The notes under the pieces are model-generated. The model was not told where the DNA came from. It saw nothing but the letters and a program-made list of their open reading frames with translations, and did not search any database. From positions 62,001 through 126,000 of the forward strand of contig NZ_QWGB01000005.1 in NCBI RefSeq assembly GCF_003576345.1: DNA of 64,000 nucleotides, read 5' to 3'. The first letter of the stretch is position 1; each line of letters begins with the position of its first letter. Origin of the DNA: Henriciella barbarensis (lineage in GTDB: Bacteria > Pseudomonadota > Alphaproteobacteria > Caulobacterales > Hyphomonadaceae). The position numbers and the translations under genes are program-made. Shown in pieces: positions 1 through 64,000 of the stretch.

Positions 1-369
1 ATCGGTTTCTGCTTCGGCGGCCTCTGCGTGCTCGACATGGCGCGAGCCGGTATGGATGTAGAGGGCGTTGCCTCCTTCCACGGCATTCTGGGCGCCCCGG
101 GCAATACAGACGGCCACAAGACGAAGTCCAAGGTCCTCGCCCTGCACGGCTGGGACGACCCAATGGCGAAGCCTGAGGATGTCATGGCTTTCTCCAAGGA
201 AATGACGGATGCAGGCGCAGACTGGCAACTGCACGCCTTTGGCGGCGTTATGCACGCCTTCACCAACCCGGACGCGAACGATCCGGACTTCGGCACGGTG
301 TACGACCCGGCCGCCGAGCGCCGCAGCTTTGCGATCCTCAAGGACTATCTTGAAGAGCTTTTCGGTTAG
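1..369 (+). CDS. Dienelactone hydrolase family protein (5' truncated by window edge)
   Basis: This is the C-terminal part of an alpha/beta hydrolase of the dienelactone hydrolase family, a cytoplasmic enzyme group that opens lactones and related esters. The frame is open from base 1, so the real start lies upstream of the window. The nucleophile motif GFCFGG (Cys at nt 10-12) is followed by GWDDP, which supplies the acid at nt 154-159, and GVMHAF, which supplies the His at nt 253-255. The whole Cys-Asp-His triad is therefore visible. The gene is convergent with the next one, whose stop lies about 10 bp away. The true substrate cannot be deduced; a generic carboxylesterase role is equally possible. 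Confidence 0.85.
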   Translation: MGFCFGGLCVLDMARAGMDVEGVASFHGILGAPGNTDGHKTKSKVLALHGWDDPMAKPEDVMAFSKEMTDAGADWQLHAFGGVMHAFTNPDANDPDFGTVYDPAAERRSFAILKDYLEELFG

Positions 370-378
370 GCCAAACGC

Positions 379-2535
379 CTAATCAGACCAGGCGGGCCGG
401 TAGGTCCGCTCAGCATTCTCCTCGACGGCGGCGCGTTCAATCAGGGCGCGCCGCCATTTCATGTCTGCAAAGAGCGGCGCCTGATCGGCATAATGGGCTG
501 AAGTTTCATCCAGCGTCGCCGCGCCAAACTGGTGGATGACTTCGGCCCTCTGCTCGCCAACCTCATCCCACTCGACCAGCGCGATCCATGTATCGCCAGC
601 CGCTGCCGCAAGAATGCCGGTGTCGCCAATCTCTGCCGGGTAGATCGCGCGCAGCGTGTCTGGACCTCCGTCGAGCGGCAGACTGACATCACCGCGCACC
701 AGCCGGTTCACCTCGCCCCATTCAGGATCGATGCGGCCATGATGCGTCATCAGCCAGTCGACAGCTTCGCGGAATGCATCTTCCGGCGCTGGCGGGGGGC
801 TGCCATCGATTGAGCTGCGGATTTCACGGATGACCGTCAGCACACCGAGCGCAGCATGCGTATTCTCGCGGTTGGTTCGCTTGTCCCAGGCGCGGAGGTG
901 GTCGGCAGCAGCCGCGAGCCTGTCGTCATCGCTCCAGTCCTCAGCCAGAACGGCTTCGATCACCTCTTCGGCCTGCGAACCCTCTGCATAGGACTGGTCG
1001 AACTTGATATCGAGAAGGCGAGCACGGCCGATAGGTTCGCCTTCGCCCGTCAGCTCTGCAATCCGCAGAGAGCGGTTGGTCTCATTTTCCTGCAGGCCTA
1101 TCGCGACCGGGAAGTCTTCTGGCTTCAGATTGTCCGCCCCGTCAGTTGCCGAATAGGGCGTATTGTTCGCATTGTAGACAAAGCCGCTTTCCGGATTGAT
1201 GAGCATCGGCACAGCCTCGAACGGCAGATAGTCCTGCCAGATGAGATCGGAGCGGTCGCCGGGAAGGTCCTTGCGCCACTCCCAGCCCGCCACTCTGTCC
1301 GGGTACTGGGCATTATGGATGAAGGCGATATTCCCCGCCTTGTCCGCATAGATATAGTTGATGCTCGGCAAGGCATTCATAGACATGGCGTCCATGAACT
1401 CATCGAGTGAGCCTGCCTTGTTCAGACGGTAATACTGCTCCAGCTGGCGGATCTCGCCACGCCCGGCATAGCGGATGGCGTAGGTGCCGTGTTCGGCTTC
1501 GATCACCGGCCCGTGCACGGAATGCTTGAGCGTACGCTTTGCCTTGAAGGCAAACGGGCCGAGCAATCCAACACGGATGGTAACGGTTTCGGTCTTAAAG
1601 TCGTGCCACTCGCCATCCAGCCTGTAGCGGGTTCCATCCTCGTCGACTTCCAACCGGTAAACATCGGCAAGGTCCGGCTTGTTGACGGTATTGGCCCAGC
1701 CAAGATCCTGATTGAAGCCGTGCAGAATGAGGGGCGTGCCGGGAAAGAGGCCTCCGGTAATGTTGAGCCCCTCCTCGGAAATGAGATGAGCCTCCCACCA
1801 GGCGACAGGCCCGGTCATGGGCTGGTGAGAATTGATCACGAGGCGCGTCACGCCGTCGCCAGATCGCTCCGGGGCGACTGCAAACGCGTTCGACCCGCGC
1901 TCTGGCTGACCATGTGGGACGGCGTGAAAGGCTTCGCGCCCGCCGCTCGGGTCGAGCGCGATGGCGGCCTGCCGCTCATCGCCAAACAACTCCATCAGCG
2001 TTGAATCGAGGCCGTAAAAGAAGGGCGTCTTGAAGACGAAGCCCGCAACGACGTCCTCTGCGGTGAAAGGCGCCAGGCCCGCCCAGGTCGCCTCCGGGTT
2101 TTCTGCCGCATAGAGATTAAGCCCTGCGGCATAGGCCTCTGCGATGGCCTTAACATTGTCTGGCACGTCAGTCTCGTACCGCACATCGACCGTATCCCAG
2201 ACACCCAGCAATGCCACGATATAGTCAGTCGGGGCCGCCCCTGCCCCATCATAGCGCGCCAGCACGCCGCGCGTGGCAGCGACGACATTCTGGATTGTTT
2301 CATAGTCATCTCCGGCATGGGCGTAGGCAACGCCGAAGGCGACGTCCGCGTCGCGGGCGCCATAAATGTGCGGCACACCCCAAGTATCGCGGATGATCTC
2401 TGCATCGTAGTTTGAAGCTGCAGCGGCGAGTTTATCTGGCGGCGGATTGCTTCCAACCGGATCCCAGAGCCAGATGGCGAGCCCGAAAATAGCAACGATG
2501 AGAGCGGCGAGGCCCCATTTCAGAATCCGCATCAT
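379..2535 (-). CDS. Penicillin acylase family protein (Ntn-hydrolase amidase)
   Basis: A member of the penicillin acylase / acyl-homoserine-lactone acylase family, whose precursors self-cleave to expose an N-terminal Ser nucleophile. An N-terminal hydrophobic segment (ILKWGLAALIVAIFGLAIW) acts as signal anchor. An alpha-subunit region with the family motif DTWGVPHIYG follows, and then the ERGSNAFAV cleavage site with catalytic Ser at nt 1891-1893. The remaining two thirds would be the beta chain. The start at 2535 (MMRILKWG) is preferred over an in-frame start at 2580 because GGAGGGGCGC sits just before it. The antiporter gene ends about 49 bp upstream, so the two may be co-transcribed. Substrate is unknown: acyl amides, lactone signals or penicillin-like compounds are all possible. 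Confidence 0.88.
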   Translation of the reverse strand: MMRILKWGLAALIVAIFGLAIWLWDPVGSNPPPDKLAAAASNYDAEIIRDTWGVPHIYGARDADVAFGVAYAHAGDDYETIQNVVAATRGVLARYDGAGAAPTDYIVALLGVWDTVDVRYETDVPDNVKAIAEAYAAGLNLYAAENPEATWAGLAPFTAEDVVAGFVFKTPFFYGLDSTLMELFGDERQAAIALDPSGGREAFHAVPHGQPERGSNAFAVAPERSGDGVTRLVINSHQPMTGPVAWWEAHLISEEGLNITGGLFPGTPLILHGFNQDLGWANTVNKPDLADVYRLEVDEDGTRYRLDGEWHDFKTETVTIRVGLLGPFAFKAKRTLKHSVHGPVIEAEHGTYAIRYAGRGEIRQLEQYYRLNKAGSLDEFMDAMSMNALPSINYIYADKAGNIAFIHNAQYPDRVAGWEWRKDLPGDRSDLIWQDYLPFEAVPMLINPESGFVYNANNTPYSATDGADNLKPEDFPVAIGLQENETNRSLRIAELTGEGEPIGRARLLDIKFDQSYAEGSQAEEVIEAVLAEDWSDDDRLAAAADHLRAWDKRTNRENTHAALGVLTVIREIRSSIDGSPPPAPEDAFREAVDWLMTHHGRIDPEWGEVNRLVRGDVSLPLDGGPDTLRAIYPAEIGDTGILAAAAGDTWIALVEWDEVGEQRAEVIHQFGAATLDETSAHYADQAPLFADMKWRRALIERAAVEENAERTYRPAWSD

Positions 2536-2583
2536 GCGCCCCTCCCCTTCAGTTTTTCTTATTTCTGTAAAGGCGTGCACGCT

Positions 2584-3954
2584 TCAAAGCGTGGTGGCAA
2601 TACCCGCCGCGAGATAGCTGACCACTGCGAGCAGTCCGGCGCTGAGCGCATAGGGAAGCTGAGTACGCACGTGTTCAATATGATCACATTCAGCCGCCAA
2701 GCTGGCGATGATCGAGGTGTCAGATATCGGCGAGCAATGGTCACCGAAAACGCCGCCGCCGAGCACCGCCGCGAGGGCAAGCGACGGCGGAACACCGCTG
2801 CCGAGCGCGAGCGGGATGGCGACTGGAACAAGGATGCCATAGGTGCCCCAGCTCGTGCCGGTCGTGAATGAAGTGATACCCGCCACAACAAATACGATGG
2901 CAGGTAGCGCCCAGGCAAAGGAGATACTGCCCGCAAGGCTGCCGAGCACTTCGCCGGTGCCAAGGGCCTTGAGGCTCGCGCCAAGCACCAGCGCGAGGAA
3001 GATCACCGTAACCGCAGGCAGGAGATCGCCCATGCCCTTGAAGCCTGTTTCGATGAGGCTGCCTTTCGGCTCCTTGCCGGATCGGAGCAGAAGAAGGAAA
3101 GCGACAGCGGTCGCAATGCAGACCGCCCACAGGATGGATTGAGAGCCTGAACCCTCGAGCATGTTGCCGCCGCCTGTCCACAGCATGAAGCCGAGCGCGC
3201 CGCCGACCAGCACGAGCAGGGGCACGCCCATATTGAACGCGCTGCCCGTGCCTGTCTCTTCTTCAGGTGCATCGTCATTCGCCGCGATCGTCTGCTCTTC
3301 ACGTGCGCGCAGCGGGCCGAATGTACGGTCGCTGATGACAGTCAGCCAAACGCCCGCCAGCGTCAAAAGCGCATAGAAATTGAGCGGGATGGTCCCCACG
3401 AGCACGGCCAGCGGATTGTCGAGGTCGTACTCTGCGATAAGGCCAAGGACAAAAGCACCCCAGCCATTCAGCAGGATCAGGATGCTGACAGGGGCGGACG
3501 TCGAATCGATAATATAGGCGAGGCGCTCCCGGCTCATCTTCAACCGGTCGAAGAGCGGTCGCCCCATGATGCCGGTCGTCAGGAGGCTGATATTGGTCTC
3601 AACGAAAATGAGCGTTCCGGTCAGCGCTGTGACTGCGCCTGCCCGCCGCCGCGTGCCCGCTGCGCCTGTACGCACCAGCCAGTTCACCATGCCGGCAATA
3701 CCGCCTGACCGGCGCATATACTCGATCAGCGCGCCGATGATCAGACAGAACAGAAGGATGCGGGTATTGCCTTCACTGCCGAAAACGGAGACCGCCCGCT
3801 CGACGCCGCCGAGCAGGCCAAGCGCCGGGTTTCCCCCGGCAATCAGCGTTTCCGATGTCCAGATGGCGAGGCCCAGCGCCCAATAGACGTTGCGCGTCCA
3901 GACCGCGAGGCCGAGCGCCAGGACAGGCGGCAGTAGTGTAATCCAATCCGCCAT
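2584..3954 (-). CDS. NhaC-family Na+/H+ antiporter
   Basis: An inner-membrane transporter of the NhaC/ion-transporter superfamily, exchanging Na+ (or possibly an organic cation or amino acid) for protons. The 456 residues form about ten to twelve hydrophobic helices. Near the C-terminus is the strongly conserved motif GGGVFGDHCSPISDTSII, followed by a cytoplasmic stretch DHIEHVRTQLPYAL, both characteristic of this family. The short central acidic loop (EEQTIAANDDAPEEETGTG) separates two transmembrane bundles. The gene lies between two hydrolase genes on the same strand, which may suggest uptake or efflux linked to peptide or amide breakdown, but that is inference. The exact substrate is not readable from sequence. 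Confidence 0.85.
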   Translation of the reverse strand: MADWITLLPPVLALGLAVWTRNVYWALGLAIWTSETLIAGGNPALGLLGGVERAVSVFGSEGNTRILLFCLIIGALIEYMRRSGGIAGMVNWLVRTGAAGTRRRAGAVTALTGTLIFVETNISLLTTGIMGRPLFDRLKMSRERLAYIIDSTSAPVSILILLNGWGAFVLGLIAEYDLDNPLAVLVGTIPLNFYALLTLAGVWLTVISDRTFGPLRAREEQTIAANDDAPEEETGTGSAFNMGVPLLVLVGGALGFMLWTGGGNMLEGSGSQSILWAVCIATAVAFLLLLRSGKEPKGSLIETGFKGMGDLLPAVTVIFLALVLGASLKALGTGEVLGSLAGSISFAWALPAIVFVVAGITSFTTGTSWGTYGILVPVAIPLALGSGVPPSLALAAVLGGGVFGDHCSPISDTSIIASLAAECDHIEHVRTQLPYALSAGLLAVVSYLAAGIATTL

Positions 3955-3987
3955 TATTCGACTCCCGGCAGTTCGTCCTTGACCGCG

Positions 3988-5316
3988 TTAGTTCAGAACG
4001 GTCGGCGATTGCAGTTCAGAGGTACGAGCCTCTTCTGCCTGACGCAGGAGGCGCAGCATGTTGCCGCTCCAGAACTTCTCAATGTCCTGCTCGCTATAGC
4101 CGGCTTCAAGAAGCGCCGCGGTCACTTTTGGAAGGAATGTGATATCCGTCATTCCGTCGACGCCGCCGCCGCCATCCCAGTCGGCGCCCATGCCGACATG
4201 GTCCGGGCCGACAAGGTCGAGCGCATAAAGAAGGTGCTCCATGAACTTCTCGAAGGTGGAACGCGGTGCCGGGTACTGCGCGTCGATCTCTTCGCGGGCG
4301 GCGGAGTATTCTTCGCGCGTCGCTTCGTCGAGATCGTAATAGCTGCCACCGAAACGCTCTTCCAGGTCGGCCATGGCTTGCTGGCGCTCAGCGCTTGGCT
4401 CCAGCGCTTCAAGGTAGCCGCCATACGCGTTGATCTGGATGACACCACCATCTTCAGCGATTGCCGTCAGCAGCTCATCCGGAATGTTGCGGAAGTGGTC
4501 GTAGACGCCGTCTACGCCAGTGTGGGACAGGATGATCGGCGTCGTGGACAGCTCGATCATATCATAGACGGTTTCATCCGAAGCGTGCGAGCCATCCAGC
4601 ACCATGCCGAGCTCGTTGGCCTTGCGCACAAGGTCTTCACCGAGAGGCGACAGGCCGCCATAGGAGTCGCCTGAGACGTCGGTCGCGCTGTCGGCGAACT
4701 GGCTATCACGGAAATGGACGGGCGCGATCATGCGCAGGCCGCCGATATAGAAGGTTTCCATCAAGGACACATCGGTGCCCAGAGGATAGGCGTTTTCCAT
4801 ACTCTGATAGACGACGCGCTTTCCTTCGCCTGCGATGCGTTCGGCGTCATCGGCGGTGAACGCAAGTTCGACCTCGTCACTATACTTCGCTGCAAGTTCG
4901 CGGATCGACATCTGACGCAGCATCGCCTGGTTACGGGCAGCGTCGTACGATGCCTCATCCAACGGACCCTGCGCGGTGAAGATGACCCAGAAACCGCCAT
5001 CAAGACCGCCTTCCTTCATGCGCGGCAGATCAACGTGGGTGCCGTTCTGCTCAAAGGTTTGGCGAACCGAAAAGTCGTAATCAGGCGTGTGGAAATAGGC
5101 GGGGGTATCGAGGTGGGTGTCCATGACGAGCATGCCCTCATGGATGGACTCCACATTTTGCGCCACGCTCATGGGCGCGGCGACTTCGGCGCTGGACTGG
5201 GCCTCAGCCGGGGCAAAGATTTCGCTGCCGCTTGGTTCAGCGTCCGGATTGCACGCGGCGAGCACCGCCAGCGCGCCTGCCATCATGAGACCATTGCGAA
5301 AGTTGAAACCCGTCAT
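3988..5316 (-). CDS. Peptidase M19 (membrane dipeptidase) lipoprotein
   Basis: A zinc-dependent dipeptidase of the renal dipeptidase family, predicted to be a lipoprotein because the N-terminus MTGFNFRNGLMMAGALAVLAAC ends in an LAAC lipobox. Family metal-site motifs are visible: MDTHLDTP (HxD), then MIAPVHF, LSHTGVDGVYDHFRN and DHVGMGADWDGGG. The start at 5316 is chosen because it gives the lipoprotein signal and follows an AGGGGTAACAGG sequence; a longer start at 5394 would overlap the end of rarA. The enzyme probably hydrolyses dipeptides in the periplasm or at the outer membrane. It lies in a run of minus-strand genes with the antiporter and the acylase. Confidence 0.9.
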   Translation of the reverse strand: MTGFNFRNGLMMAGALAVLAACNPDAEPSGSEIFAPAEAQSSAEVAAPMSVAQNVESIHEGMLVMDTHLDTPAYFHTPDYDFSVRQTFEQNGTHVDLPRMKEGGLDGGFWVIFTAQGPLDEASYDAARNQAMLRQMSIRELAAKYSDEVELAFTADDAERIAGEGKRVVYQSMENAYPLGTDVSLMETFYIGGLRMIAPVHFRDSQFADSATDVSGDSYGGLSPLGEDLVRKANELGMVLDGSHASDETVYDMIELSTTPIILSHTGVDGVYDHFRNIPDELLTAIAEDGGVIQINAYGGYLEALEPSAERQQAMADLEERFGGSYYDLDEATREEYSAAREEIDAQYPAPRSTFEKFMEHLLYALDLVGPDHVGMGADWDGGGGVDGMTDITFLPKVTAALLEAGYSEQDIEKFWSGNMLRLLRQAEEARTSELQSPTVLN

Positions 5317-5386
5317 CCTGTTACCCCTTTGATCAATCTGTTTGCGATACCAGCAGAAGCCGGGCCGGGCTGCAATCGCAGATGCG

Positions 5387-6694
5387 TTATTCACCCCGGC
5401 TCTTACGCAGCTCTGCCCAGCGTTTCAGCCGCTCAGCGATGGGGCCTTCGCGCCCCTGCCCCTTGGGTTGGTAAAAACTTTCGCGCTTCATTCCATCCGG
5501 GAAATAGTTCTGGCCTGAAAAGCCGTCCTCGGCGTCATGGTCATAGGCATAGCCTTTGCCATAGCCCTCGCCCTTCATGAAGGCGGTGGGCGCGTTCAGG
5601 ATATGCTTTGGCGGCATCAGGGATCCGGTCTCTTTCGCGGCGCGCTGAGCCGCCTTCCAGGCGGTATAGACCGCGTTCGACTTCGGCGCCGTGGCGAGGT
5701 GAACGACGGCATGCGCGAGGGCCAGCTCACCCTCCGGGCTGCCGAGGCGCTCATAGGTGCGGGCCGCTTCACTCGCGATCATCAGCGCCGTCGGGTCGGC
5801 GAGGCCGATCTCCTCTGACGCCATGCGGACGATGCGGCGGGCAAGGTAGAGCGGATCTTCACCGCCTGTGACCATGCGGGCGAACCAGTAGAGCGCCGCA
5901 TCCGGGTCTGACCCGCGCACCGATTTATGCAGGGCGGAGATGAGGTTGTAATGCTCTTCGCGGTCCTTGTCATAAGCGGGCGCGCGCTTCTGGAGTGCCT
6001 GGCTCAGCGCCTCTGGCGTCAGTTCCGTCCCCTCATCAGCCAGCGTGAAGGCCTGCTCGGCAAGGTTCAGCATGTAGCGGCCATCGCCGTCGGCCATGTC
6101 GATCAGCGCTTCGCGGGCGCGCGGCTCCAGTGGCAGTTTGCGTCCCTCAAGCGCTTCGGCGCGGACGAGCAATTCTTCCAGTGCCTCTGGTGTCAGGCGT
6201 TTGAGCGTCAGCACCGCGCAGCGCGACAGGAGCGCGCCATTGATCTCGAAGCTCGGATTCTCCGTGGTGGCACCCACAAGGGTCACGACACCCGCCTCAA
6301 CGAAGGGCAGGAAGCCATCCTGCTGGGCACGGTTGAAGCGGTGGATTTCGTCCACGAAGAGCAGCGTGCCCTTCCCCGTGCTGCGCCGGTTCTCGGCCCG
6401 GTCAAACGCGGCGCGCAGATCCTTTACACCCGAAAAGACCGCGCTGATCGCCTCGAATTCGAGATCGGTTTCCTTGGCGAGCAGCCTGGCAATGGTCGTC
6501 TTGCCGACGCCGGGGGGGCCCCAGAAAATGATCGAGGAGAGGCGCTTCGTTGACAGCATCCGCCCAAGCGCGCCGTCAGGCCCGAGCAGATGGTTCTGCC
6601 CTACGACTTCGGACAGCTTTGCCGGGCGCAGCCTGTCAGCCAGCGGCCGAGGCGCCTCATCAGCCATACCCGAAGCGGAAAAGAGATCACTCAT
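5387..6694 (-). CDS. rarA: Replication-associated recombination protein A (AAA+ ATPase)
   Basis: RarA/MgsA, a cytoplasmic clamp-loader-like AAA+ ATPase that acts at stalled replication forks and interacts with SSB. The sequence shows Walker A (GPPGVGKTT), Walker B (LLFVDEIHRFN), sensor 1 (LVGATTENPS) and the conserved C-terminal tetramerisation region containing RGSDPDAALYWFARM and AEDGFSGQNYFPDGM. At 435 residues it is of normal family length. The ATG at 6694 is preferred over a GTG at 6703 because an AGGTG lies about six bases upstream. Its 3' end runs close to the M19 gene. Function is well established in the family and does not depend on the neighbours. Confidence 0.96.
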   Translation of the reverse strand: MSDLFSASGMADEAPRPLADRLRPAKLSEVVGQNHLLGPDGALGRMLSTKRLSSIIFWGPPGVGKTTIARLLAKETDLEFEAISAVFSGVKDLRAAFDRAENRRSTGKGTLLFVDEIHRFNRAQQDGFLPFVEAGVVTLVGATTENPSFEINGALLSRCAVLTLKRLTPEALEELLVRAEALEGRKLPLEPRAREALIDMADGDGRYMLNLAEQAFTLADEGTELTPEALSQALQKRAPAYDKDREEHYNLISALHKSVRGSDPDAALYWFARMVTGGEDPLYLARRIVRMASEEIGLADPTALMIASEAARTYERLGSPEGELALAHAVVHLATAPKSNAVYTAWKAAQRAAKETGSLMPPKHILNAPTAFMKGEGYGKGYAYDHDAEDGFSGQNYFPDGMKRESFYQPKGQGREGPIAERLKRWAELRKSRGE

Positions 6695-6749
6695 GCTGCA
6701 CACCTAGCCCGCGTCAGTGCCCGTGATAAGATGGCAGCTGGAGGAAACC

Positions 6750-7595
6750 ATGACACTGACCATCACTAAAAGCGGTGAGGCGTGCGGGGCGAGCGTAACA
6801 GGCATAGACCTGAGCCAGCCCCTCAGTGAGGCAACCATTGCGGATATCCGTACGGCCTGGCTCACCCATCACGTCCTCGCCTTTCCGGACCAGATCCTCA
6901 GCGATGATGATCTGGAGCGGTTCACGCAATACTTCGGACCCTTTGGCGATGATCCGTTTATCGCGCCGATACCGGGCCGGAAGCACATCATTGCCGTCAA
7001 ACGCAAGGCCGATGAGACCGGCCCGGTCTTTGCCGAGACCTGGCACACCGACTGGAGCTTTCAGGCCTCTCCGCCTGCTGGCACGTGCCTTTATGGCATT
7101 ACGATTCCGCCCATCGGCGGCGACACGCTTTTCACCAATCAGCACAAGGCGCTGGCGGAGATGCCTGACGATCTGCGTGAGAAGCTGGACGGCAAGATGG
7201 CCGTGCATTCGGCGCGAAACGGCTATGGAAAGACAGGCCTATATGGCGAGAATGATGAAGGCCGGAGCATGGACATCCGCTCTTCGGATGAGGCGCTCGC
7301 GACGCAGTCCCATCCCATCATCCGCAAGCATCCTGAAACCGGCGAGGAAGGCATCTTTGGCTGCGCTGGATACATCATCGGCTTTCAAGGCATGGATGAG
7401 GAAGAGAGCTGGGCTTTGCTGACAGAGCTCTATCGCTGGCAGACGCGGCCAGAGTTCCAGTACCGCCACAAATGGTCGGCGGGCACGCTACTGATGTGGG
7501 ACAATCGCTCATGTCTTCATATGGCGACGAGCGGTTATCAGGGGCATGACCGCCTGCTCCACCGCACAACGATTGGCAGCCGCGCGGCCGCCTGA
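6750..7595 (+). CDS. TauD/TfdA family 2-oxoglutarate/Fe(II) dioxygenase
   Basis: A cytoplasmic non-haem iron oxygenase of the TauD/TfdA group, which uses 2-oxoglutarate and O2 to hydroxylate small acids such as taurine, sulfonates or aryloxyacetates. The HxD iron ligands appear in TWHTDWSF, with the distal His in SCLHMAT and the 2-oxoglutarate-binding Arg in HRTTIG. The 281-residue length is typical. The start at 6750 (MTLTITKSG) is preferred over 6717 because TGGAGGAAACC immediately precedes it. It diverges from rarA and is convergent with the PKHD hydroxylase gene. The substrate is not determinable; no sulfonate transporter is adjacent. Confidence 0.88.
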   Translation: MTLTITKSGEACGASVTGIDLSQPLSEATIADIRTAWLTHHVLAFPDQILSDDDLERFTQYFGPFGDDPFIAPIPGRKHIIAVKRKADETGPVFAETWHTDWSFQASPPAGTCLYGITIPPIGGDTLFTNQHKALAEMPDDLREKLDGKMAVHSARNGYGKTGLYGENDEGRSMDIRSSDEALATQSHPIIRKHPETGEEGIFGCAGYIIGFQGMDEEESWALLTELYRWQTRPEFQYRHKWSAGTLLMWDNRSCLHMATSGYQGHDRLLHRTTIGSRAAA

Positions 7596-7602
7596 ACCGC
7601 TG

Positions 7603-8280
7603 TCAGACCTCCGACCAGAGGCGACGCAGATTCGCGATCACCTTTGAAAGCGCGAGATGTTCTGGCGCGCCTTCTGGCAGGGAGGCGCGCACGGAGACTT
7701 TCAGGTTCGCAAGATCGAACAGGATGTCGCGCTGCTCGCTGGTACGGACCTGGCTCTGTACCCAACCGACGCAGACTGTGCGCTGGCCAGACGTGATCGT
7801 CTCGACGCGGTGCAGGCTGGTCGATGGATAGAGGAGGAGCGAGCCAGCTTCGAGCTTCATGGAATGGATCATGCCCGCCCAGTCGATGGTCAGCTCACCG
7901 CCCTCATAATCGGCCGGGTCATTGAGAAAAAGCGTGAAGGACAAATCCGTCCTGATCCGGTTCGCGCCTGTGCCCATCAGCGCATTGTCGACATGGGTGC
8001 CATAGCCCTGCGCCTCGCCGCTGCGGCTGACGAGCAGGCGTGACAGGCGCGCCGGCTGAGCGGCGGCCTGGAAGACCGCGTTCTTGCGAATTGCATCATT
8101 GAGCAATGTATGCAGCGCGGTGCCCGAGCGGGACGACAGATCCGCCTGCTCGTTGCGCTTTACTTTCGCTGCTTCTGGTCCCGCCGTCTTGCGCCCATCG
8201 GCCCAGCCGGTCTTCGCCAGAAGCTCTTTCGCCTCAGTGAGGGCGGCTGCGTCAAGTATGTCTGGAATCGTGATCAGCAT
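7603..8280 (-). CDS. Fe2+-dependent PKHD-type dioxygenase (PiuC/YbiX family)
   Basis: A 225-residue Fe(II)/2-oxoglutarate oxygenase of the PiuC/YbiX (PKHD-type hydroxylase) family, usually found next to TonB-dependent siderophore receptors and induced by iron limitation. The iron site is seen as GTHVDNA (HxD) and LHRVETITSGQR (distal His and the 2-oxoglutarate Arg), with the family element YEGGELTI between them. The start codon ATG at 8280 gives MLITIPDILD, the usual family N-terminus. A Fur-like 15-mer lies 9-23 bp upstream of the start codon and is shared with the divergent lipoprotein gene, which fits iron regulation. No TonB receptor gene is adjacent here, unlike in many genomes. Confidence 0.92.
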   Translation of the reverse strand: MLITIPDILDAAALTEAKELLAKTGWADGRKTAGPEAAKVKRNEQADLSSRSGTALHTLLNDAIRKNAVFQAAAQPARLSRLLVSRSGEAQGYGTHVDNALMGTGANRIRTDLSFTLFLNDPADYEGGELTIDWAGMIHSMKLEAGSLLLYPSTSLHRVETITSGQRTVCVGWVQSQVRTSEQRDILFDLANLKVSVRASLPEGAPEHLALSKVIANLRRLWSEV

Positions 8281-8288
8281 CTTGCTTT

Positions 8289-8303
8289 TGAGAATTATTT
8301 GCA
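8289..8303. promoter_or_regulatory. Predicted Fur box in divergent intergenic region
   Basis: TGAGAATTATTTGCA matches the 7-1-7 Fur consensus (TGATAAT-N-ATTATCA) at 11 of 14 informative positions. It sits in the 73-bp gap between the PKHD dioxygenase gene (minus) and the Gly/Glu-rich lipoprotein gene (plus). The family association of PiuC-type genes with iron starvation supports the call. Binding is inferred, not shown. Confidence 0.55.
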
Positions 8304-8353
8304 GATATAGCTAGGCGTTACTGGAACACTCGCAACAATGAAAGTGCACCTCT

Positions 8354-9256
8354 ATGGCATCAAAATACAAATCTCTTGCTGCGCTCGGCCTGTCGACCAC
8401 CCTTCTTGGCGGCCTTGTAGCGTGCGGCAATGAGGTGGAAACAGCCCCTGCTCCGACCGAAACCGCCGCAGCCGAAGATACCGATACGGCGGCAACCCAG
8501 ACACCCGACGCCGAAACTGACACCTCCTCCTACGCGATGTCCGGCGGCGAAGGTGAGGGCGACGGCGGTGAGGGAGAAGGCGGGGAAGGTGAAGGCGGCG
8601 AGGGCGGCGTTGATCTTACTGCAGCCGCAGAAGACCCAGCTGTCTATCGCAGCGCGCTCGCCATGACTGAAGCGCATATCCGCGCCGGTATCGATGCGTT
8701 GGACGCGGGCGAACGCCGCGCAGCCGGCGAGATGTTCGCCCACCCGGTTAGCGAGATCCTGCTCGACTTCGAGCCAGTGCTCGTCCAGCAGGGCGTCGAA
8801 CCCTTCGCGCAGAAGCTGAGCGATGCCTCCGCCGCCGTGTTCGCCGAAGAGTCCGCTGAAGACCTCCGCGCCCGCGCAGATGACATCATCGAAACGCTTC
8901 GCGCGGCTGCCGAAAAGGCACCCGAGGGCAGCGACAGCGAAGCCGTCGTGGAAGCAAAAGTGATCGCAGACCAGATCGACCGCGCTACCGCGCAATATGA
9001 CTCAGCGAGCCGCACGGACGCCTATGAACCATATCTTGACGGCTATGGTTTCTACAACACGGCGAACGCGCTGCTGGAAGACCACCGCGCCGACATTGAA
9101 GCCGACGCGCCGGAATTCGTTGAACAGGCTGACGCAGTCCTCGCCATGCTGGCTGACGCGTATCCGACAGCAAACCGCCCGGACACGCTGGACGCAGACC
9201 AGTCCGCCATGACGGCTGGCAATTCAGAGCTTCAGCTGATCGTCAGCGGCCTGTAA
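8354..9256 (+). CDS. Gly/Glu-rich lipoprotein with helical C-terminal domain, unknown function
   Basis: I do not recognise a named family. The N-terminus has a signal peptide ending in LLGGLVAC, a good lipobox, so the 300-residue product should be a lipoprotein. A Thr/Pro/Ala-rich acidic segment follows, then a repetitive GEGEGG-type tract around residues 65-90. The rest is a predicted all-helical domain that includes LAMTEAHIRAG and EMFAHPVSEIL, with two His residues that could bind metal, plus many acidic residues. It is divergent from the Fur-box-linked PKHD dioxygenase. Together with the acidic and His content, this suggests a role in iron or other metal handling at the cell envelope, but that is inference. 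A bidirectional terminator follows. Confidence 0.75.
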   Translation: MASKYKSLAALGLSTTLLGGLVACGNEVETAPAPTETAAAEDTDTAATQTPDAETDTSSYAMSGGEGEGDGGEGEGGEGEGGEGGVDLTAAAEDPAVYRSALAMTEAHIRAGIDALDAGERRAAGEMFAHPVSEILLDFEPVLVQQGVEPFAQKLSDASAAVFAEESAEDLRARADDIIETLRAAAEKAPEGSDSEAVVEAKVIADQIDRATAQYDSASRTDAYEPYLDGYGFYNTANALLEDHRADIEADAPEFVEQADAVLAMLADAYPTANRPDTLDADQSAMTAGNSELQLIVSGL

Positions 9257-9282
9257 GGCCTCGCTGGCTTCGACAGAAAAAG

Positions 9283-9312
9283 AAAAGGCCGGGCAATCGC
9301 CCGGCCTTTTTT
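9283..9312. terminator. Bidirectional Rho-independent terminator
   Basis: A perfect GC-rich stem (AAAAGGCCGGGC, loop AATC, GCCCGGCCTTTT) is flanked by an A-rich tract on the left and a T-run on the right. It can therefore terminate both the lipoprotein gene (plus) and the convergent S9 peptidase gene (minus). Confidence 0.92.
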
Positions 9313-9330
9313 GTTGCGCGTTGGACCTGC

Positions 9331-11340
9331 CTAGTCTGCGGCGTTATCACTTGCTGCATCCGCTTCCTGCAGCGCAGTCTCACCCTTCAGATAGGTGTCG
9401 AGGAAACTGACATAGGCTTCTGACGCAGTGATGCGGTTCTCTCGCTTCTGGAAGCCGTGGCCTTCATCGGGGAAGAGGACATACTCCACTGTCGCGCCAT
9501 TCGCACGGGCCGCCTCAACCAGCTCATCGCTTTCGACCTGCAGAACGCGCGGATCGTTTGCGCCCTGGATAACCAGGAGCGGCTTCGTGATTTGGTCGGC
9601 GTGGAAGAGCGGCGAAATCCGGCGCAGGCGTTCTTCATCCTCTGCCGGGTCGCCCATCTCGTCATAGAGCGCATCACGGAACGAGCCCCACCATGGCGGA
9701 ATGCTCTCAAGCGTGCGCAGCCAGTTGGTCACACCGAAGATATTTACGCCGACATCAAAGACTTCCGGCTCAAACGCGAGCGCGGCCGCTACCATGAAGC
9801 CCCCATAGGAGCCGCCGATGATACCGATCTTGTCCGGGTCGATGCCGTCAACGCCCTCGAGGTATTCGCGGCCATAAACAATGTCCTGAAGATCATCCTC
9901 GCCATGATTCTGGTCGTCGAGGTGGAAGAAGGTTTTGCCATAGCCTGACGAGCCGCGATTATTGGCGCCGAGCACAGCGTAGCCATGATTGACGAGGTGC
10001 TGGATCGTCGCCGAATAGCCGCGCGTTGTTTGCCCGCCCGGCCCGCCATGCACCCAGACGAGCGCCGGGACAGGGTTCTCCGCCGATGCCTGTTTCGGCA
10101 TGTAGAAAACAGCCGGAATGTCGAGACCGTCAAAGCTCTGGTATCGCACGATCTTTGCCGTCACGAGGTCATCTTCATCAATCGCTTCCGGCAGCGCGGA
10201 CGTGAGCCGCGTTGCTTCGCCGGTTTCAAGATCAGCCATGTAGAGGTTGAAGGGCGATGTATCGGTGTTCACGCCGAAGGCGATCTCGCTTTCATCGCGG
10301 CTGAAGCGGACCTGACCGACTTCGCCATCCGGGATGTTGCTGAGGGCCACTTCCTCACCGGTCTGATTGTCGAGAATGGTCAGTTCCGTCAGCGCATCAT
10401 TGTTGATCGCGGAAACCAGGTACCGACCTGTTGGGCTGTCGAAGACGTAGGACACGTCCCAGTCGGACTGGATCAGAGGGCTGCGCTCTCCGCTCGCCAG
10501 ATTATAGGTCCAGGCCTGGTTGAACTCACCATACTCATTCGTGGCATAGATCAGCGTTTCGCTGTCAGCCGTAAAGTCATAGACGCCATAGGAGATGTCG
10601 CCATCATGCTCGGTGATGAGTTGCTCATCCGGCTCGTCGGCCAGGAGGTCGATAAGGAAGATGTTGGAGTCCGCATTGGTGCGGTCTTTCGACAGCGCGA
10701 GCCAGCGCCCGTCCGGGGAGACGTCGGCAATATCCTTGCCGTTATTCTGAAAGACCATTTTGCGCGAATAGTCGCTTGCCTGATAGGCATAAAGATCATT
10801 CGTCTGCGGGTCGCGCTCATTGGTCTGAATGTAGAAAACCTCCCCGTCGCTGCGCCAGCCTACAAAGCTCGCGCGCACCTCGGCACCCGGCGTCAGGTCA
10901 CGCAGGGTCCCATCTTCCTCCCGCACATAGACGTGAAAGATCTCGTCGCCGCCGCCATCAGAGGTCAGAAGTGTTCTGTTGTCGTCTGGGAAGAAGGACT
11001 GGGCGTAGATCGCGTCGCTATTGGAGTGGGTGAGCGCTGTGACCGCACCGGTCTCATCCATCGTCACCGCATTGTAAATGCCGGTCACATCAGTGGAGGC
11101 AAGGATGTCACCGCCCTCAGCTGAGAAGACATAACCGCCCGAAGAAGCGAGAGAATAGCTGGTTGTCTCGTGGAACAGCGCGGCCGGATACGTCTCCACC
11201 TCAACGCCGACAAGCGGCGCGTCTGAAGCATCGGCGCTTTCGCCCGGCGGCGTTGGGGCCGTCGTGTCAGCTTCCTGTGTCTGTGCGCAGCCAAAGGCCA
11301 GCACGGACGCGCCTAGCGCCAGAGCAGTTCTGAGTTTCAT
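9331..11340 (-). CDS. S9 family peptidase (prolyl oligopeptidase type), lipoprotein
   Basis: A 669-residue serine peptidase of family S9 with a lipoprotein signal peptide ending AFGC. Residues about 60-400 contain repeated WD40/PD40-like strands (for example GDEIFHVYVREEDG and SPDGRWLALSKD) forming the beta-propeller. Residues about 420-650 form the alpha/beta hydrolase. The catalytic triad is seen as GGSYGGFM (Ser), GANDPRVLQ (Asp) and DEGHGF (His), and the oxyanion region WVHGGPGGQ is present. It would degrade peptides at the envelope, as expected for a heterotrophic marine bacterium. It stands alone on the minus strand, with a strong shared terminator at its 3' end. Confidence 0.94.
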   Translation of the reverse strand: MKLRTALALGASVLAFGCAQTQEADTTAPTPPGESADASDAPLVGVEVETYPAALFHETTSYSLASSGGYVFSAEGGDILASTDVTGIYNAVTMDETGAVTALTHSNSDAIYAQSFFPDDNRTLLTSDGGGDEIFHVYVREEDGTLRDLTPGAEVRASFVGWRSDGEVFYIQTNERDPQTNDLYAYQASDYSRKMVFQNNGKDIADVSPDGRWLALSKDRTNADSNIFLIDLLADEPDEQLITEHDGDISYGVYDFTADSETLIYATNEYGEFNQAWTYNLASGERSPLIQSDWDVSYVFDSPTGRYLVSAINNDALTELTILDNQTGEEVALSNIPDGEVGQVRFSRDESEIAFGVNTDTSPFNLYMADLETGEATRLTSALPEAIDEDDLVTAKIVRYQSFDGLDIPAVFYMPKQASAENPVPALVWVHGGPGGQTTRGYSATIQHLVNHGYAVLGANNRGSSGYGKTFFHLDDQNHGEDDLQDIVYGREYLEGVDGIDPDKIGIIGGSYGGFMVAAALAFEPEVFDVGVNIFGVTNWLRTLESIPPWWGSFRDALYDEMGDPAEDEERLRRISPLFHADQITKPLLVIQGANDPRVLQVESDELVEAARANGATVEYVLFPDEGHGFQKRENRITASEAYVSFLDTYLKGETALQEADAASDNAAD

Positions 11341-11431
11341 GGATCAAGCCTTCCGCATCTGATGTTGATGCGGACGCTAGCACCGCCGCCCACAGGTGGC
11401 GAGGCTTGACCGGGCTAATTCTCGAATTCGC

Positions 11432-12967
11432 CTAGAGGCGCAGTGTGCCGCTGATCCGGCGTCCATTGCGATCAAGCTCGATCGCCCAGGTGGACGTCTT
11501 TCCACCCAGTGCTTCGTCGAGATCGCTGAGGCCCTCGATCTGCTTATCATTCACAGACACGATCAGGTCCCCGGGGCGCACCACACGCCAGGCATAGGCC
11601 CCGCGCAGAATGCGCGTGACAAGGACACCGGTTTCGAACGGGTCACGGCCAAGCTCTTCGGCGAGGCGGGGCGACAGTTCTGCAACCTCCGCACCGGAGA
11701 AAGGATGACGGCCTTCCAGCAGTTCAAGTTCTGCCTCAGTCGCGCCGGGCGGCGGCGCCAGCTCTACGCTGATAGTGTCGAAAGACCCGCCGCGCAGGAC
11801 GGTCAGCTCGGAGAATTCACCGGGGGAACGCGTTGCTGCCAGAAATTTTAGCCCCCGCTCATCGAACACTTCGCGGCCATCAATCTCGGTGATCAGATCG
11901 CCGCGGGCGATACCGGCTTCATCGGCCGGGCCGTTCTGGAAAACCTCCGTAACCATGACGCCAAGTGGGCGGTCGAGACCTTGCGCCTGAGCGATGTCAT
12001 AACTCACAGACTGTGCCTTCAGGCCCAGCCAAGGCCGCACGATCATGCCTTCATTCACGGCTGCGTCTACGACGCGGCGTACCATTTCGGCCGGGATGGC
12101 AAAGCCGATCCCGTTCGAGCCGCCGGAGCGCGAGAAGATCGCGGTGTTCACGCCGACAAGCTCTGCCTTCGTATTGATCAGCGCGCCGCCGGAATTGCCT
12201 GGGTTAACCGCTGCATCGGTCTGAAGGAAGAAGGAATAGTCCGATACGCCAACATCGGTGCGTGCTGTTGCCGAAATAATGCCTGTGGTCACGGTCTGTC
12301 CAACGCCGAACGGGTTACCGATGGCCAGCACAATATCGCCAACTTCAGTGTCGCGCGTGTCTGCATATTTGACCGTGGGGAGCGGGTCGCCATCATTGTC
12401 GATACGCAGGACGGCAAGGTCGGTGCGCTCATCGGACAGGACGAGCTCAGCCTCGTATTCGCGCCGGTCGGACAGGACAACGAGGAACTGGTCGGCATCC
12501 TTCACCACATGGCTATTGGTGACAATGACGCCATCATCCGACACGATCACACCGGAGCCGAGCGAGTTCTGCACCCGCTCACGGGCACGCGGGGTCGCGC
12601 CAAAGAACTGTCGGAAGATGGGGTCATTGGCGAAAGGCGAATTGCTCTGACGCACGACGCGGCTGGTATAGACGTTCACAACGGCCGGAGAGACCTGTTT
12701 GACCAGAGGCGCATAGGACAGCTGGATCTCTGCCTGGCTTTGCGGCACGCGCCGACCGGGCATGAAGAAATTGCTGTCCTCGTCTGCCCGTGACGGGCTT
12801 GCCTCAGACTGGGTGGACTGCGCCTCGTTGGCTTGGGATTGCGCGCCAGCCTGCTGGCCGAATGAAAATAGCGGACTGATAACAACGGCCAGCAGCGCAA
12901 GGACTGCGATGGCCGTTATGAAGAGCAGTTTCGAAACGTGCCGTGTCATAGCGGTGTTATGCATCAT
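11432..12967 (-). CDS. HtrA/DegQ-like trypsin-family serine protease with two PDZ domains
   Basis: A periplasmic, membrane-anchored quality-control protease. An N-terminal transmembrane segment (LLFITAIAVLALLAVVIS) is followed by a Gln/Ser-rich linker and the trypsin-like domain. The catalytic triad is visible in TNSHVV (His), RTDLAVLRI (Asp) and NPGNSGGALI (Ser). Two PDZ domains follow, containing GDLITEIDGREV and GDLIVSVNDKQI. The start is uncertain: MMHN at 12967 or MTRHVSKLL at 12949 both place the transmembrane segment correctly, while the longest frame (13123) would overlap the MFS gene. DegP, DegQ and DegS subtypes cannot be separated firmly, but two PDZ domains favour a DegQ/DegP-like enzyme. 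Confidence 0.93.
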   Translation of the reverse strand: MMHNTAMTRHVSKLLFITAIAVLALLAVVISPLFSFGQQAGAQSQANEAQSTQSEASPSRADEDSNFFMPGRRVPQSQAEIQLSYAPLVKQVSPAVVNVYTSRVVRQSNSPFANDPIFRQFFGATPRARERVQNSLGSGVIVSDDGVIVTNSHVVKDADQFLVVLSDRREYEAELVLSDERTDLAVLRIDNDGDPLPTVKYADTRDTEVGDIVLAIGNPFGVGQTVTTGIISATARTDVGVSDYSFFLQTDAAVNPGNSGGALINTKAELVGVNTAIFSRSGGSNGIGFAIPAEMVRRVVDAAVNEGMIVRPWLGLKAQSVSYDIAQAQGLDRPLGVMVTEVFQNGPADEAGIARGDLITEIDGREVFDERGLKFLAATRSPGEFSELTVLRGGSFDTISVELAPPPGATEAELELLEGRHPFSGAEVAELSPRLAEELGRDPFETGVLVTRILRGAYAWRVVRPGDLIVSVNDKQIEGLSDLDEALGGKTSTWAIELDRNGRRISGTLRL

Positions 12968-13026
12968 GAAAATGGCTCTATTGCGGCCTTGGCGAGGGCG
13001 CAATCTGGCACCGCATAACATTTTTG

Positions 13027-13044
13027 TCAGCTGGCACCAGCTGA
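13027..13044. repeat. 18-bp inverted repeat between MFS and htrA-like genes
   Basis: TCAGCTGG-CA-CCAGCTGA has two perfect 8-bp arms separated by two bases. It lies just past the MFS stop codon and about 60 bp upstream of the protease start. There is no T-run on the minus strand, so it is not a clear terminator. An operator for the protease gene is possible. Confidence 0.35.
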
Positions 13045-13049
13045 GGAGC

Positions 13050-14498
13050 CTAGCTTTTCTCGAAACGCGGCTCTGCCGTCGCCCCTGATCTGAGCGCTTC
13101 GAGGTTGGCCTCATGGTCTTCACGGCTGATCCGGTAGAAGCTGATGCAGACCATCATGATCGTCCATAGCGTGAGCAGACTGAGCGCATAGCCCCAACCA
13201 AGAATGCGGATGGATTCCTCGCTCGCCTGCGCGGACCGCATACCCGGTGTGATCGACGCAACCGCCAGAACGCCAGACGCCGTCAGCACGCCCATGCCCT
13301 GGGCAAGTTTGCGCATGAAGCTGATGCCAGCAAAATAGATGCCTTCAGACCGCCTGCCCGTGGCAAGTTCATTCTGCTCGACGATATCAGCCACCATGGA
13401 GGCAGCCAGCATCTGGTAAGCGATGATGAGCGCTAAATCGAAAATCGTGACGGTGATCACGATGTAGTAGAGCGCATCGCTGCCGTTTGGCGGAAGGAGG
13501 CCGAACTGGCGCAGGATCACTGGCATGGGTGCAATCGTGAAGGCGAGGAAGCCGATGATGATGGCTGCCTTCTTCTTGCCGAAAGCCTTGCCAACCGGCG
13601 GCGCGATGACGAGCGCAAGAATGGCCGAGACATAAACCGCAACGGTCAGTCCGCCGATCTGGTCATTGGTGAATTCCCAGAAGAAGCCGTTGATGTACTG
13701 GTTCAGGGTTGCAGATATACCGCTCGCCAGAAGGCCGAAAAGCGTCGCAATGAAAAGCGCCCGGAAGGACGGGTTCGACACGGTTTCCCATATTTCGCCA
13801 AGGATCTTAACCGGGGTCAGCTTGCGCGCCGCAGGTGGGGCCTTGAGGTGCGGAATATGCCTGTGCGTGCCGAGTGATGTGATGGCGATCGAGACGAGGA
13901 TACAGCTCGCGCCAATCAGGCCATACGTATTCCAGCCGGGAATGTGGAAGAAGCCAGACGGGTCGCCTTCGCTCGGTTGCAGCAGGAAGAAGAATAGGAT
14001 GATCTGAACGGTCAGACCGCCGACCCATGCAAAGAAGTACCGGAAGGACATGAGCGATGTGCGCTCATCATAATCCTGCGTCAACTCTGCCGCGAGCGCG
14101 GTACTTGGCACCTCAAAGAAGGTATACATCAACCGCACAATCACCGTGAAGCCGAGCAACCAGGCGAACAGGTTAAAGCCTGAAAGTTCTGTCGGCGGAT
14201 TCCAGACGAAGAAATAGGCAATCGCAACCGGCAGCATGGCGGTGTACATCAGAGGGTGCCGACGACCCCATTTCGTCCGCATATTGTCTGACCAGTAACC
14301 GACGACCGGGTCGGAAAAGGCGTCGATCAGGAGAGCGATCCACAGCGCCGCCGCAACGAGAACGGCCGAAAGGCCCATGATCTGGCTGTAAAACAGCAGG
14401 AGGACGTATTCGAAGCCATTGTTCTTGATGCCGCCAGCCGCGCCGCCAATGCCATAGGCAAGGCGGGTCGCGAGGCTCGGTTTACCGGTCTCAACCAT
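13050..14498 (-). CDS. MFS transporter, GPH (glycoside-pentoside-hexuronide:cation) type
   Basis: A 482-residue inner-membrane symporter with twelve predicted helices. The N-terminal region LAYGIGGAAGGIKNNGFEYVLLLFY followed by DAFSDPVVGYWSDNMRTKWGRRHPLMY is the signature of the GPH/MelB-like branch (Asp in the D-x-x-x-D/P-x-x-G loop). These carriers import sugars or glycosides with Na+ or H+. GAAGGAGGGCCCGAT precedes the ATG, a strong ribosome binding site. No glycosidase or sugar-catabolic gene is adjacent, so the substrate is unknown; in this bacterial group, relatives often sit near lipid or steroid catabolic genes. Confidence 0.88.
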   Translation of the reverse strand: MVETGKPSLATRLAYGIGGAAGGIKNNGFEYVLLLFYSQIMGLSAVLVAAALWIALLIDAFSDPVVGYWSDNMRTKWGRRHPLMYTAMLPVAIAYFFVWNPPTELSGFNLFAWLLGFTVIVRLMYTFFEVPSTALAAELTQDYDERTSLMSFRYFFAWVGGLTVQIILFFFLLQPSEGDPSGFFHIPGWNTYGLIGASCILVSIAITSLGTHRHIPHLKAPPAARKLTPVKILGEIWETVSNPSFRALFIATLFGLLASGISATLNQYINGFFWEFTNDQIGGLTVAVYVSAILALVIAPPVGKAFGKKKAAIIIGFLAFTIAPMPVILRQFGLLPPNGSDALYYIVITVTIFDLALIIAYQMLAASMVADIVEQNELATGRRSEGIYFAGISFMRKLAQGMGVLTASGVLAVASITPGMRSAQASEESIRILGWGYALSLLTLWTIMMVCISFYRISREDHEANLEALRSGATAEPRFEKS

Positions 14499-14535
14499 AT
14501 CGGGCCCTCCTTCGGGGACGACGCGTCAGAGGGTT

Positions 14536-14826
14536 TTATTCAACGATATCGTAGCGTTCGATTTCCGGTTTGCCGCCGAGACAGCCTGCCATTTTTGGGC
14601 CGGCCGCCTTGAAGTATTCGGTCTGACCATGCGCCTTCAGCGCCTCATCGTCAGAATACTGTTCCATGAAGATATAGGTCTGCGGATCGGACTGTGAGCG
14701 ATAGAGCTGATAGGTGAGACAGCCAGGCTCATTCGCCTTGACCTTGGCCATCAGGTCCTTGCCGACCTGCTCAAACTCATCATTCTTGCCTTCAGCGATT
14801 TGCAGCTTCGCGACGATACCGATCAT
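14536..14826 (-). CDS. ABM-domain protein, putative quinol monooxygenase (YgiN-like)
   Basis: A 96-residue single-domain antibiotic biosynthesis monooxygenase (ABM) family protein, a small dimeric ferredoxin-like fold that oxidises quinols or similar aromatics without cofactor. Family features are IVAKLQIAEGKNDEFEQV at the start, the LTYQLYRS strand, the YIFMEQYSDDEALKAH core with the conserved His, and the FKAAGPKM helix. GGGAGGACTAC precedes the ATG. It lies just upstream of the MFS gene on the same strand (37 bp) and could be co-transcribed with it. Confidence 0.87.
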   Translation of the reverse strand: MIGIVAKLQIAEGKNDEFEQVGKDLMAKVKANEPGCLTYQLYRSQSDPQTYIFMEQYSDDEALKAHGQTEYFKAAGPKMAGCLGGKPEIERYDIVE

Positions 14827-14914
14827 GTAGTCCTCCCTTGAGGCGTTTTTCGCCTTTATCGATGGAGAGCTTATCGACTAGCGGAAAGCAGGCAAGGCAT
14901 GACGTGGCGGAGGG

Positions 14915-15307
14915 TCAAGCCCCCGCGCGGAACGCTGTCACTTCGATTTCGATCTTCATTTCAGGCGAAATCAATCCCGCGATCACCATGGTCGCCGCAG
15001 GCCGGATATTGCCCATATGCCTTCCAAGAACGGGCGCAACTTCATCGACCAGCGCCCGGTCGGTCAGCGTGTACTGGACGCGCACAATGTCCGACATCGC
15101 GAAGCCTGCCTCATCAAGGACGCGGCCAATTGTGGCAAAGCAGGCTTCTGCCTGTGCAGCGGCATCCTCCGGCATCGTCATTGAGGCGTAATCATAGCCG
15201 GTTACCCCGGCCACGAAGCACCAGTCCCCCTGCACGACAGCGCGCGAATAGCCGAACGCCTTCTCGAATGGCGAACCAGTAGATATCAGGCGGCGCGCTT
15301 CTGACAT
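14915..15307 (-). CDS. RidA/YjgF family protein
   Basis: A 130-residue member of the Rid family, trimeric enamine/imine deaminases or related ligand-binding proteins. Seen features are the N-terminal RRLISTGSPFEKAFGYSRAV, the VAGVTGYDY turn, and the C-terminal IEIEVTAFRAGA. The Arg of the RidA active site (usually in IR-VQ or R.EIEA contexts) is less obvious, so this may be a Rid subgroup other than canonical RidA. The start at 15307 is preferred to 15391: it gives the normal family length and follows GGGAG. The gene is unlinked to any clear pathway. Confidence 0.88.
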   Translation of the reverse strand: MSEARRLISTGSPFEKAFGYSRAVVQGDWCFVAGVTGYDYASMTMPEDAAAQAEACFATIGRVLDEAGFAMSDIVRVQYTLTDRALVDEVAPVLGRHMGNIRPAATMVIAGLISPEMKIEIEVTAFRAGA

Positions 15308-15397
15308 GAATGTATCACTCCCAGCGACAGTAAAGCTTCCAGTTTCACTTGCCATGAAACACGAAAGAACGCTTTCAAAAAGATTGGACATGACGCT

Positions 15398-16276
15398 TCA
15401 GTCAGGCGAAGCAGGCGCATCACAATGTGCAGGATCGAACCTTGGCATACCGAGATAGTCGGCTATCGGCCCTAGGCCGACCGATGCACGAAGGGCCTCT
15501 AAACCTTCCTCGTCCTCCAGAAGTTTGGGCTGATATCGTCCATCTCGGCACTCCAACTGGGTGCCATAGCGTTGAGCCTGTCCAGCACCGCTCATGACCC
15601 GATCATAGAGATAGGCATAGCTGCCTTTATCGACCTCGTCCGTTTCGATCATTGGCTCCATCTTCGCAAGCACCTTCCTCTGGAAGGCTGGGTCGTGATC
15701 AGCATGCTGCACCAGAAGCCAGAGATGAAAGGACGCATCTTCGCCAATCTCAGAGATCGGCCACCATTCGCGTCCATTGGCATCGAACGCCCGTTCCAGC
15801 CATGCCGCGTTCTCGATATCCATGGAGAACGCCTCGCGGTGCATAACCTCCTGGACCCGGACCAATTGCTCATCTGACAGGGTGTGACCGAGTTCTTGCA
15901 GTTTAAGTCGCTTGTCAGCAAGCGTCGGCGGCAAGGTGAACCGCATGAACTGGTCTCTGGCTGCGCGTGTGAACAGTTCGCGTTCGAATTCGGTATCGGC
16001 GGCCATCGCTTTCTGCCGCAAACCGTCGATATATTCGTCCGAGCGCTCTTCTCCGGTCGAATTCCGACCCGCAACGCCTTGATCAACCCAACGGCGCCAC
16101 GCATCGACGGCGTCCCTCTCAGGTAAAGAGAGAGCCGGATAGGTCACGAGGTCTGATCCGTCCGCCCCGCCGATAGCAGACTGTTGCGCGGTCTGGCCAA
16201 AACTTGGCCAGACCGCGCCAAATCCAGTTCCGGCTAAGAGCAGAACGGCAATAATCCATGATAGAATTTGGGACAT
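15398..16276 (-). CDS. Exported DUF6624-type protein
   Basis: A 292-residue protein with a signal peptide (ILSWIIAVLLLAGTGFGAVWPSFGQ). Its C-terminal half carries HLWLLVQHADHDPAFQRKVL, then AYLYDRV and QRYGTQ, which I recognise as the DUF6624 pattern. No catalytic residues are assigned in that family. The first half is helical and charged, with the segment ALSLPERDAVDAWRRW. The start at 16276 follows AGAGGTGATAAG. It sits between the RidA gene and the crotonase gene on the same strand. Function is unknown. Confidence 0.75.
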   Translation of the reverse strand: MSQILSWIIAVLLLAGTGFGAVWPSFGQTAQQSAIGGADGSDLVTYPALSLPERDAVDAWRRWVDQGVAGRNSTGEERSDEYIDGLRQKAMAADTEFERELFTRAARDQFMRFTLPPTLADKRLKLQELGHTLSDEQLVRVQEVMHREAFSMDIENAAWLERAFDANGREWWPISEIGEDASFHLWLLVQHADHDPAFQRKVLAKMEPMIETDEVDKGSYAYLYDRVMSGAGQAQRYGTQLECRDGRYQPKLLEDEEGLEALRASVGLGPIADYLGMPRFDPAHCDAPASPD

Positions 16277-16332
16277 CTTATCACCTCTAACGCAAACGTT
16301 AGAAGCAATGCCCCGGAGAATCAATCAGAGCC

Positions 16333-17130
16333 CTACTTGCCTTCGAACTTCGGCGCGCGCTTTTCGAGGATAGCGTGAACGCCTTCCATATGGTCCTCGG
16401 TCTCGTGCATCAGGGCTTGCGAGGCAGCTGAAAGCTCCATGATCGTGTCGTAGGAGGCAGACTGGCCGTGACGCAGGAGGGTCTTTGCGAGGCGCAGCGC
16501 CTGCGGCGGCTGGACAGCCATCCGCTCTGCGAGCGCCATGGCGGCGTCCATCAGAGCCTCCGGCGTGTGGACCTCTGAGATCAGCCCCCAGTCGAGCGCG
16601 GTTTCAGCATCGATCACATCGCCAGTGAAGAGAAGCTGGGCTGCGCGGGCATTGCCTACGATCCGCGGAAGGAGCCATGCGCCACCATCACCCGGGATAA
16701 GACCAAGCTTCAGGAATGTGACGCCGAACTTCGCCTTGTCCGACGCGATCCGAACATCCGCCATACAGGCGACGTCACAGCCAAGGCCGATCGCCGCGCC
16801 ATTCACGGCAGAGATCAGCGGGACTTCCAGATTGTAGAGCGACTTGACGACCATATGGATATTACGGCGATAGCCATTGCGAATCTGGTTCGGGCTGCCG
16901 CCGAAAGCACCGGTCTTGTCGCGCATGGCTTTCACGTCGCCGCCAGCGGAGAAGGCGCGGCCTTCACCCGTAAGGATCGCTACACGGATATCCGGATCAG
17001 CTTCGATCTCTGCGCAGGCGGCCGCGACGGCCGGGCCGTCACCTTCCTGGCCGAGGGCATTCATCATGTCCGGACGCGTCAGCGTCAGCGTTGCAATGGA
17101 TCCGGATTTCTCGAGCTTGATGACGGACAT
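16333..17130 (-). CDS. Enoyl-CoA hydratase/isomerase family protein (crotonase)
   Basis: A 265-residue crotonase-fold enzyme acting on acyl-CoA thioesters in the cytoplasm. The oxyanion-hole motifs are seen as GEGRAFSAGGDVKAM and NGAAIGLGCDVACMADVRIAS. The second catalytic region reads FLKLGLIPGDGGAWLLPRIVG, where hydratases carry Glu; here Gly-Asp-Gly replaces the usual Glu position. It may therefore be an isomerase or another crotonase activity rather than a classical hydratase. GGGAGACACC precedes the ATG. The surrounding acyl-CoA dehydrogenase genes suggest a fatty-acid or branched-acid catabolic context. Confidence 0.9.
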   Translation of the reverse strand: MSVIKLEKSGSIATLTLTRPDMMNALGQEGDGPAVAAACAEIEADPDIRVAILTGEGRAFSAGGDVKAMRDKTGAFGGSPNQIRNGYRRNIHMVVKSLYNLEVPLISAVNGAAIGLGCDVACMADVRIASDKAKFGVTFLKLGLIPGDGGAWLLPRIVGNARAAQLLFTGDVIDAETALDWGLISEVHTPEALMDAAMALAERMAVQPPQALRLAKTLLRHGQSASYDTIMELSAASQALMHETEDHMEGVHAILEKRAPKFEGK

Positions 17131-17219
17131 GGTGTCTCCCTCAATGTCTGACGCAGTGTCTGGTTTTCCTGACCGGGACTATGGCAGCTGCGAGATCATG
17201 TCGAGTAGGCACCCGCGTC

Positions 17220-17777
17220 TTATTCAGCCCTTGGCTTCGGGCGATAGACACCCGTGAACCAGTCATCCCACCCGTCAGTCTGAGAATTGAATTGTTGAAA
17301 GCGCTGCGTGACGCTTCCGTTCGGTTCAGGGGTCCAGCTGCCACGAAAAGGGGCTGTCGTGCCATTGCGATAGGCGATCTTGCCTTCGAGGCGCATTTCG
17401 CCGTCCTCGGTCAGTTTGCCTGCATAATCGATCGTCGCGCCGCGAGCGACCCAGACCTGGCGCCATTTCTGAAGGCCAGTATCGTAGAAATTATAGCTTT
17501 GCCCGGTCGTCCCCTGCGCGCCCGTCCAACGCTCGATCAAGAGACAGCCGTCTTCGGCTTTCGTGATCGAATTGGTGCCTGCGACCTGCCCGTCCGGTGT
17601 GGTGACATCCCACTCGCCCAGCCAGAAATCAAAATCGTCATACACGTCGCCTTCACAGGACGATTGCGCAGGCTGCGGCGCAGCCTCGCCGGTGTCCTGT
17701 GCGCTTGCCACCGGCGGGGCGCCCAAGCCTGCAACCAGAGCGGCCAAGGCAGCAAACGCAATCGAAACCTGTTTCAT
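17220..17777 (-). CDS. Secreted beta-rich protein of unknown function (DUF1579-like fold)
   Basis: A 185-residue exported protein with a clear signal peptide (MKQVSIAFAALAALVAGLG to ASA). The mature part begins FDFWLGEWDVTTPDG and continues GTNSITKAEDGCLLIERW, then FRGSWTPEPNGSVTQRF, a pattern of aromatic-rich antiparallel strands like DUF1579/lipocalin-type proteins. The start at 17777 follows GGGGACGGGAAG; a longer frame would run into the terminator of the upstream gene. No enzymatic residues can be assigned. It lies downstream of an acyl-CoA dehydrogenase gene but is separated from it by a terminator. Confidence 0.75.
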   Translation of the reverse strand: MKQVSIAFAALAALVAGLGAPPVASAQDTGEAAPQPAQSSCEGDVYDDFDFWLGEWDVTTPDGQVAGTNSITKAEDGCLLIERWTGAQGTTGQSYNFYDTGLQKWRQVWVARGATIDYAGKLTEDGEMRLEGKIAYRNGTTAPFRGSWTPEPNGSVTQRFQQFNSQTDGWDDWFTGVYRPKPRAE

Positions 17778-17790
17778 CTTCCCGTCCCCA

Positions 17791-17832
17791 AAAGAAAAAC
17801 CCGGCCTGCAGTGTTGCAGGCCGGGCCTTTTC
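17791..17832 (-). terminator. Rho-independent terminator of the acyl-CoA dehydrogenase gene
   Basis: On the minus strand an 11-bp perfect stem (CCCGGCCTGCA with TGCAGGCCGGG, 4-nt loop, 17800-17825) is followed by TTTTTCTTTT. It lies 20 bp past the stop of the dehydrogenase at 17853 and ahead of the start of the exported protein at 17777. Confidence 0.9.
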
Positions 17833-17852
17833 GTCAAGCTTGTGGACGGTAC

Positions 17853-19010
<1,158 letters not shown>

Positions 19011-19042
19011 TACGGTCTCCTCCGGAATTTCCTTGATTTTGT

Positions 19043-19687
19043 CTAGTTCAGAAGTGCCGCGCAGTTCCCGAGCATTTCGGGCGACGGCACGTCTTGTATT
19101 TCATTCGATTGCGCGATCAGCGTGACGCGGTCCTTGCCACTTTCACCCCAATCCAACCCAACCGTGTAGGGCTTTTCAGTCAGCACGAACATTGTCTCAT
19201 CTTCGTGCGCTTCGTCATCCTCTGGATAATCGAACACAACCTTGTTTACGCTGACACTCTCCCCCATCAGGAAGAAGTCTTCGCGCGCGCCGATCCGGAT
19301 GACGGGGCCGCCCGAAAAGGTCGTCTCTTCCATAACGCCCCCCTCTGTAAGCGGGAAAAGCGCGGCCAGTCGGCCGCGTTCCGCCTGATCCGGCATCTCG
19401 TCTTCGCTACAGCCGCGATAGTCGATGCCGGAAAAGAGAGCGTAGAAATCGTCTGGACCGACTTCGTCGCTCTCAGAAAGCCGCTCATCTTCCAGAAGCT
19501 GGTAGATCGCCCAATCGTCACCTGCTGCCACAATGCGTTCCCGATAGCTTGAATCATAGCCGTCATAATGGCTGACCCAGAAAAGGGATACGCCTGCCTC
19601 AACGTCAGGAACGTCCTGACCTGCAGCGGGAAGAGCCGGGGCAGCAATTGCGATACTGAGTGAAGCGATTGCTGCCCGGGCCGTCAT
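19043..19687 (-). CDS. Exported hypothetical protein between two acyl-CoA dehydrogenase genes
   Basis: I do not recognise this 214-residue protein. It begins with a signal peptide (AIASLSIAIAAPALPAAGQ) and is acidic, with a central FYALFSGIDYRGCSEDE and two Cys residues (one central, one near the C-terminus) that could form a disulfide. The start codon lies two bases after the stop of the upstream dehydrogenase, so translation is probably coupled. An exported protein in an operon of cytoplasmic dehydrogenases is unexpected. Confidence 0.7.
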   Translation of the reverse strand: MTARAAIASLSIAIAAPALPAAGQDVPDVEAGVSLFWVSHYDGYDSSYRERIVAAGDDWAIYQLLEDERLSESDEVGPDDFYALFSGIDYRGCSEDEMPDQAERGRLAALFPLTEGGVMEETTFSGGPVIRIGAREDFFLMGESVSVNKVVFDYPEDDEAHEDETMFVLTEKPYTVGLDWGESGKDRVTLIAQSNEIQDVPSPEMLGNCAALLN

Positions 19688-19689
19688 GA

Positions 19690-20886
19690 CTAGAGCCCCA
19701 GGATCATCTTCGTGATGATGTTGCGCTGGATCTCGTTGGAGCCGCCATAGATCGACGTCTTGCGCATGTTGAAATAGCTCGGCGCTGCCTGATGGGCATA
19801 GTCCGGGCCGATCGGGAATTCGTTGGAGCCGTCTTCCGGAAAACCGCGGAAATATGGGTGACCATAGTGGCCGACAGCTTCAAGCGTGAGCTCGGTCAGG
19901 CGCTGCTGGATCTCGGTGCCCTTCACCTTGAGGATGGAGCTTTCCGGTCCGGGACCCTTGCCCTGTGCTTCACCGGCCAGTGTGCGCAGTTCGGTGAATT
20001 CCAGTGCCGTGAGGTCGATTTCAAGCTGCGAGACTTTACGCAGGAAGTCGTCATCATTGATCAGCGGCTTGCCTTCGAGCAGCTCTGTCGAAGCAATCTG
20101 GCGAAGCTTTTCGACACCGCGCTTGGAGCGGGCGACGCCAGCGATGCCAGAACGCTCGTGCGCCAGCAGGAACTTGGCGTAGGTCCAACCTTCGTTTTCC
20201 TTGCCGACAAGGTTCTCGACCGGCACGCGGACATCCGTGAGCCACGTCTCGTTGACCTCGACACCGCCATCAATCGTCTTGATCGGCTTCACTTCGATGC
20301 CCGGCGTATTCATGTCGGCCAGGATAAAGGAGATGCCTTCCTGCGGCTTGGCTGCGTTCGGGTCCGTACGGCAAAGGAAGAAACCCCAGTCAGCGTGCTG
20401 GGCCAGCGTGGTCCAGGTCTTCTGACCGTTGATCACATAGTGGTCGCCATCGCGAACTGCCGTCGTCTTGAGCGAGGCAAGGTCAGAGCCGGCGCCCGGC
20501 TCGGAATACCCCTGACACCACCAGACAGAACCATCACGGATACCCGGAAGGTGCTTGGCCTTCATTTCTTCGGACCCGAATGTGTAGATCACAGGGCCGA
20601 CCATGGAGACGCCGAAAGGCAGCGGCATGATCGTATCCATGCGGGCGTTCTCTTCCGACCAGATATATTTCTGCGTCGGGGTCCAGCCGGTACCGCCATA
20701 TTTTTCCGGCCATGCAGGGACAGACCAGCCCTTCTGGCCGAGGATCTGGTGCCAGGCCAGCATGTCTTCCTTGTTGAGATCCTCGCGCGCGCCAACGCCG
20801 CGGAGTTGCTCAGGATAATTGTTCTCGATAAATTCGCGGACTTCCTTGCGGAAGGCCACTTCTTCGGGCGTGAATTCCAGATTCAT
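19690..20886 (-). CDS. Acyl-CoA dehydrogenase family protein
   Basis: A 398-residue acyl-CoA dehydrogenase with family motifs CQGYSEPGAGSDLASLKT (FAD and substrate loop), INGQKTWTTLAQHADW, and a C-terminal KTSIYGGSNEIQRNIITK, which carries the family's FAD-binding and terminal helix. The IYGGSNEIQRNI signature is the usual one for short/medium-chain and steroid-type FadE enzymes. GAGGAGCGCGCAC precedes the ATG at 20886. It is the first gene of a three-gene unit with the exported protein and the second dehydrogenase. Substrate chain length or ring structure is not determinable. Confidence 0.94.
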   Translation of the reverse strand: MNLEFTPEEVAFRKEVREFIENNYPEQLRGVGAREDLNKEDMLAWHQILGQKGWSVPAWPEKYGGTGWTPTQKYIWSEENARMDTIMPLPFGVSMVGPVIYTFGSEEMKAKHLPGIRDGSVWWCQGYSEPGAGSDLASLKTTAVRDGDHYVINGQKTWTTLAQHADWGFFLCRTDPNAAKPQEGISFILADMNTPGIEVKPIKTIDGGVEVNETWLTDVRVPVENLVGKENEGWTYAKFLLAHERSGIAGVARSKRGVEKLRQIASTELLEGKPLINDDDFLRKVSQLEIDLTALEFTELRTLAGEAQGKGPGPESSILKVKGTEIQQRLTELTLEAVGHYGHPYFRGFPEDGSNEFPIGPDYAHQAAPSYFNMRKTSIYGGSNEIQRNIITKMILGL

Positions 20887-21001
20887 GTGCGCGCTCCTCT
20901 AGTGTTTTTTGCTCTTACGCAGGTCTTCTGCCTCCCGCCTTCGACGAAAGCAAGGTGACGCGAACGTCAACGTAAATCATGTCGCACCTAAAAGGCAGTA
21001 A

Positions 21002-22015
21002 TCAGTTGCCTGACTGGTCCGGTTTTCCCAGGAACGGCGCGCAAGCTGTCCGCAGGAGGCCAATTGCCGCAACCGATCCCATTCCGCCGCCCGTGTTGAA
21101 TTCCATGGGCAGAAGCGGGGTCATGTCCAGGCGGTCCAGGGCGGCCTGATGGGCCGGTCGGCGGGTGACATGGCCTGCCAGCACATGCTCGACGGCACTC
21201 GGGTTCATCGCATGGACGATACCGGCAGCAATTGTCGTTGCGAAGCCGTCGAGAACGACTGGCACAGACTGGATGCGCGCGGCCAGGATCGCTCCGACGC
21301 AGGCGGCCAGTTCGCGCCCGCCAAGACAACGAAGCGCCTCCAGCGGGTCATCCAGATGGCCACGGTGCCGGGCAAGGCCAGCGTTCACTGTCTTGATGCG
21401 AGCGGCGCTGATTTCCTTCGGCGTGGATGGGCCGGGTCTGACCCAGTATTCTGGCGTGCCGCCATACAGCCCGCACGCCACTGCAGCAGCTGCAGTACCG
21501 ATACCGGCCCCGACAACCCCGAGCGCCAGCAAATCCGGTTTACCTTCCAGTGCCTCGAAACCATAAGCGATCGTCGCTGCGCACTCGCGTTCACTCATGG
21601 CGGCGTCATCGGTAAAGTTCGCCGTAGGCTTTTCGATTGCCAGCTCAAAAATGCGTATGTTTGCCTCATTGGCGGCGGCGATGGCAGAAAGCGGCGACCG
21701 GCCCGCGCGCAGGTCCTCGACCCGCGTCTTGGTATTTTCGTCAGACGATAGCGAAACGGCGCCGTCGAGCGCTGTCACGCCATGAGAGCCTGCAAAGACG
21801 GCCAGAGTCGCGTTTTCGATCCGCGGCGGATACCGCCGCTGCCAACCGGCCAACCACTCGGCAGCGTTGCCCAGCTTGCCGAAATCGCCCTGCCGTCCCA
21901 TGCCGAGCAGCGCGTTGTGCACCTGTTCACTGCTGGACGCATCTGGTGCGATATCGCGCATAGCGAGCTCGCGCACGTCACTGAAAGGTGTAGAAGATTC
22001 AAGCGCTTTGCTCAC
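21002..22015 (-). CDS. cobT: CobT-like nicotinate-nucleotide:dimethylbenzimidazole phosphoribosyltransferase with altered active site
   Basis: A 337-residue protein of the CobT family, which makes alpha-ribazole phosphate for the lower ligand of cobalamin. It keeps the general scaffold: AGSHGVTALDG, PTANFTDDAAMSE, GVVGAGIGTAAAAVACGLYGG and GGRELAACVGAILAARIQSVPVVLDGF. The C-terminal catalytic motif, normally GEGTGA with Glu as general base, reads NTGGGMGSV, and AGDHGV/AGNHGV reads AGSHGV. The start is a GTG at 22015 with GAGAGGGAA upstream; the longer frame would overlap the divergent DUF1289 gene. No other cobalamin gene or obvious B12 riboswitch is nearby. It may be an enzyme with a shifted catalytic residue or a paralogue. 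Confidence 0.8.
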   Translation of the reverse strand: MSKALESSTPFSDVRELAMRDIAPDASSSEQVHNALLGMGRQGDFGKLGNAAEWLAGWQRRYPPRIENATLAVFAGSHGVTALDGAVSLSSDENTKTRVEDLRAGRSPLSAIAAANEANIRIFELAIEKPTANFTDDAAMSERECAATIAYGFEALEGKPDLLALGVVGAGIGTAAAAVACGLYGGTPEYWVRPGPSTPKEISAARIKTVNAGLARHRGHLDDPLEALRCLGGRELAACVGAILAARIQSVPVVLDGFATTIAAGIVHAMNPSAVEHVLAGHVTRRPAHQAALDRLDMTPLLPMEFNTGGGMGSVAAIGLLRTACAPFLGKPDQSGN

Positions 22016-22127
22016 ACGATTCCCTCTCACTGGATTTAACGGGAAACCGCATGATCCAGCCGTCGAAGTCAACGAAACTTTCGTGAATTTTTGACATAGT
22101 CCATTTGCTGCTGAAGAACAGGCCCTG

Positions 22128-22334
22128 ATGACCACACCCCGACCCACGCCAATCGTGTCCCCGTGCAAGAAAGTTTGCGCCGTAGACGGACAGACCGGGC
22201 TCTGCCTCGGTTGCGGACGGACTCTGCGTGAAATCGGAAGCTGGTCGAGCTTGCCCACTGAACAGCGCGATGAGATCATGCAGGAGCTCGACGAGCGGAT
22301 GGAGCGTCTTCAGTCGCTCGGAAAACTCGGCTGA
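22128..22334 (+). CDS. DUF1289 domain-containing protein
   Basis: A 68-residue protein with four Cys residues in PCKKVCAVDGQTGLCLGCGRT followed by LREIGSWSSLPTEQRDEIM. This matches the DUF1289 (YdhL-like) family, whose members probably bind a metal or Fe-S cluster through these cysteines. The role is not known. It starts 113 bp from the divergent cobT-like gene and is followed 18 bp later by the aspartic protease gene, which is probably in the same transcript. Confidence 0.9.
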   Translation: MTTPRPTPIVSPCKKVCAVDGQTGLCLGCGRTLREIGSWSSLPTEQRDEIMQELDERMERLQSLGKLG

Positions 22335-22352
22335 GGCGAGGACGCACATCAG

Positions 22353-22883
22353 ATGAACCATAAATTCCTAAGCCTGATGGTCAGCGCCGGTGCGATTGCG
22401 GCAGCGCTAGTGCTCATCCTGGTTCCGAAGATTGAAAATGCCGAGGCTGCTTCCGAAGCGCGGGCCGCAGAGACCGTGAACGTCGTCGAGACTGCAGATC
22501 CTGGCGAGATGCGCCGGACTGCCGTCATGCTCATCAAATCAGACGGTCACTACTGGGCCCGCACACTTGTCAATCGCAAGGCCAGCGTCGACTTCATGGT
22601 CGACACCGGCGCCAGCACAGTCGCGCTGACGCAGGACGATGCCCAGAAAATGGGGCTGCGGCCACGCGCTCTGACCTACGATATCGAAATCCGCACCGCT
22701 GGCGGCATCACTTATGGTGCTGACGTCGTCATCGACTCCATCAGGATTGGCGAAGTGGAAGTGCGTGATGTCCGCGGCGTTGTCATGAAAGATGTGCTGA
22801 CACAGTCATTGCTCGGCATGAGCTTCCTGCGCGAGCTTTATTCCTATGAGTTTCGCAGTGACCGGCTGATCATCCGGCAATAG
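22353..22883 (+). CDS. TIGR02281-type clan AA aspartic protease
   Basis: A 176-residue membrane-anchored retropepsin-like protease. An N-terminal hydrophobic helix (LMVSAGAIAAALVLILV) is followed by the soluble domain. The catalytic motif FMVDTGASTVALT (D-T-G) is clear, and a second conserved region LLGMSFLRELYSYEF matches the family. Such proteins work as homodimers at the membrane; their targets are unknown. It is in tandem with the DUF1289 gene and its end overlaps the convergent TauE gene by 14 bp. Confidence 0.9.
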   Translation: MNHKFLSLMVSAGAIAAALVLILVPKIENAEAASEARAAETVNVVETADPGEMRRTAVMLIKSDGHYWARTLVNRKASVDFMVDTGASTVALTQDDAQKMGLRPRALTYDIEIRTAGGITYGADVVIDSIRIGEVEVRDVRGVVMKDVLTQSLLGMSFLRELYSYEFRSDRLIIRQ

Positions 22884-23694
22884 TCTTCCAGATCATCCGC
22901 ACTGAAACGAGAACCAGTAGAAGCCCGAACAGCTTGCGCAATAGGCCTGCGTCCAGCTTGTGGGCGAGCGCGGCGCCAATCGGCGCCATGGTGACCGTGC
23001 AGACAGAGATCAGCGCAAAGGCCGGCAGGTTCACATGGCCGAGCGAAAATGGCGGAAGGCCCTCACGGCCGAGGCCGTTCAGGATCGCCACGATGGCGCC
23101 CGGTAGACCAATCGCGACACCAAAGCCCGCAGCCGTGCCAACTGCCTGATGGATCGGGCGACCGCAGATCGTCATCAGGCTGACCCCGAACGTGCCACCG
23201 CCAATACCCATGATTGCCGACAAAGTGCCAAGCCCGGTGCCAAGACCTGCACGCGGCGCGCCGCCGGGAAGGTCTTCAGCAAGCTTCCATGTCGGGCGGC
23301 CAAAATAGAGCTGCAGCGCAAGGATGAGCAGAAGCGAGCCGAAGGTCAGCGTCAGGGCATCTTTCGAGACAAACCCCGCAACCAGTTGCCCCAAACAGGC
23401 GCCGATCACGATCCATGGCGCCCACCCCTTGAGAACGGACCAGTCCACAGCGCCGTGCTGATTGTGAGACATGACAGAACGGATGGACGTCAGGATGATC
23501 GTCGCAAGCGATGTCGCAACGGCGACATGCATCGCGGTTTGCTCATAGCCGAGCGCGGTCAGCAGAAAATAGAGGACCGGCACAATGACCGCGCCGCCAC
23601 CAATGCCGAACAGGCCCGCCGCCAAACCCGCAAGGACACCGGCCGCAATCAGGGAAATAATAAGCACGCCATACTCGGCGAGAAATGCGTCCAT
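22870..23694 (-). CDS. TauE/SafE family sulfite exporter/permease
   Basis: A 274-residue integral membrane protein with about eight helices. The two glycine-rich family elements are seen: AGVLAGLAAGLFGIGGGAVIVPVLY near the N-terminus and LGTLSAIMGIGGGTFGVSLM in the middle. TauE/SafE proteins export sulfite, sulfonates or related anions. Its ATG overlaps the dusA stop by one base (TGATG), so the two are translationally coupled. This pairing is probably transcriptional convenience rather than shared function. Confidence 0.9.
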   Translation of the reverse strand: MDAFLAEYGVLIISLIAAGVLAGLAAGLFGIGGGAVIVPVLYFLLTALGYEQTAMHVAVATSLATIILTSIRSVMSHNQHGAVDWSVLKGWAPWIVIGACLGQLVAGFVSKDALTLTFGSLLLILALQLYFGRPTWKLAEDLPGGAPRAGLGTGLGTLSAIMGIGGGTFGVSLMTICGRPIHQAVGTAAGFGVAIGLPGAIVAILNGLGREGLPPFSLGHVNLPAFALISVCTVTMAPIGAALAHKLDAGLLRKLFGLLLVLVSVRMIWKTIAG

Positions 23695-24713
23695 CAGGCG
23701 TCGACCTCCATGCCCGCGACATGCGACAGGGCCTCGTCAAGAATGTCCAGACCGGCACCTTCTTTGACGGCCTTTTCCGAAAGAGTACGGCGCCATGCAC
23801 GCGCACCCGGCTGGCCAGCAAACAGTCCCAACATGTGCCGTGTCATCGATGAAAGCTTTATCCCCTCATCCAGCCGCGCTGCCATGTATGGTCTGTAGCG
23901 TTCAAGCGCTGTCAGTGCCCCCGCCATATCGAACGTGTCATCGCCTGTACCATCATGGATTAGCTGGTCAGCCGACAGTAGGCAGGAGGGCGTCTGATAG
24001 GCAGCACGCCCCAGCATGACACCGTCGAACGTCTGGAGATGGGCGGCGGCGTCCGCCATTGTCTTGATCCCGCCATTGAGGATCAGCGTCAGGTCCGGGC
24101 GCTCTGCCTTCAGATCTGCCACCAGGCCATAGTCGAGTGGCGGGATGTCCCGGTTCTCCTTGGGGCTAAGGCCCGATAGCCAGGCTTTCCGCGCATGGAC
24201 GGTGAACACCTCACAGCCTGCATCCGCGACCTGATCGACAAAACCGAAGAGCGTCTCGCGCGGCGGATCGTCATCGACGGCCACCCGGCATTTCACGGTC
24301 ACCGGAATGGAAACGGCATTGCGCATCGCCGCCACGCAGGCCGCCACTGTCGAAGGCTCCTGCATAAGGCAGGCACCGAACCGCCCGGACTGCACCCTGT
24401 CCGACGGACAGCCGCAATTGATGTTGACCTCGTCATATCCGAATTCTTCGGCGATCCGACTTGCCTCTGCCAGCTTGGCCGGGTCCGACCCGCCAAGCTG
24501 AAGCACCAGAGGATGTTCGGCAGCACTGAACCCTATCAGGCGCTCACGGTCGCCATGGATCACCGCATCGGCGGTCACCATCTCGGTCCAGAGCAGCGCA
24601 TCCTTCGAAAGCGCACGATGGAACATCCGGCAATGCCGGTCCGTCCAGTCCATCATCGGCGCGACCGAGAACCGGTAGGTGGTGGGTGTCGGGTATGTGC
24701 TGGTTCCTGGCAT
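23694..24713 (-). CDS. dusA: tRNA dihydrouridine(20/20a) synthase
   Basis: DusA, an FMN- and NADPH-dependent enzyme that reduces uridine 20/20a in the tRNA D-loop. Seen are FSVAPMMDWTDRHCRMFHR at the N-terminus, the LQLGGSDPAKLAEA strand, NINCGCPSDRVQSGRFGACLM containing the catalytic Cys region, FTVHARKAWLSGLSPKENR, and LNGGIKTMADA. The C-terminal helical tRNA-binding domain contains MTRHMLGLFAGQPGARAWRR. At 339 residues the length is typical of DusA rather than DusB/C. It is followed directly by the TauE gene. Confidence 0.96.
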   Translation of the reverse strand: MPGTSTYPTPTTYRFSVAPMMDWTDRHCRMFHRALSKDALLWTEMVTADAVIHGDRERLIGFSAAEHPLVLQLGGSDPAKLAEASRIAEEFGYDEVNINCGCPSDRVQSGRFGACLMQEPSTVAACVAAMRNAVSIPVTVKCRVAVDDDPPRETLFGFVDQVADAGCEVFTVHARKAWLSGLSPKENRDIPPLDYGLVADLKAERPDLTLILNGGIKTMADAAAHLQTFDGVMLGRAAYQTPSCLLSADQLIHDGTGDDTFDMAGALTALERYRPYMAARLDEGIKLSSMTRHMLGLFAGQPGARAWRRTLSEKAVKEGAGLDILDEALSHVAGMEVDA

Positions 24714-24811
24714 TCAGATCTGGTCCGGCTCGATTGCGAACGCTCCTATAACGCCTTTGCCTGTTAACGATCCACCCCGTCCTTGCTGCAGCGCAGACAA
24801 GGTGGCCGCGT

Positions 24812-25498
24812 CTACCCCGAGGGCGCAAACGCTTCTTCGCCTACGAGCGGCACAAATTGAACCCTACCCAAGTCTTCTTCCGAGAAGTCGTCTTCACCGC
24901 TTCTTGTAATCTGCAGCAGCCTCTGCTCGTCATGTCTGCCTGCAACGGGGACGATTAGCCGGCCACCTTGTGCAAGCTGGCTTAAGAGGGGCTGGGCAAT
25001 GCGTGGCGCAACCGCTGATACGATTATCGCGTCAAATGGAGCTTTCTCGACCCAGCCTGCAGACCCATCGCCGCTGCGGATCTCGATATTCTCACAGTTG
25101 AGTTCAGCGAGACGACGCGGAAGCTCGCGCGCCAAGGCCTCGTTTCGTTCTATGGCGAACACCTTGGCTGCCAGGCGCGACATGATCGCCACGCAGTAGC
25201 CAGACCCTGCCCCGATTTCGAGGACGCGTGATGTCGCCGTCAGTCCCGCTGCCCTGATCATCAGGGCGGCCATATAGGGCTGCGAAATCGTCTGGGCTTC
25301 CCCGATCGGCAGCGGGGCATCGTCATAGGAAAATTCTCTCAGATTTTCCGGCACAAAAAGCTCGCGCGGCACCTCTTTCATTGCGCGCAGCAACGCCTTG
25401 TCACGTATCCCGCGCGCCTTGATCTGGCGTCGCACCATTCTCTGTCTCTCAGAGGCGAAGAGTCTCTCAATTTGCGCCTTCGTTCTTGAACGTTTCAT
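24812..25498 (-). CDS. Protein-L-isoaspartate O-methyltransferase family protein
   Basis: A SAM-dependent methyltransferase that repairs isoaspartyl residues in damaged proteins, 228 residues long. Characteristic elements are MVRRQIKARGIRDKALL, VPRELFVPEN, the substrate loop GEAQTISQPYMAALM, and the SAM site VLEIGAGSGYCVAIMSR. The Ser of the GxQTIS motif and the post-motif DAIIVSAVAP are present. The start at 25498 is kept because homologues have about 15-20 residues before the RMV.RQI region, but an internal ATG at 25438 with purine-rich upstream sequence is an alternative. Nothing nearby suggests a special role. Confidence 0.9.
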   Translation of the reverse strand: MKRSRTKAQIERLFASERQRMVRRQIKARGIRDKALLRAMKEVPRELFVPENLREFSYDDAPLPIGEAQTISQPYMAALMIRAAGLTATSRVLEIGAGSGYCVAIMSRLAAKVFAIERNEALARELPRRLAELNCENIEIRSGDGSAGWVEKAPFDAIIVSAVAPRIAQPLLSQLAQGGRLIVPVAGRHDEQRLLQITRSGEDDFSEEDLGRVQFVPLVGEEAFAPSG

Positions 25499-25602
25499 GT
25501 CAGGGAAACGGGCGCGTATGAGACAACGTTCCTCTGCCCTGCCTCTCAGGCAGGCGGCAGAGGGCGCTAGACCTCTCTTTCATGAATCAAGGCGGCAGGC
25601 GC

Positions 25603-26781
25603 CTATTTTACGCCAGTGCGGACCAGCTCAGCCTTTTTGATCTTTTTCGCCAGCGACCATTTGTGCACTTCGGTCGGGCCATCATAAATGCGGAAAGCCC
25701 GAACTTCGCGGAATAGCTGTTCCACGATTGTATCGCGGCTGACACCCATGCCGCCCATCACCTGGACGCAGCGGTCTGCAACCCGGAACAGCGCTTCCGA
25801 CACAGCGACCTTGGCCATGGAGCTTTCGACATTGCCATTCTCGCCGCGGTCCAGCGCGTCCGCGCACCAGTCTATCATCAGCGAGGATTGCTGCAGGTCG
25901 ATCTGGTTTTCGGCCAGCATGAAACCGACGCCCTCATGGTCCACGAGCAGCTTGCCAAAGGCCTGACGCCTGCAGGCATATTCGGTCGCAATCTCCTGCG
26001 CCCTTGTCGCCACGCCGTGCCACCGCATGCAGTGCGACAGGCGCGCGGGCGCCAGCCGGATCTGCGCATAGCGGAACCCCTCGCCGGGATTACCCAGCAT
26101 GTCAGAGGCTGGCACGCGGAGATTGTCGATCACGACCTCGGAATGCCCGCCCGGCATAGAGTTATCGATTGTGTCCAGCACCCGCTCGATCCGGATCGCC
26201 GGGTCCGGCAGGTCGACGAGGAACATGCACGCGCCCTCCTCAGACTTGCCCATGATGATCCCGACCTTTGCGCCCTCAGCGCCTGTAATGAACGTCTTGC
26301 GGCCGTTGATGACCCAGTGATTGCCATCCTGCACGCAGGTCGTCTGCATCATGGACGGGTCAGACCCTGCCCCGCCGTCGGCGGCTGGCTCGGTCATGAA
26401 AAAGGCAGAGCGCGCCTCGCCGGAAACCAACGGCTGCAGGAAGCGCTCATGCTGCTCTGGCGTCGCGACCTTGCCGAGTAGAAACATGTTCCCTTCATCC
26501 GGCGCTCCCGTATTGCAGGCCACAGGCCCCAGCGGCGAGAGGCCCGTCTTCTGAAGCACATATGCCGTCCCGCGCTGTGAGAGGTGGCCGCCATCTTCCA
26601 GGATGTGCGGCGTCATCACGCCCGCATTGCGCGCTTTCGCTCTCATCTCGACGACCAGTTCTTCCGATGGGCCATGTTCGCCAAGGCGCGGATCGCGCTC
26701 ATACGGCGCCACGACATCGCGCACAAAGGCTTCCACGCGTGCGCCAATTTCCTCGGCAAGTTTCTGGTCGGAATAGGTCAT
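25603..26781 (-). CDS. Acyl-CoA dehydrogenase family protein
   Basis: A 392-residue member of the acyl-CoA dehydrogenase superfamily, related to long-chain and aminoglycoside-phosphotransferase-linked (ACAD10/11-like) enzymes. It shows FFMTEPAADGGAGSDPSMMQTT for the FAD loop, VINGRKTFITGAEGAKV, and a C-terminal QVMGGMGVSRDTIVEQLFREVRAFRIYDGPTEVHKWSLAKKI. The RIYDGPTEVHKW ending is typical of that subgroup. AAGGAGACAACCCCC precedes the ATG. It is monocistronic on the minus strand and divergent from the ROK kinase gene. Confidence 0.93.
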   Translation of the reverse strand: MTYSDQKLAEEIGARVEAFVRDVVAPYERDPRLGEHGPSEELVVEMRAKARNAGVMTPHILEDGGHLSQRGTAYVLQKTGLSPLGPVACNTGAPDEGNMFLLGKVATPEQHERFLQPLVSGEARSAFFMTEPAADGGAGSDPSMMQTTCVQDGNHWVINGRKTFITGAEGAKVGIIMGKSEEGACMFLVDLPDPAIRIERVLDTIDNSMPGGHSEVVIDNLRVPASDMLGNPGEGFRYAQIRLAPARLSHCMRWHGVATRAQEIATEYACRRQAFGKLLVDHEGVGFMLAENQIDLQQSSLMIDWCADALDRGENGNVESSMAKVAVSEALFRVADRCVQVMGGMGVSRDTIVEQLFREVRAFRIYDGPTEVHKWSLAKKIKKAELVRTGVK

Positions 26782-26876
26782 GGGGGTTGTCTCCTTGAAG
26801 CGGGGAAAGACCTATCCATTGAAGCGCGGGCTGCATAGTCTGGCAGGTCTGATAGAGTTGAGGGTCACAAGGCAGG

Positions 26877-27761
26877 ATGTCGGACAATTTTCTACACGGC
26901 GGCATCGATGCGGGCGGGACGACATTCAAGTGCGGCCTCGCCGATGCGTCCGGCACGCTTGTCGATACTCAGCGTATATTGGTGACCACCCCGGAAGAGA
27001 CGCTTGCGGCCGCTGCAAACTGGTTCGCCCCTCATGCGCACGCGGGCACCCTCAAGACGTTCGGTATTGCCAGTTTTGGCCCAATAGATGTGGACCCTAC
27101 GTCGCCCGCCTATGGCACAATTACCGGATCTGCGAAGCCCGGCTGGGCCGACATTCCGTTACGGGCCCGCTTCGCCGATGCGCTCGGCCTGCCCGTCACC
27201 GTCGATACTGATGTGAACGGCGCACTCCTCGCAGAGATGAAACAAGGCGCCGCGAAGGGCTGCGCCTCAGCTGCCTATGTCACGGTCGGGACAGGTATCG
27301 GGGCCGGGCTCTTTGCCAACGGCGGCTTTCTAGGTCGCCCAGCGCACCCGGAATTCGGTCACATCGCCCTACGCCGCCACCCTGCCGACCATGAATTTGA
27401 AAGCGTCTGCCGTTTCCACCCCGACTGCCTCGAAGGTCTCGCATCGGTGCGCGCCATTCGCGCCCGGGCCGGTGCGCCGGAAGACCTCTCCCCCGACCAT
27501 CCTGTCTGGGACATGGCAACCGACTATCTTGCGCAGGCTGCGCGCAGCTTGACGCTTACCTTTCGACCAGAGCGCATCGTGATCGGCGGCGGATTATTGC
27601 TTGCCCCTCATCTCATCGCCCGCATCCGCATGTCCTATGACGAGCAGATGAGAGGCTATCTTGAACACGCCCCCTCCGCTGACCTGATCACCACACCGGG
27701 TCTTGGCGATGATGCCGGCTTGATCGGCGCCATCCTTCTTGGCGTGCAGGGGGCGCAGTAA
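26877..27761 (+). CDS. ROK family sugar kinase (fructokinase type)
   Basis: A 294-residue ATP-dependent sugar kinase of the ROK family. The N-terminal phosphate loop is GGIDAGGTTFKCGLAD. The catalytic Asp lies in VDTDVNGALLAE. The adenosine/phosphate motif is TVGTGIGAGLFANGG. The zinc-binding ROK element is EFGHIALRRHPADHEFESVCRFHPDCLEGLAS, shown here only as a pattern of His, Cys, His and Cys. The FHPDCLEG form is typical of fructokinases of the YdhR/ScrK branch. It may phosphorylate fructose or mannose. No sugar transporter is adjacent. Confidence 0.9.
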   Translation: MSDNFLHGGIDAGGTTFKCGLADASGTLVDTQRILVTTPEETLAAAANWFAPHAHAGTLKTFGIASFGPIDVDPTSPAYGTITGSAKPGWADIPLRARFADALGLPVTVDTDVNGALLAEMKQGAAKGCASAAYVTVGTGIGAGLFANGGFLGRPAHPEFGHIALRRHPADHEFESVCRFHPDCLEGLASVRAIRARAGAPEDLSPDHPVWDMATDYLAQAARSLTLTFRPERIVIGGGLLLAPHLIARIRMSYDEQMRGYLEHAPSADLITTPGLGDDAGLIGAILLGVQGAQ

Positions 27762-27844
27762 CCGGACGCTGGGTCAGCCTGTGCGGCGACAAGCTCTCGG
27801 TCTAGAACGCTTGCACCTGAGAAGACCTGGAGAAAGCACGCATC

Positions 27845-29020
27845 ATGGATATAAAGGGATTTCCACTTGAAGGGCTGAAAGTCCTTGATCTTTCACGTGT
27901 TCTTGCAGGCCCTTTTGCGACGCGGATGCTGTCTGACCTCGGCGCAGATGTCCTCAAGGTCGAACCGCCCGAAGGCGATGTGACACGCCATTTCGGCAAG
28001 TCGGATGAAGGCGTCGCCGGCTTCTACCTTCAGCAGAATATCGGCAAGCGGAATATCTGTATCGACCTAAAGGCCGAAGGCGCGCGTGAGCTTGTGCTGG
28101 AGCTTTGCAAGGAAGCCGACATGCTGGTGGAGAATTTCCGCCCCGGCGTGATGAAGCGCTTCGGTCTCGACTGGGAGAGCGTGCACGCGGTCAACCCGAA
28201 GCTGGTCATGCTGTCCATCTCTGGCTTCGGCCAGACGGGGCCAGAGGCAAAGCGCGCCGCCTATGCGCCGGTCGTGCATGCCGAGGCGGGGCTCATCGCC
28301 CGGCAGGCAGAGATCAGCGGCGGGCACCCAACTGACCTCCAATACTCTCTCGCCGACAGCTACAGCTCACTGCACGGTCTCGTTGGCCTGCTCGCCGCCC
28401 TGCGCGTCGCGGAAAAGACGGGTGAAGGCCAGCATGTTGATATTGCAATGATCAACGTCATTCATGCGACCGATGACTATGCGCATTGGGCGCTGGACGG
28501 CGTCTGGCCGAAGCCGAAGGAAAACCAGGTCTGGGACGCGCCGGAAGGCAAGCGCATCCTGATTGCCTCTGACATGAAATGGATCTGGATCGTGCTGTCC
28601 AAAAAGGCGGGGCTCGTCGATCCGACCCCGAAAGGCGCAAGCCTTGAGGAGAAAGTCGCTGCGCGCCACAAGGCCGTCACCGACCACATCCTCTCCTATC
28701 CAAGCTTTGAGGCGCTCACCAAGGCGCTGGACGGGATGAACCTCGCCTGGGGACTGGTGCGGAAATTTGGCGAGGAATCCTTCTCGCAGACCAGTGTCGG
28801 GCCGAATGGCGTTCTGGTCGATGTCGAAGACGACAAGGGCAATGCACGCCGCACGGTCCAGTCGCCCTATAAATTCTCTCAGTCAAAGAGCGGCATCTCC
28901 GCAGGCATGCGCCCACCACGCCGGGGCGAACACAATGTCGATGCCTTGAAAGACTGGATCGGCGCAGATGAGGCCCGCGTCTCTGAGCTAACGGAAAAAG
29001 GCATCCTGCTCAGCGAATAG
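27845..29020 (+). CDS. CaiB/BaiF family CoA transferase (type III)
   Basis: A 391-residue type III CoA transferase, which moves CoA between carboxylic acids and forms interlocked dimers. The N-terminal region LEGLKVLDLSRVLAGPFATRMLSDLGADVLKVEPP and then the LVENFRPGVMKRFGLDW motif are diagnostic. The expected catalytic Asp is located in the SLADSYSSLHGLVGLLAALRVAEKTGEGQHVDIAM region. It would activate an acid for beta-oxidation or racemise/transfer CoA in the acyl-CoA catabolism seen in the surrounding genes. It follows the ROK gene by 83 bp. The acid substrate is unknown. Confidence 0.93.
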   Translation: MDIKGFPLEGLKVLDLSRVLAGPFATRMLSDLGADVLKVEPPEGDVTRHFGKSDEGVAGFYLQQNIGKRNICIDLKAEGARELVLELCKEADMLVENFRPGVMKRFGLDWESVHAVNPKLVMLSISGFGQTGPEAKRAAYAPVVHAEAGLIARQAEISGGHPTDLQYSLADSYSSLHGLVGLLAALRVAEKTGEGQHVDIAMINVIHATDDYAHWALDGVWPKPKENQVWDAPEGKRILIASDMKWIWIVLSKKAGLVDPTPKGASLEEKVAARHKAVTDHILSYPSFEALTKALDGMNLAWGLVRKFGEESFSQTSVGPNGVLVDVEDDKGNARRTVQSPYKFSQSKSGISAGMRPPRRGEHNVDALKDWIGADEARVSELTEKGILLSE

Positions 29021-29061
29021 CAACGAGATGAAACTTTTTGGTCAATACCGCCGACGGTATC

Positions 29062-29364
29062 TTAATTTACCAACGCGATGACTAATAGCGTCCCGCCAAT
29101 AGCGAGGCCCAAGTTAAAGACGAGGGCGAATAACATAAATTTCAGTTTTTTTCGGTAATTAGCGATGCCAGCTTCTCTAGACTGACCCGGAATTAGACAT
29201 GTTGGAAATACGATCAGCAGGACGGCGGATATGATAAACACCTGAACTGCCACAATATACGCTGCTGGTATTCCAAGAAATTCGTAGAAAAAGCTGGAAT
29301 CAAAAAAAGTGTTTGAGATCGCTACAGCGAGCCCAACCTTCAGCAAGTAAATATACTTTTCCAT
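29062..29364 (-). CDS. Small membrane protein of unknown function (AT-rich gene)
   Basis: A 100-residue hydrophobic protein that I do not recognise. It has predicted membrane segments around residues 10-55 (including IPAAYIVAVQVFIISAVLLIV) and at 72-99 (FMLFALVFNLGLAIGGTLLVIAL). Between them is a short basic cytoplasmic loop (SREAGIANYRKKLK). The DNA is clearly poorer in G+C and uses more A/T-ending codons than any neighbour, a possible sign of recent acquisition. A GC hairpin lies just upstream. Confidence 0.6.
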   Translation of the reverse strand: MEKYIYLLKVGLAVAISNTFFDSSFFYEFLGIPAAYIVAVQVFIISAVLLIVFPTCLIPGQSREAGIANYRKKLKFMLFALVFNLGLAIGGTLLVIALVN

Positions 29365-29385
29365 CTAGAGGCGATTGTACTGCGC

Positions 29386-29410
29386 GGGGCGGCTGTTAGC
29401 TAGCCGCCCC
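29386..29410. repeat. GC-rich hairpin between the nitronate monooxygenase-like gene and a small membrane gene
   Basis: GGGGCGGCT and AGCCGCCCC form a perfect 9-bp stem with a 7-nt loop. There is no T-run on either strand, so a Rho-independent terminator is weakly supported. It may nevertheless limit read-through from the oxidoreductase gene or protect its mRNA 3' end. Confidence 0.35.
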
Positions 29411-29472
29411 CTAAACAATGTATCGGTCTATGACCTTCTTAATCCCATCACATTAGGAAGAAAAAAGGATGC

Positions 29473-30462
<990 letters not shown>

Positions 30463-30610
30463 TCAAATCATGTTTTCCCGCTCTTGATAGGACAATCGCC
30501 CGCCCCTGCGAAGGATTGCCCTCGCGGCAGCAAATCGCCCACCCCTTGCACTCGCCCCCAGACAGTTCATTCTTGCGCCGGATAAAAGATTTAAGGGAAG
30601 GACCGACCCG

Positions 30611-31693
30611 ATGGCTGATGTCAGTGAGCTCTGGATCAATCGCAGCGACTACCGGAAGACGAAACCTGTTACCCGGCCCCAAGCCCCGCTTGAGGACGGA
30701 CAGGTCCGCGTCGCCATCGACAAGTTCGCGATCACCTCGAACAATGTGAGCTATGCGATCTCTGGTGACGCGATCGGCTATTGGCGTTTCTTTCCCGCAG
30801 ACGATGGCTGGGGCAAGGTCACGGTCTGGGGCTTTGGCGATGTCGTTGAATCGCGCAGCCCCGATATCGCGGTCGGTGAGCGCCTCTATGGCTTCTTCCC
30901 GATGGCGAGCGAAGCCGTCCTGACGGTCGGGCGCGTGAAGGATGATTTCTTCATGGACGCCTCCCCGCACCGCGCAGACCTCGCCGCGGTCTACAACCAG
31001 TATCGCCGGCTCGCCGGTGAACCCGAAGCCATGCGCAAACTGGAAGATGAGCGCAGCCTCTACTTCCCACTCTTCATCACGTCTTTCGTGCTCTACGATT
31101 ATCTGACGGACAATGACTATTTCGGGGCCAGCCAGGTTGTCATCGGCTCTGTGTCGTCCAAGACGGCCTTCGGACTTGCCCAGTTCATCCATGAGGATGA
31201 AAGCGCAGGCCAGCGCGTTATCGGCCTTACCTCGCCGGGCAATCGCGCTTTCGTTGAAAGCCTCGGCTGCTGCAACGACATCCTGCTCTATGGCGATGAA
31301 GAGAAGATCGACCCGAGCGTGAAGACCGCCTATGTCGACATGTCCGGTAACCGCGACCTCACCGTGACCCTTCACAATCACCTTCAGGAAAACATGGTCG
31401 AAAGCTGCATGGTCGGCGCCACTCATTGGGAAAGCGCCGGCCGCGCCAAGGGACTTCCGGGTGCAGAGCCGAAATTCTTTTTCGCGCCGGCACAGATCGC
31501 CAAGCGAGACAAGGAATGGGGGCCCGGCGTGCTGTACGGCAAAGCAAGCGAAGCGAGCGCGCGTCTTGCCCGGTCCGCCTCCAAGGAAATCGAGATCGAA
31601 CGCGTCAAAGGCCCGGACGAAGTGGCAGCCATCTGGCGCGATTTTCTCGACAACAAGGTCGCTCCGAACAGAGGCATCATGGCGTCGCTCTAG
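30611..31693 (+). CDS. DUF2855 family protein
   Basis: A 360-residue protein of the DUF2855 family, distantly like the medium-chain dehydrogenase/reductase fold but without a classical zinc site. Recognisable segments are VAIDKFAITSNNVSYAISGDAIGYWRFFP, VWGFGDVVESRSPDIAVGERLYGFFPMAS, and FVLYDYLTDNDYFGASQVVIGSVSSKTAFGLA. The glycine-containing nucleotide loop is atypical. Its biochemical role is not established. It is single-gene, 157 bp divergent from the nitronate monooxygenase-like gene. Confidence 0.88.
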   Translation: MADVSELWINRSDYRKTKPVTRPQAPLEDGQVRVAIDKFAITSNNVSYAISGDAIGYWRFFPADDGWGKVTVWGFGDVVESRSPDIAVGERLYGFFPMASEAVLTVGRVKDDFFMDASPHRADLAAVYNQYRRLAGEPEAMRKLEDERSLYFPLFITSFVLYDYLTDNDYFGASQVVIGSVSSKTAFGLAQFIHEDESAGQRVIGLTSPGNRAFVESLGCCNDILLYGDEEKIDPSVKTAYVDMSGNRDLTVTLHNHLQENMVESCMVGATHWESAGRAKGLPGAEPKFFFAPAQIAKRDKEWGPGVLYGKASEASARLARSASKEIEIERVKGPDEVAAIWRDFLDNKVAPNRGIMASL

Positions 31694-31833
31694 CGTTATG
31701 TGTGCTGTCGTCAGGCATTTCACTGATCAACAGCGCCGTTTGGCGTCAGAAGTCTTGACTGAAATCGTTCGGACTCTCCTGCTGAACAAGATAAACGTCG
31801 AAGCGCTATCTCGCTTTCAGGGAGAACGACGAC

Positions 31834-34653
31834 ATGCCGACCCGTAAGACGCCGCTCGACCCGGCTCGCATCCGCAGATTCCTGCGCGATCACGCAGAAA
31901 GCATTGATCGCGATCCGCTGACCAATTCGGTTTTCTCTTTTGCGCTGCAACTCTTCCAGGACCTTGAGGCGGGCCGCACCGACCTCTCCAGCGTCGCTGA
32001 AACGGTAGATGGCCTGCATTTCGACCTTCTCAAGGACCGCGCCGACCAGTTTCGGTCGCAGCATACCGAGATCGGCAAACCGAAGGATGCCTTCGCCGGG
32101 GTCAGCGCAAAGCTCGCGGCCCTCGCCAAGTCGGACCCGGAGCGTTTCCGGCACACCGTCACACGGCATGCTGGCGGCATCGTCTTTACCGCCCATCCCA
32201 CCTTTGCGCTTTCACAGGACCTGCGCCGTGCCTTCGCCGCCTATGCAAGCAAGCCGGGGAAAATCGAACTTGCCACGCTAAAAACGGTCGCCAGTGATCC
32301 GCAGCCGGACTGGCCGGACCAGATTACTCTGACCCACGAACATGAAGAAGCGCAGGACGCGATTACGAATGCGCAGGACGCGGCGGGCCACTATGCCGGT
32401 ATCATGGTGGACGCGGCCAGAAAGTCCCTCGACGACTGGCGCAGCCTCCGCCCGGTCCTCCCCACGCTCGCAAGCTGGGTTGGCTATGACCTCGATGGAC
32501 GCACCGATATTCACTGGTCGCAGTCAATCACACTTCGCCTTCGCGAGAAGGCAGCCCAGCTTGCCTATTATCGCGGACGTCTTTCCAATTTCGCAAAGTT
32601 CGAGACGCTTAAGGCTCTTGAGGAACGGCTAGCCGCTGCGCAGGCCCATACCGAAGCGGCCGCCGAGAAATTTGGTCAGGACCTGTCCGACCCGAACGTC
32701 CTCAGCCAAGCGGCCAACTTCCTGACAGCCGCCTCCGATGACAAGATCACCGACGCCGTCACGCTGAGCGATCCGCTGACGACGCTCATCAAAGACGCAG
32801 AAACACCAGATGAGACAGCCGCCGCGCTGATGATCCTGCGCGCCGAAATCGATGCGCTGCAGCTTGGCACCGCCCGGATCCATCTTCGCGTAAATGCCGC
32901 ACAGGTGCGCACGGTCTTGCAACGCGACCTCGACCTTGAAACCGAAGACAGCGAGCTTGGCCGTCTTGCCCTCAGCAAGCTCTCAAAGATGGCAGTAAAG
33001 ACCGAAGTGAGGCCCGTAAATTTCGCGGACCTCTTCCTCGAACAGTCGACCGCGCGGCGCCAGTTCATGATGTGCGCGCAGATCCTCAAACATATCGATG
33101 CAGGCTCCCCGATCCGCTTTCTCATTGCAGAAAGCGAGAACCCTGCCACTGTCATGGGCGCGCTTCATCTTGCCCGTCAGTACGGCGTTGATCACGCCCT
33201 CGACATCTCGCCCCTGTTCGAGACGCCTGAGGCGCTGGAGACCGGTGGGCGGTTCGTGGAACGCCTGCTCGAGGAGGACGCCTTCAGGGACTATATCAGG
33301 ACGCGCGGCTATCTCTCCATCCAGCTTGGCTTTTCCGACTCCGGGCGGTTCATCGGACAGGTCGCCGGCAATATGGCAATCGAGCGCATTCATAGCCTGA
33401 TCGGGCGCGCGCTCGGCGACGTCCTGCCCGGCACAGGCCTGCTCGTCTTCAATACGCATGGCGAATCCATTGGCCGCGGCGCTTATCCCGGCAGTTTCCA
33501 GCAGCGTCATAACCACCTTCTGACGCCATGGACGCGCAGCGAACTCCTCGCCCGAAATATCCAGCCCATCCACGAAGTGAGCTTCCAGGGCGGTGATGGC
33601 TTTCTGCATTTCGCGACGCCAGAACTCTCGCACGCCACCTATGCAGCTTTCTGCGAGCACATTCTCTCGGAACCAACATCTATCGAAGATGATGCCTTCT
33701 ACACTCAGACCGACTTTGTCTGGGACGCATACCGCGCGCTTCGCAGCTGGCATGAGACGCTCTTCGTCGACCGCGACTACGAGGAAATGCTCGGCGGGTT
33801 CACATCCGGCTTTCTGGTCAAGGCAGGCTCCCGCCCGGTAAAGCGCGCAGGCGGCCCAAGCGGGCCCTCGGCCATCCGGGCGATCTCTCATAATGCCATG
33901 CTCCAGCAGCTCGGTGTGCCGCTGAACTCGGCCTGTGGCATTGGCTCTGCCATGCCGCGCGAGAAAGAGCGCATGCGCGACATCATCAATGCCTCGCCGC
34001 GCCTTCACGCCCTCATCATGCTCGCGACCCGCGCCCGCATGCTGACCAGCCTTCCTGTGCTGCGTGGCTATGCCAGCGTTTTCGATCCGCATGTCTGGCT
34101 CGCCGTCTCACGTCATGGCGACATTTCGCAAGCAGGCCCGATGCGCCGCATTGCCGAAGCGCTCCGCGAGAACCAGACTGCTGCCAGCCTGCAGAAAATC
34201 GCCAACCGACTAAGCGTAGACCTTGTAGAGTTTGATGGTCTTATCGCCTTTCTCGATGAAACCCCAAGTGTCGAAAGCCGGCATGAGAGCCGCCTGGATT
34301 TCCACGCCCTCCACGCCATCCGGCAGGCACTTATGCTCTACGCGTTTAGCCTGACCGGTCGCCTCAGCGACCTTTCGGCCCGCCACGATACGAGCCGCAC
34401 TGATATCATCGCCCTTGTTCTCACCATGCAGATCGAACAGGCGGCTGATCTTCTTGAAGAAATCTATCCGCCGTCACACGGAGAGGCTGATCTGTTTCAG
34501 CACATCGACGAACCAGGTTACGAGACCGGCGCGCGAAGCGAGACCGGCTATGACCGGTTGCATCAGGAATTAATAGCGCCCCTCCGTCAGTGCGGTACGC
34601 TGATTTCGAGGCTATCGGTCGCGACCAGCCACGCCTTCAATGCCTGGGGCTGA
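31834..34653 (+). CDS. Phosphoenolpyruvate carboxylase-like protein with divergent catalytic motifs
   Basis: A 939-residue protein with the overall layout of PEP carboxylase, which makes oxaloacetate from PEP and bicarbonate. TAHPT (in VFTAHPTFALS) is retained. GGDRDGNP-type sequence reads GYDLDGRTD, GYSDSAKDAG reads GFSDSGRFIG, and FHGRGGSIGRG reads FNTHGESIGRG. Aligned without gaps to the E. coli enzyme, the catalytic His and the first Arg of that loop appear as Asn and His, while the second Arg is kept. The C-terminus lacks the conserved NTG ending. It may be a low-activity or neofunctionalised family member. It ends 191 bp before pfaD and shares its direction, so the two might be linked in expression. 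Confidence 0.75.
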   Translation: MPTRKTPLDPARIRRFLRDHAESIDRDPLTNSVFSFALQLFQDLEAGRTDLSSVAETVDGLHFDLLKDRADQFRSQHTEIGKPKDAFAGVSAKLAALAKSDPERFRHTVTRHAGGIVFTAHPTFALSQDLRRAFAAYASKPGKIELATLKTVASDPQPDWPDQITLTHEHEEAQDAITNAQDAAGHYAGIMVDAARKSLDDWRSLRPVLPTLASWVGYDLDGRTDIHWSQSITLRLREKAAQLAYYRGRLSNFAKFETLKALEERLAAAQAHTEAAAEKFGQDLSDPNVLSQAANFLTAASDDKITDAVTLSDPLTTLIKDAETPDETAAALMILRAEIDALQLGTARIHLRVNAAQVRTVLQRDLDLETEDSELGRLALSKLSKMAVKTEVRPVNFADLFLEQSTARRQFMMCAQILKHIDAGSPIRFLIAESENPATVMGALHLARQYGVDHALDISPLFETPEALETGGRFVERLLEEDAFRDYIRTRGYLSIQLGFSDSGRFIGQVAGNMAIERIHSLIGRALGDVLPGTGLLVFNTHGESIGRGAYPGSFQQRHNHLLTPWTRSELLARNIQPIHEVSFQGGDGFLHFATPELSHATYAAFCEHILSEPTSIEDDAFYTQTDFVWDAYRALRSWHETLFVDRDYEEMLGGFTSGFLVKAGSRPVKRAGGPSGPSAIRAISHNAMLQQLGVPLNSACGIGSAMPREKERMRDIINASPRLHALIMLATRARMLTSLPVLRGYASVFDPHVWLAVSRHGDISQAGPMRRIAEALRENQTAASLQKIANRLSVDLVEFDGLIAFLDETPSVESRHESRLDFHALHAIRQALMLYAFSLTGRLSDLSARHDTSRTDIIALVLTMQIEQAADLLEEIYPPSHGEADLFQHIDEPGYETGARSETGYDRLHQELIAPLRQCGTLISRLSVATSHAFNAWG

Positions 34654-34719
34654 TCCCGTTTTCACTCCTGCATACATGTCTATGGAAGCTCGTAATCTGT
34701 CGTGCTTGCAATAGGTTGG

Positions 34720-34748
34720 AAAAATCGTGACATATGCGTCACGTTTTT
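34720..34748. repeat. Inverted repeat upstream of pfaD (operator or weak terminator)
   Basis: A perfect 6-bp inverted repeat (CGTGAC, spacer ATATGC, GTCACG) is flanked by A5T on the left and T5 on the right. It lies about 100 bp upstream of pfaD and 70 bp past the PEPC-like gene. The T-run would allow weak termination of the upstream gene, and the symmetry would suit a dimeric regulator. The two readings are not exclusive. I find no convincing -35/-10 pair in the remaining 190-bp gap. Confidence 0.4.
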
Positions 34749-34844
34749 CATTACATTCGCTGCACGCGCGATAATCAGTCCCCAGAACATTGCAAGAGAG
34801 CCCAATTCACGTTCTACTTCTCGGCCTATAGGGAAAGCTGAGGC

Positions 34845-36350
34845 ATGAGGATCCAGCACTGGGAGTCTAGCAATTATAGCGGCCCGGCCAAGAAGGTTGA
34901 GACGCGGCACCCCCCATTAACCAAGAACACCTCTTCGCAGACTCACGCCGTTTACGCCGACTGGCTCGGCGACCACGCTTTCACGAAAATCCATGGCAGC
35001 CGCTTTGCCTATATCGTTGGCGAAATGGCACGCGGGATCGCAACGCCGCGCATGGTCATAGCAGCGGCGCAGGCTGGCCTTGTCGGTTTCTATGGCAGCG
35101 CCGGGCTGAAGCCTGAAACCATCGCCTCAGGTCTCGACGAGATCGAAGCCGCGCTCGGCAAAGGCGCGCCCGCCTGGGGCGCCAATCTCATACATACCCC
35201 GCAGCAGCCAGGCTATGAGCGTGCGGTCGTCGATCTTTTCCTGTCGCGCGGTGTCGCCCGCGTTTCAGCCTCCGCCTTCATGCAGCTGTCGCCGGAAATC
35301 GTGCGCTACAGCGCCGCCGGCGTCTCGCGCGCCGATGACGGTACCATCACCCGCTCCACACACGTCTTCGCCAAAGTCTCCCGCGCTGAGGTCGCCCGCC
35401 AGTTCATGGCCCCCGCGCCAGACGCGATCCTGAAACAGCTGGTCGCCCGCGCTGACATTACGCCAGAGCAGGCAGAGATTGCCGCCAGCGTTCCTGTCGC
35501 CCTCGACATCACCGCCGAAGCCGATAGCGGCGGGCATACGGACAACCGCGCCGCCGGGCCGCTCTTTTCCTCGCTGGTCCAGGCCCGCCGGGAGGTCTGC
35601 GAGATCCATAACCTCAATGGCGACGATATCCGCATCGGCCTTGGTGGCGGGATTGGCACGCCATGGGCGGCTGCGGCCGCATTCCAGATGGGCGCGGCCT
35701 ATATCATTACCGGCTCGGTCAATCAGGCCGCTGCCGAATCCGGCCTCTCGCTGGCTGGCCGAAAACTTCTCGCAGATGCTGGTCCGGCTGACGTCGCCAT
35801 GGCCCCGGCCGCCGACATGTTCGAACAGGGCGTTGAAGTTCAGGTCCTGAAACGCGGGACGCTCTTTGCCATGCGCGGGTGCCGGATGCGCGAGATCTAC
35901 AGGACCCGTACAGGCTTTGCCGACTGCACACCGCAGGAGCAGGCCTTCATCGAAGCCGCTCTTGGCGAGACCTATGCCTCCGCATGGGAAAAGACCCGCG
36001 CCTTCATGGCGGGGACCAATCCGAAAGAGCTGGAGAAGGCAGAAGCAGACCTTCGCCACCAGCTCGCCCTTGTCTTCCGCAGGTATCTTTTCTTCGGGGC
36101 CCAATGGGCCCGTGAGGGCGAGGAAAGCCGCCTGCGCGACTACCAGATCTGGTGCGGCCCGGCGATGGGCGCCTTCAATGAGTGGGTCAAGGGAAGCCCG
36201 CTCGAAGCGCTTGAAAACCGGACCGTCAAACAGATCGCGCTCAACCTGATGGATGGGGCGGCGCACCTGACCGGGCTTCAGGCCCGCCGGGCGCGCGGGG
36301 AGAACATTCCACAATCGGCTTTCGACTATCGGGCGGGGCTATTCGAGTAA
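34845..36350 (+). CDS. pfaD: PfaD-family enoyl reductase of PUFA/polyketide synthase
   Basis: A 501-residue flavin-dependent enoyl reductase of the PfaD family, a TIM-barrel protein acting in trans on the growing chain of a PUFA-type secondary lipid synthase. Typical segments are VGEMARGIATPRMVIAAAQAGLVGFYGSAGL, the FSSLVQARREVC element, IGLGGGIGTPWAAAAAFQMGAAYIITGSVNQAAAESG for the flavin phosphate loop, and DYQIWCGPAMGAFNEWVKGSPLE. It precedes pfaA by 27 bp, with a plausible shared transcript through pfaC and the acyltransferase gene. This order (pfaD first) differs from the pfaABCDE order of Shewanella. Confidence 0.93.
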   Translation: MRIQHWESSNYSGPAKKVETRHPPLTKNTSSQTHAVYADWLGDHAFTKIHGSRFAYIVGEMARGIATPRMVIAAAQAGLVGFYGSAGLKPETIASGLDEIEAALGKGAPAWGANLIHTPQQPGYERAVVDLFLSRGVARVSASAFMQLSPEIVRYSAAGVSRADDGTITRSTHVFAKVSRAEVARQFMAPAPDAILKQLVARADITPEQAEIAASVPVALDITAEADSGGHTDNRAAGPLFSSLVQARREVCEIHNLNGDDIRIGLGGGIGTPWAAAAAFQMGAAYIITGSVNQAAAESGLSLAGRKLLADAGPADVAMAPAADMFEQGVEVQVLKRGTLFAMRGCRMREIYRTRTGFADCTPQEQAFIEAALGETYASAWEKTRAFMAGTNPKELEKAEADLRHQLALVFRRYLFFGAQWAREGEESRLRDYQIWCGPAMGAFNEWVKGSPLEALENRTVKQIALNLMDGAAHLTGLQARRARGENIPQSAFDYRAGLFE

Positions 36351-36377
36351 ATCTCTGGCTGAGGGGCTGAGAACAAC

Positions 36378-39300
36378 ATGGCAGACAGAACGTCGGGACC
36401 AGCAGATATAGCCATTGTCGGATATGGCGCGATGTTTCCCGGGCGCGGCGACGCGGCGGGCTTCTGGCGCGATATTGCCGAAGGCGTTGATACGCTGGGG
36501 CCCGTTCCGCCGACGCATTGGCTGATCGAGGACTATTACGACGCCGACCCGAAAGCCCGGGACAAGACCTATGGCCAGCGCGGCGGCTTCCTCTCGCCTC
36601 AAGGGTTCGACCCACTTTCCTTCGGTATTCCGCCCAATCAGATCGAGGCCACAGACAGCGCCCAGCTCCTCGCGCTCATGGTGGCGCAGGCTGCGCTGGA
36701 TGAAGCGGAAAAAGCCTCCAATGGCACGATTGATCGCAAGCGCACCTCCTGCATTCTAGGCGTTGCCTCGGCCACCGAACTCGTCGGCCATATGTCGGGC
36801 CGTCTACAGCGCCCCTCCTGGATCAAGGGCCTGCGGGACGCCGGTCTTCCCGAAGCGCAAGTCCAGGAGATCGCCGATAAGATCTCGTCGAACTTCTCCG
36901 AATGGAAGGAAAGCACCTTCCCTGGCCTCCTTGGCAATGTCGTCGCCGGACGGATCGCCAACCGGATGGACCTTGGCGGCTCCAACTATGTCACGGACGC
37001 AGCCTGCGCCTCATCTCTCTCAGCCCTTCACGGCGCAATCCATGAGCTTCGCGCAGGCGACAGCGACCTTGTCCTGACCGGCGGTGTCGATGCCCTCAAT
37101 GACATCCTCATGTATATGTGTTTCTCGAAGACACCGGCCCTCTCACCAACCGAAGACTGCCGTCCATTCTCGGACAAAGCAGATGGTACGATGCTGGGTG
37201 AAGGCATCGGCATCCTGGCGCTCCGCCGCCTTGCCGATGCCGAACGGGACGGCAACCGGATCCACGCGATCATCAAGGGCATTGGCGCCGGCTCTGATGG
37301 GCGCGCCACCGCAATCTATGCCCCGCTACCTGATGGGCAGGCCCGCGCCCTTGGCCGCGCCTATGAACAGGCCGGTTATGACCCGCGCTCTGTCGAGCTG
37401 GTCGAAGCGCACGGCACAGGCACGAAGGCAGGCGACGCGGCTGAAATCGCCGGGCTGAAGCAGGCCTTCTGCGAAGAGGGCGAGATCGTCGATACGCCCT
37501 GGTGCGCCATCGGATCGGTCAAATCCCAGATCGGCCACACCAAGGCCGCCGCCGGATCAGCCAGCCTGATCAAGACGGCGATGTCGCTGTCCAGAAAAGC
37601 TCTGCCGCCAACGATCAAGGTCGACCAACCCAGCCCGGCGCTCGCAGGCTCCCCCTTCTATGTGAACCGCGAACTTCGCCCATGGGTGCGAGATAAATCC
37701 CATCCCCGGCGGGCGTCTGTCAGCTCCTTCGGCTTCGGCGGCTCGAACTTTCACGTAACGCTTGAAGAGTACACCGGCCCTCAGGCGGCCCTGCCAGACC
37801 GTATCCTGCCAGCAGAACTCTTCATGGTTTCGGCGAGCTCACCAGATGCGCTGGCGACGGCCATTGAAGCGACGGCGCGCAAACTGGTGCATGAAGAAGA
37901 CCTCGCCATCGCCGCCAGCGAAAGCCATGCAGCTTTCGAAGCAGATGCGACCTGCCGCGCGGCCATCACTGCCAGCAGCAATGACGACTTCAACGCAAAG
38001 GCCGCCAAGCTCGCCGCCCATATCCGTGCAGGCAACGCCGAGAGCGCACCGCTGCCGAAAGGAAGCAGCGTCAGCCTCAGCGCCGCCAAACCCGGCAAGC
38101 TCGCCTTCCTGATGCCGGGCCAGGGCAGCCAGTATGTCGGCATGGGCCGCGACCTCGCCCTTGCCTTCCCGGAGGCACGCGCCGCCTGGGATTATGCCGC
38201 CAGCCACAAGAAAGCCGGCAAGCTCGGCCTCCATCGCCTCGCCTTTCCGCCATCGGCCTTCAGCGATGAGGACGCGAAGGCGCAGGCCGACACGCTGACG
38301 GCGATGGAAAATGCCCAACCTGCACTTGCCGCCGCGACGATGGCTGTCCTCGCCGTTCTGGAAAAGGCCGGCCTCAATGCCGACATGGCCGCCGGTCACA
38401 GCTTCGGTGAGATCATGGCGCTCAACGCATCAGGCGTGTTGTCGGACAAGGATGCGCTGAGCACCGCCTGCAAGCGCGCCAAGCTGATGAGCCAGGCCGC
38501 CGCCGACAATGAAGGCGCGATGCTGGCCACACAGGCCTCGAGCGAACAGCTTGCGCCGATCCTAAAAAACCATCCGGACGTGGTCGTCGCCAATGACAAT
38601 GCGCCAACGCAGACAGTGCTTTCCGGCCCTGTCGACGCCATAGAGGCCGCCCGGCAAGCCATAGAGGCCGCGGGCATCAAGGCGCGCCGCCTTCCCGTTG
38701 CCTCGGCTTTCCATTCGCCGATTGTGGCTGGCGCTGTCGCCCCCTTCCGCAAGGCGCTCGGCAAGACCGATTTCGCCAAGGGCGACTTCCCGGTCTTCGC
38801 CAACGCGTCGGCCAAACGCTACCCGCTTGCCTATGACAAGCAGCGCGACCTCCTCGCCGGGCAAATCGAGAGCCCCGTGCGCTTCCGCGAAATCATTGAG
38901 GCGATGCATGAAGCCGGCGTCACAACCTTTGTGGAGGCAGGCCCCGGCACGGTGCTCACCGCTCTTGTCGGCCAGATCCTGCCCGGTGGGGTTAATGCCG
39001 TCTCGCTCGATGACAAGAAGGGCAATGGACTCGCCGCATTCCTCGCCGGGCTCGGTAAGCTTGCCGTCCTCGGACATAAGGTCGATTTCGAAGCGCTGTT
39101 CGCCAACATGCCCGCCCCAGACGCACGCAAGCCGCGCTCCAAGCACGCCATCGATCTCACCGGTGCGAACTATAACAAGCCCTACCCGCCAAAGGGCGGC
39201 GCTGCGGCCCTGCCACCGCCGAAAGCGGCGGCCTCGGTACCCGAGCAGGTGAGCAAGCCGGTACCTGACGACCCGCCAGACCCGGCGCCAGCACCTGCCC

Positions 39301-40280
39301 CTACTTCAACTGCTACTTCCCAGATTTCCCAGCCAGGACCTTCGCCCATGACTGAGCCCCGCCACTCCGCCCCCGCCAGCACGGCCGCGCAGATCCACGC
39401 CCAGATGACAGAGGCCCACACCGCCTACATGCAAGCGCTGCAGACGGCGCACGCCCAGTATATGCAGACCACGCAGGCCATGCTCGCATCGGCAGGGTCG
39501 GCCGCTGCGCCAGCGCCTCAGCCGCAGGTCCAGCCAGCAACCCAACCGGCGCCAGCTCCTGTAGCGGCCGCACCAGTGACGCCGCCAGCACCAGCCCCAG
39601 CCGCAGCGGCGACAGCACCAACCCCAGCGCCTCAACCGGCCCCTGCTCCCGCTCCGGCGCCAGCAGCCGCGCCCGCCCAGGACTTCACCGCGCTCGTCAC
39701 CAGCCTCGTTGCCGAAAAGACCGGCTATCCCGCCGACATGCTCGAACCAGACATGGACCTTGAAGGTGAGCTTGGCGTCGACTCCATCAAACAGGTCGAG
39801 ATCCTCTCAGCCCTGCGCGAGAAGATGCCCTCCCTACCAGAGATCGAGCCTGAACAGATCGCAGAGCTGCGCACCATCGCAAAGATCGCCGCTTTCCTCG
39901 GCCCATCGGCTGGCAGCGCGCCAGCACCGAAACCAGCCCCTGCCCCCGCCCCGGCAGCGCACGCAAATGGAAACGGCCATGCCAACGGCAACGGCCACCA
40001 CATCGCCGCCGCTCCAGCCCCGGCACCTGCAGCTCCCTCGGCAGACGCTGGCGTCGATATGACAGAGCTGGTCCGCAACCTCATCGCCGACAAGACGGGC
40101 TATCCGCCTGAAATGCTCGAAGACGATATGGACCTTGAGGGCGAACTTGGCGTCGACTCCATCAAACAGGTCGAGATCCTCTCTGCCCTGCGCGAGCAGA
40201 TGCCGAACCTGCCAGAGGTCGAACCGGAACAGATCGCTGAGCTGCGCTCGATCCGGAAGATCGCCGATTTTTTTGGCTAA
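36378..40280 (+). CDS. pfaA: PfaA-type polyketide/PUFA synthase subunit (KS-AT-ACP-ACP), ends at a putative frameshift site
   Basis: A 1300-residue modular synthase carrying out chain extension. KS at about residues 10-450 has the active Cys210 (DAACASS), His345 (EAHGTGT) and His387 (IGHTKAAAGS). AT at about 570-880 has Ser675 (AGHSFGE). A Pro/Ala-rich linker of about 140 residues precedes two carrier domains, each with GELGVDSIKQVEIL and phosphopantetheine Ser1136 and Ser1261. In known PfaA proteins a ketoreductase follows the carriers; here the frame stops (TAA at 40278-40280) and the ketoreductase continues in the -1 frame. The ATG is preceded by a purine-rich GAGGGGCTGAGAACAAC. Confidence 0.92.
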   Translation: MADRTSGPADIAIVGYGAMFPGRGDAAGFWRDIAEGVDTLGPVPPTHWLIEDYYDADPKARDKTYGQRGGFLSPQGFDPLSFGIPPNQIEATDSAQLLALMVAQAALDEAEKASNGTIDRKRTSCILGVASATELVGHMSGRLQRPSWIKGLRDAGLPEAQVQEIADKISSNFSEWKESTFPGLLGNVVAGRIANRMDLGGSNYVTDAACASSLSALHGAIHELRAGDSDLVLTGGVDALNDILMYMCFSKTPALSPTEDCRPFSDKADGTMLGEGIGILALRRLADAERDGNRIHAIIKGIGAGSDGRATAIYAPLPDGQARALGRAYEQAGYDPRSVELVEAHGTGTKAGDAAEIAGLKQAFCEEGEIVDTPWCAIGSVKSQIGHTKAAAGSASLIKTAMSLSRKALPPTIKVDQPSPALAGSPFYVNRELRPWVRDKSHPRRASVSSFGFGGSNFHVTLEEYTGPQAALPDRILPAELFMVSASSPDALATAIEATARKLVHEEDLAIAASESHAAFEADATCRAAITASSNDDFNAKAAKLAAHIRAGNAESAPLPKGSSVSLSAAKPGKLAFLMPGQGSQYVGMGRDLALAFPEARAAWDYAASHKKAGKLGLHRLAFPPSAFSDEDAKAQADTLTAMENAQPALAAATMAVLAVLEKAGLNADMAAGHSFGEIMALNASGVLSDKDALSTACKRAKLMSQAAADNEGAMLATQASSEQLAPILKNHPDVVVANDNAPTQTVLSGPVDAIEAARQAIEAAGIKARRLPVASAFHSPIVAGAVAPFRKALGKTDFAKGDFPVFANASAKRYPLAYDKQRDLLAGQIESPVRFREIIEAMHEAGVTTFVEAGPGTVLTALVGQILPGGVNAVSLDDKKGNGLAAFLAGLGKLAVLGHKVDFEALFANMPAPDARKPRSKHAIDLTGANYNKPYPPKGGAAALPPPKAAASVPEQVSKPVPDDPPDPAPAPAPTSTATSQISQPGPSPMTEPRHSAPASTAAQIHAQMTEAHTAYMQALQTAHAQYMQTTQAMLASAGSAAAPAPQPQVQPATQPAPAPVAAAPVTPPAPAPAAAATAPTPAPQPAPAPAPAPAAAPAQDFTALVTSLVAEKTGYPADMLEPDMDLEGELGVDSIKQVEILSALREKMPSLPEIEPEQIAELRTIAKIAAFLGPSAGSAPAPKPAPAPAPAAHANGNGHANGNGHHIAAAPAPAPAAPSADAGVDMTELVRNLIADKTGYPPEMLEDDMDLEGELGVDSIKQVEILSALREQMPNLPEVEPEQIAELRSIRKIADFFG
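39753..40199 (+). repeat. Two nearly identical ACP segments (direct repeat, 375-bp offset)
   Basis: The DNA around the phosphopantetheine Ser codons of the two PfaA carrier domains (39753-39824 and 40128-40199) is almost identical, including ATCAAACAGGTCGAGATCCT in both. This indicates recent duplication or ongoing conversion of the ACP unit. Such tandem carriers raise synthase throughput in PUFA synthases. Confidence 0.75.
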
Positions 40281-40315
40281 GGGGCGCGCCGGCGTCACCT
40301 GACGCTGCCCGCCCC
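40268..40315 (+). promoter_or_regulatory. Candidate programmed -1 frameshift signal at the pfaA/ketoreductase junction
   Basis: Seven T residues at 40268-40274 form the heptamer T_TTT_TTT in the pfaA frame (GAT TTT TTT GGC TAA). The stop TAA is three bases later. Six bases after the heptamer begins a predicted stem-loop: GGGGCG (40281-40286) pairs with CGCCCC (40310-40315), and an inner 7-bp stem (40290-40296 with 40301-40307, one G-U pair) closes the loop ACCT. A -1 slip puts translation straight into the ketoreductase frame, giving a predicted 1800-residue KS-AT-ACP-ACP-KR protein. A T-run is also a place for sequencing error or transcriptional slippage. Confidence 0.6.
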
Positions 40316-41779
40316 GCTTCGCGCGATGCTCGACCCGTTTCTGGTCCAGCGCCGCTTGCCCTGAAAGCCGTCGCCTATGTCAGCCAGTCTGCCATTGGAC
40401 GGGTAACGCCGGGCCTGCGCGAAGCATCGCTCATCGAGTGGGTCACGCCAGACCTCGCCGCAGCTGAGCATTTCATTGCCGCGCTTGGCGCATCAGGCTT
40501 TCAGGTCCGCGCCGTCACCGAACCGAGCGGGCAAGCCAACGCGCTGATCCTCGCGCATGGCCTTTCCAGCTCGCGTGAGACCTTGCACGCAGACGCCGTC
40601 GCCGCCCTGAAATCCGCCTCGCCGCAACTGGAAACACAAAGCGGCGCCGTCATCCTGCTGCAGGACACAGGCGGGCTTTTTCAGCCGCAGGACCACCGCG
40701 CCTGGCGCGGCGGCCTTTCCGGTCTTGCCCGCACCGCCGCACGCGAGTTCACAGCTGCCACCATCCGCCTCATCGATATCGACATGGCGGGCTTCGGCAC
40801 GTCGCTCGCCGCCAGCCACCTCGTCGAAGAACTCCTCACCGGTGGCACCGCGCCCACGACAGGCCTCAGCCCCGCTGGCCGCTATGTTCCGCAGGACAGA
40901 GACTTCACCCTGCCCCGCAACCAGCCCGGCCGCCTTGGCCTGCAGGATGTCATCCTCGTCACCGGCGGCGCACGCGGCGTGACCGCAGACTGCGTCATAG
41001 AGCTCGCCCGCCGCACCGGCGCGCGCTTTGCGCTTCTCGGGCGCTCCCCCGTGACGCCATGGCCAGACGGTTTGCCGACAACGACCAACGAGAAGACCCT
41101 GCGCGGCGCGCTCGCCAAAGCAGCAAAGGCCGCAGGCGAAAAGATCACCCCCGCCGCCCTCAACACCCGCGCCCGCGCGCTGCTCTCTGGCGCTGAGATC
41201 CGTGAAACCCTCACCGCGATCGGTCAGGCAGGCGGCGAGGCGCGCTACATCCCTGCAGACGTTTCGGACCCCGCCGCGCTCACCCAGGCGCTTGCCGATA
41301 TCCGCGCCGACCTCGGCGAAATCACCGGCCTCGTCCATGGCGCAGGCGTCCTCGCCGACAAGCTCATCCGCGAGAAGACACCAGAGCAGATCGCCCGTGT
41401 CTTCGGCCCCAAAATCGGTGGCCTCGATGCCCTGCTTACCCAGCTCGACACGTCAAAGCTGAAAACCATCGCCTTCTTCTCATCGGTCGCGGCCCGATAT
41501 GGCAATGCAGGCCAGGCCGATTACGCGATGGCGAATGAGATCCTGAACCGGATGGCCTGGTGGCTGAAATCGACCCATCCGGATGCCGCCGTCACCTCGA
41601 TAAATTGGGGCCCATGGGATGGCGGCATGGTGGATGATGGCCTCCACGCCAAATTCGCCGAGCTTGGCGTTGCCCTCATCTCAAAACCCGCAGGTGCCAA
41701 CGCCTTCGCCGACGCCGTGCTCGCTGGCCCCGCCTGCCCAGTCGAAATCGTTGCTGGCGCGGAGATCGCCCATGGCTAA
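40274..41779 (+). CDS. pfaA: PfaA-type ketoreductase segment in the -1 frame (C-terminal part of PfaA or separate KR protein)
   Basis: This is the ketoreductase part of a PfaA protein, shown as the -1-frame continuation of the preceding frame. It contains a noncatalytic structural half (SLIEWVTPDLAAAEHFIAAL to LRNQP region) and a catalytic half with the NADPH motif LVTGGARGVTADC. The Ser-Tyr-Asn residues lie in SSVAARYGNAGQADYAMANEIL, and the region LVHGAGVLADKLIREKTPEQ is highly conserved in PfaA. Upstream of 40583 the frame is fully coding-like, yet I find no ATG or GTG start in it. TTG at 40583 is the first possible start and would cut off half of the structural subdomain. It overlaps the next gene by 8 bp. 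Confidence 0.8.
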   Translation, partial: WLRGAPASPDAARPASRDARPVSGPAPLALKAVAYVSQSAIGRVTPGLREASLIEWVTPDLAAAEHFIAALGASGFQVRAVTEPSGQANALILAHGLSSSRETLHADAVAALKSASPQLETQSGAVILLQDTGGLFQPQDHRAWRGGLSGLARTAAREFTAATIRLIDIDMAGFGTSLAASHLVEELLTGGTAPTTGLSPAGRYVPQDRDFTLPRNQPGRLGLQDVILVTGGARGVTADCVIELARRTGARFALLGRSPVTPWPDGLPTTTNEKTLRGALAKAAKAAGEKITPAALNTRARALLSGAEIRETLTAIGQAGGEARYIPADVSDPAALTQALADIRADLGEITGLVHGAGVLADKLIREKTPEQIARVFGPKIGGLDALLTQLDTSKLKTIAFFSSVAARYGNAGQADYAMANEILNRMAWWLKSTHPDAAVTSINWGPWDGGMVDDGLHAKFAELGVALISKPAGANAFADAVLAGPACPVEIVAGAEIAHG

Positions 41780-44700
41780 GCCGACGTTTGAGCCCATTGC
41801 CATCATCGGCCGCGGCTGCGTCCTGCCGGGCGCGCTCACCCCGGCAGAGCTCTGGCAGGCCGTGCTGGACGAAAAGACCCTCATCACCGACGCCCCATCC
41901 GGCAAATGGGGCGTCACCGAAGCCGAGCATCAGGCCCTCGGCTACAAGGGCGCGTTCGTCACCGGCTTCGACAAGGTCTTCGACGCCGCCGCCCATGACC
42001 TCGGCGACACTGACGCCGCAGACCTCGATCCGGTCTTCCAGTGGCTGCTTCATGCAGGCCGCGAGGCCTGGCGCGAAGCTGGACAGCCCAAGAGCCGCAG
42101 GTCCCGCATTGGCGTCATCGCTGGCAATCTCGGCTATCCGAGCCGCGCCCTTTCTGACTTTGCCGCAGACATCTGGTTGGACGGTGCCTCCGACATCCAC
42201 CCACAGAACCGCTTCAACACAGGCGGCCCGGCGCAGCTTCTGGCCCGCGCCCTTGGCGCCGCTGGCCCGGCCTTCGCCGTCGATGCCGCCTGCGCCTCCT
42301 CGCTCTATGCCATCAAGCTCGCCTGCGACCGCCTGCAGGACCATAGCCTCGATGTCGTCATTGCAGCGGCGGTCAACGGCGCTGACAATCTCATCCTGCA
42401 TCAGGGCTTTTCAGCGCTCAACGCGCTCTCTCCTACTGGCCGCTCACGCCCCTTCGTCGATGGCGCAGATGGACTTGTCCCTGCAGAAGGCGCTGCCGCG
42501 ATCGTGCTTAAACGCCTCAGCGATTGCGACCTTGCCGACCGCGTCTTCGGCGTCATTCGCGGCATCGGCCTTTCCAATGATGGACGCCGTAAATCCCTCC
42601 TCGCCCCGGACGGCGACGGCCAGCGCGAAGCCATGACCGCAGCCTGGGCCGGTTCCGGCCTCGATCCTGCCCGCGATATCGGCCTCCTCGAAGCCCACGC
42701 CACAGGCACGCGCACGGGCGACGCCGTCGAGCTTGCCGCCACCGCCGCGCACTTTGATGGTTTGGAAAACCTCCCCATCGGCTCTCTTAAAGGCAATCTC
42801 GGCCACCTCATTACCGCCGCCGGCATGGCGAGCCTCATCAAGCTGACCTTCGCGGTGAATGAAGGCACCATCCCGCCGACCCGCCTTGAAGGCGACGCCA
42901 TTTCCGGCTTCGAAGGCAGCGGTCTGACACCTGCCCGGCAGGGCAAGTGGCCGGACGACCGTCCCCGCGTCGCCGCCCTCTCAAACTTCGGATTTGGCGG
43001 CAACAATGCGCACCTCATCCTAGCTGCGGATGACGGCCACCGCGCACGCCGCACCCCCGTCAAAGCCGCCAGCAAAGCAGTCCCGGTATCCATCACCGCC
43101 ACCGGCCTCTCCCTTGGCCCGGATCGCGGCGTCGCGCGCGTGCTTCAACGCCTGATGCGCCCGCCAAAGGATGCGCGCGGCCCGTTGCTCGAGACCCATG
43201 CCGACCCAAAAGCGCTGCGGGCGCCACCATCCGACCTTTCGTCCGCGCAAGGCCAGCAAGTCGCGCTATGGGACACAATCGATGAAGCCCTTGCCCGCGT
43301 CGCCATTCCGGACGGTGCCCGCGTCGGCGTCTTCACCGGCTTTGCCTGCTCACCCGAAGCCACCCGCTGGATGCTGCGCGCTCGCATCGCATCTCGTCTG
43401 GGCCTCGATCCGGAAGCAGCCCAGACAGATGACGCCCGCAACGCCATCGCCCCGCCACTGAAGGCAGGCGACGTGCTCGGCGCCATGCCGAACGTCTCGG
43501 CCAACCGGATCAATGTACGCGGCGACTGGCGCGCGCAAGGGTTCGCTGTGATGGAAGAGGAGGCCTCCGGCCTTCGCGCCGCAGAGCTTGCGATCCGCGC
43601 GCTTCAGGCCGGCGAGATTGACGCAGCCATCGTCGCTGCGGCCGATCTCTCATCGGACCTTGTTCACCGCGCCAGCGGCAGCCCCCTCACCGGCGACGGC
43701 GCCGCCGCGCTCATCCTGATGCGCAGCGAGGACACTCCCGCCGCCACCGAAATCCATAATCTGCGGCTCGAAGCCGGCACACCGCCGAACGCCCTCCTCG
43801 GCCGTATCTATGGCCACGCCCATGCTGCCGGCGGTCTGGTCCAACTCGCCCTGCAGGCCGAGGCCGCACAGCGCGGTCTTCACCTGACCGATCAAGGGCT
43901 CGTCCCGCGCCTTGCCACCGGCAAGGACAAACCGCCTGTGGCGGGCGCGAAACTCAAACTGAAAGCCTCGCCACACGCGGCGCCAGACCTGCTCCGCCCG
44001 TCTCCTTTGCTCGAAACCTACGCCGCAGAAAACCGCGACGCGCTGGCGGCCTCTATTCAGTCTGGCGAACAGAATACCCAAGGCGATGTCCGGGTCGCCC
44101 TCCTCGCCTCTCGCCCCGAAGAAATGACAGCCCTCCGCCTCGAAGCGATTTCACGGCTGAGGTCAGGCAGGCTTGAAACCGGCGGCGGCATCCATTTCGG
44201 GGAAGGCAGCCCAAAGGGAGAGCTCGCCTTTGTCTTTACTGGCGCAGCCGCCGCCTATCCCGGCATGGGGCGCGACCTCTTCTCGGCATTCCCCTCCCTC
44301 GGCAAGCTGATGACGAAGCGTTTCCCGACCGCGCAGACCGTTGCCGACACGCTCGCGACCGGGCTCGAAAGCGCGTTCAGCCAGCTTCGCGCGACAACGC
44401 TGGTCTCGCAGGCCCAGCATCTGCTCCTGACCCAGAAACTTGGCCTCAACCCAACCGTCGCCATGGGGCTTTCGTCCGGTGAAACCAATTCGCTGATCGC
44501 CTTTGGCGCATGGGTCGACGCCGATGGCCTGATGGGCACGATTGGCGAAAGCGGCATGTATGATCGCTATCTCGCCGGGACATTCGACACTGCACGCAAG
44601 GCATGGGGCGAGAAAGCCCCGATCGAGTGGGCGACATGGCGCCTGCGCACCAGCGAGGCCTCCGTCCGCGATGCCGTGAAACCAGAGCCGCGCTGCGATA

Positions 44701-47700
44701 TCACCATCATCTATAGCGCCAATGATGTCGTGATTGCGGGGGAGGCCGTCGCCTGCCAGCGCGTCATCAAACGGCTTGGCGCGCCCGCCATCCGCGTGTC
44801 GCATGACCTCACCGTCCACACGCCCGCCATGGCCTCCTATGAAAAGACCTGGCACCAGCTCCACTTCCGCAAGACGAAAGCGCCAGACGGCGTGCGCTTC
44901 TATGCCAACGCGATAAATGGCAGCTACAAGGTCTCTGCCGACAGCGCCGCCAACATGCTGACCGCGCAGGCCGTCACCCCCATCAACTTCCCCGCCACGC
45001 TGCGCGCCGCCTATGCGGACGGGGTGCGCACCTTCGTGGAAATCGGCCCGCGCGACACGCTGACCGGCGCCATTCAGGATACGCTGGGGCCCAAAACCCT
45101 TGTGCTGCCAGCTGACCGGTTTGGCGCCCCCGCGCTCGACTGTATCGCCGCCCTCGCCGCCCATCTTTTTGCCGCCGGCCATGCCATCAATATGGACTGG
45201 CTCAAGCGCGAGCTGACCGAAGCGGCCGCAAATACCATCCCGTTACGCATTGCGGACAAGACATCGGTTACCTTCGCCGCACATATCAAACCGCCGCGAC
45301 TGCCAAAGCTTGCCAGACAGCCGAAACCGACGGCCCGCCGCCGCCTCGCGCTTCCGAAGTTCCCATCCATCGACCCAGGCTCGCTTCCTTCTGCCAAGCC
45401 GATCCGGGCACGCACCCTGCCACTGCCGCCTGGCACAAGCTGGACGCCACCTGTCGTAAAAACTGTCGGAGCTGCTGTTCTGGAACGCACGAGAGCGGCC
45501 ACCCCGCCCACGCCTCCTAAAGCGACGCCGCCCAAGACGGTGACAGCAAAGCGGGCCTCACCTGCGCCTGCGCAACCGCGAAAGTCCATCACGCCGCTTG
45601 ATCGAAAGGCCCCCACAGGCGCCTCCTTTACCCGCGCCGATATCGAACAGGCCGCCGTTGGCAACATCTCCAGCGTTTTCGGCAAAGCCTTCGCCGCGCA
45701 GGATAAATACCGCCGGCAAGTGCGTATGCCGCGTCCGCCCATGCTGCTCTGCGACCGGATCACCGGCATCGATGCAGACGCGCTCGTTCAGGGCAAAGGC
45801 ACGATCTGGACCGAAACAGACGTCACCGCAGACCTCTGGGCGGTCAGCGACGGCATGCTGCGCCCCGGCCCCCTAATTGAGGCAGGGCAGGCAGACCTCG
45901 CGCTCATCTCATGGATGGGCGCCGACCTCCTGAACTGTTCCGACAGGGTCTACCGCCTGCTCGGCTGCGAGCTCACCTTCCATGAAGGCGGCCTGCCGCG
46001 TGTGGGTGAAACCCTGCGCTTCCAGATCTCCATCAAGGGCCACGCAGAGCTCTCTGGCGTGCGCATGTTCTTCTTTGAATATGACTGCTACGCCGACGAA
46101 CGCCTGCTGCTCTCGGTTCGCGATGGCCAGGCAGGCTTTTTCACCGATGAAGAACTTGCCAACTCAAAGGGCGTGCTCTGGGACGCCGAAGAAGCCGGCG
46201 CCCCAACGCCTGACCCCCGCCTCGACGCGGCCGCGCCAACAGGCAAGCGCAGCTTCAGCGCCGATGAGGTCGCCGCCTTCCGGTCGGGCGACACCTATCG
46301 CTGCTTCGGCGACGGCTTTGAGCGCGCCGCCCCGCACACCCGTCCTGCCCGCCTGCCGGACGGCAGGCTCGCCCTCTTCGATGAAGTTGTTGAGTTCGAG
46401 CCGGAGGGAGGCCCCTGGAAGCGCGGCTATCTGAAGGCGCGCCACCATGTTTCGAAAGACGCCTGGTTCTATGACGGCCACTTCCACGAAGACCCCTGCA
46501 TGCCGGGCACGCTGATGGCAGAGGCAGCCGTTCAGGCGCTTGAGTTCACCGCCGCCGGACTTGGCCTCACTATTGAGCGCGACAGCCATGTCTTCGAACC
46601 AGCCCCCGGCGAAGCGGCGACCTTTTATTGCCGCGGTCAGGTCACCCCGGACGCCGACCATGACGTGACCTATGAGGTCTTTGTCGATGAAGTAATCGAC
46701 GGTGAAGAACCGATGGTCTTCGCCAGCCTCTTGGCCCGCTCCGATGGCCGCAAGGTCTTCTACTGTCCACGCTTCGGCGTGCGCCTGCGCCGCCAATGGC
46801 CGAAGCCAGACAATCTCGGGGCCAGCCCTCATTATGTGAATCCAGGCTGCGATGTACGGGGCGATGAGATTGCTCTGATAGAATGCGGGTCAGGTGCGCC
46901 AAGCAACGCCTTTGGCAGCATGTATGCGCCCTTCGACACAATGGGCGCTGTCCCCCGCCTGCCGCAGCCGCCCTATCACATGGTCAGCCGCGTCATTTCG
47001 GTATCAGAACCTGCAGGCCAGCAGGGCGCAGGTCTCGAAGCCGTCGCTGAATACGACATTCCAGAAGACGCCTGGTATTTCGAGGATGGCGGCACGGGCA
47101 CGATGCCTTTCAGCGTGCTGACCGAAGTCATCCTTCAGCCCTGCGGCTGGCTCGCCTCCTATTCAGGCTTTGCCCTCTCCGGAGAGACGCGCTTTCGCAA
47201 TCTCGATGGCAGCGGCAAGCTGCATCGTCAGGTCCGGCCCGGCGACGGCATGGTCCGCACGACCACAAAACTCACACGCTGTTCGCGCGTCGGTCCGATG
47301 ACCATTGTCTTCTTTGCGCTCGAAGCCACGCTCGCCGACGGCACGCCTATCATCTCGCTGGAAACGAGCTTCGGCTTCTTCACCAAAGCCTCGCTCGCTG
47401 CACAGGCCGGCCTGAAACCAACCGATGCCGACCGCGACTTTGTGAAAGCGCCAGCAGACCCGCCAAGCGAAGCAGACACTCGGCTCAAGGCCTCACAGAA
47501 CCGTCTCGCCCTCTTCGATGTCATAGACCGGTTCGAGCCGACAAGCGGCGAGGCAGGTCTTGGCCGTATCCGCGCGCGCCAAGCCGTCGATCCCTATGCC
47601 TGGTACTTCAAGGCGCACTTTTTCTCTGACCCGGTCCAGCCCGGCTCGCTTGGTCTCGATATGCTGGTCCAGCTTCTGGCCCGGGCCGCAGATCTCAAAG

Positions 47701-49088
47701 GGTACGCAGACAGGTTCGAGCATCCGGTCTGGGAGCCAATAGCCGAGACCCATGAGATTAACTGGACTTATCGCGGACAGGTCATGCCGACCGCGAAGCA
47801 AGCCACCCCTATGGTCGAAATTCTCGGCGTCAAAGAGCGCGATGACGCCACCGTCATTACCGGACGCGGAGTCCTCTGGGTCGATGGGCTCAAAATTTAT
47901 GAGATGCGCGAACTGAGTGTCCGGATATGTACCGCCCATGCACCGTCACTGCACCGTCACTGCACCATGTTTTCTGTGGGAAATGACGGCTGGCTCCAGT
48001 CGCATCGTCCGACCCACACTCTCCCCTCACTCCCCCTCCTGGCACAGGCTGGCATGGCCCTGCGACAGGCCCGCGCCGCAGGCTTTGAAGGCTATCCTAT
48101 TGAATTGAAGGCGTTTTCACCAAAGCGCTGGGGCAGCCTTGGCGGTGATGGCCTCAGCGTTGAGACCAGGGTCACGCCGGACGGAGAAGCCCGTCTACGC
48201 GGCCGCGATGCCCTTTCCGGCGACGCACCCTGGTATGAAGTTTCCGCCGGAAAGATCAGCCAGCCCGTGCGCGGACCTAAACCGAAACTCCAGCCGAAAA
48301 AGCATGGAAAGAAGCGCGGCGATCCTTACGCATCGGGCGACCTTTTCCACGGCCCGGCCATGCAGCCCGTCATCTCCATGCGCCGCGACGCAAAGGGATT
48401 CGAAGCTGTTCTGGACCTCGGCGCGGCGATAGATCCGGGGGACCCGTTCGACCCCGTCATACTGGACGGGCTGGTGCATGGCCCGCCGCATGAAACGCCT
48501 GAAGAGTGGTTCGATGATGCGGGAAATAGCGCGATCTACCCCGTCCGGATCGAGCGCCTCACCGTGCTTGGTCCTCTCCCGGAAAGCGGCAAACTCACTG
48601 TAAGAGGCCGCCGTCAACGGCGGCCTGAAGGCTCTGACGACCTGCCTGTTCTGATCGAAGCCTATCTCGAAGATGGTAGCCTCTGGGCCCGGCTCAATCT
48701 GATTGAGAAAGCCTACCCGAAAGGCAAACTCGGCGCGCTTAACCCTCTGGCACGAAAAGCTTTTCTGACCGGCGAAAATGATCAGGTGGTTGCCCCCCTA
48801 AGCTGGGAGCAAAGCGGAAGATCACTTGTTTCACCCGCAGATATCATGGCCTGCGACTGGCTCCCCGGTACGGTTGCCGCCGCCTGGGGTCTTGAAGGCT
48901 TGACTGGCGCCGACCTCATCAAGGGCGTCGCGGTGAAGGAATTCTTCGCCCGCAAATGGGGTATCCATCCGCAAAAGCTGACGCTGGACCCACCTTTCGT
49001 CACAGGCCCGAACGCCCGTAGCCGTTACGATTTGCGCTTCGACAAGTCCGAAAGGGCCTGGTCGGTAGGAGATGAGCCCCATGGATAG
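41772..49088 (+). CDS. pfaC: PfaC-like megasynthase: KS-CLF-AT-DH(hotdog x4)-PKS-DH
   Basis: A 2438-residue synthase subunit. KS (about 1-430) has Cys174, His309 (EAHATGT) and His345 (GNLGH). The second KS-like domain (about 440-760) has Glu residues near 596 instead of the Cys, typical of chain-length factors. The AT (about 820-1150) has GLSSG with Ser901 and resembles PfaB. After a basic Pro-rich linker come four FabA-like hotdog units; the second (GHFHEDPCMPG, His1570) and fourth (AHFFSDPVQPG, His1949) keep the His, while the first and third are variant. Residues about 2050-2430 form a PKS-type dehydratase with SHRPTHTLPSLPLL (His2078), FHGPAMQPV and FDPVILDGLVHG. ATG at 41772 overlaps the KR stop. 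Confidence 0.88.
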   Translation: MAKPTFEPIAIIGRGCVLPGALTPAELWQAVLDEKTLITDAPSGKWGVTEAEHQALGYKGAFVTGFDKVFDAAAHDLGDTDAADLDPVFQWLLHAGREAWREAGQPKSRRSRIGVIAGNLGYPSRALSDFAADIWLDGASDIHPQNRFNTGGPAQLLARALGAAGPAFAVDAACASSLYAIKLACDRLQDHSLDVVIAAAVNGADNLILHQGFSALNALSPTGRSRPFVDGADGLVPAEGAAAIVLKRLSDCDLADRVFGVIRGIGLSNDGRRKSLLAPDGDGQREAMTAAWAGSGLDPARDIGLLEAHATGTRTGDAVELAATAAHFDGLENLPIGSLKGNLGHLITAAGMASLIKLTFAVNEGTIPPTRLEGDAISGFEGSGLTPARQGKWPDDRPRVAALSNFGFGGNNAHLILAADDGHRARRTPVKAASKAVPVSITATGLSLGPDRGVARVLQRLMRPPKDARGPLLETHADPKALRAPPSDLSSAQGQQVALWDTIDEALARVAIPDGARVGVFTGFACSPEATRWMLRARIASRLGLDPEAAQTDDARNAIAPPLKAGDVLGAMPNVSANRINVRGDWRAQGFAVMEEEASGLRAAELAIRALQAGEIDAAIVAAADLSSDLVHRASGSPLTGDGAAALILMRSEDTPAATEIHNLRLEAGTPPNALLGRIYGHAHAAGGLVQLALQAEAAQRGLHLTDQGLVPRLATGKDKPPVAGAKLKLKASPHAAPDLLRPSPLLETYAAENRDALAASIQSGEQNTQGDVRVALLASRPEEMTALRLEAISRLRSGRLETGGGIHFGEGSPKGELAFVFTGAAAAYPGMGRDLFSAFPSLGKLMTKRFPTAQTVADTLATGLESAFSQLRATTLVSQAQHLLLTQKLGLNPTVAMGLSSGETNSLIAFGAWVDADGLMGTIGESGMYDRYLAGTFDTARKAWGEKAPIEWATWRLRTSEASVRDAVKPEPRCDITIIYSANDVVIAGEAVACQRVIKRLGAPAIRVSHDLTVHTPAMASYEKTWHQLHFRKTKAPDGVRFYANAINGSYKVSADSAANMLTAQAVTPINFPATLRAAYADGVRTFVEIGPRDTLTGAIQDTLGPKTLVLPADRFGAPALDCIAALAAHLFAAGHAINMDWLKRELTEAAANTIPLRIADKTSVTFAAHIKPPRLPKLARQPKPTARRRLALPKFPSIDPGSLPSAKPIRARTLPLPPGTSWTPPVVKTVGAAVLERTRAATPPTPPKATPPKTVTAKRASPAPAQPRKSITPLDRKAPTGASFTRADIEQAAVGNISSVFGKAFAAQDKYRRQVRMPRPPMLLCDRITGIDADALVQGKGTIWTETDVTADLWAVSDGMLRPGPLIEAGQADLALISWMGADLLNCSDRVYRLLGCELTFHEGGLPRVGETLRFQISIKGHAELSGVRMFFFEYDCYADERLLLSVRDGQAGFFTDEELANSKGVLWDAEEAGAPTPDPRLDAAAPTGKRSFSADEVAAFRSGDTYRCFGDGFERAAPHTRPARLPDGRLALFDEVVEFEPEGGPWKRGYLKARHHVSKDAWFYDGHFHEDPCMPGTLMAEAAVQALEFTAAGLGLTIERDSHVFEPAPGEAATFYCRGQVTPDADHDVTYEVFVDEVIDGEEPMVFASLLARSDGRKVFYCPRFGVRLRRQWPKPDNLGASPHYVNPGCDVRGDEIALIECGSGAPSNAFGSMYAPFDTMGAVPRLPQPPYHMVSRVISVSEPAGQQGAGLEAVAEYDIPEDAWYFEDGGTGTMPFSVLTEVILQPCGWLASYSGFALSGETRFRNLDGSGKLHRQVRPGDGMVRTTTKLTRCSRVGPMTIVFFALEATLADGTPIISLETSFGFFTKASLAAQAGLKPTDADRDFVKAPADPPSEADTRLKASQNRLALFDVIDRFEPTSGEAGLGRIRARQAVDPYAWYFKAHFFSDPVQPGSLGLDMLVQLLARAADLKGYADRFEHPVWEPIAETHEINWTYRGQVMPTAKQATPMVEILGVKERDDATVITGRGVLWVDGLKIYEMRELSVRICTAHAPSLHRHCTMFSVGNDGWLQSHRPTHTLPSLPLLAQAGMALRQARAAGFEGYPIELKAFSPKRWGSLGGDGLSVETRVTPDGEARLRGRDALSGDAPWYEVSAGKISQPVRGPKPKLQPKKHGKKRGDPYASGDLFHGPAMQPVISMRRDAKGFEAVLDLGAAIDPGDPFDPVILDGLVHGPPHETPEEWFDDAGNSAIYPVRIERLTVLGPLPESGKLTVRGRRQRRPEGSDDLPVLIEAYLEDGSLWARLNLIEKAYPKGKLGALNPLARKAFLTGENDQVVAPLSWEQSGRSLVSPADIMACDWLPGTVAAAWGLEGLTGADLIKGVAVKEFFARKWGIHPQKLTLDPPFVTGPNARSRYDLRFDKSERAWSVGDEPHG

Positions 49089-49662
49089 TTTCGAGATCAT
49101 CCCTGTTACTGGCGCAACGCTGCCCCTCGTCCAGCACCTGCGCTACCGCGTCTATTGCGCCGAGAAACAGTTCGCCATGCCTGGCGCTGACCATGACAAT
49201 CGTCTGCTGCGCGATGATGCTGACCAACTGGGCGAAACCTTCGCCCTGTTCGATGGCGCAGATCTCGTCTCCAGCGCGCAGGTCATCCCCGTCCATGCGA
49301 GCGAAGCGTCTGAAAGGTTTCCGGTTTTCGATCTAGGATCGGTCCTCGCTGACGGGGAAAGCTGTGTCGTGGTCTCAAAACTGGTCACGGCACCTGAGCG
49401 TCGAGGTTCAAAGACACTCGGCCCGATCATGCGCGCCGTCCTCGACTATGTCGCCCGCGACAAGCATCGCTACATCGCCATTCTGGCCGAAGCGCAGATG
49501 CGAGAATTCTATGGCTCCATGGGGTTCGATATCCGCAAGGAAGGCATCAACGCGCCGCCCTTTGGCACTGTTTCCCTTATGGTTTTTGATATGCATGATG
49601 AGCGCCACACAAGCGGGCGGTCACTTGCCGGCTGGATGTTCAAATCTATTTTTGCGCGCTGA
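49081..49662 (+). CDS. GNAT/autoinducer-synthase-like acyltransferase coupled to pfaC
   Basis: A 193-residue protein of the GNAT fold resembling the acyl-homoserine-lactone synthase/FeeM (N-acyl amino acid synthase) group. Seen are LRYRVYCAEKQF, DNRLLRDDADQLGETFALF, VVVSKLVTAPERRG and MREFYGSMGFDIRKEG. The ATG at 49081 (with GGAG nine bases upstream) overlaps the last codons of pfaC, so translation is coupled. An alternative start is 49072. This suggests it uses the product of the synthase, for example to transfer an acyl chain from ACP to an amine or small molecule. That is inference from context. Confidence 0.8.
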   Translation: MDSFEIIPVTGATLPLVQHLRYRVYCAEKQFAMPGADHDNRLLRDDADQLGETFALFDGADLVSSAQVIPVHASEASERFPVFDLGSVLADGESCVVVSKLVTAPERRGSKTLGPIMRAVLDYVARDKHRYIAILAEAQMREFYGSMGFDIRKEGINAPPFGTVSLMVFDMHDERHTSGRSLAGWMFKSIFAR

Positions 49663-50305
49663 ACGCCAAAGTGCAAACGGCATCGGGGCCAGCATCGATC
49701 ACTGAAAGTGCTAGCGACACGCCACGATCATGAATTGTAATTGTGTCGGCGCGCCCGTGTATGAACGCCAGCGGTATTTCAACACTCTTCGCGCCGCCGC
49801 GCAGACCTTCTCCCCGGCATTTCAGGACCGCTTCCTTGGCCGTCCATAGCCGGTAGAAAGCGGCAAGCTGCGCCGTCTCATTACCCGCCGACGCAACAGC
49901 AGCTGCCTCTGTTCCGCTCGCGGTCATTGTCAGGACAGCGCCCGTATCGCGCGCAATCACCCGCTCGATATCGATGCCGACGATCCCCCCTCCGGAAAGG
50001 GCCGCTGCCGCCACTGGCCCTGACTTCGACCAGCTGAGGGCCACATCAGGCGCCCTGGGGAGTTCGGGGCGGGCATCGTCATAGCTTTGGAGAACGGGCG
50101 TTTCCATTTGCGGGCGACGCTGCTGGATCAGATGGCGCATAAGCCACCTTGCATGCAGGAAATCAGCTACGTCTTCGCCGCGCCTCAGTTTCGATGCACG
50201 GCTTTTCTCTACCGCGTCGGCCGGATCGAAAACGCGTTGAATGCCCCGCCTGTCGGAAATGGCCCAATCTGGGCCAGCAGCCAGAGAGCCGCCTTTCACC
50301 TTCAA
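49646..50305 (-). CDS. 4'-phosphopantetheinyl transferase superfamily protein (PfaE-like)
   Basis: A Sfp/PfaE-type phosphopantetheinyl transferase that would attach the CoA-derived arm to the Ser of the PfaA carriers. The diagnostic motifs GIDIERV and FYRLWTAKEAVLKCRGEGL (Mg2+- and CoA-binding) are both present. It is convergent with the acyltransferase gene (17-bp tail overlap). Its start is uncertain: the longest frame starts with TTG at 50305, overlapping the ecfG stop (TTGA), and a GTG at 50299 is an alternative. Proximity to pfaA/pfaC makes it their likely activator. The operon context with the stress sigma factor is unusual. Confidence 0.88.
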   Translation of the reverse strand: MKVKGGSLAAGPDWAISDRRGIQRVFDPADAVEKSRASKLRRGEDVADFLHARWLMRHLIQQRRPQMETPVLQSYDDARPELPRAPDVALSWSKSGPVAAAALSGGGIVGIDIERVIARDTGAVLTMTASGTEAAAVASAGNETAQLAAFYRLWTAKEAVLKCRGEGLRGGAKSVEIPLAFIHGRADTITIHDRGVSLALSVIDAGPDAVCTLAFSAQK

Positions 50306-50937
50306 AGGGGGTGCCGGGCAGGCCCTGCCAGTTCATCAAGACGGTGAAGCAAGGCTGGCAGCCCTTCTCCTTCAGGACGCTTGACCAAGTAGGAAGAGCG
50401 CTCGCTCGAAACAAAACGTCGTTTAACCGTCTCGCGAGCGCGGCTTACGCGGCTCTTGATCGTTCCAGCAGAGCAGCCACAGACCTCGCCAGCTTCGTCA
50501 TAGGTCATTCCCGCCGCCAATATCAGGATAAGCGCGTCGCGCTGCTCATCAGGAAGCTGACTGATCAGCCGCTCCATGCGGGCAAAGTCCTTGCTGGTTT
50601 CCTGATTTGCTTCAGCGACAAGCGCCGCCGCGATCACATCCGGTTCGAGATTGACCGACCGCCATGAGCGGCGCTTCTGCATGTAAAATTCATTGCGGAG
50701 AATGCGGAACAGCCAAGGGCGCATGGATTGTGCCGGGTCGAACATCTCCTGTGATGTCCAGGCTTTGAGACAGGCATCCTGCACAAGGTCATCTGCAAGC
50801 GCAGCGTCGCGGCAAAGCCCCCTCGCAAAAGCGCGAAGCTCTGGGATGAGCGCTTCGAGACGGGCGACGAAGGACGCTTCTACTATTTCGACCAAACACC
50901 CAACTCCAACACCTGAACGCCGGCTATTGCCGTGCAT
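50302..50937 (-). CDS. ecfG: EcfG-type (ECF15) general stress response sigma factor
   Basis: An ECF sigma factor of the EcfG/SigT type that drives the alphaproteobacterial general stress response when its anti-sigma NepR is titrated away by phosphorylated PhyR. Region 2 contains LCRDAALADDLVQDACLKAW and SMRPWLFRILRNEFY; region 4 contains LPDEQRDALILILAAGMTYDEAGEVCGCSAGTIKSRVSRAR. The ATG at 50937 overlaps the nepR stop by one base (TGATG), the usual arrangement in this system. It overlaps the phosphopantetheinyl transferase at the other end. A phyR gene is not seen in the window. Confidence 0.92.
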   Translation of the reverse strand: MHGNSRRSGVGVGCLVEIVEASFVARLEALIPELRAFARGLCRDAALADDLVQDACLKAWTSQEMFDPAQSMRPWLFRILRNEFYMQKRRSWRSVNLEPDVIAAALVAEANQETSKDFARMERLISQLPDEQRDALILILAAGMTYDEAGEVCGCSAGTIKSRVSRARETVKRRFVSSERSSYLVKRPEGEGLPALLHRLDELAGPARHPL

Positions 50938-51116
50938 CAATCCGCTTTTCTTTCCTGCTCTCGCAGGCGCCGGATCAGATCCTGCAGACGCTCGGGCACT
51001 GGTTCTTCAGCGACATCCCGATAAGCCTTACGCAGGGCTTCACCGACAGGCGGTTCCTTCATCCAGGGTGATGGCGATTTGCGGTTCTGCCGGGCTGGCG
51101 ACTTTTTCTTTGTCAC
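50937..51116 (-). CDS. nepR: NepR anti-sigma factor
   Basis: A small anti-sigma factor that sequesters EcfG in unstressed cells. The family core is clear: VGEALRKAYRDVAEEPVPERLQDLIRRL, with the conserved E-P-V-P and the flanking helices. The preceding segment is basic and disordered (KKKSPARQNRKSPSP). The start is uncertain: GTG at 51116 gives the usual length of about 59 residues, whereas a frame to 51164 adds 16 residues. It is the first gene of the operon with ecfG and the phosphopantetheinyl transferase. Confidence 0.9.
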   Translation of the reverse strand: MTKKKSPARQNRKSPSPWMKEPPVGEALRKAYRDVAEEPVPERLQDLIRRLREQERKAD

Positions 51117-51327
51117 GTTTTCGTCCCAGCGATAGAAAATCAGATCCGCTCTGGTGCCATACACCTTTCAATGTCGCAACTATGCCTGATGCCATCTAAC
51201 GATCAATTTCCTAATCTCTTTCTAAATTCCCGTGAAACTTTCTGCCTTTGCTGCAATCAGCGCCCGCACGAAAGCAGGTGTCCTGCTCAGTTCCACATGT
51301 CCGAACTGTAAATTGCGCGCCGAAAGC

Positions 51328-51354
51328 GGAAACATAACAACGTAGACAGCGTTG
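51328..51354 (+). promoter_or_regulatory. Candidate EcfG-type promoter upstream of tamA
   Basis: GGAAAC (51328-51333) and CGTTG (51350-51354) are separated by 16 bp, near the EcfG consensus GGAAC-N16/17-CGTT with one extra A. It lies in the 340-bp gap between nepR and tamA and points toward tamA. On the opposite strand I find only weaker matches for nepR itself (GGAAC at 51294-51290 with wrong spacing). The rest of this gap shows no gene. Confidence 0.3.
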
Positions 51355-51456
51355 AATTCCACTGCAGCCAACATACCGCTTAAGGGTATCGTCGCCATCG
51401 CAGGGCAAATGATGCCCCGGATGGTGCCGGGTTGTTACTTAAAGAGCCGGGGACTG

Positions 51457-53223
51457 ATGTTTAATCGACTTATCTTTTTGCTTGTCGTCCTCATGACGAT
51501 GGCGGCGTCTGCTGCAGCAGAGAAAGTCGATATCGAGTTTGCGGGAGACCGCCCCGGCGACGAGTTGAGATCGACACTTCAGTATGCACTTCCAGACGAA
51601 AGCGACCCTGAGACGGCATTAGAGGCACGCCGTCAGGGCAGGCGCGCCGCTGAAGCAGTACGAAGCGCATTGAATAGTGAAGGCTATTACGATCCACAGA
51701 TCGACCTTGCCGTTCTGGGTACGGAGGCGCCCGAAGCGCGTTTGCGCATCGATACGGGTCCGCGTTTTTCTCTTGGCCGAGTGAAAGTTTCCTTCGTCGG
51801 AACGAGCCCTGCCGAAGCAAACCAGGCACAAATCCGCGAAGACCTGCCCGTTCGCGCTGGACGCCCGGCAATTCCGGCAGATGTTATCGATGCAGAGCGC
51901 TGGATCACGAATGAATTGCGCAATGCAGGTTACCCCTATGCGGAGGTTGAGGAACGCCGCGTTCTGGGCGACCGCGACGCCGAAACAATAAGCGTGACCT
52001 ATGAAACGCGCACCGGTCCCCGCGTCGTCTTCGGCGAGACCCGGTTTCCCGATGAAAATATCGAGACGAAGGCGAGTTACCTTAACCGGCTCATCCCGTA
52101 TGAGGCTGGCGCTATCTATGACCCCTCCGAACTATCGAGATTTAACACACGCCTGGCGGAAACCCGCATGTTCAAGGTTGCGCGGGCCGATCTCGCTAGC
52201 GAGCCATCAGGACAGACCGAGGCCGGGGAAGAGATCCGCGACGTCGTCGTCACGCTGACCGAGAGGCCGCAGAACTCTATCGGTCTCGGCGGGAAATACT
52301 CCACCAGCGAAGGTTTTGGCCTCAACGCCGAACTCACCCGCCGCAACCTGACGCGGCGCGGCGATGTGCTGAACGCGGATCTTACCGTTGCTGAACTCGA
52401 GCAATCACTGGAAGTCATCTGGCGGCGCCCGAACGAGTTCGGATATGGACGCGGCCTTGTCCTGTCAGCCGGCGTGAACAATGAGACGACGGATGCTTAT
52501 GACCGTCAGGCTATTTTTGCTGGCGTCGGCTTTGAAGTCGTTCGGAGCCCGGAATTCACCTATTCCTATGGCGTGCAGGGTGAAATCGCCAAGGAAGAAG
52601 ACGAATATGGCGAGCGCGACCTTCAGATCGTTTCGGTCTATGCAGATGCCCGCCTCGACAAGACTGATAGCCTGCTGGACCCACGCTCAGGCTGGCGAGC
52701 CAATGCACGGGTAGAGCCAAGCTACGCCTTTGGCGATGAGGTCAGCCCGTTTGTTCGCTCTGTCGGTCAGGTAAGTGCCTATGTGCCGTTCGACGAGGAC
52801 AGGCAATTTGTACTGGCTGGACGCTTCAAGGCAGGCGCCGTTGTCGGCGCAGACGTCGAGAACCTGCCGGTTGATACGCGCTTTTATGCTGGCGGCGGCG
52901 GCAGCGTTCGCGGATATGCCTATCAGGCAATCGGGCCGCGCGCCGACGATGGCACACCGCTCGGCGGGTCCTCGGTCATCGAAGCTTCGGTCGAAGGGCG
53001 CTACGCCGTGCGGCCAAATATTGGCGTGGTGGCTTTTCTCGACGCGGGCGCTGTTTCGACCAGCCAGTTTTCCGACTTCAGCGATGCGCGCTATGGCGCA
53101 GGCATTGGCGTTCGCTACACAACGCCCGCAGGCCCGATCCGCCTTGATGTGGCGACACCGCTAAACCCCACAGACTTTGACGATCCGGTCCAGATCTACA
53201 TCTCGATCGGTCAGGCCTTTTAA
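51457..53223 (+). CDS. tamA: Translocation and assembly module subunit TamA (Omp85 family)
   Basis: A 588-residue outer-membrane protein of the Omp85/BamA superfamily. It begins with a signal peptide (MFNRLIFLLVVLMTMAASAAA), followed by POTRA-like domains (about 30-260; for example GPRFSLGRVKVSFVG and GPRVVFGETRFPD) and a C-terminal 16-stranded barrel. The barrel includes GLGGKYSTSEGFGLNAELTRRNL and the conserved loop FYAGGGGSVRGYAYQAIGPR (the RGY motif), ending in IYISIGQAF. The start at 51457 (rather than 51352) is chosen for the signal peptide and the GGGGACTG before it. It is followed directly by tamB, so the two form the TAM complex that helps insert outer-membrane proteins and move lipids. 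Confidence 0.94.
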   Translation: MFNRLIFLLVVLMTMAASAAAEKVDIEFAGDRPGDELRSTLQYALPDESDPETALEARRQGRRAAEAVRSALNSEGYYDPQIDLAVLGTEAPEARLRIDTGPRFSLGRVKVSFVGTSPAEANQAQIREDLPVRAGRPAIPADVIDAERWITNELRNAGYPYAEVEERRVLGDRDAETISVTYETRTGPRVVFGETRFPDENIETKASYLNRLIPYEAGAIYDPSELSRFNTRLAETRMFKVARADLASEPSGQTEAGEEIRDVVVTLTERPQNSIGLGGKYSTSEGFGLNAELTRRNLTRRGDVLNADLTVAELEQSLEVIWRRPNEFGYGRGLVLSAGVNNETTDAYDRQAIFAGVGFEVVRSPEFTYSYGVQGEIAKEEDEYGERDLQIVSVYADARLDKTDSLLDPRSGWRANARVEPSYAFGDEVSPFVRSVGQVSAYVPFDEDRQFVLAGRFKAGAVVGADVENLPVDTRFYAGGGGSVRGYAYQAIGPRADDGTPLGGSSVIEASVEGRYAVRPNIGVVAFLDAGAVSTSQFSDFSDARYGAGIGVRYTTPAGPIRLDVATPLNPTDFDDPVQIYISIGQAF

Positions 53224-56200
53224 TGAGCACCACTGACCCGACACCAAACCAGCCCGCCGGAAAGCGGAGCCTGACGCGCCGTCTCCTGAAATGGACAGCG
53301 ATCATACTGGGAGTGCTTCTGGCGCTGGTTATCGTTCTTTTTCTGGCCGCGAGATACGCGGCGCAGTCCGGCTTTGGCCGTGAGTTCGTGGAAACACGGA
53401 TCGAGGCGGCCGACCCATCCGGTCAGGAAATCGAAGTCGAAGGCCTGTCAGGCGATTTGCTCGGCACGTTTCGGATAGAACGTCTCACGGTAGCCGACGA
53501 AGACGGCATCTGGCTGATTGCGGAAAATCTGCTGGCAGACTGGAAACCATTCGACCTGCGCAAGCGTGCCCTTACCATCGAAGCGCTGGAAGCAGACCTT
53601 ATCCACGTCCTGCGCCGACCGGTACTCCAGACGTCCGAAAGCGACTCTTCCTCTGGCGGCTCAATGCCACTGCGCGCTGGCGAACTTGGGCGGTTGCGGA
53701 TTGGAGAGCTTCGAACAGATGAAGGCGTCATCCCGCGCGCGCTATCCCTGAACATTGAGGCGCAAGGCCGGGTCGGGCGCGATGGCGGACGGACCGAAAT
53801 GACTGTCGTTCCACTGGACGGCAATGGAGATGAGCTGCTGGCTGACCTCACCTGGTCAGACGATTTCCGGTTGCAGGGTAATCTGGCGCTGGACGGGCCC
53901 GCAGGCGGTCTATTTGCAAGCCTCGCCCGGCTCGGTCCTGATCAGTCGATATCCGCCAAGCTGGACACCGACGGTGAGCTGAACGACTGGCAGGCCGAAG
54001 CCGACATCGAGATTGGCGGCGCTTCGCTTGTTATGCTCGATGCAGAGGCGCGCGGCCAGATCATCAGCTTTCAGTCAGATATCCAGCCAGCACTTCACCC
54101 GCTTACACGGCAGATCGCTGAAACACTGGGCGAAACGCTTACTATTGAGGGCGACCTGTCCCGCGGCGAGGCAGGTCCGACACTCGATGTCACCGCCATG
54201 GCCGAAGGTCTGGAGCTGAACGCGATTGCGAAGCAGGCGGAAGGTGACGGCTATCGCGCGGACCTGCGACTGACGCTGGACGATCCGACCCGCTATGCCA
54301 AGGTCGAGAATGTGAGCGTCGGCGAAGCCATGCTAGATGGCGTGCTCGTCTATGCAGGCGGCACCGCGCGGTTTGACGGTGATGTGCGGGCGTCGGGTGT
54401 GGATGTGCCATCATTTGAGGCGGAGAGCGTGTCTGGTCCGATGACGGCCATCTATGGCGAGCGCCGCGCGAGCGTGCGCACGACATTGACCGCTGCAGGC
54501 GCGACCCTACCGGGCACACTTGGACAGATTGCAGGTCGCGCGCCGGCCCTCGTGCTAAATGGCGACTACGATATTGCGCAGAAAACTATCGACCTGCGCG
54601 AGACTGTCATCCGGGGGCGCGCCGGTCGTATAGCCGCTCAGGGGAATATCGCCCTGTCACCATCGCTCAGCGCCAGTGTCTCGGGCAGTTTCCAGCTTGA
54701 TGGCAGCGCAGCGGAGCTGGCGCGACCGGTAGATTTGCAGGGCAATTTCGAAGCGAGTCGCGCTGGCGCAGGCTCCACGCGGTTCAATACGCGCATCAAT
54801 GCAAGTGAGCTTGGCGCCCTGCCTGCTCCCTTAAGCGACTGGGCCTCGGACGCCGCCCTGCTCAATGTGAACGGCGTGCTGCAGCCAGACAATGCGGTGG
54901 ATCTCAGCCAGATTTCGCTGGAAAGCGGGTCGCTGTCACTCAATGGCTCAGGCCGGTTGAGCAGCGAGCAAGCTGTCTCGGCGTCATTGCAGTTGCAGGC
55001 GGGGGAAGCACGCGTGGCGGGCTATGCGCTGGAGAGCGTGACCGGTCGCGCCGACGTCTCTGGCACGCTCGATGCCATGGACTTCGTCGTGAACCTCAAC
55101 GCCCCGCAGCTCGCCAGCGAGAGCTTCACCTTTACGCATGTCGCCCTTGGCGCTGATGGCACTTATGGTGGCGGGGCGCTCAATGCCTCTGTTTCGCTGG
55201 ATGCCGGGACGACGAATGGCCCGCTCGATATCGAGACAGGCGTCGCGCTCAACGGGTCCGAGTGGCAGGTTGAAGGCTTGGAAGCGAGCTGGGGGCCGCT
55301 GGCCGCGAATGCGACGATCAGCGGGTCTGGTGGCGAGCTTGGCACGATGCGAGGTGAGGCAAATGTGCGCGGCGAGCTGCCTGACGGCCTGCCCGCTCGC
55401 CGCATCGATGCGAGTGCCTTCATTGAGGGCGAAGCCCTTACGATAGATGCAACGCTAGAAGAGGTGGCGGCCGGACCGACACGCGCCGCGGCGCTCGTCA
55501 TCCGGGCGACTGGCACGCCGGACAATGCTGATTTTATCGTAGAGATGGATGGCAGCACAGAAGTCGACGGTCTGTCCTATCGAACGCTGCTGAACGTCGA
55601 TGGTAATCTGAGCGGCCTGACAAGCGGCACGATGGAACTCGTGGCAGGTGTGGACGCCAGTCTTGGCGAGCTCACCCTGATGACGCAGGAGCCGCTTCGC
55701 TACACCTCGTTTGAAGATGGCATGGAGGCATCGACAGAGCTCGCTGCGCTCGGCGGCTCATTTTCGGCCAGCCTCACCACGCGCGGGGACACGCAACTGC
55801 GCGCATCCGCAGGCGGGCTCAGACTGGCCCCGCTTCTGGTTCTGCTCGGCCGCCCGGCGCTGGACGGCGCGCTGGATCTGTCTCTCGCCTTCGACGAAAC
55901 GGCCGAAGGTGGACTTAGCGGCCCGATCGAAGCGGAGATGCGCGGCGTGGCACGGCCCGGAACTGACCTGCCGCCGGTTGACCTGTTTGTCAGTGGCACA
56001 CTTCAACCGGACCTGCTGGATCTTGCGCTTCGTGCGCTAGACAATGAGACGCTTGAGGCCCGCGCTTCAGTAGAAGTTCCAGTGAACACTTATGAAAGCG
56101 CGCCGTTCATTCAGCCTGTATCGGGCGCGAGCATTCCCTTCGCAGCGAATGCCAGCGGTCAGATAGAAGCGATTGCCGCGCTGTTCATCCCCCCGCAAAT

Positions 56201-57425
56201 GGTGTTGCAAGGCGTGGTTGATGCCGAACTGTCGGGCGACCTGCCAAGCCTGAATGAGAGCTTTTCTGGCACAGTGCAGTTCTCCGAAGGTGTTTTTGAG
56301 CATGGCGACCTAGGCATGGTGCTCAACCGGATTTCCGCCGATGCGCGCCTTGGTGGTGGCACGGTCACGCTTGCGAGCTTTGCCGCGCGTGGTCGATCCG
56401 GCGGTACGCTTGAAGGCAGCGGTTCCATGGCTGTTGATGGCTCCGGCCGCAGCGATGTGCAGATACGCGCAAACCAGCTTGTGGTGACAGAGCGCCGGGA
56501 GGGCTCTGCGACGGTGAGCGGCACGCTGTCGCTTAACCAGCAACCTGACCTGTTCGAGATTACAGGCGACCTGACCGTCGATGAAGGCTCTATCAATCTC
56601 GCCAACCTGCCGCAGGGGGGGCCACCGACGCTGGATGTCACTTTCCGCGAGCCAGATGAGGATGAAGAGGAAGGAGAAGCCGAGGAGGCCGCGACGCGGC
56701 TCGATATCAGCCTGAACGCGCCGGGGCGTATCGATATCAGCGGGCGCGGCGTGAACGCGGAGCTCGCGCTGGACGCTGATATTGAAGGCCCGATCGGCAG
56801 CCCGGTCATTACAGGCGAAGCTGAGATCGTCCGCGGCCGGTTCGACCTCATCGGCAAGCGCTTCCAGTTTGGCGAGAGCACGGTCCGGCTCGCGCCTGAC
56901 CTTGGCGAGTCGCGCCTATCGGTTCGCGCCGAGCATGAGACGCGCGATGATATTACAGCCATCCTGAACGTTGTCGGCACGGTGTCGCGGCCGGAGATCG
57001 AGCTGACCTCAGAGCCAGTCCTGCCCGAAGACGAAGTGCTTTCGCGCGTCTTGTTCGGCCGCTCCCCGACGCAGCTGACGGCGCTGGAGACGGCGCGGCT
57101 TGCAGCGGCGCTTGCCCAGCTCTCTGGTGGCGGTGGCTTTGACCTTCTCGGCGGCATTGAGACCGCGCTTGGCCTCGACACATTCGATGTCGGCAGCGGC
57201 GCTAGCGGCGGCGTCGAAGTGACGAGCGGCAAATACCTTACCGACAATGTCTATCTGGAAGTACGCTCAGGCGCGACTGGCGCACCAGGTATCGCCATTG
57301 AGTGGGAGCCAATCGAAAATATCGAAGTCGAGGCCGCCACCAATACAGGTGAGGAGCAAGGTCAGGAACTCTCGATCCAGTGGACGCGCGACTTCGATGA
57401 CCCCGGCAGCGGTGACGAAGACTAG
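53223..57425 (+). CDS. tamB: Translocation/assembly module TamB (AsmA-like bridge protein)
   Basis: A 1400-residue inner-membrane-anchored protein spanning the periplasm. One N-terminal transmembrane helix (WTAIILGVLLALVIVLFLAARYAA) is followed by a long, repetitive beta-rich Thr/Gly/Ser/Asp region and the conserved TamB C-terminal domain. The latter shows RFDLIGKRFQFGESTVRLAPDL, LPEDEVLSRVLFGRSPTQLTALETARLAAALAQLSGGGG and the final IEVEAATNTGEEQGQELSIQW. The ATG overlaps the tamA stop by one base (TAATG), so the pair is coupled. AsmA-like proteins form lipid-transfer grooves, so a role in outer-membrane lipid supply is plausible. It is convergent with mmsB, overlapping by 4 bp. Confidence 0.94.
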   Translation: MSTTDPTPNQPAGKRSLTRRLLKWTAIILGVLLALVIVLFLAARYAAQSGFGREFVETRIEAADPSGQEIEVEGLSGDLLGTFRIERLTVADEDGIWLIAENLLADWKPFDLRKRALTIEALEADLIHVLRRPVLQTSESDSSSGGSMPLRAGELGRLRIGELRTDEGVIPRALSLNIEAQGRVGRDGGRTEMTVVPLDGNGDELLADLTWSDDFRLQGNLALDGPAGGLFASLARLGPDQSISAKLDTDGELNDWQAEADIEIGGASLVMLDAEARGQIISFQSDIQPALHPLTRQIAETLGETLTIEGDLSRGEAGPTLDVTAMAEGLELNAIAKQAEGDGYRADLRLTLDDPTRYAKVENVSVGEAMLDGVLVYAGGTARFDGDVRASGVDVPSFEAESVSGPMTAIYGERRASVRTTLTAAGATLPGTLGQIAGRAPALVLNGDYDIAQKTIDLRETVIRGRAGRIAAQGNIALSPSLSASVSGSFQLDGSAAELARPVDLQGNFEASRAGAGSTRFNTRINASELGALPAPLSDWASDAALLNVNGVLQPDNAVDLSQISLESGSLSLNGSGRLSSEQAVSASLQLQAGEARVAGYALESVTGRADVSGTLDAMDFVVNLNAPQLASESFTFTHVALGADGTYGGGALNASVSLDAGTTNGPLDIETGVALNGSEWQVEGLEASWGPLAANATISGSGGELGTMRGEANVRGELPDGLPARRIDASAFIEGEALTIDATLEEVAAGPTRAAALVIRATGTPDNADFIVEMDGSTEVDGLSYRTLLNVDGNLSGLTSGTMELVAGVDASLGELTLMTQEPLRYTSFEDGMEASTELAALGGSFSASLTTRGDTQLRASAGGLRLAPLLVLLGRPALDGALDLSLAFDETAEGGLSGPIEAEMRGVARPGTDLPPVDLFVSGTLQPDLLDLALRALDNETLEARASVEVPVNTYESAPFIQPVSGASIPFAANASGQIEAIAALFIPPQMVLQGVVDAELSGDLPSLNESFSGTVQFSEGVFEHGDLGMVLNRISADARLGGGTVTLASFAARGRSGGTLEGSGSMAVDGSGRSDVQIRANQLVVTERREGSATVSGTLSLNQQPDLFEITGDLTVDEGSINLANLPQGGPPTLDVTFREPDEDEEEGEAEEAATRLDISLNAPGRIDISGRGVNAELALDADIEGPIGSPVITGEAEIVRGRFDLIGKRFQFGESTVRLAPDLGESRLSVRAEHETRDDITAILNVVGTVSRPEIELTSEPVLPEDEVLSRVLFGRSPTQLTALETARLAAALAQLSGGGGFDLLGGIETALGLDTFDVGSGASGGVEVTSGKYLTDNVYLEVRSGATGAPGIAIEWEPIENIEVEAATNTGEEQGQELSIQWTRDFDDPGSGDED

Positions 57426-58312
57426 AGCTCGCCCTTGAGGCGGCGCATTACACCGGAAAAATCGATATCGCCGAAGCCGTCCTCATCGAGCTTTGCATAG
57501 ATCTGCTGGGCATGATTGCCGAGCGGTGTATCTGCCCCGACGTCATCGCCTGCCCCCATGGCAAGCCGCAGGTCCTTCAGCATCATGGCAACTGCGAAGC
57601 CTGGCTGATAGTCGCGGTTCGACGGCGCTGCTGGGACAGGTCCCGGCGCCGGGCAGTAGCTTGTCATCGACCAGCACTGGCCTGACGCGGTAGAGGAAAT
57701 ATCGTAGAAAGTCTGCGCATCAAGGCCGAGCTTTTCGGCCAGATTGAACGCTTCGCATGTCCCGATCATCGAAATGCCGAGCAGCATATTGTTGGCGATC
57801 TTTGCGACCTGCCCATTGCCCGGGTCGCCTGCATGGAAGACGTTCTTGCCCATGACGTCGAGGATCGGCTTTGCCTTCTCGAACCCGTCCTTGCCCCCCC
57901 CCACCATGAAGGTCAGTGAGCCAGCCTCGGCAGCGGCAACCCCGCCGGACACGGGCGCGTCCATATAAGAGAAGCCCGCCTGCGCCGCCTTTGCGGCAGC
58001 ATCGCGCGCCTCTTCCACCGCGATGGTCGAGCAGTCGAGGAAGAGCGTGCCGGATTTGGCGTGAGCCGTCACACCATCGTCACCAAAATAGACCTGGTGA
58101 ACGTGCTTGCCGGCTGGCAGCATGGACACCACGACGTCGACATCGCTCACCGCCTCGCCGACAGTGGCGGCAGCGTTCGCCCCTGCCGCGACGGCGGTCT
58201 CCACCGCATCGGCATTGAGGTCAAAGGCGTGTACGTCATGTCCCGCCTTGGCGAGGTTCGCGCACATTCCGGAGCCCATATTGCCAAGGCCAATGAATGC
58301 AATCTTCGTCAT
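57422..58312 (-). CDS. mmsB: 3-hydroxyisobutyrate dehydrogenase
   Basis: A 296-residue NAD-dependent beta-hydroxyacid dehydrogenase that oxidises 3-hydroxyisobutyrate to methylmalonate semialdehyde in valine degradation. The N-terminal Rossmann motif IGLGNMGSGMCANL, the substrate loop DAPVSGGVAAAEAGSL and the catalytic Lys region GNGQVAKIANNMLLG are all present. Its C-terminal DFSGVMRRL fits the family. It is the last gene of a four-gene minus-strand operon with the hydrolase, an acyl-CoA dehydrogenase and mmsA, which supports the valine pathway assignment over a tartronate semialdehyde reductase. Confidence 0.94.
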   Translation of the reverse strand: MTKIAFIGLGNMGSGMCANLAKAGHDVHAFDLNADAVETAVAAGANAAATVGEAVSDVDVVVSMLPAGKHVHQVYFGDDGVTAHAKSGTLFLDCSTIAVEEARDAAAKAAQAGFSYMDAPVSGGVAAAEAGSLTFMVGGGKDGFEKAKPILDVMGKNVFHAGDPGNGQVAKIANNMLLGISMIGTCEAFNLAEKLGLDAQTFYDISSTASGQCWSMTSYCPAPGPVPAAPSNRDYQPGFAVAMMLKDLRLAMGAGDDVGADTPLGNHAQQIYAKLDEDGFGDIDFSGVMRRLKGEL

Positions 58313-58327
58313 GGTGAGATTTCCTCC

Positions 58328-59353
58328 CTAGAGAAATGTAAGCTCGTCTGCCCCTAGCGGCGCAAAGAAGCTGTCGACCAACTTCTCATCCACTGAGGCC
58401 AGATCGGCCGGAACCCATTTGGGGTCATTATCGCGGTCAACGAGAACGGCGCGGACGCCCTCAATGAAGTTCTCGGTGCAGACTATGCGCGCGCCGATCC
58501 GGAATTCCATTTTCATATTGTCCCGGAAGTCGCCGAGATTGCCGCCTTCGCGGAGCTGGCGGTACGCAACCTTGAGCGTGAGCGGCGACTTGGTTTTCAG
58601 CGTCTCGGCCTGTTTGTGGGCCCACTCACTGCCAGCTTCGAGGCAGGCGATGATCTCTTCGACCGTGTCCTTGCCGAAGCAGTTATCGATCTCGGACTGG
58701 TGTGCTGCGAAGCTGCCTTCTGCCGACTGTTCCAGGCCATCAAGAGCGGAGAGGCCCTGTTCTGCAAGCTGCGCAGCAAGGCCGGTGGCATCTTCGGTGA
58801 AATGCGTCGCGACGCCCGCCGCGAGGACATCCTTACCTTTGAGGCGCGCGCCCGTGAGGGCCAGCCACTGGCCCAGTTCACCGCCCAGACGCGGCAGGAA
58901 CCAGCCGCCGCCGACATCCGGGAAGAGGCCAATGCCGCTTTCAGGCATTGCGAAGGTCGTGTTGGGCGTTGCGACGCGTACATCGCCATGCACGGAGATA
59001 CCAACGCCGCCGCCCATGGTGACGCCATCGATGATTGCGACGTAGGGCTTTGGATATTCCTCGATCAGCGTGTTGAGGCGGTATTCGGCCGCGAAGAAAG
59101 CCTGGGCTTCCTTGCCATCGGCCTTGCCGGAATCCTGCAGCATGCGGATGTCGCCGCCTGCGCAAAAGCCGCGCGTATCCTCGAGATGATCGACAATGAC
59201 CAGCTCAACCGCATCGTCATCCCGCCAGGCGAGAAGCGCCTCGATCATCAGATCGCACATTTCCTGATTGAGGGAATGGAGGGCCTTCGGGCGGTTCAGC
59301 GTGATCCGCCCCGCCCGGCCCTCTTTGCGGGCGATAATAACTTGATCGCTCAT
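58328..59353 (-). CDS. Enoyl-CoA hydratase/isomerase family: 3-hydroxyisobutyryl-CoA hydrolase
   Basis: A 341-residue crotonase-fold protein of the 3-hydroxyisobutyryl-CoA hydrolase (HIBCH) type, which releases free 3-hydroxyisobutyrate from its CoA ester in valine breakdown. Seen are HLEDTRGFCAGGDIRML, AIIDGVTMGGGVGISVHGDVRVAT and MPESGIGLFPDVGGGWFLPRLGG. The extended C-terminal region (LKTKSPLTLKVAYRQLREG to DRDNDPKWVPADLASV) is diagnostic for HIBCH rather than plain hydratases. It overlaps the stop of the dehydrogenase gene by 4 bp and is followed 15 bp later by mmsB. Confidence 0.93.
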   Translation of the reverse strand: MSDQVIIARKEGRAGRITLNRPKALHSLNQEMCDLMIEALLAWRDDDAVELVIVDHLEDTRGFCAGGDIRMLQDSGKADGKEAQAFFAAEYRLNTLIEEYPKPYVAIIDGVTMGGGVGISVHGDVRVATPNTTFAMPESGIGLFPDVGGGWFLPRLGGELGQWLALTGARLKGKDVLAAGVATHFTEDATGLAAQLAEQGLSALDGLEQSAEGSFAAHQSEIDNCFGKDTVEEIIACLEAGSEWAHKQAETLKTKSPLTLKVAYRQLREGGNLGDFRDNMKMEFRIGARIVCTENFIEGVRAVLVDRDNDPKWVPADLASVDEKLVDSFFAPLGADELTFL

Positions 59354-60492
59354 ACCTGGCCTTTCATCATTTCACGCGCGACGATGACGCGCATGATTTC
59401 ATTGGTGCCTTCAAGGATCTGATGGACGCGAAGATCGCGCACGATCCGCTCAACTTCATAGTCGCCGAGATAGCCGTAACCCCCATGCAACTGGAGCGCG
59501 TCATTCGCGACCTTTGAGGAGGTGTCCGTCACGAAGCGTTTTGCCATGGCGCAGAACTTGGTCGCGTCGGGCGTCTTCCTGTCGAGCTTGGATGCGGCCT
59601 CATAAAGAAGCGCGCGGGCAGCCGCGAGTTCGGTTTCCATGTCGGCCAGCTTGAACTGCGTCGCCTGGAAATCGATGATGGCGCGGCCAAACTGCTGGCG
59701 CTCCTGCACATAGGCGAAAGCGCGGTCGAGCGCGTCCTGCGCGCCACCCAGCGCGCACGCCGCAATGTTGAGGCGCCCGCCATCGAGGCCCGCCATGGCG
59801 AATTTAAAGCCATTGCCTTCATCGCCAACACGGTTCGTTGCCGGGATGCGGCAGTCATCGAAATTGACCATAGCGGTCGGCTGGGCGCGCCAGCCCATCT
59901 TGTCTTCGTGCTTGCCGAATGAGAGGCCCGGCGCGTCCTTGTCGACGATGAAGGTCGACACGCCCTTGGCGCCGCCCTCATCTGTCCGTGCCATCACGAC
60001 ATAGACGTCAGAAAAGCCCGCGCCGGAAATGAAGACCTTGGCCCCGTTGAGGACGTATTCATTGCCCTCCAGCTTTGCCGTCGTCTTGAGACTTGCCGCA
60101 TCGGAGCCTGCGCCCGGTTCGGTGAGACAGTAGGATGCGATGAGTTCTGTCGCGGTCAGGCGCGGAACATATTTCGCGCGCAGCTGGTCATGGGCGAAGC
60201 TGTCGATCATCCAAGTCGCCATATTGTGGATCGACAGGAAGGCCGCATGGCTGATGTCGCCGCGCGAGAGCTGTTCGAAGATCAGCGCCGCATCGAGGCG
60301 TGTGAGGCCCGAACCGCCATGCTCCTCAGTCGTGTAGATGCCGCCAAAGCCGAGCTCGCCCAACGCTTCCAGTTTGGAGCGATCAAGATTGCCTTCCTTG
60401 TCCCACCTCGCCGCGTTGGGGCGAAGCTCCTTCATGGCGAACCCCTTCGCCATGTCGGAAATCATCGTCTGTTCTTCGGTTAGAAGCGTCAT
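59350..60492 (-). CDS. Acyl-CoA dehydrogenase (probable isobutyryl-CoA dehydrogenase)
   Basis: A 380-residue acyl-CoA dehydrogenase. It has CLTEPGAGSDAASLKT, FISGAGFSDVYVVMARTD, and the end LQLHGGYGYLGDYEVERIVRDLRVHQILEGTNEIMRVIVAREM, where the catalytic Glu position (EGTNE) and FAD loop are kept. The gene order with a hydrolase, mmsB and mmsA makes isobutyryl-CoA oxidation the likely reaction, although 2-methylbutyryl-CoA or another short branched acyl-CoA is possible. The ATG at 60492 is chosen because GAGGG lies upstream; a TTG at 60507 is the longer alternative. Confidence 0.93.
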   Translation of the reverse strand: MTLLTEEQTMISDMAKGFAMKELRPNAARWDKEGNLDRSKLEALGELGFGGIYTTEEHGGSGLTRLDAALIFEQLSRGDISHAAFLSIHNMATWMIDSFAHDQLRAKYVPRLTATELIASYCLTEPGAGSDAASLKTTAKLEGNEYVLNGAKVFISGAGFSDVYVVMARTDEGGAKGVSTFIVDKDAPGLSFGKHEDKMGWRAQPTAMVNFDDCRIPATNRVGDEGNGFKFAMAGLDGGRLNIAACALGGAQDALDRAFAYVQERQQFGRAIIDFQATQFKLADMETELAAARALLYEAASKLDRKTPDATKFCAMAKRFVTDTSSKVANDALQLHGGYGYLGDYEVERIVRDLRVHQILEGTNEIMRVIVAREMMKGQV

Positions 60493-60528
60493 GGACTTAA
60501 CCCTCAAAATCTAGGACCTGGGTCAGAC

Positions 60529-62025
60529 TTATTGCATCGTCGGGATGATGAAAGCCTGATCGCCAACGTCGCCTTCCGGCCAGCGCTGGGTGACGGTTTT
60601 GATCTTGGTCCAGAACTTCACGCCTTCCGGGCCGTGCTGGTTCGTGTCGCCAAACGCAGAGCGTTTCCAGCCACCGAAAGTGTGGTAGGAGACCGGCACC
60701 GGGATCGGCACATTGATGCCGACCATGCCGACATTGACCTGGGCGGCGAACTCACGCGCGGCGCGGCCGTCAGAGGTGAAGATCGCGACGCCATTGCCAT
60801 ACTGGTGATTGCTTGGCAGGGCGGCGGCTTCTTCCAGTGTCTCCGCGCGCATGACCTGAAGGACCGGACCGAAGATCTCTTCCTTATAGCTGCGCATGTC
60901 CGGCTTTACGTAGTCGAACAGGCTTGGGCCGACAAAGAAGCCGTTCTCATGGCCCTGAAGCGTGTGTCCGCGGCCGTCGAGTTTGAGCTCTGCGCCCTCC
61001 TCGACACCCATGCGGATATAGTCCTCGACCTTCGCCTTGTGGGCGGCAGAGACAACAGGGCCGTAATGGGCATCAGTATCTGTTGAAATACCAACTTTGA
61101 GGTTCTGCGCCGCTTCCAGCATGCGTTCGACGAACTCGTCGCCTGTCTTCTTGCCGACCGTGACGGCCACCGGCAATGCCATGCAGCGCTCGCCAGCGGA
61201 GCCATAGGCCGCGCCTACGATGTCCTTCACAGCCTGCTCCATATTGCAGTCCGGCATGATGATGCCGTGGTTCTTTGCGCCGCCCATCGCCTGCACGCGC
61301 TTTCCGTGCGCCGTGCCGGTCGCGTAGACATACTGGGCAATATCTGAGGAGCCGACGAAGCTGACGGCCTTCACGTCAGGGTGCTTCAGGATGGCGTCGA
61401 CTGATGATTTGTCGCCATGCACCACGTTGAGCACGCCTTCCGGGGCGCCGGCTTCGAGGAAAAGCTCTGCCAGGCGGACCGGAACCGATGGGTCTTTTTC
61501 CGATGGCTTCAGAACGAAAGTGTTGCCGCAAGCGACGGCGACCGCGAACATCCAGCACGGGATCATGGCCGGGAAGTTGAATGGCGTGATGCCTGCGCAA
61601 ACGCCCAGCGGCTGGCGCATCGAGTAAACGTCGATGCCGGGGCCTGCGCCCTCTGTATACTCACCCTTCTGCAGATGCGGGATGCCGCAGGCGAACTCGA
61701 CCACGTCGATGCCGCGCTGCACGTCACCCTTGGAGTCGGCGACAACCTTGCCGTGCTCAGAGGAGAGAAGCTCTGCAAGCTCGTCAATGTTCTGCTCGAG
61801 CAGGTCCTTGAACTTGAACAGGATGCGCGCGCGGCGCTGCGGGTTCGTTGCCATCCAGCCAGGCAGTGCGGCCTTCGCTGCCTCGACCGCCATGTCGACC
61901 TCAGCATCAAGCGCAAGGCCGACCTTCGCCTGAACCTCACCAGTGTTCGGATCGTAGATGTCACCGAAACGGCCAGAGGACGTCTCAACGGATTTACCCG
62001 AAATGAAATGATGAACGCTGCGCAT
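60529..62025 (-). CDS. mmsA: CoA-acylating methylmalonate-semialdehyde dehydrogenase
   Basis: A 498-residue aldehyde dehydrogenase that converts methylmalonate semialdehyde to propionyl-CoA (with CO2 release) or malonate semialdehyde to acetyl-CoA. Family motifs are FNFPAMIPCWMFAVAVACGNTFVLKPSEKDPS, SFVGSSDIAQYVYATG, GAKNHGIIMPDC and the catalytic Cys region AGERCMALPVAVTVG. The MmsA-specific C-terminal motif is GGWKRSAFGDTNQHGPEGVKFWTKIKTVTQRW. The start at 62025 is favoured by GGGAGAAAG just before it, over 62040. It is the first gene of the valine-degradation operon and lies divergent from a LysR gene. Confidence 0.96.
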   Translation of the reverse strand: MRSVHHFISGKSVETSSGRFGDIYDPNTGEVQAKVGLALDAEVDMAVEAAKAALPGWMATNPQRRARILFKFKDLLEQNIDELAELLSSEHGKVVADSKGDVQRGIDVVEFACGIPHLQKGEYTEGAGPGIDVYSMRQPLGVCAGITPFNFPAMIPCWMFAVAVACGNTFVLKPSEKDPSVPVRLAELFLEAGAPEGVLNVVHGDKSSVDAILKHPDVKAVSFVGSSDIAQYVYATGTAHGKRVQAMGGAKNHGIIMPDCNMEQAVKDIVGAAYGSAGERCMALPVAVTVGKKTGDEFVERMLEAAQNLKVGISTDTDAHYGPVVSAAHKAKVEDYIRMGVEEGAELKLDGRGHTLQGHENGFFVGPSLFDYVKPDMRSYKEEIFGPVLQVMRAETLEEAAALPSNHQYGNGVAIFTSDGRAAREFAAQVNVGMVGINVPIPVPVSYHTFGGWKRSAFGDTNQHGPEGVKFWTKIKTVTQRWPEGDVGDQAFIIPTMQ

Positions 62026-62091
62026 ACGGCTTTCTCCCATATCTATCTGACCGCAGTTTATCTTTGGCGCACACGCAGTTAAACACGCACA

Positions 62092-62112
62092 TATGCAGGT
62101 TTAACCTGCATA
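62092..62112. promoter_or_regulatory. Perfect 21-bp palindrome between mmsA and the LysR gene (likely operator)
   Basis: Ten-base arms TATGCAGGTT and AACCTGCATA flank a single T. Nearby half-site-like copies CGCAGTTTAT and CGCAGTTAAA occur toward mmsA. The spacing fits a LysR-type T-N11-A arrangement, and divergent LysR genes usually control the neighbouring operon as well as themselves. Confidence 0.65.
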
Positions 62113-62134
62113 ATCGCAGCCAAGGACAAGCCCC

Positions 62135-63031
62135 GTGAACTGGGACGACCTCAAACTCCTCCTCGAGATCAGCCGTCATGCGAAACTGTCGGACGCGGCA
62201 GCGCGCACAGGGCTCGACGCCACGACTGTTGGGCGGCGGCTCAGACGGCTAGAAGCGGATCTCGGTCTGTCGCTGTTTGAGCGCACACGCCGCGGCCATA
62301 TCCTGACCGCAGCTGGAGAAGCCATCGTCGCCAAGGCCGAAGCCATCGAACAATCAGCACTCGAAATCTCTGCGCAGGCTGACATAGGCGGCACGGAGGC
62401 GAGCGGCCGGGTGCGCCTAGGCGTCACCGAGGGGCTCGGCAATGCGCTGATCGCCCCTGCCCTTGCGGGTTTTCGCAACCGCTATCCCTCAATCGCGCTG
62501 GACCTCATCGCCATGTCGGGCTTTGCTAGCGTACCCAAGCGCGAGGCCGACATGGCCGTCATGCTGGCACGGCCGACATCGGGCCGGCTGAAAGTCCGCA
62601 AGCTGTCAGACTATGCGCTCCACCTGTTCGCAAGCAGAGATTATCTTTCGCGCTGGGGCGTACCGCAGACGCCAGGCGACCTCTCCCGGCACACGCTGAT
62701 CGGCTATGTTGACGATCTGATCTACTCGCCGCAGCTTCGCTATCACGCCGAAATCGCACCGGATCTCACGCTGCATTTTTGTAGCCCGTCCATTATTGCG
62801 CAGCTTCAGATGGCACGCGCGGGCCTTGGCATCGCCGTATTACCGAACTTCATGGCGGCGCGCGACGTCGCGCTTCGGCCTGTCCTACAGGATCAGGTGC
62901 GGGTGGAGCGCAGCTTCTGGCTGACCACGCATGAGGATCTTGCCCCGCTCGCGAGAATACGCGCGCTAAGCGAGTTTCTCGCTGAGCTATTCGACACGCA
63001 CCGGGACATTGTCCTGCCCGGGATGCGCTAA
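62135..63031 (+). CDS. LysR family transcriptional regulator (probable regulator of the mmsA operon)
   Basis: A 298-residue LysR-type regulator. The N-terminal winged helix-turn-helix reads LKLLLEISRHAKLSDAAARTGLDATTVGRRLRRLEADLGLSLFERTRRGHILTAAGEAIV, a slightly shorter version of the usual family pattern. Residues about 90-290 form the inducer-binding domain, with VRLGVTEGLGNALIAP, RYPSIALDLIAM and the C-terminal GIAVLPNFMAARDV. It is divergent from mmsA across a palindrome, so a branched-chain intermediate such as methylmalonate semialdehyde or propionyl-CoA-related metabolite might be the inducer (inference). Confidence 0.9.
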   Translation: MNWDDLKLLLEISRHAKLSDAAARTGLDATTVGRRLRRLEADLGLSLFERTRRGHILTAAGEAIVAKAEAIEQSALEISAQADIGGTEASGRVRLGVTEGLGNALIAPALAGFRNRYPSIALDLIAMSGFASVPKREADMAVMLARPTSGRLKVRKLSDYALHLFASRDYLSRWGVPQTPGDLSRHTLIGYVDDLIYSPQLRYHAEIAPDLTLHFCSPSIIAQLQMARAGLGIAVLPNFMAARDVALRPVLQDQVRVERSFWLTTHEDLAPLARIRALSEFLAELFDTHRDIVLPGMR

Positions 63032-63034
63032 AGT

Positions 63035-64000
63035 CTACAGCATGGCCGTGTCAGCAGACTGGCCGAGATAGAGCCGACCCGTCGTTTCCCAGGTCGACGC
63101 GCCGACCATGATGTGCTGGGTCGCGACATGGATATCGCGAAAACGGCGCTGAATGGGCGACTGGCTATAGACCGCGGTGCCACCAGCCAACTCATAGACC
63201 CGGTCCACGGCGCGCTTGGCCGACTGAACGGCGCTTGTCGTCGCGAGGCGGAGATCACGGCGAAGCTCCAGCGGTACTGGCCCATCCTGCGCGGCATGCC
63301 AGGCCGCCTCGATGGCTTCGAAAAAGAAGGCGCGCCCCTGCCGGATGTCCGCTTCGCTCATCGCCACATCGCGGTGGGTGAGCGCCTTTTCAGAAAGCGT
63401 CTTGCTGCTACCCGATGGCTTCTTGGCGCCGGCGAGTTCATAGAAGTCGTCCATCGCGCCTCGTGCCGCGCCAAGGGCGACGGCGGCAATACCGATCGCG
63501 AGCAAGCCGAAAGCCGGAAAGCGGAAGGCGGCTTCATCCTGGCGCGTACGACCAAAACCGGCCGTTACCCGGTCAGCCGGGACGAACGCGTCTTTGACTT
63601 CAAAGTCGGTCGAGCCTGTACCCTTGAGGCCCGTAACATGCCAGGTGTCGACGAAGCTGATCTGGTCGGACGCAAAGATGGGGGCGAGCTGTATGGGCCC
63701 ACCCTTGGCCGACATGATGAGCCCTCCAGCCTCATCGACAAGGAAGCATCCGCCGCTGACCCAGTCGGCATTCTGACTGCCAGACCCCCAGGCCCAGCGA
63801 CCGGTAACACGGTAGCCCTGCACACCATCCTGCTCGGCTTGGACGGCGCGCCCCATAGGCGCAAAAACGCCTGCCGTCTTCACATCAGAGCGGCATAGCA
63901 GGTCCCGCACATTCGAATTGTCGGCAAACGCCATACCAAAAGCCGCTGTCGACGCAATGAAGGCGCACCAGGCGGGGGCGGCGTCACCGCGCGCCAGCGT
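63035..64000 (-). CDS. Acyl-CoA dehydrogenase/flavin-dependent monooxygenase family protein (5' truncated)
   Basis: The C-terminal 321 codons of an acyl-CoA dehydrogenase-fold flavoprotein are visible; the minus-strand frame remains open to base 64000 (the end of the window). Seen are RVTGRWAWGSGSQNADWVSGGCFL, the DTWHVTGLKGTGSTDFEVKDAFVPADR element and the C-terminal RFRDIHVATQHIMVGASTWETTGRLYLG. This pattern suits the HsaA/PigA-like flavin-dependent hydroxylase branch (two-component monooxygenases) more than classical beta-oxidation dehydrogenases, because the EGTNE catalytic ending is missing. It is convergent with the LysR gene. The N-terminal domain and partner reductase are not in the window. 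Confidence 0.82.
   Translation of the reverse strand, partial: TLARGDAAPAWCAFIASTAAFGMAFADNSNVRDLLCRSDVKTAGVFAPMGRAVQAEQDGVQGYRVTGRWAWGSGSQNADWVSGGCFLVDEAGGLIMSAKGGPIQLAPIFASDQISFVDTWHVTGLKGTGSTDFEVKDAFVPADRVTAGFGRTRQDEAAFRFPAFGLLAIGIAAVALGAARGAMDDFYELAGAKKPSGSSKTLSEKALTHRDVAMSEADIRQGRAFFFEAIEAAWHAAQDGPVPLELRRDLRLATTSAVQSAKRAVDRVYELAGGTAVYSQSPIQRRFRDIHVATQHIMVGASTWETTGRLYLGQSADTAML

Follow-up and report, generated by a model that had tools for sequence, protein, structure and literature searches.

A likely programmed -1 ribosomal frameshift between the acyl carrier proteins and the ketoreductase of PfaA in Henriciella barbarensis

Comparative analysis of the pfaA gene of Henriciella barbarensis (Hyphomonadaceae) indicates, with a probability that we put at about 0.92, that its 3' junction is a programmed -1 ribosomal frameshift site giving rise to synthase subunits with and without a ketoreductase (KR). 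Ribosomes translating pfaA would meet the slippery heptamer T_TTT_TTT with a hairpin directly ahead; part of them would read on to a TAA stop codon and release a KS-AT-ACP-ACP protein of 1300 residues, while in the others both Phe tRNAs would slip back by one base, TGG would be read next, and translation would go on through a linker and KR to yield a protein of 1800 residues. Both proteins may then join one synthase complex, in which the slip could serve to set the number of PfaA subunits bearing KR. We infer that slipping at the heptamer takes place, and because this junction bears a slippery sequence in relatives from several phyla too, cells probably make the synthase in both forms.

The window analyzed, meaning the whole 64,000-nt stretch of DNA (GCF_003576345.1, NZ_QWGB01000005.1:62,001-126,000, forward strand), comes from a marine bacterium and contains a polyunsaturated fatty acid (PUFA) synthase cluster (Table 1). 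Pfam models identify KS, AT and two PP-binding stretches in the zero frame of pfaA, and KS, AT-like and three FabA-type dehydratase stretches in the pfaC-like gene (run on 41619-49085), which appears to begin at an ATG overlapping the KR stop codon. The phosphopantetheinyl transferase gene may have a pfaE-like role. The order KS, AT, tandem ACP and KR, together with the pfaD and pfaC-like neighbors, is the arrangement typical of PfaA. Scored separately against the PfaA model TIGR02813, the zero frame reaches 988.6 bits, just below the cut-off of 1010.1, and the KR frame 285.3 bits (model positions 1911-2267); the division of the protein between two frames leaves each part short of the cut-off, and the two match the model in its own order. 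The scored Shewanella PfaA is a single uninterrupted chain (3647.5 bits), whereas the KR of Henriciella, whose PfaA has two ACPs, lies in another frame.

Table 1. Features of the pfaA junction and its surroundings, in window coordinates
Feature	Position	Strand	Evidence
pfaD-like enoyl reductase gene, same cluster	34845..36350	+	TIGR02814 pfaD_fam, 532.9 bits (cut-off 449.25)
pfaA zero frame, KS-AT-ACP-ACP, 1300 aa, predicted KR-less product	36378..40280	+	Pfam, TIGR02813
Putative slippery heptamer T_TTT_TTT (T7)	40268..40274	+	sequence; family comparison
-1 frame, linker plus PfaA ketoreductase (KR), 501 codons	40274..41779	+	TIGR02813, third-position drift
6-nt spacer GGCTAA, one sense codon plus zero-frame stop TAA	40275..40280	+	sequence
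Hairpin, probably stimulatory, with an inner stem and a 6-bp outer stem GGGGCG/CGCCCC	40281..40315	+	folds, covariation
KR domain proper	40952..41620	+	PF08659, 121.6 bits
pfaC-like next gene, inferred start ATG 41772	41772..49088	+	Pfam run on 41619-49085
Phosphopantetheinyl transferase	49646..50305	-	PF01648, 54.4 bits

A preliminary description of this DNA had proposed a zero-frame T_TTT_TTT heptamer, a stem-loop 6 nt past it, a -1 frame that continues without a stop through 501 codons including the ketoreductase and that has no nearby ATG or GTG start, and products of 1300 and 1800 residues. The sequence agrees on every count: the zero frame ends GAT TTT TTT GGC TAA with its stop at 40278-40280, the hairpin follows the spacer directly and covaries in the family, the KR frame (-1 relative to pfaA) is open from 40241 to a stop at 41777-41779, and 1299 codons before the slip plus 501 after it make 1800 residues. 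The KR frame moreover holds no ATG, GTG or TTG for about 300 nt, the first being a TTG at 40583. The place matching the heptamer in this protein's first ACP reads TTC CTC.

Judging from the TIGR02813 match and the drift at third positions, the -1 frame is coding for conserved protein after the slip and past the hairpin. Variable columns between nt 42 and 105 of the KR frame after the slip fall at 17 third, 8 first and 6 second positions in six same-genus loci, and alignment gaps after the slip measure 3, 12 or 15 nt in 13 loci. These data bear on the idea that KR is a separate protein, for which ribosomes would reinitiate at a start of its own once past the pfaA stop, as a KR-frame ATG overlapping the stop in one relative (L136, which also has a weak 3' stem arm) and a KR-frame GTG at +77 in several Hyphomonas loci might suggest. 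We consider this very improbable, given that Henriciella lacks any such start for some 300 nt, that coding drift is already evident from nt 42, and that the conserved heptamer and hairpin would be left unexplained. Starts in the other relatives lie at differing places, and reinitiation was rejected on the ground that none is common to them.

We searched 105 Hyphomonadaceae genomes, found KR at E <= 1e-60 in 56 and read 54 junctions. Every one of the 54 has T_TTT_TTT or T_TTT_TTC, a single codon and then a stop, and in 53 of them KR follows at -1; the remaining locus (L127, Hyphomonas sp. L-53-1-40) keeps heptamer and stop but lacks the 3' stem arm, and its KR stays in the zero frame. The 53 loci comprise 37 T_TTT_TTT and 16 T_TTT_TTC sites, followed by TGA (20), TAG (19) or TAA (14). 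Elsewhere in these loci Phe is encoded by TTC 720 times and by TTT 265 times, and only 7/35 Phe-Phe pairs begin with TTT compared to 53/53 at the junction, which rules out codon chance as the origin of the heptamer. The preliminary description had also named what would overturn it, namely a T count that fuses the frames or close relatives with an uninterrupted pfaA that lacks the heptamer. Neither turned up in Hyphomonadaceae: no long fused PfaA-KR frame exists in the 56 genomes with KR, in which KR open frames span 243-619 aa, and no T-run among the 54 junctions has a length that would fuse the frames, the T6 sites being T_TTT_TTC and still slippery. What the comparison of relatives does reveal is conservation of heptamer, spacer, stop and covarying hairpin. 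That the junction reflects a decaying gene or a sequencing error can be dismissed almost entirely: many assemblies are drafts and L127 is irregular, but heptamer, stop and -1 KR recur in 53/54 relatives, some of them one-contig genomes, and no Hyphomonadaceae row has a stop codon within the KR match.

The preliminary description had called for a folding analysis. Folded by itself, 40255-40345 outdoes shuffled sequences only mildly (z -1.32; 20/200 shuffles as good), so that the Henriciella sequence on its own would not prove the stem; single-sequence folding is weak, and the case for the hairpin rests on comparison across the family. Folding of the 46 nt that follow the stop places the start of pairing at their very first base for 47 of the 48 distinct Hyphomonadaceae sequences. 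The mean energy is -24.9 just after the stop, whereas nine control offsets gave -9.1 to -15.8. Among 35 Hyphomonadaceae sequences sharing one stem register (33 distinct), we counted 51 doubly changed cells compared to 19.6 in shuffles, and slid versions scored lower; a misregistered 9-row alignment (A5) was left out of these counts. RNAalifold returned no structure when the full set of 48 was aligned together without gaps, their stem registers being different. A downstream structure, probably stimulatory and one of the hallmarks of a -1 frameshift site, has been maintained here through covariation.

Outside Hyphomonadaceae, KR lies at -1 behind other heptamers in Paenibacillus, Acidimicrobiales, Nostocales, Pelagicoccus, Mucilaginibacter and two mycobacteria. 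At each of ten named -1 junctions a heptamer starts 7-22 nt before the stop, against a background of 306/6686 30-nt linker windows with any heptamer in 50 fused relatives. These sites also speak to transcriptional slippage, the alternative that the preliminary description named, in which RNA polymerase would add or drop a base on the T7 homopolymer so that part of the mRNA carries KR in frame. Runs of A9-A10 at the junctions of L041, L080, L097, L161 and L162, and of L055, whose KR is at +1, could allow such a route in those lineages. As a general explanation it is weakened by the T6C sequence at 16/53 Hyphomonadaceae sites and by mixed heptamers in several lineages (C_CCT_TTG, C_CCT_TTT, G_GGA_AAG, A_AAA_AAC, A_AAA_AAG) that form no long homopolymer. 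Ribosomal frameshift signals typically come with a covarying hairpin at such a distance (6 nt downstream), for which there is no obvious need in polymerase slippage; the latter we regard as improbable.

Many fused relatives carry the mirror image of this signal, with the stop in the -1 frame. All 24 fused mycobacterial loci have C_CCT_TTT and an immediate -1 stop (1.5 expected from synonymous shuffling), their downstream sequence folds at z -5.64 versus -0.46 in controls, and their long hairpin covaries (34 doubly changed cells versus 11.8). Two relatives (L186, L198) have the opposite polarity to these loci and keep heptamer and hairpin, and a quick KR tree requires at least 7 polarity changes. 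Among gammaproteobacterial PfaA genes, A_AAA_AAG is combined with a nearby -1 stop in 42/72; a heptamer is absent from 20, and the other 10 show only different heptamers or a late -1 stop. Hairpin and slippery codons at a domain boundary in both fused and split genes could also mean that the signal mainly pauses ribosomes between ACP and KR for co-translational folding or assembly, slipping being a by-product. This seems unlikely, since split genes reach KR only by a slip (or one of the other routes above), in 24/24 fused mycobacterial loci the heptamer runs straight into the -1 stop, and L186 and L198 reverse polarity with the signal intact. We somewhat favor, from these sequence comparisons, a broader version of the frameshift reading in which PfaA-type synthases of several phyla, among them the PfaA of marine gammaproteobacteria and the mycobacterial relatives, would be dual-product genes that rely on -1 slipping where ACP and KR meet. 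The product needing the slip would be interchangeable and has seemingly flipped repeatedly; selection would therefore keep the product pair and not the polarity.

In E. coli, dnaX yields tau and gamma by -1 frameshifting with a downstream hairpin. The preliminary description had likened pfaA to it, and the likeness extends further than was claimed, strengthened by the mirror-image signal in so many fused relatives elsewhere: one gene would give two products differing in their C-terminal part, plausibly used in one complex as in dnaX, and the tandem slippery heptamer and hairpin are also present at the pfaA junction. Gene and pathway differ, and slipping gives the short product in dnaX and the long one in Henriciella, with both polarities in the pfaA family. 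Insertion sequences and viruses employ -1 frameshifting with an X_XXY_YYZ heptamer, a few-nt spacer and a stem-loop; the Henriciella slip would likewise fuse two frames using this three-part signal, in a cellular megasynthase with no mobile element. One study (PMC5009743) gives A_AAA_AAG as the dnaX slippery site, a heptamer also seen in Paenibacillus and gammaproteobacterial PfaA, and describes U_UUU_UUU as far less shift-prone in E. coli constructs, which counts against our reading. Among the listed titles and opening lines of abstracts, a literature search found no report of frameshifting in PfaA, provisionally, as most subscription journals lie outside its coverage. If our reading is true, the ribosome sets the KR content of a megasynthase, and moving or recoding such PUFA or polyketide synthase genes could alter the subunit ratio unnoticed. 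Automatic annotation likely calls split genes of this kind broken. One recoding event seems to keep two products while heptamer, hairpin and polarity swap, and with this natural series the question of why the frameshift is conserved becomes directly testable.

Several loci depart from this pattern. Other fused lineages show a modest excess of the mirror image (12/41 versus 6.4 expected), and fused Nostocales and Acidimicrobiia none (4/8 versus 2.9); fused Acidimicrobiia lack it (L274 and L069 have no heptamer, L156 has one with a late -1 stop), four fused Acidobacteriia (L038, L040, L042, L044) have no heptamer, and fused L158 and L159 were left out of the heptamer scan. The four Paenibacillus, two Nostocales A-run and five second-group mycobacterial sites gave no clear downstream structure. 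L157, where a GTG overlaps the stop, and L171 have a -1 KR frame whose overlap contains no heptamer; L165 and L168 are separate genes because their -1 KR frames lie 557 and 908 nt away, and in L163, L166, L167 and L170 KR is a separate gene at +1. No ACP was found for L152, L160, L164, L169, L177, L197, L279 and L287, and L020-L024, weak matches at 25-27% identity, were left out. L172 and L173 combine G_GGA_AAG with an ATG at +23. By eye only, we noticed Shine-Dalgarno-like sequences, candidate stimulators, ahead of some sites: GAGGT precedes many gammaproteobacterial A_AAA_AAG heptamers, and AAGGAG those of L084 and L101.

In keeping with the preliminary description, the pfaA zero frame ends in GAT TTT TTT GGC TAA and the PfaA-type ketoreductase (KR) lies in the -1 frame (see table). 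Both frames match one curated model, PfaA TIGR02813, in order, the zero frame with 988.6 bits (cut-off 1010.1) and the KR frame with 285.3 bits over model positions 1911-2267. The genome containing the window measures 3.33 Mb, pfaA has as neighbours a pfaC-like gene and a pfaD gene whose score exceeds its cut-off, and among the matches listed the best named match to the KR is from Henriciella marina (95% identical).

Features of the pfaA region in the window
Feature	Position	Strand	Remarks
939-aa ORF, upstream	31834-34653	+	
pfaA zero frame	36378-40280	+	KS, AT and two PP-binding stretches
T7 run	40268-40274		
Predicted hairpin	40281-40315	+	3' of T7
KR frame (-1)	open up to 41779		first ATG/GTG/TTG only at 40583
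FeeM-like N-acyl amino acid synthase (PF21926)	49072-49662	+	immediately 3' of pfaC-like gene

An uninterrupted pfaA in close relatives would speak against a programmed -1 frameshift, and we found none: 56 of 105 Hyphomonadaceae genomes contain the KR (E <= 1e-60), in no case within a long fused frame (KR open frames 243-619 aa). We compared 55 of the 56 junction loci (L-numbers), leaving out a genome whose contig begins within the KR (G776), and dropped L152, which has no ACP. The junction is conserved: heptamer, one codon and stop recur in all 54 remaining junctions, with the KR at -1 in 53. The heptamer of these 53 loci is T_TTT_TTT (37) or T_TTT_TTC (16) and the stop is TGA (20), TAG (19) or TAA (14); elsewhere in them Phe is encoded by TTC 720 times and TTT 265 times, and Phe-Phe pairs are TTC TTC in 26 of 35 cases. 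The exception, L127 from Hyphomonas sp. L-53-1-40, retains the heptamer and its TAA, but its KR continues beyond the stop in the zero frame and its stem is broken, the 3' arm being lost; either the signal has disappeared naturally or the draft sequence is wrong here.

Judged from substitution patterns, the -1 frame after the slip site is translated. Across six same-genus loci, variable columns at third, first and second KR-frame codon positions number 17, 8 and 6 at nt 42-105 after the slip, 24, 5 and 5 at nt 105-210, and 19, 11 and 6 at nt 210-320, and an alignment of 13 loci has gaps of 3, 12 or 15 nt. The first 42 nt, comprising heptamer end, stop and hairpin, hold 4 variable columns versus 31 in the next 63 nt of the six loci.

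The stem-loop proposed downstream of the heptamer is likewise predicted by folding, but the fold of window positions 40255-40345 alone is unremarkable (z -1.32), and support for the stem-loop is collective. In the 46 nt after the stop, pairing starts from the first base in 47 of 48 distinct family sequences (L127 included), with a mean fold energy of -24.9 kcal/mol (nine control offsets: -9.1 to -15.8) and a base-shuffle z of about -2.05 (controls: -0.53 to 0.16). Among 35 sequences sharing one register (33 distinct; L127 and L136, with its weak 3' arm, retained), 80.1% of cells pair versus 71.7% in shuffles and 51 are doubly changed versus 19.6, every slid version being lower; stem pair 4 is A-U in 13, G-C in 12, G-U in 7 and other in 1. 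A single ungapped alignment of all 48 gave no consensus structure; the 13 sequences with bulged or shorter stems, excluded from the covariation count, have a comparable outer stem in their own folds.

Among 80 named KR loci in the matches listed, the KR is, relative to the last ACP, in the -1 frame in 22, in the +1 frame in 1 and in the same frame in 53 (including L096, the named copy of L127), and 4 have no ACP. Twelve of these 22 come from Henriciella/Hyphomonas kin; a heptamer beginning 7-22 nt before the stop is present in each of the remaining ten: A_AAA_AAG in Paenibacillus L084 and L101, A_AAA_AAC in Pelagicoccus L048, C_CCT_TTT in Mycolicibacter nonchromogenicus L081, A9 runs in Paenibacillus L041 and Nostoc L097, an A10 run in Mucilaginibacter L080, and C_CCT_TTG in Acidimicrobiales L054, L070 and L107, each with a predicted hairpin from immediately after the stop. 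As background, a heptamer of any kind occurs in 306 of 6686 30-nt linker windows from 50 fused relatives, and at some point in 27 of these 50 linkers. In Paenibacillaceae the KR occurs in 4 of 197 genomes (E <= 1e-80), always as a separate frame of 788-815 aa; L153-L155 carry A_AAA_AAG then TAG, and Nostocales L161 and L162 carry A9 runs. In Elusimicrobia L055, near 5757, the KR follows an A10 run at +1 of the ACP frame, where slippage by the polymerase is the more probable mechanism.

Fused genes present the mirror image, in which a slip would reach a -1 stop and yield a KR-less product. In a first mycobacterial group (KR in 25 of 346 genomes, E <= 1e-130; 28 matches, 26 loci with ACP), the fused loci number 24, and every one of them, with 21 distinct downstream sequences in total, has C_CCT_TTT and an immediate -1 TGA, versus 1.5 expected under synonymous shuffling. 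The other two are flipped, with a zero-frame stop and the KR at -1, each in a single assembly: L186 (the M. nonchromogenicus site already listed as L081) and L198 (C_CCT_TTC). Uncorrected for kinship, TTT occupies the site in 25 of 26 loci versus 9 of 154 Phe codons elsewhere, and CCT in 26 of 26 versus 146 of 1307. A long predicted stem (~21 pairs) begins ~6-8 nt downstream in most loci; 56-nt fold energy averages -40.8 (z -5.64 versus -0.46 in controls; 22 distinct sequences), and in 20 of 23 distinct sequences with a common register 91.2% of cells pair versus 84.7% in shuffles (slid versions 30-49%), with 34 doubly changed versus 11.8. A mirror-image frameshift signal is nearly certain in this group. 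In a second mycobacterial PKS group, C_CCA_AAA lies in the linker of 5 of 7 fused loci (L288, L290-L293), some with CCGCGG hairpins, and a near -1 stop occurs in 3 of 7 versus 0.3 expected.

A mirror-image signal is also likely in gammaproteobacterial PfaA (order of Shewanella; KR in 80 of 394 genomes, E <= 1e-80), where all 72 loci read have the last ACP and the KR in one frame. In 42 of these, A_AAA_AAG is present and a -1 stop lies no more than 8 codons away; 10 have a different heptamer or a stop farther off, and 20 have no heptamer. In 43 manually counted A_AAA_AAG contexts the preceding codon is CTA (32), ATA (6), GTA (4) or CCA (1), while the Val, Ala, Leu and Pro codons around the site are variable; the final A of the preceding codon is inherent in the heptamer definition, yet AAA AAG without a preceding A occurs in only 4 distinct linker contexts. 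Lys-Lys is written NNA AAA AAG in 27 of 39 distinct linker contexts and 0 of 20 elsewhere (Fisher 1e-7, which is too small because the contexts share descent). Any heptamer together with a -1 stop no more than 5 codons away occurs in 53 of 75 loci versus 22.5 expected under synonymous shuffling, and downstream folding is modest (z -1.36 versus -0.37). G_GGA_AAG, one codon and a -1 stop in Myxococcales L064 and L071 and fused Nostocales L281 and L282 are only suggestive of such a signal; Myxococcales L045 and L073 lack the arrangement. Nostocales L172/L173 also carry G_GGA_AAG, with polarity opposite to L281 and L282. An ACP-KR slippery site is not universal in the gene family: linker scans found none in Acidobacteriia or in many further relatives with fused genes.

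A quick phylogeny covering 75 KR proteins (L055 unscored) implies at least 7 polarity changes, a number made approximate by long branches. One gene family appears to preserve both options, stopping after the ACPs or continuing into the KR, through varied heptamers and in either polarity, as would be expected if there is a need for both products. Slipping, its frequency and a use for the KR-less form are inferred here; among the literature listed in the searches, no report of frameshifting at this PfaA junction appeared. In the Henriciella neighbourhood, the upstream 939-aa ORF matches PEP carboxylase (PF00311) only in part. With the FeeM-like gene directly adjoining the pfaC-like gene, the cluster may make an acyl amino acid instead of free PUFA.
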